Part shown: piece by piece, positions 1 through 36,260 of the stretch
Layout of the letters: the number at the start of each line of letters is the position of its first letter
Numbering within the stretch: the first letter of the stretch is position 1
Assembly (NCBI GenBank): GCA_016786485.1
Contig: JAEUWD010000067.1
Location: 1-36,260, forward strand
DNA: 36,260 bases
From: Bacteriovoracaceae bacterium
Lineage (GTDB): Bacteria > Bdellovibrionota > Bacteriovoracia > Bacteriovoracales > Bacteriovoracaceae
Reading direction: 5' to 3'
Program-made: the position numbers and the translations under genes
Notes under the pieces: model-generated
The model's input: the letters and a program-made list of their open reading frames with translations, nothing else
Databases searched by the model: none
Told to the model about the DNA's origin: nothing

Positions 1-976
1 GCGAAACAGTTGAATAAGCTAAAACTTTTTTAATATCAGTTTGTGCAATAGCAATTGTTCCTGCAAATAAGGCTGTGAATGCTCCAATGTGGGCTATCAC
101 TAATAAGGCGATCTCAGACATTTCGAATAACGGACTAAGACGTGCAATCATATAAACACCAGCGGTAACCATGGTTGCCGCGTGGATTAGAGCTGAAACG
201 GGAGTCGGACCGGCCATTGCATCTGGTAACCAAACATAAAGTGGAAGCTGCGCTGATTTACCAGTCGCTCCTACGAAAAGGGATAAGCAAATTAAAGTTA
301 CTGACGGCGCCAGTTGAACTTGCACATTACTATCTAATAATAATTTTTTGATTTCCAAAAGATTCAAGGTTCCCAATTCTTTAAAGAGAAGGAACATACC
401 AATTAAGAAACCTAAGTCACCAATACGGTTAACGATGAAAGCTTTTTTACCAGCATTGGCCTTTTCTGTGTCGGTATACCAAAAACCAATCAATAAATAT
501 GAGCATAGACCGACTCCTTCCCATCCAAAAAATAATAACGGAAGGTTATTCCCAAGAACCAGAAGCAACATGTTGAAGCAGAATAAATTTAAATAACTAA
601 AGTAACGCCCCACACACTCTTCTTCATGCATATAGCTGATAGAATAAAGGTGAATCAGTGTACCAACTCCAGTGATGATAAGAACCAACAAACCTGAAAG
701 ACGATCAATATAAAGCTCGAATGGAATATGTAATCCACCGAAGTTGAACCAATCAAAACAATGAATGATTAAATTCTGTGAGCCGAGTTTTGAAAAAGCA
801 GTTAGAGCAAAAATAAAACTAGTTCCGATAAATGCCGTCGCTGTAATGCCGGCCAAATTAGCTGAAGTCTTCGCATAGCCTTTCAAGACTAATGGATAAA
901 CCACCGCGTTTATAAAAAATCCCACTAAAGGTAGAATCAAAATCAGAAGAGGTAAAATTGAGTTTGTCGTTTCCAC
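1..976 (-). CDS. nuoL: NADH-quinone oxidoreductase subunit L, 3' part outside window
   Basis: This is the N-terminal 325 residues of the large antiporter-like membrane subunit of complex I, which couples NADH:quinone electron transfer to proton pumping. The visible translation has a GTG start, repeated hydrophobic segments, and near the window edge the segment AQTDIKKVLAYSTVS, a hallmark of NuoL/Mrp-type antiporter subunits. The GTG at 976 is chosen because AAAGGA lies six bases upstream, overlapping the end of nuoK, whose stop codon is at 982-980, just upstream. It follows nuoK as the last visible gene of the operon; nuoM and nuoN would be expected beyond the left edge. Identity is firm; only completeness is unknown. 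Confidence 0.95.
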   Translation of the reverse strand, partial: METTNSILPLLILILPLVGFFINAVVYPLVLKGYAKTSANLAGITATAFIGTSFIFALTAFSKLGSQNLIIHCFDWFNFGGLHIPFELYIDRLSGLLVLIITGVGTLIHLYSISYMHEEECVGRYFSYLNLFCFNMLLLVLGNNLPLLFFGWEGVGLCSYLLIGFWYTDTEKANAGKKAFIVNRIGDLGFLIGMFLLFKELGTLNLLEIKKLLLDSNVQVQLAPSVTLICLSLFVGATGKSAQLPLYVWLPDAMAGPTPVSALIHAATMVTAGVYMIARLSPLFEMSEIALLVIAHIGAFTALFAGTIAIAQTDIKKVLAYSTVS

Positions 977-979
977 GGT

Positions 980-1282
980 CTATCCTTTAAGTGTATTTGC
1001 TTTTTGAGTTTTTATAGAACCAAAATTTCGATAAAGATTAACTAAGATCGAAAGTCCAATCGCTGATTCAGCCGCTGCGATCGTGATGATAAAGAAAACC
1101 TGAATTTGACCTTCCACCATCCCTGCTGCTTTAGAAAAAGCCACAATGGAAAGATTGGCAGCATTCAACATTAATTCGATCCCCATCAGAATCATGATGG
1201 TGTCTCTTCGAAGAAGGACAATCAAAATCCCAACGGTGAAAAGAAAAGCTGCTAAAACTTGAACTAAAATTTCTTGTGTCAT
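980..1282 (-). CDS. nuoK: NADH-quinone oxidoreductase subunit K
   Basis: Small membrane subunit of complex I, 100 residues, the usual family length, with three transmembrane helices. Two acidic residues buried in helices and needed for proton transfer in the family are visible in MGIELMLNAANLS and AAAESAIGLSILV. The start is ATG at 1282 with AGGTAGGAAAT directly upstream. It lies nine bases downstream of nuoJ and just upstream of nuoL, so it is almost certainly co-transcribed and translationally linked. Confidence 0.96.
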   Translation of the reverse strand: MTQEILVQVLAAFLFTVGILIVLLRRDTIMILMGIELMLNAANLSIVAFSKAAGMVEGQIQVFFIITIAAAESAIGLSILVNLYRNFGSIKTQKANTLKG

Positions 1283-1291
1283 ATTTCCTAC

Positions 1292-1816
1292 CTAATCAAA
1301 TTTTCTTTTTGCTAAAACTACCGCACCAACCACGGCAACTAAAAGGGCCAACGAAATAACTTCGAATGAAATGTAAAACTGGCTAAAGAGTGAGTGCGCC
1401 AAAACTTTTGCGTTACCGCCTAGTTCTTCAACTTTCGCGTTAGTGAAAACACCAGAAGTTAATGAAGATGTATGTTTTGAGAAGTGCGTACAAACGGCGT
1501 AAGCTAACAAACTGAAAATGGTCGCACCTAAAGTCATACCAGCATAAAACATCTTTGGGTTATTTTTAAATTCTGATTCGGCATTACTTAAATTCAAAAG
1601 CATGATGGAAAAAACAAAAAGAACCATAATAGCACCGGCGTAAACGACGAGCTGAATGGTTGCCACTAAATGCTCGCCCATTAAGGCGTACATACCAGCT
1701 GACATTAATAAAATTCCAAGCAAACAAATGGCCGAAGTGATTGGGTTTTTAGCAAACAACATCATAACTGCGAGAATGGCACTGATGATGACCGCGATAA
1801 CTAGAGCAATATGCAT
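1292..1816 (-). CDS. nuoJ: NADH-quinone oxidoreductase subunit J
   Basis: Membrane subunit of complex I, 174 residues, with about five hydrophobic helices. The segment VYAGAIMVLFVFSIMLLNL is the conserved NuoJ helix (TM3, the one with the pi-bulge in solved structures). ATG at 1816 is preceded by a GAGG ribosome site. The position between nuoI and nuoK is canonical. The region between the conserved helix and the final helix is the variable periplasmic loop of the family. Nothing unusual is seen. Confidence 0.95.
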   Translation of the reverse strand: MHIALVIAVIISAILAVMMLFAKNPITSAICLLGILLMSAGMYALMGEHLVATIQLVVYAGAIMVLFVFSIMLLNLSNAESEFKNNPKMFYAGMTLGATIFSLLAYAVCTHFSKHTSSLTSGVFTNAKVEELGGNAKVLAHSLFSQFYISFEVISLALLVAVVGAVVLAKRKFD

Positions 1817-1820
1817 AAAA

Positions 1821-2321
1821 TTAACCTCTACCTTTTACATCACGCTTAAGAAAATCAAGATCGTAAATCGCATCATCGCGTGTCGTAACTGCTAATTCAT
1901 AATTGCGAGAAAGTTTAATCGCATCTTTTGGGCAAGCTTCTTCACAAAAGCCACAGAAACAGCAACGAAGAGCATCGATATCAAAGCTCAATGGTCGTTT
2001 TTCTTTTTTTACACCATCTGGGTTGTTATCCTCATCTCGTTCATCGGCGATAATGTGGATACATTCGGCCGGACAAACGGTCTGACATAAATAACAAGCG
2101 GTACAGTTTTCCGTTTTATTTTTATCGACCGAAATAAAGTGCATACCTCGGAAACGTTGTGAATAATCGCGTCTCTCTTCAGGATACTGAATTGTATTAT
2201 TTTTTCTTAAGAAAAAACCTTGTAGCAATCTTTTAAATGTTATCTTCATCCCAATAAAAATGGCCCAAAGATAAGTCTTTTGAGTTGCTGTGTATTTTCG
2301 AGAAATGTTAACTGTCCCCAT
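1821..2321 (-). CDS. nuoI: NADH-quinone oxidoreductase subunit I, 8Fe ferredoxin-type
   Basis: Peripheral-arm subunit carrying clusters N6a and N6b, which pass electrons towards NuoB. Two ferredoxin motifs are visible: CTACYLCQTVCP and CCFCGFCEEACP, each of the form CxxCxxCxxxCP. Each motif's last cysteine serves the other cluster. The length of 166 residues is normal. An amphipathic N-terminal segment (about residues 15-38) fits the membrane-associated helix of the family. ATG at 2321 follows AAGGTTAGAT. The gap to nuoH is 13 bases. Confidence 0.96.
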   Translation of the reverse strand: MGTVNISRKYTATQKTYLWAIFIGMKITFKRLLQGFFLRKNNTIQYPEERRDYSQRFRGMHFISVDKNKTENCTACYLCQTVCPAECIHIIADERDEDNNPDGVKKEKRPLSFDIDALRCCFCGFCEEACPKDAIKLSRNYELAVTTRDDAIYDLDFLKRDVKGRG

Positions 2322-2334
2322 ATCTAACCTTCTT

Positions 2335-3417
2335 TTAATTTAAGAAATAAACACCCAAAGTTACTAAAATTAAATTGATTAACGAAAGTGGGAATAAAAT
2401 TTTCCACCCCAAATCCATTAACTGATCAAATCTAAAACGCGGTAGCGTCCAACGAACCCATACGAAAACAAACATGAAAAATGAAACTTTAGAGAAGAAG
2501 CTAGTGAATTCTAACAACGCTTTCACGTTCTGAACTCCTGCTACACCTAAGCTAAAATACTCTGTGGCTAAATTAAGAATAGTTTGCATGCCTGGTAAAA
2601 AGCCATAACCACCAAAATAAATCGTTGAGATTAAACCTGAGGCCATAATCATCGCTACGTATTCGGCCATAAAGAAAGCCGCGAACTTCATACCGCCGTA
2701 CTCAAGGTGGTAACCCGCAACGATTTCTGATTCACCTTCTGGAAGATCGAAAGGTAAACGGTTGGTTTCGGCAAAAATAGCAATCCAGAAAACTAGCGCA
2801 CCTATCGGATTTACGAAAGCGCCCCAACGTGGAAGAAAACCAAAGATTGTTTCGTTTTGCCACGCCACCATTTCATGTGGATTGAAACTGCCGTAAACAA
2901 CTAACATCGAAAGTAGTGCTAATCCCATCGCGATTTCGTACGAAACAATTTGCGCTGAACCGCGAAGTGCACCAAGAACCGAATACTTATTATTTGAAGC
3001 CCAACCCGCGAGAATAATCGGATAAACTTCTAAACCTGCAAAGGCGAGAATAAAAATAACACCGGTATTCATATTGGCAATTTGTAGATTGACCGTGTGA
3101 TCACCTAGAACTAAGTAGCTTCCAAAAGGAATAACGGCCATAGCACAAAGTGGGGCCACGAGCGCTACAGTTGGTGCCATATGGTAGAAAAACTTATTAG
3201 CATTTTTTGGAACAAAGTCTTCTTTACAAACAAACTTAATAACATCAGCGGTGGTTTGCAGCAAACCAAACGGACCGATACGGTTTGGACCTACCCGCCC
3301 TTGCATCCAAGCCGAGCCTCGACGTTCAAACCAAACAAGGAATGGTATGACTCCCAATGATATTGCTATCACGAAGAGAATTTTTGCCATAACGGCGATT
3401 AAATCAAACATTTCCAT
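2335..3417 (-). CDS. nuoH: NADH-quinone oxidoreductase subunit H
   Basis: Membrane subunit that forms the quinone entry site at the junction with the peripheral arm. The 360-residue translation has about eight transmembrane helices and the signatures [15 protein letters not shown] and [15 protein letters not shown], the latter being the acidic cytoplasmic loop conserved from bacteria to mitochondrial ND1. The ATG at 3417 and a second in-frame ATG at 3411 are both possible; GTGGTG upstream is a mediocre ribosome site. It directly follows nuoG with a 9-base gap. Confidence 0.96.
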
Positions 3418-3426
3418 ATCACCACA

Positions 3427-4977
3427 CTATTTAAGCGATTTCCATGCACTTACAACACTCTTTACACTCAAACCATTTCCACGATGTACAATCGCTGGAG
3501 CAAATTTTTGAAGAATGCCATCTGTATTTTTAAAACTTCCAATTTTCTCAATTGTCGAAAGACCAGCAATCACACCTAAAATATTTTTTGACGGTAATGC
3601 TTTAATTTCTTCTTGAGTCCAAACACCCCAAAGAATTAATTTTTGGTCTGCTTTCATTTTTGGAATCCCAGCGCGACCACTTCTAAAAAGAATCGCTATC
3701 TCAGAACTTACTTCGCCATTCTTTAATGCTGTTAAGCCTGTTTCTTCCACACCTTTGGTGTTGGCCGTTTTATCTTTCATTCTCAAAAGATTATCGAGCT
3801 TTTGATCATCTTTTGAAGTCGTCACATTATTTGTGCCGTTATAGTACGAAAGACGAATATTCTTGATCACTTCAGGCATTTTCTCTTTTAAATAAGCTGC
3901 CTCTTCACAAGTCGCATCGGTTCCCACCACTAACTCCACTGAAGAAGCTGACTGAAGTTCTTTTGAAATTGATCCCAAAAGAGTTTCAATGCTCGTTGAG
4001 TGAAGCGCATCTTGATATTTCATTAAGGGAGAAATAATTCTTAATGGATTTGAAAGTGACTGATATGAACTGCGACCTTCATCACACATCCAGTGTTGAT
4101 TCACTTGTTCATTAAAGATAGGCATATAGCGATAAACCACATCTTTTTCCGAGTGAACTTCAATATTACAACCTTTTGAACAACGATCACAGATCGAAGC
4201 TTTCTTCTCAAGAAACCATACACGTTTTTCAAAACGGAAATCATTATAAGTTAATGCGCCAACTGGACAGAAGTCTGTTAGACAACCTTGATAGTCATTA
4301 AACAGACCACGCTCTTCATCCGCTGCCGCTAATTCTTTTTTATAACCACGGTTTAACATAACGAGGTCACTAGTTTTCGTGACATCATCAGTAAAACGTA
4401 CGCAACGTTCACAGTGAACACAACGATTCATATTCAGCGTTACTTTATCTGATAATTTTTTAGTCGTTGAATCTTCATAAACACGTTTTTCTTCTTTGAA
4501 GTTACTAGTCATTGGACCGTATTCAAAGTTGTAATCTTGCAACTCGCACTCACCGGCCTTATCACAAACTGGACAATCAAGGGGGTGGTTAGTTAATAAA
4601 AATTCCATAACACCAGTACGAGACTTCACAACTTTTTCTGAACGTGTGTGAACAACCATTCCATCTGCAGCTGGCGTTGAACAAGAAGTCATAAGCTTTG
4701 GAGCTTTCTCAACTTCTACGGTACACATACGACAGCTACCTGCGATCGGCATGCCTGGGTGGTAACAATAACGAGGAATTTCTTCGTGAATTTTATATCG
4801 CTCAGCTACTTGCATGATGGTATCGCCTGGAGCGAAGTCATAAACTTTTCCATCAATAGTAACTTTTGGATTTGGTTTTGCCGCTGGATCAGCACTCACC
4901 TGAACTGGTTTCTTAAATGAACTATAGTTCAAATCCACTTTTGGCATTTTAATTTCAATCTCAGTTGTATTAGACAT
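3427..4977 (-). CDS. nuoG: NADH-quinone oxidoreductase subunit G, short form
   Basis: Iron-sulfur subunit of the peripheral arm. Counting from the chosen start it has 516 residues, against roughly 780-910 in the long NuoG forms of Thermus and E. coli. Visible in order are a [2Fe-2S] ferredoxin domain ([12 protein letters not shown]), the HxxxCxxCxxxxxC cluster motif ([15 protein letters not shown]), a [4Fe-4S] motif ([10 protein letters not shown] with the later FCPVGAL) and the optional N7 motif C-x2-C-x3-C-x27-C (CDRCSKGC ... WMCDEGR). The C-terminal molybdopterin-type fold is shortened and degenerate. ATG at 4977 is chosen because AAGGAAAG precedes it and it overlaps the nuoF stop by eight bases; an upstream extension to 5058 in the same frame lies inside nuoF and looks unnatural. 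Confidence 0.94.
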
Positions 4978-6298
4978 GCGCGCTTTCCTTATGATCATGA
5001 GCGTGGCGGTGACCCGGACCTTTGTGCGGGCAACAACCTTGAGTAATATGATCTTCAAATTCTTTTCTAAATTTTTTCACAGATGAAAGAGCTGGACCAG
5101 TGACAGCATCAGCGAAAGCGCAAATCGTCTGTCCCGCCATGTTGCCACAAATTTTTGCAATATAGTCTAAGTCAGATTGTACACCCTTACCGTTTTCAAT
5201 TCGGTGGAACATACGAGCTAACCAGTGAGAACCTTCACGACATTGAGAACATTGACCACAAGATTCATGCTCATAAAATTTTAAAAGAACACTGGCGGCT
5301 TCCACGATACAGACTGATTCATCCATAACGATAACACCACCTGAACCGGCCATCGTGCCTGCTTTCGCTAAAGAATCGAAATCCATTTTGACATCGATTT
5401 CTTCCGCCGTAAGCATCGGAGCTGAAGCTCCACCTGGAATAACAGCTTTTAATTTTTTGCCATTTTTCATACCACCGGCCACTTCAATTAATTCACGCAT
5501 TGATAACAACATTGGTAGTTCATAGACACCTGGCTTGTTAACATGACCTGAAACACAGAATAAACGTGTTCCACCTGAACGTTCCGTTCCCATTTTGGCA
5601 AATTTCTCTGCACCTTCGTGAATAATATAAGGAACAGCGGCGAAAGTTTCTACGTTGTTTACACAACTAGGCATACCGTAAGCACCAACTTGCGCTGGGA
5701 ATGGTGGCTTCAAGCGTGGCTCACCTCTTTTACCTTCGAGTGAATTTAAAAGCGCTGTTTCTTCACCACAAATATAAGCGCCAGCTCCTTTATAAACCAC
5801 TAGATCGAAAGTGAAATTTGAACCTAAAATATTTTTTCCCAAGAAACCTTTTTTATAAGCTTCATCAATCGCTTTTTGTACGATGCGAGTTTCTTGATAG
5901 AACTCTCCACGAATATAAATAAAACCTTTATTTGAGCCAATAGCATGACCCGCAATAATCATCCCCTCGATCATTTTGTGAGGAGTTTTGGTCATAATTA
6001 AACGATCTTTAAATGTTCCTGGCTCACCTTCGTCAGCATTACAAACTAAGTACTTTGGCTTTGGATTACCTTTCGCATCGACTGGATTTGGTGGCATAAA
6101 TGACCACTTCATACCAGTTGGGAAACCTGCACCGCCACGACCACGAAGATTTGATTTTTTCACTTCGTCTACCACGGCTGCGGGAGTCATTGTTAAAGCT
6201 TTTTTCAAAGCTTCATAACCATGATCTTTTTGAATATAGAAATCAATTGTTTCACAATTTTTTTCATTCACATGTTTGGTAATAACTAAATCGCTCAC
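4970..6298 (-). CDS. nuoF: NADH-quinone oxidoreductase subunit F, FMN/NADH binding
   Basis: The subunit that oxidises NADH through FMN and passes electrons to the N3 [4Fe-4S] cluster. Visible motifs are the glycine-rich NADH/FMN region (LRGRGGAGFPTGMKW, YICGEETALL) and the N3 ligands SCGQCSQCREGSHW with a fourth cysteine in GQTICAFADA. Length is 442 residues. The start is taken as GTG at 6298, which overlaps the nuoE stop as GTGA and has AGGAG seven bases upstream; a GTG two codons earlier (6304) sits too close to that site. The C-terminus ends in a Cys/His-rich tail ([21 protein letters not shown] region, about 20 residues) not needed for the core fold. Confidence 0.96.
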   Translation of the reverse strand: MSDLVITKHVNEKNCETIDFYIQKDHGYEALKKALTMTPAAVVDEVKKSNLRGRGGAGFPTGMKWSFMPPNPVDAKGNPKPKYLVCNADEGEPGTFKDRLIMTKTPHKMIEGMIIAGHAIGSNKGFIYIRGEFYQETRIVQKAIDEAYKKGFLGKNILGSNFTFDLVVYKGAGAYICGEETALLNSLEGKRGEPRLKPPFPAQVGAYGMPSCVNNVETFAAVPYIIHEGAEKFAKMGTERSGGTRLFCVSGHVNKPGVYELPMLLSMRELIEVAGGMKNGKKLKAVIPGGASAPMLTAEEIDVKMDFDSLAKAGTMAGSGGVIVMDESVCIVEAASVLLKFYEHESCGQCSQCREGSHWLARMFHRIENGKGVQSDLDYIAKICGNMAGQTICAFADAVTGPALSSVKKFRKEFEDHITQGCCPHKGPGHRHAHDHKESAHV

Positions 6299-6822
6299 GG
6301 CCACACTCCTGGTTGATGAGTTGATTTACCAACCACTTTTCCTGCTGCTAATTCGCTATCAAATTGATCCAATAATTTATTCAATTGCGGAACGTCTAAA
6401 TTTTCATAATAGTCTTCGTTGACTTGTAGGACTGGCGCTGTTCCACATGAAGCCAAACACTCAGCTTCACTTAAGGTATATTTTCCATCTGCCGTTGTTT
6501 CACCACAGCCAATCTTCAAACGCTTTTCCATACAATGCAGGAGTTTTTCTGAACCATTTAACCAACAACTAATATTCACACAAAGTTGCAAGTTTACTTT
6601 TCCGACTGGTTCAAGTTTGAACATCGTATAGAAAGTCGCAACTTCTTTGACTTTAGCTAGAGGTAATTCCAAAAATTCAGCAGCATCCTTTAACGACTCT
6701 GGTGAAATCCAATTTTTATCTTGTTGAATTTCATGCAACAAAGGAATGAGGAGTGCTTGGGTCGTCGGAAATTGGTGACGAATCCCTTCAATTGTCTTTT
6801 TTACTTTTTCTGATATGGCCAT
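6295..6822 (-). CDS. nuoE: NADH-quinone oxidoreductase subunit E, [2Fe-2S] thioredoxin-like
   Basis: Carries the N1a [2Fe-2S] cluster next to FMN. The four ligands are visible as CVNISC and CLASC, in the thioredoxin-like C-terminal half; the N-terminal half is the helical bundle typical of the family. The length of 175 residues is normal. ATG at 6822 follows an AAGAGAG stretch 12 bases after the nuoD stop. The stop overlaps the nuoF start, indicating translational coupling of the two NADH-module proteins. Confidence 0.96.
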   Translation of the reverse strand: MAISEKVKKTIEGIRHQFPTTQALLIPLLHEIQQDKNWISPESLKDAAEFLELPLAKVKEVATFYTMFKLEPVGKVNLQLCVNISCWLNGSEKLLHCMEKRLKIGCGETTADGKYTLSEAECLASCGTAPVLQVNEDYYENLDVPQLNKLLDQFDSELAAGKVVGKSTHQPGVWP

Positions 6823-6834
6823 ATTTTTTCTCTC

Positions 6835-8028
6835 TTAACGATCTAGTTCGCCAGCAATAATATTAACGCTTCCTAAATGCGCGATTGCATCTGGAATTTT
6901 TCCACCTTTAATTGTTTTTTCGAAAACTTGAAAGTGTGTGAACGAAGGCGACTTCACGCGAATACGCCATGCTTTCGGTCCTCCACGACTTACAATATAG
7001 AAACCAACTTCACCGTTCGGGCCTTCAGTACAAGTGTAAGCCTCACCTTTAGGAACATCGATACCTTCCATAAAGATTTTAAAATGATGAATCAAAACTT
7101 CCATCTTAGTATAAACATCTAACTTATTTGGAATAAGAACACGCTTATCATCAACCCATAATGGGCCATTTGGCATTTTTTCATTACATTGTTTTAAGAT
7201 ACGAACTGATTGGCGCATTTCTTCCATACGAACCAAGTAACGATCATAAACGTCACCACCGGAACCTACGACAACATCGAAATCCAATTCAGGGTAGATA
7301 TAATAAGGACGATCGCGACGTAAATCCATATCAATCCCAGAAGCACGAGCACATGGGCCAGTCACAGAAAATTGAGCGCAATCTTCTTTCGTAATAACTC
7401 CAACATTTTTGGTTCTATCGATCCAAATGCGGTTACCAGTTAAAAGGCCTTCAATTTCATCAATCGCTTTTGGAATTTCGTCACAAAACTTTTTTAATCT
7501 TTGGGCAAAACCGTCTGGTAAATCATAACTCATGCCACCGATACGAGCATAAGTTGTCGTCAGTCGCATCCCACACATTGATTCAATCATGGTGTAAGCT
7601 TCTTCACGCCAGTGAATTAATAAGAAGAAAACAGTCATAGCACCCAAGTCGAGCGCGTTGGCAGCGATACAAACAATGTGATCGATAATACGCGACAATT
7701 CCATGCACACGACACGAATATACATACATCTATCCGTCGGTGAAATTTTCATCAGATTTTCAACCGTCATCGCGTAAGTAATATTGTTATTTAAAGCTGA
7801 ACAATAATTTAAGCGGTCAGTATAAACCATCCACTGGTGGTAAGTTTTTTCTTCGCCCAATTTTTCAATCGCGCGGTGAAGATAACCAATTTCACAATTG
7901 GCATCTTCGATCACTTCACCGTTGATACGACACATAACTCGTAAGGTTCCATGAGTCGCTGGGTGATTAGGACCAATATTAATGAGGACATTTGGGTTAT
8001 AAAGATCTTGTTGTTGATTTTCCATCAT
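6835..8028 (-). CDS. nuoD: NADH-quinone oxidoreductase subunit D
   Basis: The 49-kDa-type subunit, related to [NiFe]-hydrogenase large subunits, that builds the quinone site with NuoB. The signature GPNHPATHGTLR near the N-terminus and the C-terminal segment IAHLGSVNIIAGELDR are diagnostic. The length of 397 residues is typical of the separate (not NuoCD-fused) form. Two adjacent ATG codons (8028 and 8025) follow AGGAATT. nuoC ends five bases upstream. Confidence 0.97.
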   Translation of the reverse strand: MMENQQQDLYNPNVLINIGPNHPATHGTLRVMCRINGEVIEDANCEIGYLHRAIEKLGEEKTYHQWMVYTDRLNYCSALNNNITYAMTVENLMKISPTDRCMYIRVVCMELSRIIDHIVCIAANALDLGAMTVFFLLIHWREEAYTMIESMCGMRLTTTYARIGGMSYDLPDGFAQRLKKFCDEIPKAIDEIEGLLTGNRIWIDRTKNVGVITKEDCAQFSVTGPCARASGIDMDLRRDRPYYIYPELDFDVVVGSGGDVYDRYLVRMEEMRQSVRILKQCNEKMPNGPLWVDDKRVLIPNKLDVYTKMEVLIHHFKIFMEGIDVPKGEAYTCTEGPNGEVGFYIVSRGGPKAWRIRVKSPSFTHFQVFEKTIKGGKIPDAIAHLGSVNIIAGELDR

Positions 8029-8033
8029 AATTC

Positions 8034-8591
8034 CTACTTGTCCTCGTTAGCACCTAGGTGCAGACGAATATTATCTTTAAATGGTTCACGTTGTTTCATT
8101 GGATATTCTTTACGCAGAGGATGACCCGTAAATCTCTCATCCATCATAATACGGCGAAGATTTGGGTGACCTTTGAAATCAATTCCAAACATGTCGTAAA
8201 CTTCTCGCTCTAACCAATTGGCACCAGCAAAAAGATCAACAATGGTTAAAGCCGATTCATTTTCATCAAGCAAACACTTTAAACGAATGCGAGTATGAAA
8301 AGTGCGAGAGAAAAGTTGATAAACGAGAACAAAACGTTTATCACCATCTTCCCCATCTTTATTGTCATAAGCTGTTAGGTCAGATAAAAAATCCATTTGA
8401 ATATTTTTATCAGTCATGAAGTCTTTCACACATCTTTTTGCATCAGCTGGATCTTTGGCCCATACAATAACTTCTTCAAAGTTATCGAGTTCAATTTTAC
8501 GGCCAGTACCAAATTGTGTTTTGAGATATTCTGTTAATGCCATTTGAGTTGCTAAGTATTTTGCGTTTGGTGAAACTGAACTTGTTTTCAT
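8034..8591 (-). CDS. nuoC: NADH-quinone oxidoreductase subunit C
   Basis: The 30-kDa-type subunit of the peripheral arm, 185 residues. The conserved family signature is visible near the C-terminus: [20 protein letters not shown] followed by GHPLRKEYP. It is a separate gene here, unlike the NuoCD fusion of E. coli. ATG at 8591 overlaps the nuoB stop as ATGA, so translation is probably coupled. Confidence 0.96.
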
Positions 8592-9187
8592 TTTTCACCT
8601 CTTAAATTTTTTTGTTCATTCACATATTCAGGTGTGATAATGAAATTGGCCTTCACACCATCAACACTCTTGCGATACGACATCGCGTTTTGTGAATCTT
8701 CAAACGTTGGCTTCTCAGCCGGCTTTCTCTCTAAACTTTTATCGATTTGTTTTTGTAAATGCAAAATAGCGTGAATCAAACCTTCTGGAATAGGTGGGCA
8801 ACCTGGAACATAAACATCCACAGGCATAATTTCATCAATCCCTTGGAGGACTGAGTATGTATCAAAGATACCACCCGAAGAAGAACAAGCTCCCATGGCA
8901 ATAACCCATTTAGGTTCTAACATTTGATCATAAATCGTACGAAGAACTGGCGCCATTTTTGTGGTGATAGTTCCGGCCACAATCAACAAATCGGCCTGGC
9001 GTGGAGAGAAGCGTACAACTTCAGCACCGAAACGGGCCAAGTCATATGTACTTGAAATGGTCGACATCATTTCGATACCACAACAAGAGGTACCAAAGGT
9101 CATTGGCCACAGAGAATTTTTCTGCGCCCACTTCGCTGTTTCTTCCAGCATCGTTGTAAAAAAGAATGAACTACCGTCCTTACCCAT
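8588..9187 (-). CDS. nuoB: NADH-quinone oxidoreductase subunit B
   Basis: The PSST-type subunit holding cluster N2, the electron donor to quinone. The N2 ligands are visible: tandem cysteines in [11 protein letters not shown], one in [12 protein letters not shown] and one in [11 protein letters not shown]. The length of 199 residues includes a C-terminal extension beyond the catalytic fold. ATG at 9187 has an excellent AAAGGAGC site. Nine bases separate it from nuoA. Confidence 0.97.
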
Positions 9188-9196
9188 AAAGCTCCT

Positions 9197-9586
9197 TTAG
9201 TCCCAACGTAAAGCGCCACGGAGACGCAAATACAAATAACCACCCAATAGCAACATAAAAAATAATCCCATTTCTAAAAGGATGATCGGACCTTGAGTTA
9301 AGTAATGCTTATAAACCAATGTCCATGGATACATGAACACGACTTCAACATCGAAAATAAGAAAAATAATTCCCACCAGATAGTAACGAACAGAAAATTG
9401 TTGGTGGGCATTGCCTTCGTAACCAACACCACATTCGTAGGTGTCATATTTTTTTGGCGTGATTTCAGTTATTTTTTTTCCTAAAAGCTTATTAACCGAA
9501 ACAACAATACCGGCAATCGTAACTGCCAGAGCAATTAAAATAATTATAGCTAAGTAATCTATCGATCCTTCGATTGGGAGTGACAT
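9197..9586 (-). CDS. nuoA: NADH-quinone oxidoreductase subunit A
   Basis: Membrane subunit of complex I at the quinone-site junction, 129 residues with three hydrophobic helices. YECGVGYEG (the flexible loop with its conserved cysteine) and FDVEVVFMYPW are the family signatures. ATG at 9586 follows AAAGGGGAAAT. It is the first gene of the nuo operon. The 93 bases between it and the upstream transporter gene contain no clear terminator and no convincing promoter, so the operon start is unresolved. Confidence 0.96.
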   Translation of the reverse strand: MSLPIEGSIDYLAIIILIALAVTIAGIVVSVNKLLGKKITEITPKKYDTYECGVGYEGNAHQQFSVRYYLVGIIFLIFDVEVVFMYPWTLVYKHYLTQGPIILLEMGLFFMLLLGGYLYLRLRGALRWD

Positions 9587-9679
9587 ATTTCCCCTTTGAG
9601 AAAAAATTTATGCTTAAATTTATCACTGACGAGAACATTCGTCTAAAAGAATTACTATGTTTGGCACACCGAACTCTTT

Positions 9680-10513
9680 TTAACTCACTGAATAATTTAC
9701 GAGAACACAACCGAGTGCGACTAAGAACGCTCCAAACCATTGTCTCCAAGAAATTTTTTCGCCGATCATTAACGCAAAAATTTGCGCAAAGATAACAGAA
9801 GAATTTCGCAGCGACAGAGCGAGACCTGCTCCAGTGATACTCAGTCCCATTAAAAATAAAATAAACGAAAGCGTACAGACTAAGCCACCAAGCATCATCA
9901 TGATGGGCGAAAGATGAAAATGTTGTTTCAAACGCTGAAACTTGTTCTTACCGTGATAAATAAACAGCGCCGGCAACGCGATCCAAAGTGAAAAAGAAAA
10001 AAGTGAAGCAGGATTACTTCCACGCGATAAGGAAAGATCATAAAAAATGTGATACCCAGCGATGAAAAGTGCACACAAGTAAGGCCAGATCGAAAAGACT
10101 TCGCGCCAATTTTTAGCATAGGTGGTGAAAAATAATCCCAGAAATAAAACGCCCACACCTATCGAGGTCAAATAGTTAAATCGTTCATCAAAAAACAAGA
10201 CTGATAAAAACCAAACAGTCAGCATTGCCCCACCGCGCATAATGGTATAGGACAGCCCCAGCGGTGAACGCTCAAGACTTGCGGCCAAGCTAATCACATA
10301 ACCCGCTTCAAATAATCCGGCGGCACCGGCCCAAATCAAGGCCCATTTGTTAGGAAAGCTTTCACCGGGAAAAAAAGGCAGAAAAGCTAAAGAAAAAAGG
10401 GCGGAGAAAATCAAAATTCCTAAGACTTGAAGTGAGGGAGAACTAGCTCTTTTGGCTTGCGCGTTCCATAAGGCATGTAAAAGCGCTGAAGCAATTAATA
10501 GAAATTCTGCCAA
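9680..10513 (-). CDS. EamA/DMT-family transporter
   Basis: An inner-membrane protein of 277 residues with about ten transmembrane helices arranged as two EamA-like repeats, typical of drug/metabolite (DMT) transporters. Features include the N-terminal HALWNAQAK, a common start of the first EamA repeat, and the C-terminal helix pair with GEKISWRQWFGAFLVALGC. The substrate cannot be told from sequence; relatives export amino acids or metabolites. The start is TTG at 10513, supported by GAGGAGAAACGAC upstream. It has its own promoter and lies upstream of nuoA in the same direction. Confidence 0.85.
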   Translation of the reverse strand: MAEFLLIASALLHALWNAQAKRASSPSLQVLGILIFSALFSLAFLPFFPGESFPNKWALIWAGAAGLFEAGYVISLAASLERSPLGLSYTIMRGGAMLTVWFLSVLFFDERFNYLTSIGVGVLFLGLFFTTYAKNWREVFSIWPYLCALFIAGYHIFYDLSLSRGSNPASLFSFSLWIALPALFIYHGKNKFQRLKQHFHLSPIMMMLGGLVCTLSFILFLMGLSITGAGLALSLRNSSVIFAQIFALMIGEKISWRQWFGAFLVALGCVLVNYSVS

Positions 10514-10541
10514 GTCGTTTCTCCTCTAAATAAGGTCTTTT

Positions 10542-10569
10542 ATTATACATATTGCTCTTTCTTTTACAA
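10542..10569 (-). promoter_or_regulatory. Sigma-70-type promoter for the EamA transporter
   Basis: On the minus strand TTGTAA (10569-10564) and a perfect TATAAT (10547-10542) are separated by 16 bases. The predicted transcript starts near 10535 and reaches the ribosome site and the TTG start at 10513 after a short leader. Nothing terminator-like is seen after the transporter gene, so this promoter may also feed nuoA-L. Confidence 0.6.
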
Positions 10570-10634
10570 AAAAACCACCTTATTTCAAATAGATACCAGA
10601 CCAAAACTGGCACTTTCTTTGCTTCAAAAATGGC

Positions 10635-11735
10635 ATGAAAATATTTCTTTTATTCGTACTTTTATCTCCTTTTTCACTACTAGCGCAGGAGCAAGCCGTT
10701 GCACTATTACTTCCATCGATTAATCCTGAGGCCCTAGAACCTAATGAGGCTTTACAGACGACAGGCGCGGGTTGTGAAATGCCAGAACATAACAATTTCG
10801 AAATTGTTCGTGGAACGACAGAGTTTTTTGAATTTGAAATTCCAGAAGCTATTCGAGGACGTTTGGCCCAGACAAAATTAGTTTGTTATCGCTTAACTGA
10901 AGATCCAAAACTTAAATATTCAGTGCAAGTTCCCTTTACGAAAGTCCCACGTGAACAAAAGATTATTGGCTTCATCCGCGAGATGCAACTTTCGCCCAAA
11001 TTACAAAATGACTGTTTCTTAGAAATTGAAAAAGAAGCGCATTTGGTTGGCTCGTATCTCGTTCTTGATAAAGTTTATCCGATTAGTGAAAAGCCGATGC
11101 CAGTTAAAGGCGTTAGGGGTGAAAAAGTTTCTCCAGAAATTGAAGCCAAATTAAAAGCAGAAGGCGCTGCTCTCGGGCGTGCTTACCGTAATTCAAGTCC
11201 TCGCCCGCTTTTCCGCTCACCATTTATTGAACCACTTGAAGGTCCAATTAGTTCACCCTATGGAACTGAAAGAAAATATAAAAATGCCGGGATTCACGGC
11301 CGACATTCAGGACTTGATTATGGTGTTCCAGAAGGCACTGAAGTTTACGCGGTTAATGATGGAATCGTGACTGGAGCTATTTCACTTTATTATGAAGGAA
11401 ATATTTTAATTATCGATCACGGTATGGAGATCTTCTCGCTCTATATGCATTTAAGCCAATTCAAAGTTAAAGTTGGAGATAAAGTTAAGCAAGGTGATCT
11501 GGTTGCGCTTTCAGGTGGAACCGGAAAACAAACGACTGGACCGCATCTACATTGGTCAATGCGCTTGAGTAAGGATAAAACTGATCCGCGCTCAGTGGTC
11601 GAAGCTAGTAAAAAATTTATTGAAGCTCGCGAAAGAAATATTGGAAAACTAACTAATAAAAAACTCGAATTTCCAGTTCCTGAATTAAAACTGCCAACCA
11701 AACTACCACCGATAAAATTACAAACGCGCCAATAA
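10635..11735 (+). CDS. Exported M23-family (LytM-like) peptidase
   Basis: A secreted zinc metallopeptidase of the family that cuts peptide cross-links of peptidoglycan. Residues 1-17 form a Sec signal peptide (MKIFLLFVLLSPFSLLA). Residues about 55-155 are an uncharacterised N-terminal domain with three cysteines. The M23 domain spans about 200-325, with zinc ligands H224 and D228 (RHSGLDYG) and H306 (GPHLHW), plus catalytic H304 and H272; all are present, so an active enzyme is expected. No Shine-Dalgarno is evident before the ATG at 10635. It is transcribed divergently from the EamA gene, and its 3' end overlaps the convergent GNAT gene by 18 bases. Confidence 0.9.
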   Translation: MKIFLLFVLLSPFSLLAQEQAVALLLPSINPEALEPNEALQTTGAGCEMPEHNNFEIVRGTTEFFEFEIPEAIRGRLAQTKLVCYRLTEDPKLKYSVQVPFTKVPREQKIIGFIREMQLSPKLQNDCFLEIEKEAHLVGSYLVLDKVYPISEKPMPVKGVRGEKVSPEIEAKLKAEGAALGRAYRNSSPRPLFRSPFIEPLEGPISSPYGTERKYKNAGIHGRHSGLDYGVPEGTEVYAVNDGIVTGAISLYYEGNILIIDHGMEIFSLYMHLSQFKVKVGDKVKQGDLVALSGGTGKQTTGPHLHWSMRLSKDKTDPRSVVEASKKFIEARERNIGKLTNKKLEFPVPELKLPTKLPPIKLQTRQ

Positions 11736-12293
11736 TTTCTTTTTAACTTTTGGCCACTCCTCAAGAGTAATAACAAACTCAACCGTATCACGCATACTTC
11801 CATCTAAGCGCATTTTATCCGCCGGCTTAATTTGATTCAGTGTCGCCCCTAATTTCTTCATCGCCGCTTGCGAATGAAGATTGCGATTATCCACATGGAA
11901 AAAGACCTTTTGGTAACCATGATTGAAAGCATGTTCAAGCATGAGATATTTCATTTCAGGATTCACCTTTGTTCCCCAATGGGCCGGGGTAATCCAGGTA
12001 AAACCAATGGCAATTTCCTTTTTGTCCTTATTGATACTGTAATAGCTACTACACCCAATGAGCTGGCCATTTTGCGCCTCAATCATATAAGGCAGATGCG
12101 TTCCCGTTAGGGAGTGGTTGTAGGCCAGACTAAACCACGTATCGTAGAGCTCGGGTGTATATTTGCTAATTTGGGTATTATGGGTCCAAATTTCAGGGAA
12201 GACTGCATTCGGACGCAAAAGCTCTTTATGCTCAGGCCGAATGGGAATTAATATAATGTATCGTCCTTTTAGAGGTTGAACGAATGAAAGCAT
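11718..12293 (-). CDS. GNAT acetyltransferase, RimJ/RimL type
   Basis: A cytoplasmic acetyl-CoA-dependent N-acetyltransferase of 191 residues. The RimL-like layout is visible: IRPEHKELLRP at the start, an IEAQNGQLIGCSSY beta hairpin, WITPAHWGTKVNPEMKYLMLEHAF (acetyl-CoA region) and VDNRNLHSQAAMKKLGA, the last being a typical motif B of ribosomal-protein and small-molecule GNATs. The substrate is unknown. ATG at 12293 follows AAAGGAACC. It lies 46 bases after the ion-channel gene on the same strand, so it may be the last gene of that operon. Confidence 0.85.
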   Translation of the reverse strand: MLSFVQPLKGRYIILIPIRPEHKELLRPNAVFPEIWTHNTQISKYTPELYDTWFSLAYNHSLTGTHLPYMIEAQNGQLIGCSSYYSINKDKKEIAIGFTWITPAHWGTKVNPEMKYLMLEHAFNHGYQKVFFHVDNRNLHSQAAMKKLGATLNQIKPADKMRLDGSMRDTVEFVITLEEWPKVKKKLLARL

Positions 12294-12339
12294 CTGGTTC
12301 CTTTCGAAGTTAAAATCTTAAAATTCAAAAATCAAGCGA

Positions 12340-13302
12340 CTAGCGGTTTATCAATGACTGAACAAGTAAAAGTAAAAGCGCGAATAAATAAAACGAAATA
12401 AGATAAATTAAGGCTTTGCGATCTAAAGCGATAACTTTTTTAAGATAGTCCTCACCTTTATCCATTATCCAGGAACCGTAAACAACGATCGCTAAGCCGA
12501 TAACAATAAAAATGTAAGTCAGAATATAAATCTTATCCATCAAAACGAGATAATCAATTTCGGGCAATTCATCATTCAATGTGATCTGGAGCGCCACAAT
12601 GGTTAGTAGTGATGTAATACCAATTCCCACTCGAGCATCGACGTAAGTCGGGCGAAATAAAAACATTAAGCAAGTACTAAAAACCACACATAAAATGGGT
12701 AGAATTAATTTCACCATATAAGTAATAATAGGACGTTTGATTGGAACTTTAACTTTGACTCGAGTGAAAACTGAATGCTGATCCTTTTCACGAATATCAC
12801 CAAAATCAGTGGCATGAGTTTGCTTCACGACTTCGAGTTCCGGACTACCCAGGATGAAACCTGGAAATTTTATTTCAGGATTCATCTTGATATTTTCGGC
12901 CGTATCAATTTCAAATGTGTGGCTTTCAATTGAATCCAAGGGTTCAAACTCAACTGTTAAGTACTGAGTATCAAAAGGATAATTTTTTAAATCAAATTTG
13001 TGAGTGAAACCACCTATCACACGTATCACCTGATAATAATCACCATTCGGTAAGCGAATTGGTTCTTCATATGATTTAGTCGTGGTGTGGCCCCAAAGTT
13101 CAAATGGGTTCATAAATTCAAAATTCACAGATGGATCAATGGCTTTATCTTGCCATTTAAACCAAAGATAAAAATCAACTTTGTAGCTATGAGAACTGAG
13201 TTCCATATTATGAATGTCATTGATGTATGCGCCTACTTTTACAGTCGAGGCAGCATTCACGTAAGATGTTAAGAAAAAGAGAAAAAGAAAAAATTTAATC
13301 AT
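12340..13302 (-). CDS. Prokaryotic pentameric ligand-gated ion channel (Cys-loop superfamily)
   Basis: A 320-residue homologue of GLIC/ELIC, bacterial relatives of nicotinic and GABA-A receptors. Residues 1-18 are a signal peptide (ending VNAAS). Residues 20-188 form the beta-rich extracellular ligand domain with the Pro-loop signature NYPFDTQYLTVEFE, lacking the two cysteines, as in other bacterial members. Four helices follow: M1 191-216, pore-lining M2 222-244, M3 251-279 and M4 297-318. M1 begins after a conserved KRPIITY. The M3-M4 loop is short, as in bacteria. Aligned by hand to GLIC, M2 has Asp at -2', Thr at 6' and Leu at 9', suggesting a cation pore. ATG at 13302 (AGGAA eight bases before) overlaps the upstream stop by eight bases; a TTG at 13308 is less likely. 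Confidence 0.9.
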   Translation of the reverse strand: MIKFFLFLFFLTSYVNAASTVKVGAYINDIHNMELSSHSYKVDFYLWFKWQDKAIDPSVNFEFMNPFELWGHTTTKSYEEPIRLPNGDYYQVIRVIGGFTHKFDLKNYPFDTQYLTVEFEPLDSIESHTFEIDTAENIKMNPEIKFPGFILGSPELEVVKQTHATDFGDIREKDQHSVFTRVKVKVPIKRPIITYMVKLILPILCVVFSTCLMFLFRPTYVDARVGIGITSLLTIVALQITLNDELPEIDYLVLMDKIYILTYIFIVIGLAIVVYGSWIMDKGEDYLKKVIALDRKALIYLISFYLFALLLLLVQSLINR

Positions 13303-14440
13303 GTTCAATATTCCTAAAAAATGCCCTATTTAAAGTGATCATTTGTATACATGTAAAAACCCCAAATGCCACGAGATCTCTCAGGACATGAAAAACGCTA
13401 CGATTATTTTTCCAATGAGTTAACTTTACTTCTTCCAACTCTTGTTCAAAAACATTATTCACTTCGCTTAACATTTGATTGACGATAAATGGTTCCCTCG
13501 ACGTAATATTCATTTCAACATTGCTCATGGTACTTACATAATCAATATTGTAAGAGCCAATGGTACACCAACTTGAATCGATAAGGGCAATCTTGGCATG
13601 GAGAACTGACGATTGCCATTCATAGATTTTAACGCCGGCCGAAAGTAAATCCTCGTATAGACAGTTGGTTGACCACTTTACTAATGGAACATCTGAAATT
13701 TTTCCTAGAACCAGTTTAACTTCGACACCTTCACGTGCCTTTCTTTTTAAAGTTTTAAGAAATTTACGGCCAGGAAAAAAATAAGCATTCATAATAATAA
13801 TTGATTTCTGGGCAGATTTAATCTGAGAACTGTAAAGATGAGAAATACCAAATTGCCCTTTCCAGAAATCTTGCATGTAAACATTGGCCTTACCAATAAC
13901 TTCAAGCTGATTTTGCCTAACCTCGATTTCAACCACCCTTTTCTCGTGGTAACGAATCGCATTTAATGCAATCTGGGAAACAATCTCGCCTCTTAGATAG
14001 ATAACATAATCTAACCACACCGGCTCATTCCTGTGCTGCAAATACTCATCCGAAATATTAATTCCGCCAATAAAGGCACGATACTGATCGAAAATAAAAA
14101 TCTTCTGGTGTAATCTTCTACCGAGAGGAACGGAAAACGAGCTGAAAAGTGGATTGAAAAATGAAAGCTGTATACCGGCTTTTTTTATTTCGGTGATCGT
14201 TGCATCCTCAATGTCCCAAGAACCTATCGAATCCAGAAGCAAATGCACACACACGCCTCTCTCAACAGCTTGAATAAGTTTTTTGAGAATAGCTTGGCCG
14301 GATTCATCGTTTTTAAATGTATAGACGTTGATTATAATTTGAAATTTTGCACATTCAATTTGCTGAATTAATTTTTCTAAATAGAATCCACCACCCCGAA
14401 TAATTTTAGCGTTTTCGAAATTATATCCCTCAAGATTCAA
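13295..14440 (-). CDS. Phospholipase D-superfamily enzyme, cardiolipin synthase (ClsB-like)
   Basis: A member of the PLD superfamily with two complete HKD motifs: LHQKIFIFD and LHAKIALID, at about residues 111-118 and 280-288 from the chosen start. Each is followed by the usual GSYN/GGIN glycine turn, so a phosphatidyl-transferase or phosphodiesterase reaction is expected. Absence of N-terminal membrane helices and the C-terminal FHVLRDLVAF segment resemble ClsB (YbhO). The preceding gene is an EEP-family protein, as ybhP precedes clsB in E. coli. The TTG at 14440 has GAGG six bases upstream; a GTG at 14452 is the alternative. Both starts overlap the upstream gene, and the stop overlaps the ion-channel start. 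Confidence 0.85.
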   Translation of the reverse strand: MNLEGYNFENAKIIRGGGFYLEKLIQQIECAKFQIIINVYTFKNDESGQAILKKLIQAVERGVCVHLLLDSIGSWDIEDATITEIKKAGIQLSFFNPLFSSFSVPLGRRLHQKIFIFDQYRAFIGGINISDEYLQHRNEPVWLDYVIYLRGEIVSQIALNAIRYHEKRVVEIEVRQNQLEVIGKANVYMQDFWKGQFGISHLYSSQIKSAQKSIIIMNAYFFPGRKFLKTLKRKAREGVEVKLVLGKISDVPLVKWSTNCLYEDLLSAGVKIYEWQSSVLHAKIALIDSSWCTIGSYNIDYVSTMSNVEMNITSREPFIVNQMLSEVNNVFEQELEEVKLTHWKNNRSVFHVLRDLVAFGVFTCIQMITLNRAFFRNIEHD

Positions 14441-15152
14441 TACTAACCTCACATAGTAATGGTAAGTGATCTGAATATGTATATTTCATGGTGGCGGCAG
14501 ATAGAGTAATACCATTTTTAATGTAAACTCTATCTAACTTCAGGCTTGGATAAAAAGAGGGGAAAGTTTTTAAATATTCTCCATTTATTATTGCCGAGCA
14601 ATCTTTTACGTTCAAAGCATTTTCAATCATATTTCCAATACGATGATCCCAATCATTAAAATCTCCCGCAATAATAAAAGCATCATCTCCAACTTCAGAT
14701 TTTATACGCTCAATAATTCGCTCGATTTGCTGCTTTCGACCTTTAAAAAGGAGATCGAGGTGAAGGCAATAGAGATGTATTGGAATTTTCTTAGCTGAGT
14801 TCTGAGGTTCAATTTTTGCATACAATAACCCTCGTTGCTCAAAACGATTGGTTGAGAGATTTTCTTGCTCCCACTTTACCAAGGGAAACTTACTCAAAAT
14901 GACGTTCCCATGATGACCCTTTTCATAAACTGCATTTTTTCCGTAGGCAAATTCAGTCCAAATTTCGTCGGCCAATTCTTCATAGTGAGGCTTTGAGATA
15001 TTTCTGTTAGAATTCTCACCTACGACTTCTTGCAAAAAAACAATATCTGCATTTGATTCAATGATGATTTTTTTAATTTTGTCAGATGTATCATCGACAA
15101 ACTTCCAACTGCGGGACTTATTAACGTTATAACTAAGGATTTTGATTTTCAC
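14430..15152 (-). CDS. Endonuclease/exonuclease/phosphatase-family protein (YbhP-like)
   Basis: A 240-residue Mg2+-dependent phosphodiesterase fold (EEP superfamily, with members acting on DNA, phospholipids or inositol phosphates). All catalytic motifs are visible: LSYNV (N9), LQEV (E42), LHLD (H131), GDFND (D164, N166), LDRVY (D207) and SDHLP (D228, H229). There is no signal peptide. Its coupling to the cardiolipin-synthase-like gene points to a role in lipid metabolism rather than DNA repair, by analogy with YbhP. The start is GTG at 15152 with no Shine-Dalgarno; a TATAAT box lies only 18 bases upstream, so the leader is very short. Confidence 0.87.
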   Translation of the reverse strand: MKIKILSYNVNKSRSWKFVDDTSDKIKKIIIESNADIVFLQEVVGENSNRNISKPHYEELADEIWTEFAYGKNAVYEKGHHGNVILSKFPLVKWEQENLSTNRFEQRGLLYAKIEPQNSAKKIPIHLYCLHLDLLFKGRKQQIERIIERIKSEVGDDAFIIAGDFNDWDHRIGNMIENALNVKDCSAIINGEYLKTFPSFYPSLKLDRVYIKNGITLSAATMKYTYSDHLPLLCEVSIES

Positions 15153-15170
15153 TAATGAAGACTAGCATAG

Positions 15171-15176
15171 ATTATA
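15171..15176 (-). promoter_or_regulatory. -10 box for the EEP/PLD/ion-channel operon
   Basis: A perfect TATAAT on the minus strand lies between the terminator of the RRM gene and the GTG start at 15152. No good -35 is visible at 16-18 bases, because that stretch is occupied by the terminator hairpin. Predicted transcription start is near 15164, giving a leader of about a dozen bases without a ribosome site. Confidence 0.45.
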
Positions 15177-15180
15177 GGCA

Positions 15181-15209
15181 AAAAAAAAGCCGCCCAGAAG
15201 GCGGCTTTT
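15181..15209 (-). terminator. Rho-independent terminator of the RRM gene
   Basis: The arms AAAAGCCGCC (15185-15194) and GGCGGCTTTT (15200-15209) form a ten-base-pair stem with a five-base loop. Read on the minus strand the hairpin is followed by a run of Ts down to 15181. It lies just after the RRM gene stop codon, and it separates that gene from the next operon. Confidence 0.88.
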
Positions 15210-15216
15210 AGTATTT

Positions 15217-15486
15217 CTACCAACGAGAATCACGTGGTTTTTGAGGTTTTGCTTCAGTTACTTTCATTTGGCGTCCACCAAAATCAGCACCATTAAGACC
15301 TTCGATAGCAGCTTGAGCTGATTCAGCAGTTGTCATTTCAACAAATCCGAATCCTTTGCTGCGATTAGTTTCGCGGTCAATGATTACTTTTGCTGAAGCT
15401 ACTTCGCCGAAAGCAGCGAATTGCTCAGAAAGTGAAGCGTCGTTAACGCTAAAAGGTAAATTTCCTACGTAAAGTTTCTTTTCCAT
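15217..15486 (-). CDS. RNA-binding protein with one RRM domain
   Basis: An 89-residue protein that is essentially one RNA recognition motif. RNP2 (LYVGNL) is at residues 4-9 and RNP1 (KGFGFVEM) at about 44-51, with the aromatic residues that stack on RNA present. Short glycine-poor tail. Such proteins occur in cyanobacteria and several Proteobacteria and bind single-stranded RNA, often in response to cold; that role is family knowledge only. ATG at 15486 has a very strong GGAGGAAAT site. A promoter with a long leader lies upstream and a strong terminator follows, so the gene is monocistronic. Confidence 0.93.
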   Translation of the reverse strand: MEKKLYVGNLPFSVNDASLSEQFAAFGEVASAKVIIDRETNRSKGFGFVEMTTAESAQAAIEGLNGADFGGRQMKVTEAKPQKPRDSRW

Positions 15487-15565
15487 ATTTCCTCCAAAGG
15501 CTATGGTGTTACTCGAGAGGATTTAGGCGTAAATGCATAAAATCTAGGTAACGGGTTGTTCATAT

Positions 15566-15598
15566 GTGGTTTTAACCACTTCTTTTTTTCTTTGTCAA
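15566..15598 (-). promoter_or_regulatory. Promoter and possible operator for the RRM gene
   Basis: On the minus strand a perfect TTGACA (15598-15593) is followed after 17 bases by TTAAAA (15575-15570). The -10 sits inside an inverted repeat GTGGTT-TT-AACCAC (15566-15579), which could be a repressor site. The leader would be about 77 bases long. The -35 box begins right after the stop codon of the neighbouring small gene. Confidence 0.5.
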
Positions 15599-15601
15599 AA
15601 A

Positions 15602-15820
15602 TTACTTGGTATTTTGCATTAAAAAACGAGTTTTATCCTCGAAAACGACTGAAATCTTAGGGCCATAAGAGCTCTCAATGTAGCCCAAACCAAAGACAGT
15701 ATGATTGATATAATCACCTGTTTTATAGCTGCTGCTCATCGTATAACTAACAGCGGTATCGTTCTTCATTTTCGCAGTTAAATCGGTCCAATTAGCTTTT
15801 TTACTACTCTTCTTCTTCAT
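15602..15820 (-). CDS. Small Tudor-like protein, function unknown
   Basis: A 72-residue protein. Residues 1-30 are lysine-rich and polar. Residues 31-72 have the pattern Y-x2-GDYINHTVFGLGYIE-x6-KISVVFEDKTRFLM, which resembles the small SH3/Tudor-like barrel at the C-terminus of UvrD/PcrA helicases (GD-x-V-x-H-x-x-FG-x-G). That domain contacts RNA polymerase or nucleic acid in helicases; here it stands alone. ATG at 15820 has GAGGAGAAACTT upstream. The gene is short but codon use and ribosome site look genuine. The function is not known. Confidence 0.75.
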   Translation of the reverse strand: MKKKSSKKANWTDLTAKMKNDTAVSYTMSSSYKTGDYINHTVFGLGYIESSYGPKISVVFEDKTRFLMQNTK

Positions 15821-15946
15821 AAGTTTCTCCTCATTTTTGAATTTTTCTGGATATTTACACTAAGACAAAAGAACCAGTAATGTAGAACTGTAACTAACTC
15901 AGATTTGTTATTAAACCACAAAACCGGTATTTAGTACACTCCTAGA

Positions 15947-15978
15947 GGCAAAATGGGTCAATTTTACTCCATTTCGCC
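15947..15978 (-). terminator. Hairpin after the Kef-type gene
   Basis: The arms GGCAAAATGG (15947-15956) and CCATTTCGCC (15969-15978) pair fully on the minus-strand RNA with one G-U wobble and a 12-base loop. The hairpin begins five bases after the stop codon of the antiporter gene. No T-run follows, so it may be an mRNA 3'-end stabiliser or a weak terminator rather than a classical intrinsic terminator. Confidence 0.4.
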
Positions 15979-15983
15979 CTTCT

Positions 15984-17780
15984 TTACTGTATCCGTTGCT
16001 GTGATTCTTCATTATTTGCGTCATCGAGCAAAACCTGTGCCAATTGTGCAGTTCCCTGGTGGGCGACACTGACAAAAGTCTTATCATCATCACGAACTTT
16101 ATATTGTTCCAGCAGCATTTCTTCATCATGGGTATGAAATCGCTTGATAATTTTATTCGCTTTATCAGCGCCGTAACCCATGTCTAAGAGCAAATCGCGC
16201 ACAAAATTCATGCTCGAATCAATCGTCTCACGTTTGATTAAATGAATATCAAGATCCATTAACTCAAAAGCATGACCACGATTACGTGCACGAGCAAAAA
16301 CTTTTAAATGCGGAAAGTGACTACGAACAACTTTCGCTGTTTTGAGCGAAGTCTCCATATCATCGACAGCTAAAATAAAATATTTTGCTTTGCTAGCACC
16401 GGCCATTTCCAACAAATCTGAACGACTAGCATCACCGTAATAAACTTTATTTCCAAATTTTCTGAGCAATTCAATTTGGGCCGCATCGTGATCGATGGCC
16501 ACAAAAGGAATTTGTTGTGCTCTCAAAATCCGTCCGAAAATTTGACCAAAACGTCCAAAACCCGCAATGATAACTTGTGCTGATTCATCATCAATTTGGT
16601 CATACTTGGGTTCCGTTTTATCGTTTTCATTTTTACATTTCGTGTATTTTTCATTCAGCATGATGAAGATTGGATTAACGGCCATAGATAAAGTGATTAT
16701 AACTGTGAGGTAAGCCAGACTTGAGGCCGGCACCACCGATAGGCCAGTTAATAAACCAAAGATAACAAATGCAAATTCTCCACCCTGCGAAGTATAAAGC
16801 GCTGTCAGTTTTGCAGACTGATGATCTTTTTTTGATAATTTTGCGACAGCGTAAATAATTGCGGCCTTAATAAACAAATACAAAACGGCAAACATCAAAA
16901 GTTTATGCGGTTTGTGGAAAACAATGTCGAGATCAACCCCCATTCCTACCGCAATAAAAAATAAACCCATAAATAATCCTTTAAAAGGATCAATATTGGT
17001 TTCAAGTTCGTGTCGATATTCAGAATCGGCCAACATAACACCTGCGAGAAAAGCTCCTAGTGCTGATGATAAACCAATTTCTTGCATGAGTGCGGCAACT
17101 CCAACCACGATGAACAAAGTCGCTGCGGTGAAAACTTCGCGTGAACGAGTTTCAGCAATCAGTCTGAAAACGGGACCTAATAAATAACGACTTGCAAGCA
17201 CCACACCAAGAATAACTAAAATAACTACCCACCAACTCGTATGAGAACCGTGAGCATTTGCTACATTCGAGCTTAACAAGACCGGAATCATCGCTAAGGC
17301 CGGAATGGCAAAAAGATCTTGGGCGAGCAAAATCGAAAAAGAAGTACGACCAAAATCTGTCTGAAAAAGATTTTTATCCAACATAGTTTGAATCGAAAAA
17401 GCGGTAGATGATAAAGAAAGAGCAAAGCCAATTACAATTGAAACGGGCAAAGCTAAACCACTCAAATAACAGATAGTGGAAAAAACAGCGGCACAGGCCA
17501 CGACTTGAAAACCACCTAGCAAAATGAGATCTCTTCGCATCGACCAAAGTCTGCGTGGCTGAATTTCTAAACCAATAACGAAAAGAAGAAAGATAACGCC
17601 GAATTCTGAAAAGTGTGTGACGTTCTCAGCATCATGAATCAGCTCCAGGCCGTAAGGCCCCACAATCACACCCGCCATCAAATATCCCAACACTGAACCA
17701 AAACCTAGTCGCTTAAAAATGGGAACGAATACCATCGCTGAGATCATAAAAACGAGAGCTTGTTTCATAAACATGGTCAT
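15984..17780 (-). CDS. Kef-type K+/H+ antiporter (CPA2 with RCK domain)
   Basis: A 598-residue inner-membrane protein. Residues 1-385 hold about twelve helices with the CPA2 signatures LLLFVIGLEI-like FLLFVIGLEIQ, LLAQDLFAIP and DPFKGLFMGLFFIAVGM. Residues about 400-520 are a cytosolic RCK/TrkA-N nucleotide-binding domain with GFGRFGQIFG and the acidic VAIDHD strand end. Length and order match KefB/KefC, which release K+ in response to glutathione adducts. No KefF or KefG quinone-reductase partner gene is adjacent. ATG at 17780 is chosen because AAAGGA precedes it by seven bases within the end of the upstream gene; in-frame ATGs at 17774 and 17768 are possible. Confidence 0.93.
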   Translation of the reverse strand: MTMFMKQALVFMISAMVFVPIFKRLGFGSVLGYLMAGVIVGPYGLELIHDAENVTHFSEFGVIFLLFVIGLEIQPRRLWSMRRDLILLGGFQVVACAAVFSTICYLSGLALPVSIVIGFALSLSSTAFSIQTMLDKNLFQTDFGRTSFSILLAQDLFAIPALAMIPVLLSSNVANAHGSHTSWWVVILVILGVVLASRYLLGPVFRLIAETRSREVFTAATLFIVVGVAALMQEIGLSSALGAFLAGVMLADSEYRHELETNIDPFKGLFMGLFFIAVGMGVDLDIVFHKPHKLLMFAVLYLFIKAAIIYAVAKLSKKDHQSAKLTALYTSQGGEFAFVIFGLLTGLSVVPASSLAYLTVIITLSMAVNPIFIMLNEKYTKCKNENDKTEPKYDQIDDESAQVIIAGFGRFGQIFGRILRAQQIPFVAIDHDAAQIELLRKFGNKVYYGDASRSDLLEMAGASKAKYFILAVDDMETSLKTAKVVRSHFPHLKVFARARNRGHAFELMDLDIHLIKRETIDSSMNFVRDLLLDMGYGADKANKIIKRFHTHDEEMLLEQYKVRDDDKTFVSVAHQGTAQLAQVLLDDANNEESQQRIQ

Positions 17781-17782
17781 AA

Positions 17783-18532
17783 CTAATCCTTTGATCCCAG
17801 TAGCACTCTTCTTTCTTTTTGACCGAAGAGTGAAATAAAATGCATAAATGTTTTGCGACTAAGCTCCATCGAACGCCCAATGCGATCGCTGGTTTCGGCG
17901 CGAATTTGTTCTATTGAAAATTTACCATTTGAACGGGAAATTTCTTTTTGATTAATCGGGTTATCCAACCAACGTAAAATCATCGGTTCATCAACCTCGA
18001 GATGAAATTGCAATCCATAGGCCTTATCACCGTAACGAAAGGCTTGAGATGTGCAACCATTAGCGGTTGCTAAGTGTTGACAGCTTTTGGGAATTTCAAA
18101 GGTATCACCATGAAGTTGAAAAATCTTTTCGGTTTGCTGAAAGTCTGCAAATAAAGGATCCTGACGCCCTTCGGATGTTAGCTCAATATCGTACCAGCCA
18201 ATTTCTTTTTCTGGTGCTTGATAAACTTCTGAACCTAGAACGTGGGCCAAAATTTGTGAGCCTAAGCAAATTCCCAAGATGGGAATTTCTTTTTTGAGGG
18301 CCTCTTCGATCAAGCGCATTTCGACTTTGATATGCGTGTACTTATGAGCTTCGTAAACGCCCATATGCCCTCCCAGGATCACCAGACCACTATATTTATC
18401 CAGTGTCGGTGAGGCTTCGGGCTCACGTTCAAAATTAATATAACGAACTCTAAGACGTTCTTGTTTCATTAAGGGATTGAGCGTACCTAAAATTTTGTGT
18501 GCCACATGCTGAAAAACTAAAACCTTTCTCAT
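17783..18532 (-). CDS. Class I glutamine amidotransferase (GuaA-type GATase domain)
   Basis: A stand-alone 249-residue GATase1 protein. The catalytic triad is visible: C89 in GICLGSQ, H177 and E179 in QFHLEV. The oxyanion-type loop LVILGGHMGVY is also present. Relatives are annotated as GMP-synthase-like, but there is no ATP-pyrophosphatase domain, so it is not GMP synthase; some relatives hydrolyse gamma-glutamyl bonds. Its stop is two bases from the Kef-type start. Since Kef channels respond to glutathione, a gamma-glutamyl substrate is a tempting but unproven link. The ribosome site (AAGG) is weak. Confidence 0.85.
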   Translation of the reverse strand: MRKVLVFQHVAHKILGTLNPLMKQERLRVRYINFEREPEASPTLDKYSGLVILGGHMGVYEAHKYTHIKVEMRLIEEALKKEIPILGICLGSQILAHVLGSEVYQAPEKEIGWYDIELTSEGRQDPLFADFQQTEKIFQLHGDTFEIPKSCQHLATANGCTSQAFRYGDKAYGLQFHLEVDEPMILRWLDNPINQKEISRSNGKFSIEQIRAETSDRIGRSMELSRKTFMHFISLFGQKERRVLLGSKD

Positions 18533-18550
18533 GGCCTTAATTTAGCACTA

Positions 18551-19141
18551 TCACTTCGCAAGATAAAGATTCGCTAAGGCTTCAGCTAACTTTTTTGCTG
18601 CAATGATGTCAGAAGGATGATGGACTCCACCCAATACTCGGTTATGAGCAACCTGCTCAGCTCGTCTTAAAATGGTTTCTCGACGTTCTGGATATTTCTC
18701 AACTAGGATTTGCGCCAACATGTAACCCAAGGTCGCATGACCACTCGGATAAGCGTATGAGTCTTCAAGTTTAATACAAGGTTTTAATTTGTTCTCAATG
18801 ACATAAGGACGTGGGCGTTCGAAATGTTTTTTGGCCGTTTTAATATTAATGCCGGCCTCAAGATAGACTTTCATCAGTTCGATCGAAATTCGCTTAGCTT
18901 CCGTTTCGGTTAAAGGTCCGTCATTAGCACTGAAAAGATTAAGCAAGGTCGGTGTTTCATTTTTGGCGGCAGCTTCGCATTCAGCTTTTGTTCTGGTTTT
19001 TTGTAAACGAAGTAGTTCATCAAAATCAGCTTGGGAATCGGCTGTACCGAGCACGGGAAATGGACCTAGCAAGTCTGAAATTTCTTGTTCAGATAAAATT
19101 TGTGATTCAGCCGTGAATAACAAAAAAAATAGAATGAACAT
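18551..19141 (-). CDS. Exported class A acid phosphatase (PAP2 superfamily)
   Basis: A 196-residue phosphatase of the PhoN-like group. A short signal peptide covers residues 1-11 or so (MFILFFLLFTA). The three-part phosphatase signature is seen: K104-x6-R111-P112, PSGH at 132-135, and NRVLGGVHHPSD at 167-178 with H174 and D178; the usual serine before arginine in the third part is asparagine. The active site is therefore intact apart from that conservative change. It probably removes phosphate from organic esters in the periplasm. ATG overlaps the upstream stop as TAATG, so translation is coupled to the zinc-ribbon gene. Confidence 0.88.
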   Translation of the reverse strand: MFILFFLLFTAESQILSEQEISDLLGPFPVLGTADSQADFDELLRLQKTRTKAECEAAAKNETPTLLNLFSANDGPLTETEAKRISIELMKVYLEAGINIKTAKKHFERPRPYVIENKLKPCIKLEDSYAYPSGHATLGYMLAQILVEKYPERRETILRRAEQVAHNRVLGGVHHPSDIIAAKKLAEALANLYLAK

Positions 19142-19563
19142 TAGCGATTAAAGTTTTTCTCACCATCATCATCAATCGTGTAGTTCTTTTTTTCTTCTTT
19201 ATTCGATTGATTCGATGTTGAAACTTTTTTGTCCGTCGGTTTGTTATCAAACTTTTTAGTTGGACCATAAAAGCGCTTATATTGTTTCATTTTTGATAAA
19301 TGACTTTGTTGGGTTTGTCTTGTGTCATCATGAATTTTGCATTTATCAGCGCAATTAACGCAAATCCATTCAGCATCAATCGCTGGCATCTTGTGAAAAA
19401 ATCTCTCAACATCAGGTTGAACCATTTCACAAACTTCACAAAAGCTTCTTAGTTCTTGATGTTGCTCAATTTGTTTTTTTTCTTTTTTAGGTTTGATATC
19501 GCGCATGTTCTCAGTCTTAGTCGTTTTAATACCGGCTTTAAGAAGTGCATTTTTTAGAGACAT
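19141..19563 (-). CDS. Zinc-ribbon protein, function unknown
   Basis: A 140-residue hydrophilic protein with no signal peptide. Residues 42-75 contain CEVC and CVNCADKC, spaced C-x2-C-x22-C-x2-C, which should bind one zinc; the flanking regions are lysine-rich, and the C-terminal 50 residues are low-complexity and charged. I do not recognise a family. Nucleic-acid or protein binding is plausible. ATG at 19563 has GAGGTTATT upstream. It is the first of four closely packed genes ending with the Kef-type antiporter. Confidence 0.75.
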   Translation of the reverse strand: MSLKNALLKAGIKTTKTENMRDIKPKKEKKQIEQHQELRSFCEVCEMVQPDVERFFHKMPAIDAEWICVNCADKCKIHDDTRQTQQSHLSKMKQYKRFYGPTKKFDNKPTDKKVSTSNQSNKEEKKNYTIDDDGEKNFNR

Positions 19564-19647
19564 AATAACCTCAAAACTTTAGTTATACTTGCGCCAGTTA
19601 TAGCACGTTTATTTAGAAAAAGATATGTGCATCAAAGCTAAATAAGT

Positions 19648-19675
19648 AATAAAGGCGCCTGAAGGCGCCTTTATT
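19648..19675 (-). terminator. Terminator hairpin at the end of the hsp20 gene
   Basis: AATAAAGGCGCC (19648-19659) and GGCGCCTTTATT (19664-19675) form a perfect 12-base-pair stem with a four-base loop. The stop codon of the Hsp20 gene lies in the stem. On the minus strand the hairpin is followed by a moderately T-rich tail (ACTTATTT). It isolates hsp20 from the zinc-ribbon operon. Confidence 0.72.
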
Positions 19676-20156
19676 AGGTCGAACTTTTATCTTCAATCTT
19701 ATTAAAAAAGTTCAACCATGAACTCGTCTGTTCAGTCGTGTTTACCTTGATCTTCTTCGGCTGCACGGCTTCATGCTTAGGGAGAAGTAGGTAAAGGACA
19801 CCGTCTTCACAGTGAGCTTGAATTTTTTCACGATCGACGTTTTTAGGGATCGAAATTGTTTTTTCAACAGTCACCAGATTTTGACTAGAATCTTTATCAA
19901 AACCTCTTTTACGTGAAGCTTTAATGTTTAAGGTCTGTTCAACCACTTCAACTTCGAGACTTTTCTGGCTTACCCCAGGCATATCGAGCGAAAGCATAAA
20001 GGCCTTATCGTTTTCTTTGAAATCAGAAAATTGTGATCTTTCGATACCATCCCAGGTAGCTTCGATTTGTTCAATAACGTCTTTAAAATCACGGTCAAAC
20101 CCCCAAAAGGCAGGTCTTAATCCAAGGGTTCTTAAAGGATAAAATCTAGTTTGCAT
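19674..20156 (-). CDS. Hsp20/alpha-crystallin small heat-shock protein
   Basis: An ATP-independent holdase chaperone that binds unfolding proteins as large oligomers. The 160-residue protein has an N-terminal region with several Phe/Trp residues (to about 45), the alpha-crystallin domain (about 48-140) with LSLDMPGVS, VEKTISIPKNVD and the EDGVLYLLLPK motif, and a C-terminal IKV anchor (PKKIKV). ATG at 20156 is chosen since GGAGG lies five bases before it; an in-frame TTG at 20168 overlaps that ribosome site. The site itself is in one arm of an inverted repeat, see the leader element. Confidence 0.95.
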   Translation of the reverse strand: MQTRFYPLRTLGLRPAFWGFDRDFKDVIEQIEATWDGIERSQFSDFKENDKAFMLSLDMPGVSQKSLEVEVVEQTLNIKASRKRGFDKDSSQNLVTVEKTISIPKNVDREKIQAHCEDGVLYLLLPKHEAVQPKKIKVNTTEQTSSWLNFFNKIEDKSST

Positions 20157-20161
20157 AAATA

Positions 20162-20211
20162 CCTCCAATTAAAAGTTATTTTCTTAATAAAAAAATAATT
20201 TCAATTGGAGG
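20162..20211 (-). promoter_or_regulatory. Hsp20 leader hairpin covering the ribosome binding site
   Basis: CCTCCAATT (minus strand, 20211-20203) and AATTGGAGG (20170-20162) are perfect nine-base complements, and the second arm contains the Shine-Dalgarno GGAGG of hsp20. The 32-base A/T-rich spacer can extend the pairing with further A-U pairs. This is the layout of an RNA thermometer. One caution: a TTGACA (20219-20214) with TATTTT (20197-20192) 16 bases downstream lies over the first arm, and a transcript from there would lack it. Confidence 0.45.
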
Positions 20212-20241
20212 CATGTCAAGGTCTGTGAAACAAAAAATTAA

Positions 20242-20637
20242 TTAAGCAGTTAATAAAGGCTTGAAACTATTCCAACGACTGCAAACGAGAATCGCCCATA
20301 AAACAGTGATAAAAATGGCCATTGGTGCACCAGCTAAATCCACGAATAAATGAATGCCTAGGATATTAACAATAATAGGGCCTAAGAAAGTTAGGGCCGC
20401 ATTAACATATTTGTTAGTTAACAACATGATGCCTGAAACAACTTGAAGCAATTTAACCAATGGCATGAGATATTTCGCACTAAAAAATCCGCCCATGATC
20501 GCCCCCATCTCTGGTGATGGTGGTGGCATTGGAATAAAACCTGCACCGGTAAAAATCATCATTAATCCATTAAGACCAAAAACTGTGAAAATTAAACCTA
20601 GTAAGATACGACATCCTAAAATAACTTTTGCGTTCAT
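20242..20637 (-). CDS. DoxX-like membrane protein
   Basis: A 131-residue protein with four hydrophobic helices, of the DoxX/DoxX-like superfamily of small integral membrane proteins. GCRILLGLIFTVFGLNGL at the start and a proline-rich loop (PMPPPSPEMG) after helix 1 are typical. The family function is unsettled; some members act in oxidative-stress or thiol complexes. ATG at 20637 has a strong AGGGAGGAAGA site. It is upstream of hsp20 in the same direction, 85 bases away, and could be co-transcribed. Confidence 0.85.
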   Translation of the reverse strand: MNAKVILGCRILLGLIFTVFGLNGLMMIFTGAGFIPMPPPSPEMGAIMGGFFSAKYLMPLVKLLQVVSGIMLLTNKYVNAALTFLGPIIVNILGIHLFVDLAGAPMAIFITVLWAILVCSRWNSFKPLLTA

Positions 20638-20669
20638 TCTTCCTCCCTGAAATAAATTGTTAAAGGTTC

Positions 20670-20698
20670 ATTGTAAGTAACTTTGCCATTTAAGTAAA
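20670..20698 (-). promoter_or_regulatory. Promoter for the DoxX-like gene
   Basis: On the minus strand TTTACT (20698-20693) and TACAAT (20675-20670) are spaced by 17 bases, each with four or five matches to the sigma-70 consensus. The predicted transcript starts near 20663, about 25 bases before the ATG. A transcript reading on into hsp20 would contain both arms of the leader hairpin. Confidence 0.5.
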
Positions 20699-20732
20699 AC
20701 TGTCTAGATACCCGCGCGAATCAATCAGGAAC

Positions 20733-20749
20733 ACTAAATTTAATTTAGT
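20733..20749 (+). repeat. Inverted repeat upstream of the coiled-coil gene
   Basis: ACTAAAT-TTA-ATTTAGT is a perfect seven-base inverted repeat with a three-base spacer, in the divergent region between the DoxX-like and coiled-coil genes. It could be an operator; no regulator gene is adjacent. Confidence 0.35.
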
Positions 20750-20781
20750 AAATGACGATCAGTTTGAAGATAAGGAGTAAT

Positions 20782-22146
20782 GTGGCCGGTTATAACGAAA
20801 ATGACTATTTTAAAATTCTGATCGACTCGATTCAGGTCGGGACAGAGGTCACGTTCGATACTTTTATTTTACTCAAAAAATTGGGTCGAATTGTTCAATT
20901 CACGCATAGTGGAAACCAGATTACGGCAGAAGATTTTCAAAAACTAAGCTCAGGTCAAGTGACTGAACTCTATGTCAAAAAAGCTGACATCAATCTTTAT
21001 CAAGAATACTTAAAAACTTTTTATCATAGCGATGCCGGAAAAGTTTATTTAAGTAATCATCCTGATATTGAAATTCCTTCAGGCATCATAAAAGACAAAC
21101 TCGAACGCTATGAAGGACAAAGTGTTCCCACTATTATTCGTGAAATTTATGATTACTCTGAGGAGTTTAAATTTTTTGTTCAGGTCAATAAAGCTTTTGA
21201 TAATGTTTCAGAAATCATGATTCAACGCTGTTTTATTGAGATTGGTGAATTATATAAAAAGCTGCTGATTGAAAATCAGCTTCTCGAAGGTGATCATCGC
21301 AATGAGCGCCTAATGAAGCTGGTACAAAAGCAATTAGCTTTTATTCATCGACTTCAAATACAAATCATGAAAGTCGAAGGTGATCTGCAACTGGAAAAAA
21401 TTCTGCATGCTCAGGCGCAACAAAATGTACCGACAACTGAATCAACAGAAACAGTGAAAATGCTCTCGATACAAGTTGATGAATTGCAAAACCAAATAAA
21501 AACGAATCGCAATATCGTGGAAGAAGCAAAACTTAAAATCAGCATTCTCAATACGTTTATCAATGAAAATGAATCTTATATTTTAAAACTAGAAACAGAA
21601 TCTGAAAATCAGATGAGCGCTCTTCATGAGCAACGTAACCAAATTGAAGACTCTCGCGATCAGGCGCAAAAGGCCCTCGCGACTAATGATGGGTTATTGC
21701 GAGATTTAGCACGGCAAAAAGAAGAAATCCTGCATTTGAAAGACAGTGTGAATGAGCTTCGAATTAAAGTCACATCCAAAGATCAGGAGCTCAAAGAATT
21801 AACGCAGCAATTTCAATCAAAAAATGTGGATTTTGGAAGTGTACTCAATCGTAAACAAAATGAAGTCGCCAAGCTGGAAAATGATATCAGCGAAAAAAAC
21901 GATACAATCAAAGCCCTCTATAAAGAAATCGAGAAATTAAAAACTTCGCAAGATAATATGATTATTCTCAAAAAACAAATTGCAGAAAAAGTTGAAACGG
22001 TTAAAGAAATGAAAGTGGGATATATCAAATCACAAGATGATCTTAAGGGAAAAATCACGGCGTTAAAAAATCTCAACGAGAAAGCACGAAAAACGATCGA
22101 CTACCTGACACAAATCAATGACGATCTAAGAAAGAAAGTGGCTTAG
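20782..22146 (+). CDS. Cytoplasmic coiled-coil protein, function unknown
   Basis: A 454-residue hydrophilic protein without signal peptide or membrane segments. The N-terminal 170 residues are globular, with a segment ([17 protein letters not shown], then a conserved-looking [15 protein letters not shown]) resembling the N-terminal domain found before HD-GYP or other signalling modules; no output domain follows. From about residue 190 to the end it is a long heptad-rich coiled coil. GTG at 20782 is preferred because AAGGAG precedes it closely; the in-frame ATG at 20752 has no ribosome site. It may be a scaffold or cytoskeletal element. The stop overlaps the convergent msrB by four bases. Confidence 0.78.
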
Positions 22147-22658
22147 TTTTTCTTTTCATGAATGGATTGCGCTCCATTAAAAAGTTTTAAGTATTCTCCA
22201 TAACCAGCTTTTTCCATTTCTTCGACTGGAATAAATTTCAGCGCGGCTGAATTAATACAAAATCTTTTTCCACCTTTATCGGCTGGACCATCATCAAAGA
22301 CGTGACCTAAGTGTCCACCTTTGCTTCGCACTTCAGTTCTCGCAGCACCAAGGCTTAAATCTAATTTTAACTCCATACTGTCATCATGAATGCCTTTGGT
22401 GAAACTCGGCCAACCTGTTCCAGAGTCGTACTTGTCGGTTGAACTAAAGAGTGGCTCGCCCGTCGCGCGATCAACGTAAATGCCTGGCTTCTTATTATCC
22501 CAATATTCGTTTTTAAACGCAGGTTCTGTCCCCTCTTCTTGTAAGACTTTATATTGCATCGGTGTCAGTTCTTTTTTTAATTGTTCTTTACTCTTTTTTT
22601 CCCACTTGCCGTGAAGATTCAGAGATAAAAATAAAATCAAAAAACTAAAATATTTCAT
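22143..22658 (-). CDS. msrB: Peptide-methionine (R)-S-oxide reductase, exported form
   Basis: Repairs methionine-R-sulfoxide in proteins. The 171-residue protein has a signal peptide (residues 1-17), so it acts in the periplasm. The SelR domain is clear: [21 protein letters not shown] and the catalytic RFCINS with C134. C134 is the only cysteine, so the two CxxC zinc pairs of the E. coli type are missing, as is any resolving cysteine. ATG at 22658 follows GAGGTCAT. It sits nine bases after the DoxX-YHS gene, forming a two-gene operon. Confidence 0.94.
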
Positions 22659-22667
22659 ATGACCTCA

Positions 22668-23465
22668 TTATTTCGTTATTTTTTGATAGTAAGCATCGGC
22701 TTTAGGTTTTAGTTTATCTTCACCTTCAGCATTCCATTTTTTAAGCGTGTCTCCGTAGAAACCATTATAAAAAAGATAAGTTTTACCATCGATAATTTTG
22801 AATGTTTCAGGGTCCACATCGACTTTGTCTTCATTGGCCATCGCATACGCACACCACCCACCATAAGCAGGAATGTACTTCATGGGTTCTTTAATAAAAG
22901 TGGCTTTGTTATCTTCGCTGGAAAAAAGATATTTGATTCCATCATACTCAAAAACGATGCCCACTTTACCTTCGACGGCTTTTTTTCCTGTTAGATATGA
23001 AACAGGATCGTATCCATGAATCCCAAATTTACTTTCTGTATTGTAACTCGGCTTTGCAAAACCTATCGTCGGTAACAAAAGTAGAATGAAAAAAGTTTTT
23101 AAATACGGAATATTTTTTCGTTGTAAGTAGACAATCACCAGGGAAGAGAAAAAACATATTAAGGCCAACGTAAATAACAAGCCTCCATCATCCTGGACGG
23201 CAATACCTAAAACAAAGAAGTGACTTAGAATCGCTCCTGACATGACCCCTACTGTGAGGAGTGCCCCCCACATCCTTAAGGCCGGAACCAACAAACAAAC
23301 CCCAGCGATAAGTTCCATAATTCCCGAGCCAATTCTTCCCCAAGGTTCCATCCCTAGTGTGGAGAAAATCCAAACCGATTCTGGGGCAGCGGTAAATTTA
23401 AAGGCGAGCGTTTGTAGTAAAATAACCGAGCTAATAAGGGCCAAAATCCATTCCATTTTCTTCAT
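22668..23465 (-). CDS. DoxX-like membrane domain fused to a YHS domain
   Basis: A 265-residue protein in two parts. Residues 1-115 have four transmembrane helices of DoxX type. Residues about 123-137 are a further hydrophobic stretch ending in IGFA-KP that looks like an embedded signal peptide. Residues 145-265 form a YHS-type domain (HGYDPVSYLTGKKAVEG, AYGGWCAYAMAN, YLFYNG), a module associated with metal or haem handling and usually found as a separate exported protein. The YHS part should face the periplasm. ATG at 23465 has GGAG upstream. With msrB downstream, the context suggests envelope redox repair or metal homeostasis. Confidence 0.83.
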   Translation of the reverse strand: MKKMEWILALISSVILLQTLAFKFTAAPESVWIFSTLGMEPWGRIGSGIMELIAGVCLLVPALRMWGALLTVGVMSGAILSHFFVLGIAVQDDGGLLFTLALICFFSSLVIVYLQRKNIPYLKTFFILLLLPTIGFAKPSYNTESKFGIHGYDPVSYLTGKKAVEGKVGIVFEYDGIKYLFSSEDNKATFIKEPMKYIPAYGGWCAYAMANEDKVDVDPETFKIIDGKTYLFYNGFYGDTLKKWNAEGEDKLKPKADAYYQKITK

Positions 23466-23644
23466 AAAAAACTCCGTTTTTTTCAGACTAAATTATGCAA
23501 CATTTCTGAGGCATCGCCTAACCTAAAATATATGAATGAACCAGAGGCTAACTTATTGATTTCACTAGGCATGACCATTTTCATTTTTTTTAATGCCACG
23601 AACGAAAGGATAATAAAAATAAGCATTTAACCGATAGGATGGTT

Positions 23645-26600
23645 ATGAAATCATTAAACATACTCTTTTTCTTGTTTTTAGTTGCCTGTGTACCACAACC
23701 TCAAGAAGGCGGGTTGTTAGGTGATTTGAACAACGAAGACGAACAAAACCAAACTGAAACACCGGCGAATGTACTGCCACAAGTTTCACTTGGATCTGAC
23801 CTATCGATAACTCTTCCAACTAACGCCATTAATATCCAAGCATCAGCTGCTGACCAAGATGGAAGTATTAGTTCATTTGCTTGGGAAAAAATAAGTGGCG
23901 CAAATGCGACACTGGTTGGATCACAATCTGACTTATTACAACTTTCAAATTTACAAGAAGGCACATATCAATTTCGCTTAACAGTAACTGACAATGTGGG
24001 TGACAGCGCGAGTGATATCATTCAAGTGGTAGTAAACCCAGCGCCAGTTGTTCCAGTCAATCAAGCTCCTACGGTTAATGCAGGGATTGATCAAGAGATT
24101 ACTCTCCCAACAAATACAGCTACTTTTTCAGCTAGTGCTCAAGACAGTGATGGAAGTATTGCAAGTTATACTTGGAGTAAAATTTCTGGACCAAACGTTA
24201 CGCTAGCAGGTGTTAACACTTTAAATCTCAGCGCTTCAAATTTACTTGAAGGAACTTATGTTTTTCGAGTAACAGTAAAAGATAATCAAAATGCTTCAGC
24301 ATTAGATGACGTACAAATTGTCGTGAAGCCAAAACCAAATGTCGCTCCTACGATTGCAGCGATTGCTGATATTAAATTAACTCTGCCAACTAACTCAACT
24401 ACTATAACCGCAGTTGCGACGGATAGTGATGGTTCGATTGCAAGTTATAGTTGGAATAAAAAAACCGGTGGGGCCGCTACTCTCGCGAATGCTAACACTA
24501 GCAATTTAAATCTAAGTGCTTTAGTCAGCGGAAATTATGAATTTGAATTAACTGTATTAGATAATCAAGGTGCTTCGGCCAGTGTGATTGCTAAAATTTT
24601 TGTGAACGCAGCTCCAACAGTAAGTGCGGGAGCCGACAAAGAAATTACACTACCAACCAATACACTGACTTTAGCCGCTTCAGCTTCCGACAGTGATGGG
24701 ACAATTAGCTCTTACCTTTGGGAAAAAAATTCAGGCCCTGCTGCAACACTTGCAAATACAACTACCAGCACGCTTAATCTGAGCTCCTTAGTAGAAGGAA
24801 CTTACATTTTTAAAGTGACAGTGAAAGATAATCAAAATGCTGCTGCTTCTGACGAAGTTCAAGTGGTAGTAAAACCAAAACCGAATACAGCTCCTGTGGC
24901 CAATGCAGGCAACGATCAAACTATTCAATTACCAATTAGTACTGTTTCACTCTCAGGCACCGCCAGCGATGCTGAAAATCAAAGCTTAACTTATCTATGG
25001 ACAAAAAAGAGCGGCCCTACTGCTACCATTTCGAATACAAATACTTTAGCAACCAATGTGACTTCATTAGTTGAAGGAACTTATGTTTTTAATTTAAAAG
25101 TAACTGATACTTCAGGTGGAACACATAATGATGATATTCAAGTTGTGGTCCAAGCTACGGCCAGTACAGATAAGCCAACGCTAACAATGTTTCATCAAGT
25201 TTGTTCACCTAGTTGCTTAAACTACTGGGTTTCATTACCAAAAGATTATTATACTGCGACTGCTGGTACCAAGTTTCCAGTCATTATGTTCTTGCACGGA
25301 CATGGTGAACGTGGAGATGGAAGTAATACAACAGCTAATCAAAATCTGATTGCGGCCCACGGTCCTTTTAAATATATCAAGGCAGGAACTTGGCCACAAA
25401 ATTACAAATTTATTGTTGTCGCTCCACAGCTACCAACCTCACAAAACGGTTTTGATTGGACTGACCCATCGAAAGATCCAGACTTTCAAAACTGGACAGA
25501 AAAAGTTATCACTCATGCACTTGCAACATTTCCTAAAGCCGATGATACACGACTCTACGTAACTGGACTTTCAATGGGCGGCGAAGGTTCAACTCGCTTA
25601 ATGGTTCGATATCCAAGTCGTTACGCTGCAGCCGTTATTGCTTCAGGCAGATATGATCTTGGGCTTGATGCCTGTGTTGCAAAAAATCAAGGCATGTGGT
25701 TTTTCCATGGTGATCAAGATAATGGGGCCGACAATAACTACTCACAAGGTTTGGCCGCTGTTACAAAATTTAATAATTGTCATACCTCAAGCAGTAACCA
25801 TATGGCAGGGATGACGACACTGGTTGGTGATGGTCATAGCGGAACAGCTTGGGGAAAAGTTTATGGCAGCTTCGGTACACAACACAGTGGAACTAATATT
25901 TATGATTGGTTATTACTTAATACCAAAACGACAAAAGTAAAGCCTCCAGTGATTGCGGCTTCTGTCCCTCCGACCGTTATTAATGGTGGCATCGAAGCTA
26001 ATACTCCACCAACAATTAGCAAAGTTCATAACGTTTTTATGGATAATGGTACAACTAAATTTGTTAAAATTGATTATCAAGATGATGATGACGATCAAAT
26101 TGTTCTTAAATTTATACAAACACTTCCTAGTTTTGCATTTATTGAAGATGAAGATAATAATTCAATGACATTAAGAATTGAGCCAAATGCCAATGCTGGA
26201 TACAACAAACGTTTTGACATTGAAGCTAGGGATATTTCGGCTGCGGGCAAAGAAAATTTTTATATTCGAGTTAGAGATCCATCTATTCGCTTAAGTGACA
26301 ATGCACTCGCTGGCCTTGCCGGTAAACAAACTGAACGTGCTTTAGGTTCGACAGCGGCCAAATATGGGTTCTATGAATATGTTCCTCGTGATGTCGCCAA
26401 TACAAATCATGCTCTTTATAAAAAGTGGCCGGTTATTTTATTTCTGCATGGTATGGGTGAACGATCTAATGGTGGTTCAACACCGTTAAGTCGAGTCATT
26501 GCACATGGACCTAGTAAACTCATCGCTGCGGGTAAACACTTTGATGCATTTGTCTTCTCACCACAAGCTAATTACTCATGGGATAATAATGCTGTCGATG

Positions 26601-28042
26601 AATTTGTTGATCATATATTTTCAGTTTATGGCCACCATATTGATAGAACCCGTTTTTATGTAACTGGACTTAGTATGGGCGGTGGTGGAACTTTTAACTA
26701 CGCCGGACTGAGACCTGATAGAGTCGCTGCGATTGTTCCTATTTGTGGTGTTGGTTCTGATTTAGGTTATGAGATGGCCAACACACCGATTTGGGCCTTT
26801 ACTAATAAAGATGACGGTACTGTTGGTCGAGGTAGTACCGAAGGTGTTTTTAGAGATGCCACAAACTTTCACTCTGGAGGATTATGGTCTCAGTGGCCTT
26901 ACGGTGGTGGCGGTCCAAGTAACGCGACCAGTATGCCTTTTGCAACCACTGCGGTTAACGCCAGAGGTGTTAGTACAAGTACTGGTTGGACTAACTCATG
27001 GGTATGGACTGATGGTTTTTCTAATAGCAACGTCGGTATTCATAAATATACTATTTATAATGCTTCTGGACACGATTCATGGACAAAAACCTACAACGAT
27101 TCTGTGAACTCGCAAACGATTGGTGTTTACAATTGGATGTTTGCACAAAAATTAGTCGAGCATGATTTAAAAATTACACAAATAACTTTCAGTCAAATTC
27201 AACATCACCAAAACGAAGCCCCTCAAGTTCGTTTTGAAGTCAAAGTCACAGGTAAAAATGCCATTGGAGGAGTATTTGCTCACCTAAATAATTTTGGAGG
27301 CTCTAGTAAATATAATCTTAAGATGACATCGATCGGAAATGATCGCTATGAATTAGTTTACAATATGCCAAGTAATTTGAGTCTAGGTAAACGTGAGATA
27401 TACTTCATGGCCATCGACAACCAAAAAAATGTAAAAGTTGAAAAAAGACCATACGCTATCTTAAACCCTAACTACGCTACAGCGGTTGGCGCGAATGAAT
27501 TAAATTACAAAGTAAAAATTAATTTTGGTGAAGCATCTAATGCTAATGACACCTGGAATACCACGATGTTTGCCCCGACTCCAGGTATGGTTTACCCATC
27601 GCTTTTAACTGAAGATAAGCGCAATAGTAAAATCACCATGCTGGCAGGGACCAACTGGTCTGGAGCTAACAACTGGGGTGGACATGATGTTGGGACTACC
27701 TCACATGACTATCAAGCTGTGATAACTCGCTCTCACTGGAGTGTTTATAAAAATACCGCAACACTTTACTTTCATGGGTTAAATCCAAGCTTAAAATATA
27801 GTTTTAAGTTTTTTGCTAGTACCAAAGATACGACTAGTCGACCTTGTTACTTTAAAATTGGATCAAATGAGGTTTCATTAGAAGCAAAAGCTAATGCTAC
27901 AAATACTGTAAGTTTGTTAAATGTTACACCAGACGCAAATGGTATGGTGGAAGTAAAAATAAGAAATCACGATAGCGCCAATAGTAGTTCAACATTTCAC
28001 TACGCACATATTAATGCGATTGAAATTTCGCCTACAAATTAA
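23645..28042 (+). CDS. Giant lipoprotein with PKD/REJ-like repeats and two esterase domains
   Basis: A 1465-residue surface or periplasmic lipoprotein. The signal peptide ends in a lipobox LVAC with lipidated C15. Residues about 45-503 are five repeats of a PKD/REJ-like Ig fold, each with LPTN, DSDGSI-x-SY-x-W and EGTY-x-F-x-VTV-x-DNQ. Residues 510-760 form a serine alpha/beta hydrolase (GLSMGGEG with S643, D690 or D692, H731). Residues 785-880 are a beta-rich linker. A second hydrolase spans about 890-1170 (GLSMGGGG with S1010, D1056/D1057, H1143). A beta-sandwich C-terminal region follows. Both hydrolases resemble PHB-depolymerase/feruloyl-esterase-type enzymes. The ATG at 23645 is preferred over 23639 because AGGA then has proper spacing. 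Confidence 0.9.
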   Translation: MKSLNILFFLFLVACVPQPQEGGLLGDLNNEDEQNQTETPANVLPQVSLGSDLSITLPTNAINIQASAADQDGSISSFAWEKISGANATLVGSQSDLLQLSNLQEGTYQFRLTVTDNVGDSASDIIQVVVNPAPVVPVNQAPTVNAGIDQEITLPTNTATFSASAQDSDGSIASYTWSKISGPNVTLAGVNTLNLSASNLLEGTYVFRVTVKDNQNASALDDVQIVVKPKPNVAPTIAAIADIKLTLPTNSTTITAVATDSDGSIASYSWNKKTGGAATLANANTSNLNLSALVSGNYEFELTVLDNQGASASVIAKIFVNAAPTVSAGADKEITLPTNTLTLAASASDSDGTISSYLWEKNSGPAATLANTTTSTLNLSSLVEGTYIFKVTVKDNQNAAASDEVQVVVKPKPNTAPVANAGNDQTIQLPISTVSLSGTASDAENQSLTYLWTKKSGPTATISNTNTLATNVTSLVEGTYVFNLKVTDTSGGTHNDDIQVVVQATASTDKPTLTMFHQVCSPSCLNYWVSLPKDYYTATAGTKFPVIMFLHGHGERGDGSNTTANQNLIAAHGPFKYIKAGTWPQNYKFIVVAPQLPTSQNGFDWTDPSKDPDFQNWTEKVITHALATFPKADDTRLYVTGLSMGGEGSTRLMVRYPSRYAAAVIASGRYDLGLDACVAKNQGMWFFHGDQDNGADNNYSQGLAAVTKFNNCHTSSSNHMAGMTTLVGDGHSGTAWGKVYGSFGTQHSGTNIYDWLLLNTKTTKVKPPVIAASVPPTVINGGIEANTPPTISKVHNVFMDNGTTKFVKIDYQDDDDDQIVLKFIQTLPSFAFIEDEDNNSMTLRIEPNANAGYNKRFDIEARDISAAGKENFYIRVRDPSIRLSDNALAGLAGKQTERALGSTAAKYGFYEYVPRDVANTNHALYKKWPVILFLHGMGERSNGGSTPLSRVIAHGPSKLIAAGKHFDAFVFSPQANYSWDNNAVDEFVDHIFSVYGHHIDRTRFYVTGLSMGGGGTFNYAGLRPDRVAAIVPICGVGSDLGYEMANTPIWAFTNKDDGTVGRGSTEGVFRDATNFHSGGLWSQWPYGGGGPSNATSMPFATTAVNARGVSTSTGWTNSWVWTDGFSNSNVGIHKYTIYNASGHDSWTKTYNDSVNSQTIGVYNWMFAQKLVEHDLKITQITFSQIQHHQNEAPQVRFEVKVTGKNAIGGVFAHLNNFGGSSKYNLKMTSIGNDRYELVYNMPSNLSLGKREIYFMAIDNQKNVKVEKRPYAILNPNYATAVGANELNYKVKINFGEASNANDTWNTTMFAPTPGMVYPSLLTEDKRNSKITMLAGTNWSGANNWGGHDVGTTSHDYQAVITRSHWSVYKNTATLYFHGLNPSLKYSFKFFASTKDTTSRPCYFKIGSNEVSLEAKANATNTVSLLNVTPDANGMVEVKIRNHDSANSSSTFHYAHINAIEISPTN

Positions 28043-28049
28043 GTATAAT
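28020..28049 (+). promoter_or_regulatory. yjdM: Promoter giving a leaderless transcript of the yjdM gene
   Basis: TTGAAA (28020-28025) and a perfect TATAAT (28044-28049) are 18 bases apart. The usual start distance of about seven bases puts transcription initiation on or next to the ATG at 28055. The gene has no Shine-Dalgarno, which agrees with a leaderless mRNA. The -35 lies in the last codons of the esterase gene. Confidence 0.6.
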
Positions 28050-28054
28050 AAGAC

Positions 28055-28408
28055 ATGAACAAAGAACCTCAATGCCCAAAATGTAAATCTGAGTACACCT
28101 ACTCCGACGGTACGTTATGGATTTGTCCAGAATGCGCTCATGAGTGGAGCATGCATGAAGCTGAGACGCCTGTCGAAGCGGTTTCAGATAATTTGATTCG
28201 CGATGCTTATGGCAACGTCTTAAATGATGGCGACGCCGTAACGGTTATCAAAGATCTTAAAGTTAAAGGAACTTCTTCCACCGTTAAAGTTGGAACCAAA
28301 GTCCGTGGCATTCGCTTAGTCGAAAGTGATGATGGCCATAATATCGCCTGCAAAATCGATGGTATAGGGGCAATGAACCTCAAGTCAGAGTTCGTAAAGA
28401 AAGCCTAG
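28055..28408 (+). CDS. yjdM: YjdM/PhnA-family zinc-ribbon protein
   Basis: A 117-residue cytoplasmic protein. The N-terminal zinc ribbon has C7-x2-C10 and C24-x2-C27 ([10 protein letters not shown] and CPECAHEW). The C-terminal PhnA-type SH3-like domain is marked by [18 protein letters not shown] and GTKVRGIRL. Length agrees with E. coli YjdM (about 111). Despite the old name PhnA, the family has no proven role in phosphonate breakdown. It starts 12 bases after the esterase stop but has its own promoter. Confidence 0.93.
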
Positions 28409-28442
28409 ACTTCTATTTCCGTAAATGTTAACTCTAAGCGCT

Positions 28443-28700
28443 ATGACACATTCGATTCCACCACAGCCAGCTAACTCATTCCGCGTTGTTATTGAACTCG
28501 AGTATCCTGAAACTCGTATGGATAATAAACTACTGGAAGCGCTCAGAGCACAGAACGAAAATGAAAAACTAAAAAATATTTCTCGTGCTGCCCTAAAGAC
28601 CATGTTCAATGAAAAGAAAATTTTTATTAAAGGCCAAAGGGCCAAATCGTCCTCCGCGCTTAGCAAAGGCATCACTTATGTGGACATTCTTTTAACATGA
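28443..28700 (+). CDS. Small protein resembling a stand-alone S4 RNA-binding domain
   Basis: An 85-residue protein. The segment ELEYPETRMDNKLLEAL, then SRAALKTMFNEKKIFIKG followed by AKSSSALSKG, matches the layout of an S4 domain as at the N-terminus of RluA-type pseudouridine synthases (RLDK ... SR ... G-x-V-x-VNG ... K-x-S ... G). The catalytic synthase domain is absent. RNA binding is the likely role but not shown. Start is uncertain: ATG at 28443 or 28425, neither with a good ribosome site. The stop overlaps the next gene as ATGA, so the two are translationally coupled. Confidence 0.7.
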   Translation: MTHSIPPQPANSFRVVIELEYPETRMDNKLLEALRAQNENEKLKNISRAALKTMFNEKKIFIKGQRAKSSSALSKGITYVDILLT

Positions 28701-29398
28701 ACGAGCAAGCTTGTTTCTGGGGACAATGGTCCCAAGCCACCATGCATTTTTGTGAAGCGAAACTCTGTGACATTATTGTCCAGCCTGCAAATGCCTATTC
28801 AAACTTAGGCTTTGTTCTGATGGGGCTCTATTTATTTAAAATAGTCGATCGTCGTAGCCTTTATGTGCTTTTTCCAATTTCATCGGTCCTGGTTGGTATT
28901 ACGTCATTTTTATATCACGCCAGCTGGACTTTTTTCTTCCAAGTTTTTGATGTGACATCGATGTTCACGCTTTCCGCTTTGATGTTAAGTTTAAATTTAT
29001 TGCGCTTAGGTAAAATTGGCAAAAAGAGTCTTTTTTATTTCTACCCTACGGTGGTTATACTTTCTGGTTTATTGATGTTCTTTTTAAAGGGTAAATCAGG
29101 AGAATATATTTTTGGGACACATATTATATTCGTTCTCATTTCTGAATCGATTTTATATCTGAAGAAAAATCAAGCAGATTACAGTAATCTAAAAGTAGCG
29201 TTATTGCTTTTTGGTATTTCATTTTTTATTTGGAATATGGATGCAAAAGAAATCTGGTGTCGACCTGATAATCACATCTGGCAAGGACACGCTTTGTGGC
29301 ATGTGATTAATGCATTTTGTTTTTATTATCTCTATCGTTTCTATCAGCAATTTTCCACACTACTGACTAACGAAAAAGCTCTGTCAGGTAAGAATTAA
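28697..29398 (+). CDS. Alkaline-ceramidase (CREST) family membrane hydrolase
   Basis: A 233-residue protein with about seven transmembrane helices. The CREST-superfamily catalytic residues are all seen, at spacings close to those of human ACER3: S70 and H74 in SFLYH, D85 in FDVTSMF, and H198 and H202 in HALWH. These bind zinc and hydrolyse an amide bond in eukaryotic ceramidases. The N-terminal FCE ... QPANAYSNLGF region also fits the family. The substrate in this organism is unknown; a sphingolipid-type amide or other lipid amide is likely. It is coupled to the S4-like gene, and its 3' end overlaps the convergent oxidase gene by 32 bases. Confidence 0.82.
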   Translation: MNEQACFWGQWSQATMHFCEAKLCDIIVQPANAYSNLGFVLMGLYLFKIVDRRSLYVLFPISSVLVGITSFLYHASWTFFFQVFDVTSMFTLSALMLSLNLLRLGKIGKKSLFYFYPTVVILSGLLMFFLKGKSGEYIFGTHIIFVLISESILYLKKNQADYSNLKVALLLFGISFFIWNMDAKEIWCRPDNHIWQGHALWHVINAFCFYYLYRFYQQFSTLLTNEKALSGKN

Positions 29399-30650
29399 GA
29401 AAGATTTTTTGACTATCAGATTTATTTCTTAAAGTGATAAACTCATTCCACTTCGGATAAACTTTCGAAAGATAATGGGCATTCGCCTGATGCATTTTGC
29501 CCCAGTGCGGGCGCCCACCGTAACTTTGAAATATTTTTTCTAAGGCAGTGAAATATTCTGTCGGTGATTGAGCGATATACATATGAACGGCAAAATAAAC
29601 ACAATCACGTTGATAACAAGGCGATAAGTAAATCTCATCTCTTTTAACGAAGCGTATCTCGATAGGAAAAAGTGTTTGAAATTTATTGACTTTGATTGCT
29701 TCACGAATTTTTTGTACACACTCTAAGAAATTTTCAGCAGGAATCCCATATTCCATTTCATAAAATTTAACAGATCGATGAGTCGCAAACACTCTTTGTG
29801 ACCAATCAATCACCGTTCGGGCAGATAAGAATTTATCAAGGATACGGGCGAGAACATGATAAATCTTAAATTTCTCAGCAACACGATTAAATAGACCATA
29901 CAGCCAATTTTCCATGACGATATCATTAATCCAACGTTCAATTTTTTTATTGGGTACGTCCACTTTCGTTTCGTTCATGGTTTTGACTAAACACATTTCC
30001 GACATCGGAAACATAAACACTTCAAAGTGACGATTTTGAGAAACGTATTGCACCCATTTTTTTAAACAATCATCTAGGCGCTCAGGAAATAAACTCATGT
30101 TTAGCTTATAACTCTCCACCAGCTTCAAACGAAGAGTGCAAAGAATTCCGAACGAACCTACTGAAACACGAATAGCAGAAAAAATTTCGGGATTCACTTG
30201 TTCCGAACAGGTGATGAGTTCGCCCTCTCCATTAATATATGTCAGCTCAATAATTTGATTGGAAATAGACCTTAAATTCTGGCCGGTTCCATGTGTCCCA
30301 GTACTGCTCGCGCCGGCAATCGACTGAACATCAATATCACCGAGATTTTCCATCGCCAGACCGTGTTTAAATAATTCTTCACCCAAAAACTTTAATTTGG
30401 TTCCGGCCTTCACTAGCGCTGTTTTTTTTACTTTATCAACTTCCGACACACCTTGAAAATCATCGAGTGTTATAAAAATATCATCACTCACAATTAATGG
30501 AGTCCAAGAATGTCCACTACCAATAAGACGAATTTTTTGTTTGTGAATTGCCGCCTCTTTGACGATTTGAACAATTTCATAAGTAGTTTTAGGTTTAAGA
30601 ATTTTTTTAGGCATGAAACTAAGATTTCCGGACCAGTTTTTTATTATCAT
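29367..30650 (-). CDS. FAD-linked oxidase, aldonolactone-oxidase type (ALO/GULO family)
   Basis: A flavoprotein of 427 residues in the VAO family. The N-terminal FAD-binding PCMH domain shows LIGSGHSWTP, where H47 is the position of covalent FAD attachment in relatives, and STGTHGTG. The C-terminal domain has the ALO signature RPHWGKMH. Relatives oxidise sugar lactones or alditols with O2. The substrate here is not known. The start ATG at 30650 overlaps the stop of the upstream aldolase-like gene as ATGA; an in-frame ATG at 30659 sits too near its AAGGA. The two genes probably act in one pathway. Confidence 0.88.
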   Translation of the reverse strand: MIIKNWSGNLSFMPKKILKPKTTYEIVQIVKEAAIHKQKIRLIGSGHSWTPLIVSDDIFITLDDFQGVSEVDKVKKTALVKAGTKLKFLGEELFKHGLAMENLGDIDVQSIAGASSTGTHGTGQNLRSISNQIIELTYINGEGELITCSEQVNPEIFSAIRVSVGSFGILCTLRLKLVESYKLNMSLFPERLDDCLKKWVQYVSQNRHFEVFMFPMSEMCLVKTMNETKVDVPNKKIERWINDIVMENWLYGLFNRVAEKFKIYHVLARILDKFLSARTVIDWSQRVFATHRSVKFYEMEYGIPAENFLECVQKIREAIKVNKFQTLFPIEIRFVKRDEIYLSPCYQRDCVYFAVHMYIAQSPTEYFTALEKIFQSYGGRPHWGKMHQANAHYLSKVYPKWNEFITLRNKSDSQKIFLNSYLTELFR

Positions 30651-31822
30651 AAAAAACATTTTCCTTCACCACGATAAGTGGCCATTCTTTTTTCAATTTT
30701 ATCTTTACGCAAACAAAGGATTTCTTGGAAATGTTCACAAACCTCACCGGCCTTCGCATGTCTAAAAAAAGCTTTATCGCCGATTTTAAGTTCTGGATGC
30801 GCCACTGGTGTTTGGACTTCGCCAGCACCTTCTAAAGGAAACAGCTTCATGCCTTCTGGTAAATAAGGCACTGGTTGTTTGAGTACATCGATACTGCCTG
30901 AAGCAATAAAACCACCGCTCTGACAGGTATAATAACCAGGAGCAGGATTACGCGTGACAGGCAATGCAAAACACATGGCCGGTCGATAGCGAAAGTTTTG
31001 ATAATGATCAAACAGTCCTGGAGAATAAAACCCAGAGCCTATCGTCACCTCATCTACCCATGGTTCTTGAGACGTTTCTTTTAAACTTCCTGTCCCTCCA
31101 CCGTTAACAAATTTTAAGCTGTAATGTTCTGCTTTTAAAATTTCGACATATCTTCGGCGTTTAGAAGCAACGATTTTCATCGCCATCTTTTTAAGATTTT
31201 GAATAATAAGATTTTTTGGTTTTCGTCCAGCCACACTATCAGTGACACCAGCAACCTGGGCTTCATAACCCATCAAACCGACTAACTTCACTTGCGGATA
31301 ATTTTTTAAATCATCCACAAAAGAGCGAAATTCATCTTCAGCGTGAATCGAAGATCTCCACACGCCAAAGTGTAAACCGGGCAAGCTATTTGAAAGATCA
31401 ATATCGATACAAATATGAAATTGGTAATTATATTTTGTACCAATGCGATTTAAGATTTCCAAATGCGAACGATGATCAACCATTAACACAATCGGTGTCA
31501 CATCTTTTGATTGTGCCAATATACTCAGCGCACTTTCATTCAATGTCGGATAACCCATCAAAATATCTTTTTGACCACAGGCTCGCAGATACAACGCTTC
31601 ATTCAAGTCGTAGCACATGACTCCTGCATCAGGTAGTTGCTTTTGAATATATTCAATCACTGGATAAGAGCGAATTGATTTCGTCGCAAGACGAATTTTT
31701 TTATGGGAGGCCGCTTTTTCTAATTTACGAATATTTTCATCGAGTAGCTCCAAATCCAGAACTAAACATGGAGCATCGATTTCTTCCAAGGCTTTCACGT
31801 AGCGTTCATAACGTTCATTCAT
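30647..31822 (-). CDS. PLP-dependent D-amino-acid aldolase/deaminase-like protein
   Basis: A 391-residue fold-type III PLP enzyme of the alanine-racemase/D-threonine-aldolase family. The PLP lysine is K48 in RLATKSIRS. A glycine-rich phosphate-binding segment (FVNGGGTGSL) and a late FFRHAKAGEVCEHF segment with His and Cys match the metal-site region of D-threonine aldolase and D-serine deaminase-like proteins. It could split a D-beta-hydroxy amino acid or deaminate D-serine. There is no Shine-Dalgarno at the ATG (31822). It is the first gene of a pair with the lactone-oxidase-like flavoprotein. Confidence 0.85.
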   Translation of the reverse strand: MNERYERYVKALEEIDAPCLVLDLELLDENIRKLEKAASHKKIRLATKSIRSYPVIEYIQKQLPDAGVMCYDLNEALYLRACGQKDILMGYPTLNESALSILAQSKDVTPIVLMVDHRSHLEILNRIGTKYNYQFHICIDIDLSNSLPGLHFGVWRSSIHAEDEFRSFVDDLKNYPQVKLVGLMGYEAQVAGVTDSVAGRKPKNLIIQNLKKMAMKIVASKRRRYVEILKAEHYSLKFVNGGGTGSLKETSQEPWVDEVTIGSGFYSPGLFDHYQNFRYRPAMCFALPVTRNPAPGYYTCQSGGFIASGSIDVLKQPVPYLPEGMKLFPLEGAGEVQTPVAHPELKIGDKAFFRHAKAGEVCEHFQEILCLRKDKIEKRMATYRGEGKCFL

Positions 31823-31853
31823 GAATTTCTACTTTTGCCGTGATGACGCAAAT

Positions 31854-31859
31854 ATTATA
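31854..31859 (-). promoter_or_regulatory. -10 box for the aldolase-oxidase pair
   Basis: A perfect TATAAT lies on the minus strand 31 bases upstream of the ATG at 31822. The -35 region is poor. The predicted leader is about 25 bases and has no clear ribosome site. Confidence 0.4.
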
Positions 31860-31943
31860 GCGAATGACTTTCATTTATAGCAGATCGTCTTCTGTTTTTT
31901 CTTAGTTGTAAATCACTACAAGCCAGAGTTTGTCGCTCGGCCA

Positions 31944-32333
31944 TTAGTCCCAGCCAATAACGCGATAGCCTTTCTCGCCAAGACATTGATTAACGTAGTT
32001 TCGCTTAATTTGATCTGGACTCAATCCAGCAGCCGCGCCACCCGCAGCACCACCAACTAAGGCCCCACGACCGATAGAATTTTTAATGTCGCCAGTAATA
32101 AGACCGGTCGCCGCTCCGACAACTGCCCCAAAGATTGAACCCGAAGCTGCACCTTTGAGCATTTGCTTGCCCTTGGAAGATTCTAAGAATTTCTCGGCTT
32201 CATCCATACAAATTTCCACGTCTTTTTCAGCTTCCTCCTTACCAACTTCTTTATAAACATCGTTGGGATAAAGGACTGGTTTTGAGGCACAAGAGACAAG
32301 AATCAGAATGATCAGATAATTTAGTATTTTCAT
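31944..32333 (-). CDS. Glycine-zipper lipoprotein
   Basis: A 129-residue lipoprotein. The signal peptide ends in LVSC, with the lipidated cysteine at about residue 15. Residues about 58-105 are rich in Gly/Ala with a GxxxGxxxG pattern (GSIFGAVVGAATGLITG and GALVGGAAGGAAAGL), as in glycine-zipper outer-membrane lipoproteins (SlyB/YMGG-like). The C-terminus has NQCLGEKGYRVIGWD, a short cysteine-containing motif seen in such proteins. It is probably involved in envelope integrity. ATG at 32333 has ATAAGGAC upstream. It is transcribed divergently from the helicase gene. Confidence 0.85.
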   Translation of the reverse strand: MKILNYLIILILVSCASKPVLYPNDVYKEVGKEEAEKDVEICMDEAEKFLESSKGKQMLKGAASGSIFGAVVGAATGLITGDIKNSIGRGALVGGAAGGAAAGLSPDQIKRNYVNQCLGEKGYRVIGWD

Positions 32334-32440
32334 GTCCTTATCCTACCCTATATTGTGGGTAGAACTCAACAGAACGCTTGAATAAGCGGCGCAGTAAGGA
32401 TAGGGTGTGGCATTAATTATTACATATTTAAGGAAGAGAC

Positions 32441-33748
32441 ATGTCTCAAATTCAATTTACTGATTTAAAACTTATTGACCCGATCCAAAAAGCATTAAAA
32501 GACGCAGGCTATATTACCCCTACTCCGATTCAAGGTCAGAGTATTACTCCGCTCTTAGAAGGTAACGATCTTTTAGGCATTGCCCAGACCGGCACAGGGA
32601 AAACAGCGGCCTTTAGTTTGCCGATTCTGCAATTACTCAACGCCGCTCCAGGACGTCCAGAACCTAAGCGTCCACGCGCTCTCATTCTCACTCCAACACG
32701 AGAACTAGCTATTCAAATTCATGAAAGCCTACGCACTTATGGAAAATATTTAAAACTCAGACATGCCGTTATTTTCGGTGGTGTTAGCCAAGGTCAACAA
32801 GTTCGTGACTTAAACCAAGGGCCAGATGTTTTAGTCGCAACTCCAGGTCGTCTTTTGGATTTAGTTGAACAAAGATTGCTGCGTTTAGATCGCGTCGAAA
32901 TTTTTGTTCTAGATGAAGCTGATCGCATGCTCGATATGGGATTTATGAGAGATATCAAAAAAATTCTCCCCCTCATCCCTACTCAACGCCAAACCATTTT
33001 CTTTTCGGCCACCATGCCAAAAGAAATTCAAAGTTTAGCGGAAACAATTCTTAAGAAAAATCCCGTGAAAGTTGAAATCACACCACAAGCAACTACCGTT
33101 GAAAAAATTCAGCAAACGGTAATGTTTGTGGAAAAGAAATCCAAAGTGAATTTACTGGTGCATTTCTTAAGAGAAAATCCAAAAACGAAAGTTATCGTTT
33201 TTGTCGAAATGAAACACCAATGCAATAAAGTAGCCGACCGCTTAAAAGTGAATGGAATTAATGCCGATACTATTCACGGAAATAAATCACAAACGGCTCG
33301 TCAAAAAGCTATAGAGAATTTCAGCAAAAATAGAACTAGAGTTTTAATAGCAACTGATATCGCTTCTCGCGGAATTGATATCGACGGCATTACTCATGTT
33401 ATTAATTACGATCTTCCAAATATTCCAGAAAGTTATGTTCACCGTATCGGTCGTACCGCACGCGCCGGAGCTGAAGGGAAAGCTATTTCATTCTGCACAG
33501 CGGACGAGAAATCTTATTTACGGGCGATTGAAAAAGCGACACGACAAGAAATTCCTGTGACTATCGATCATCCTTATCACTCAGAAGAATCGGCCCAAGC
33601 TACTACGACCAGTGTCGGTAAAGCTAAGGCACGCATTGAAGGTGCACGTAAACCTTCAGGCAGTCGACGTCCTCACAAAAATCAAAGAAGACATGGTGGT
33701 GGCGGTGGTAATAAGGGCGGCGGCGGATTTAGAAGACGACGCGATTAA
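32441..33748 (+). CDS. rhlE: DEAD-box ATP-dependent RNA helicase, RhlE type
   Basis: A 435-residue RNA helicase that unwinds structured RNA, often in ribosome assembly, mRNA decay or cold growth. All motifs are present: Q motif (TPTPIQGQSI), motif I AQTGTGKT (48-55), PTRELA, ATPGRLLD, VLDEADRMLDMGF (DEAD 158-161), SATMP (SAT 189-191) and motif VI HRIGRTARAG. The C-terminal 45 residues are basic and Gly/Arg-rich (RRHGGGGGNKGGGGFRRRRD) for RNA binding. ATG at 32441 has AAGGAAGAGAC upstream. The stop overlaps the convergent gene by four bases. Confidence 0.95.
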   Translation: MSQIQFTDLKLIDPIQKALKDAGYITPTPIQGQSITPLLEGNDLLGIAQTGTGKTAAFSLPILQLLNAAPGRPEPKRPRALILTPTRELAIQIHESLRTYGKYLKLRHAVIFGGVSQGQQVRDLNQGPDVLVATPGRLLDLVEQRLLRLDRVEIFVLDEADRMLDMGFMRDIKKILPLIPTQRQTIFFSATMPKEIQSLAETILKKNPVKVEITPQATTVEKIQQTVMFVEKKSKVNLLVHFLRENPKTKVIVFVEMKHQCNKVADRLKVNGINADTIHGNKSQTARQKAIENFSKNRTRVLIATDIASRGIDIDGITHVINYDLPNIPESYVHRIGRTARAGAEGKAISFCTADEKSYLRAIEKATRQEIPVTIDHPYHSEESAQATTTSVGKAKARIEGARKPSGSRRPHKNQRRHGGGGGNKGGGGFRRRRD

Positions 33749-34773
33749 TTTTCGTTCACCAATAAATAACTGCGATACTTCGGCATAGCATAAGCTGAAA
33801 TTTTCCCACCATCATTATTCGGTCCGCGCATAGGACCTTGAACGTAATACTTATCAGTTTTTGGGTTATATCGGTAATCGGATAACAAAAAAGCTTTTCC
33901 TATAGCAAAATCATCCAGGGGTCCCAAGATAACATCGTTTTTATTTGAACCAATGAGTGGTTGCATGCGAATCGTTTTACCTTTTTTATGAACAAGGTTA
34001 GCAAAATCAGCTGGGGTTTGAAGTTCTTCAATCGGTTTTGAAAGATCGTTTGGATTAATTTTATTCCGTTCCAAAAAGCGGGCCAAGTTTGCTCGAGCTA
34101 AATCAACAAGCTTAATCGTCGATTTATGATCAATATCCCAAAACCAAGCAGTCTCACTAAATTGATAACCGAGTTTGGCCCATAAATATCTTCCAACGTA
34201 ATCAGCGAAGTTCGTAACGTGAAGAAGTTCAGGAATTTTCACGTAAACTTCGTCATACCAAAATTTAAAAAGGCTTGAGGCGATCCCACGTATTTCATCC
34301 AGCTCTTGATTAATATACATGCCTTCCGTATCCCCGACTAAGTTTCCAAATTGATCATGAGTGAAATTGCGAGCAGTGTAGCCAACAATCTCATCACCCA
34401 TAAAAAGTGTCGCCAGCATCGTCACATGCTCTTTCACCACTTTTTGCTTTTTCCCCTTCACCAGTTTTTTTGTGATGATATTTGGGTCATGCATGAGTTC
34501 AAGGTATATAGTGACGGTTTTATTTTTTTTCGTTTTAAATTTATACTTCTTCGAAAGACCATTGAGGGCGTCTTGGGTCATCCAAGGAAACTGAATCTGC
34601 TCTAAAAACGCCATATCCTTGAAAGGTTGGAAGCGCTTGAATTTATCATGTGACCATTTGGATTGAATAAAAGGCAGTCCATAGAGCTGCTTGGGTGCTA
34701 AGAAAGAAAAGTGATGATCGCAAGCTGTGAAGCCCAGGTGAAGTTGACTTAAAAGCAGTAAAAAACCAAGCAT
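33745..34773 (-). CDS. Exported protein of unknown function with a GNAT-like segment
   Basis: A 342-residue exported protein. The N-terminal 17 residues (MLGFLLLLSQLHLGFTA) form a signal peptide. The following cysteine in FTAC might allow lipidation, but Phe at -3 makes a poor lipobox. The middle region (residues about 155-215) with a Gly-Ile-Ala turn and YLWAKLGYQF resembles motif A/B of the GNAT fold; that is weak similarity. The C-terminus is rich in Tyr, Asn and Gly (GPMRGPNNDGGK). No family is recognised. No clear Shine-Dalgarno was found for the ATG at 34773. Confidence 0.72.
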   Translation of the reverse strand: MLGFLLLLSQLHLGFTACDHHFSFLAPKQLYGLPFIQSKWSHDKFKRFQPFKDMAFLEQIQFPWMTQDALNGLSKKYKFKTKKNKTVTIYLELMHDPNIITKKLVKGKKQKVVKEHVTMLATLFMGDEIVGYTARNFTHDQFGNLVGDTEGMYINQELDEIRGIASSLFKFWYDEVYVKIPELLHVTNFADYVGRYLWAKLGYQFSETAWFWDIDHKSTIKLVDLARANLARFLERNKINPNDLSKPIEELQTPADFANLVHKKGKTIRMQPLIGSNKNDVILGPLDDFAIGKAFLLSDYRYNPKTDKYYVQGPMRGPNNDGGKISAYAMPKYRSYLLVNEN

Positions 34774-34859
34774 GAGGCGAGATTGTCATGACGCATAATC
34801 AGGGTCAATTTTTATCCTTATTCCTGTAGTTTTTTCAGGGACTTAAGTCTAAATAGCCA

Positions 34860-34888
34860 GAGGCGCCAAGTTTTACTATTGTCGCCTC
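34860..34888 (+). repeat. Short inverted repeat upstream of the metallopeptidase gene
   Basis: GAGGCG (34860-34865) and CGCCTC (34883-34888) are six-base complements 17 bases apart, in the divergent region between the exported protein and the metallopeptidase. Too short to assign a role; it could be an operator or chance. Confidence 0.2.
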
Positions 34889-34913
34889 ACATTCACCTTA
34901 TGAGGGCAATTTT

Positions 34914-36260
34914 ATGAAACTAACCCTTCTTATTTTATGTCTCTATTTTATGAACCAAGCCTATTCACAACAATATGAATTAACTCCTGAAAATCAAATT
35001 GAACGTGAGCGCATGTTACAAAGCATCAAAGAATATGAAATAGCACCGGTCGTGTTTCCTGAATTTCAAAGTGCTCCGCTCGCACATAAAAAAATTCTCA
35101 CACATTATCGTCAGAACTTGATACCCACTCAAAGTAAAATGGAAAAATTAAGTTACACTAGTAACATCTATCACCTTTTAGTTGATCGTGCTTTTTACAC
35201 TAGCGATACCGAAAAAAATGAGTGGCAGAAAATTGAGAAAGAAACCAACACTGAAATTCGAAAATTGGCCAACTCTGATGAATATCTCAATGCCAAGCTT
35301 AAGTTGATTGAGCTTAGTGAAGGTTTACCAGACAGTAACTTCACTCGTTATATCAAAAAAATGAAAGAAGATTTTGAGTTTAATAAACTGAACGATGAGC
35401 AACAAGCGATAGCAAAACAAATTTCAGATGAATTTATTAATATCAACAATATTTTAAACACCAGCCCACATGTTCCGGAAGTTCAGAAGTACGGTCCGAT
35501 TAGCCAACAAGTGATGAAGGACTTCCACGCAGGAATAATTTCGGTGGATGAAGGTCGTAAAATTCTTAAAGATGCTTACGTCGCTTTTGAAAAACATATT
35601 GAATATTACTCGAGCAAAGGTGCGGAAAACTTTGCGAACATCGCCAAACAAAAAACACTCCTTGCAAAAAGCAAAGGCTTTGAGAATTACGCACACTACG
35701 CGCTTTATGAACAACGTGATGGTTATCAAGGCGAATTAGTTGAAGTCGATTCTCGTCGCCAGTTTTTACGTAACTTCTTAAATGAAACACAAGAAATCGC
35801 GAAGGCTTACTTAGCTGCTCGCTATCAATACGTCATGAAGCAACCACTTCCGGAAAAATTACCTGAATTTATTAACGGTTTCTTATCGCCACAGACAACA
35901 GGCTTAATTGATGAGTATTTTCCGAAAGAAAAGATCGTTGAAGTTTGGCGCCAAACCATGCGCGAAAGTGGTTTCAGCCAAGAGACACTTGAACAAATTA
36001 TCGTGGATGAATTCCCACGTGATAGAAAGTACTACCACGCTTATCTCTCAAGCACTAAAACTCCAACTCCGAAAAAGCTAAGCATTAATGCCAAAACATT
36101 GGAAGTGAAGAGCCCGGTACGTGACAGCTCTTGGACCACACCAGAGTCTTATGTCATTCAGAACTTTAAAACAGATGGCCCAGGTTCAGCCACCACTGCC
36201 TTCCACGAAGGTGGTCACGCGCTAGAAAATAGTTTTAAACGTCCACTTTATTTAGATAAC
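34914..36260 (+). CDS. Exported M3-like zinc metallopeptidase, 3' part outside window
   Basis: The first 449 residues of a secreted metallopeptidase. A signal peptide is visible (MKLTLLILCLYFMNQAYS, cleavage before QQYE). The rest is mostly helical, as expected for the M2/M3-type gluzincin fold, and near the window end is TAFHEGGHALENSF, an HExxH zinc site with the GHAL context of M3 oligopeptidases. The third zinc ligand, a glutamate about 25 residues later, would lie past the edge. ATG at 34914 follows GAGGG by eight bases. It is probably a periplasmic or secreted oligopeptidase. Confidence 0.83.
   Translation, partial: MKLTLLILCLYFMNQAYSQQYELTPENQIERERMLQSIKEYEIAPVVFPEFQSAPLAHKKILTHYRQNLIPTQSKMEKLSYTSNIYHLLVDRAFYTSDTEKNEWQKIEKETNTEIRKLANSDEYLNAKLKLIELSEGLPDSNFTRYIKKMKEDFEFNKLNDEQQAIAKQISDEFININNILNTSPHVPEVQKYGPISQQVMKDFHAGIISVDEGRKILKDAYVAFEKHIEYYSSKGAENFANIAKQKTLLAKSKGFENYAHYALYEQRDGYQGELVEVDSRRQFLRNFLNETQEIAKAYLAARYQYVMKQPLPEKLPEFINGFLSPQTTGLIDEYFPKEKIVEVWRQTMRESGFSQETLEQIIVDEFPRDRKYYHAYLSSTKTPTPKKLSINAKTLEVKSPVRDSSWTTPESYVIQNFKTDGPGSATTAFHEGGHALENSFKRPLYLDN

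Follow-up and report, generated by a model that had tools for sequence, protein, structure and literature searches.

Locus and gene content

The window, meaning the whole stretch of 36,260 nucleotides analyzed from a Bacteriovoracaceae contig, carries at 12340..13302 on the minus strand an open reading frame of 320 amino acids that is assigned to the pentameric ligand-gated ion channels (pLGICs) by homology and predicted fold. An earlier note on this DNA had described a complete channel frame with a signal peptide, a Pro-loop and four helices at this position; the coordinates are right and each element is recovered below. The frame opens with an ATG at 13302, 9 nt downstream of an AGGA motif (13312..13315, minus strand) read from the sequence as the probable ribosome-binding site. 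An in-frame TTG at 13308 is a possible alternative start, yet lies too near the AGGA motif. All features of the protein given below by coordinates are likewise on the minus strand. Residues 1-17 (13252..13302) read as a signal peptide with a predicted cut between MIKFFLFLFFLTSYVNA and the following AS; the model has a low-confidence helix at this N-terminus, and the family alignment begins at about residue 19.

Upstream, a gene for a two-domain PLD/ClsB-like cardiolipin synthase (13295..14452, minus strand) overlaps the start of the channel gene by 8 nt and is itself overlapped by 23 nt by a gene of the endonuclease/exonuclease/phosphatase (EEP) family (14430..15152, minus strand). The channel gene is probably co-transcribed with these two. 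The EEP and ClsB-like pair (13295-15152, minus strand) resembles E. coli ybhP-clsB, with the channel gene as a third member. Elsewhere in the window lie a nuo (complex I) cluster (980-9586) and a gene of the Na+/H+-exchanger type (15984-17780). The plus strand also encodes a 1467-aa secreted-looking protein with at least five PKD-type domains and alpha/beta-hydrolase (esterase-like) matches (23639-28042) and a ceramidase-family membrane protein (28697-29398; Pfam E 3e-18), a family met more often in eukaryotes.

Homology and predicted fold

Sequence comparison leads to pLGICs only, namely chains with ELIC, GLIC, GABA-A or glycine receptor (GlyR) domains. Matches by phmmer to ELIC/GLIC/GABA-A chimera chains reach 1.2e-18, a profile built from 21 family members matches GLIC chains at 4e-37, and homologues with 24-53% identity are present in many other genomes. 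Similarity of this degree lies well outside what chance would produce. The NCBIfam LIC match (1.7e-20) falls under the LIC cut-off. The two Pfam channel domains proposed as a check in the earlier note both match, and both do so marginally, below their gathering cut-offs: Neur_chan_LBD scores 24.3 bits against 26 (E 2.4e-5) and Neur_chan_memb 20.4 bits against 28.1 (E 7e-4). These scores reflect the sensitivity limit of the models and not another fold. Threshold-based annotation would therefore miss the protein, and since Neur_chan_LBD matches 8 and Neur_chan_memb 12 of 23 relatives at a threshold of E 1e-3, the branch is easily overlooked by routine annotation. A PF02931 search of the source genome returned no match and missed the channel gene itself, so that it has no bearing on the presence of other copies.

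The Pro-loop region FDLKNYPFDTQYL has no flanking cysteines, which places the protein outside the Cys-loop receptors in the strict sense. These cysteines are likewise missing in other prokaryotic pLGICs. The superfamily signature listed in Table 1 of PMC4795631, consisting of an [F/Y]PxD loop, a pre-M1 arginine, prolines in M1 and between M2 and M3 and a beta-9 aromatic, is otherwise present in full as Y108, P109, F110 and D111 (YPFD, 12970..12981), R190 (12733..12735), P202, P247 and F149. In the family alignment P109, D111, R190, P202 and P247 are near-invariant, R190 being invariant. The pre-M1 arginine is salt-bridged to the Pro-loop aspartate in known structures described in PMC4795631, a pair that corresponds here to R190 and D111.

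An AlphaFold2 model computed for a single chain on the family alignment has a mean pLDDT of 88.9 and a pTM of 0.79. It consists of a beta-sandwich, taken as the extracellular (periplasmic) domain (residues 18-190, 12733..13251), followed by the predicted helices M1 (192-215, 12658..12729, kinked at P202), M2 (221-243, 12574..12642, lining the putative pore), M3 (254-280, 12463..12543) and, after a very short linker, M4 (286-319, 12346..12447). The beta-sandwich plus four-helix fold, which the earlier note had named as the structural check, is thus present in the model. Foldseek places GLIC entries first among PDB matches (E 7.5e-23), and VIA-align, with a fold match over model residues 14-319, gives Z-scores of 25.6 for GluCl (287 residues, rmsd 2.2), 25.1 for GlyR and about 24.7 for GLIC (282 aligned residues, rmsd 2.3), scores that are tied for this predicted structure. 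The animal glycine receptor and GluCl share the fold and differ from the window protein in their Cys-loop cysteines, long M3-M4 loop and proline at -2'. Membership in the pLGIC fold is near certain; the assignment to the superfamily is in itself ordinary.

A clade of short-form channels

The protein was compared with about 65 relatives, among them 54 short-form proteins and nine further long-form relatives. Between beta-2 and a point just past loop A, GLIC and ELIC have 50-54 residues, the window protein has 34 and the 54 short forms have 29-40, with one at 51 by way of an unrelated insert. All short-form proteins lack the W-x-P motif at the aligned position of loop A, the WxP half amounting to 16-20 residues in GLIC and ELIC; in the window protein the site of the absent segment is at residues 51-60 (13123..13152). 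The nine other relatives, recovered by the same searches, have segments of 43-46 residues and carry W-x-P. One candidate carrier, L024, was rejected, its SWSP being unrelated and located in a 34-residue segment. In a maximum-likelihood tree computed without the trait columns and without E120, short and long forms are split at 98-99/95 (bootstrap/SH-aLRT), which corresponds to one change on the tree.

Short-form members occur in the phylum of the window, Planctomycetota, Bacteroidota, Chlorobiota, Gammaproteobacteria and several archaeal lineages. The window protein is one of seven or eight members of a clade (100/99) drawn from its own family, from a second family within its phylum and from Planctomycetota, and among sampled genomes the channel is found in 9 of 369 from its phylum, 26 of 294 from Planctomycetota and 24 of 296 from the phylum of L012. 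Mixed taxa within one clade together with sparse presence suggest horizontal transfer and frequent loss of the gene. Structure-chain searches with the family profile and four members found no solved structure inside the clade. Over the channel domain the best match was 4e-37 with the profile, single members gave either about 1e-17 or no match, and DeCLIC was not among the matches listed. Two pLGIC inventories, in the portions available, make no mention of the missing WxP segment, and a literature search found no paper linking pLGICs with Bdellovibrio-like bacteria.

Some prokaryotic pLGICs are fused to PBP or MCP-N/Cache sensor domains, according to Tasneem et al. (PMC549065). Some short-form relatives have such fusions around the shared channel core, whereas the window protein is a bare core with no extra domain and no adjoining sensor gene. 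In one of them (L065:1486-3396, minus strand) an NMT1/TAXI-type TRAP solute-binding domain is fused to the N-terminus of the channel, a possible clue to ligand delivery in that branch. Another belongs to a set of three tandem pLGIC-like genes (L030:5640-10831, plus strand), the first of which encodes 705 aa with a dCache sensor domain; the gene pair recurs at L028:7087-8876, and such tandem genes make heteropentamers possible. Proteins of 718 and 722 aa (L056:938-3094 and L095:115-2283, both plus strand) contain divergent pLGIC-like sequence close to their C-termini, the former returning no Pfam match, and frames of 721-740 aa resembling them are present in several genomes. Most positive genomes have one pLGIC match, while G461, from the phylum of L011, has seven, some in frames of 630-700 aa.

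The putative ligand pocket

In ELIC, the amino group of the agonist adjoins Glu77 and Glu131, and alanine mutants of the principal-face pocket, including these two, give no response (PMC3119659). The equivalent residues in the window protein are E62 in loop A (13117..13119) and E120 in loop B (12943..12945). The former position is acidic in 54 of 56 short-form rows and the latter is glutamate in all 56, and of the nine further long-form relatives not one carries both. GLIC has Ile at the second position and, at the first, the carboxylate-binding Arg77. Of 164 extracellular-domain columns, only 4 reach 80% acidic residues across the short-form clade, and two of them are this pair; the chance of such a coincidence is about 4e-4 by a naive estimate that takes no account of common descent. 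Residue equivalences are taken from one MAFFT alignment, with E120, unlike the residues of loop C, also placed by an independent pairwise alignment, and the ELIC sequence used is PDB chain 2yn6, full length and without substitution.

Aromatic residues are kept at the positions of ELIC F19, Y38 and F188, with conservation across the short-form rows of 91% for Y26, 100% (as an aromatic) for Y45 and 93% for F179 (12766..12768; F or Y in 52 of 56). Two further motifs of this face are conserved in the subgroup of the window protein. FE[FM]xN..[ED].W follows loop A and reads FEFMN..E.W here, ending in W70 (13093..13095; W in 24 of 27), and [TS][DN]FG[DE] forms part of loop C, where it reads TDFGD (residues 165-169, 12796..12810). 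The alignment of loop C is uncertain, which makes the equivalences of F167 and F179 weaker than those of E62 and E120. Chains that contain ELIC extracellular domains are the best phmmer matches of the protein, and ELIC shares with it the fold, the EFxN and E-x-EP motifs containing both acids, and the aromatics F19, Y38 and F188. ELIC differs in its WxP half of loop A (54 against 34 residues), in Phe133, Arg91 and Asn103, which are replaced by L122, E80 and V92, in an acid at -1' of M2 instead of -2', and in its place among the long forms of the tree.

The earlier note had missed both the acid pair and the absent WxP half. Of the two ligand candidates it put forward, small amines gain from these features and pH loses. 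By analogy with ELIC the ligand may be amine-like, a proposal that we hold to be about evenly balanced; against an amine pocket of this kind stands the missing half of loop A, which normally shapes the pocket.

Ion selectivity and alternative explanations

A multiple alignment that includes GLIC reproduces the ungapped M2 register of the earlier note, with D222 at -2' (12637..12639), G226 at 2', T230 at 6', L233 at 9', A237 at 13' and D244 at 20'. D222 thereby supplies the acidic ring at -1' or -2' that marks cation-selective pLGICs, and GLIC likewise has an acid at -2' and an M2 of equal length. An acid stands at -2' in 40 of the 53 tallied short-form rows and in all 23 intact members of the subgroup, a count that excludes a G005 protein (L034:5519-6403, minus strand) with a run of N within M1-M2 at residues ~198-212. 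On this pattern the channel is quite likely cation-selective, as the earlier note had predicted from the acid. The remainder of the M2 start resembles GlyR: in the cytoplasmic half (ARVGIGIT..LT), DARVGIGITSLLT is identical to GlyR PARVGLGITTVLT at 9 of 13 positions, A-1' and R0' included, and to GLIC at 3 of 13, so that cation selectivity depends on one residue. An anion channel whose GlyR-like M2 start passes chloride in spite of the -2' aspartate is nevertheless improbable, because the proline that GlyR has at -2' is an acid here and throughout the intact subgroup, and because GLIC, with glutamate at -2', is cation-selective (PMC5760087). The three overlapping genes of the same direction could also be read as a phospholipid gene set in which the channel senses or answers membrane lipids. 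This reading is the least probable of those considered here, since G009, a 53%-identical relative, has its ClsB-like gene on another contig, and in the close relatives G050 and G005 the channel gene comes after a DEAD-box helicase gene. That helicase is the sole recurrent neighbour in a clustering of 29 loci, by which a conserved operon was rejected. The gene arrangement was not found in relatives, and the neighbourhood therefore identifies no partner; no clue to the ligand was found at these 29 loci.

A cation channel could also be opened by signals other than an amine. For gating by periplasmic pH as in GLIC, with H38 as sensor, it can be argued that H38 occupies the position of E35, the key proton sensor of GLIC (PMC5760087), that histidine is found there in 8 of 8 proteins of the window protein's clade and 13 of 27 of its subgroup, and that equivalents of GLIC D122 and E222 are retained. 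Most of the GLIC sensor set is lost, however, with E26, E35, E222, H235, E243 and H277 corresponding to D29, H38, D222, I235, N243 and S277; most subgroup members have N in place of E26, GLIC D32 is replaced by L, and the E35H substitution in GLIC itself reduced proton sensitivity (PMC5760087). GLIC also has WxP, is about 19% identical and carries Arg77 where the window protein has E62, and proton gating would leave the conserved acid pair unexplained. It is accordingly considered unlikely. Slightly less likely again is a metal site, in which the acid pair together with the acidic loop C would take up a divalent ion, for instance Ca2+, that inhibits or gates the channel. E62, E120 and TDFGD are all acidic, and PMC9897478 describes inhibition by calcium as widespread in the family and DeCLIC as opening when calcium is depleted; yet the ELIC residues aligned with the two acids coordinate an amine, and the conserved aromatics round the site fit an organic cation.

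Proposed mechanism and significance

The reading preferred here, and on balance a fairly probable one by analogy with ELIC and GLIC, is a homopentamer that is probably selective for cations and opens on binding a small, positively charged ligand resembling an amine. The gene product would be the subunit of a ligand-gated channel of the inner membrane, with its N-terminal domain exported to the periplasm, where it would fold as the pLGIC beta-sandwich, and with four helices following, of which M2 would line the pore. A small cation, which most probably carries an amine group of primary or simple type, would dock between subunits, gripped on the principal face by E62 from the leftover half of loop A and by E120 from loop B, and enclosed by W70, F167 and F179 on that face and by Y26, Y45 and W47 on the complementary one. 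Binding is expected to shift loop C (TDFGD) and the contact of the Pro-loop, pre-M1 and M2-M3 regions (D111-R190, P109, P247), opening the pore. Five D222 side chains at -2' would favour cations, so that opening would depolarize the cell.

According to a 2016 inventory (PMC4795631), no microbial pLGIC had been studied in vivo. The interest of the short-form branch is that it is widespread, has no structure as far as tested, lacks half of loop A and has an amine-type acid pair. It may form a coherent and structurally unexplored branch of pLGICs that combines the loss of the WxP half with an ELIC-type double-carboxylate amine pocket, in which case the sensing of amines would be the most common mode of prokaryotic pLGICs, or their ancestral one, a proposal we offer tentatively and rate somewhat below an even chance. 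The family-wide acid pair, which matches the amine-holding residues of ELIC, yields a direct prediction that two point mutations would probe and that covers an entire branch of channels in bacteria and archaea. Loop A is a standard part of the neurotransmitter site, and this branch shows that half of it is dispensable; a short-form structure would reveal how small the ligand-binding domain can be in this superfamily. The gene described here encodes a relative of the channels that carry signals between human nerve cells.
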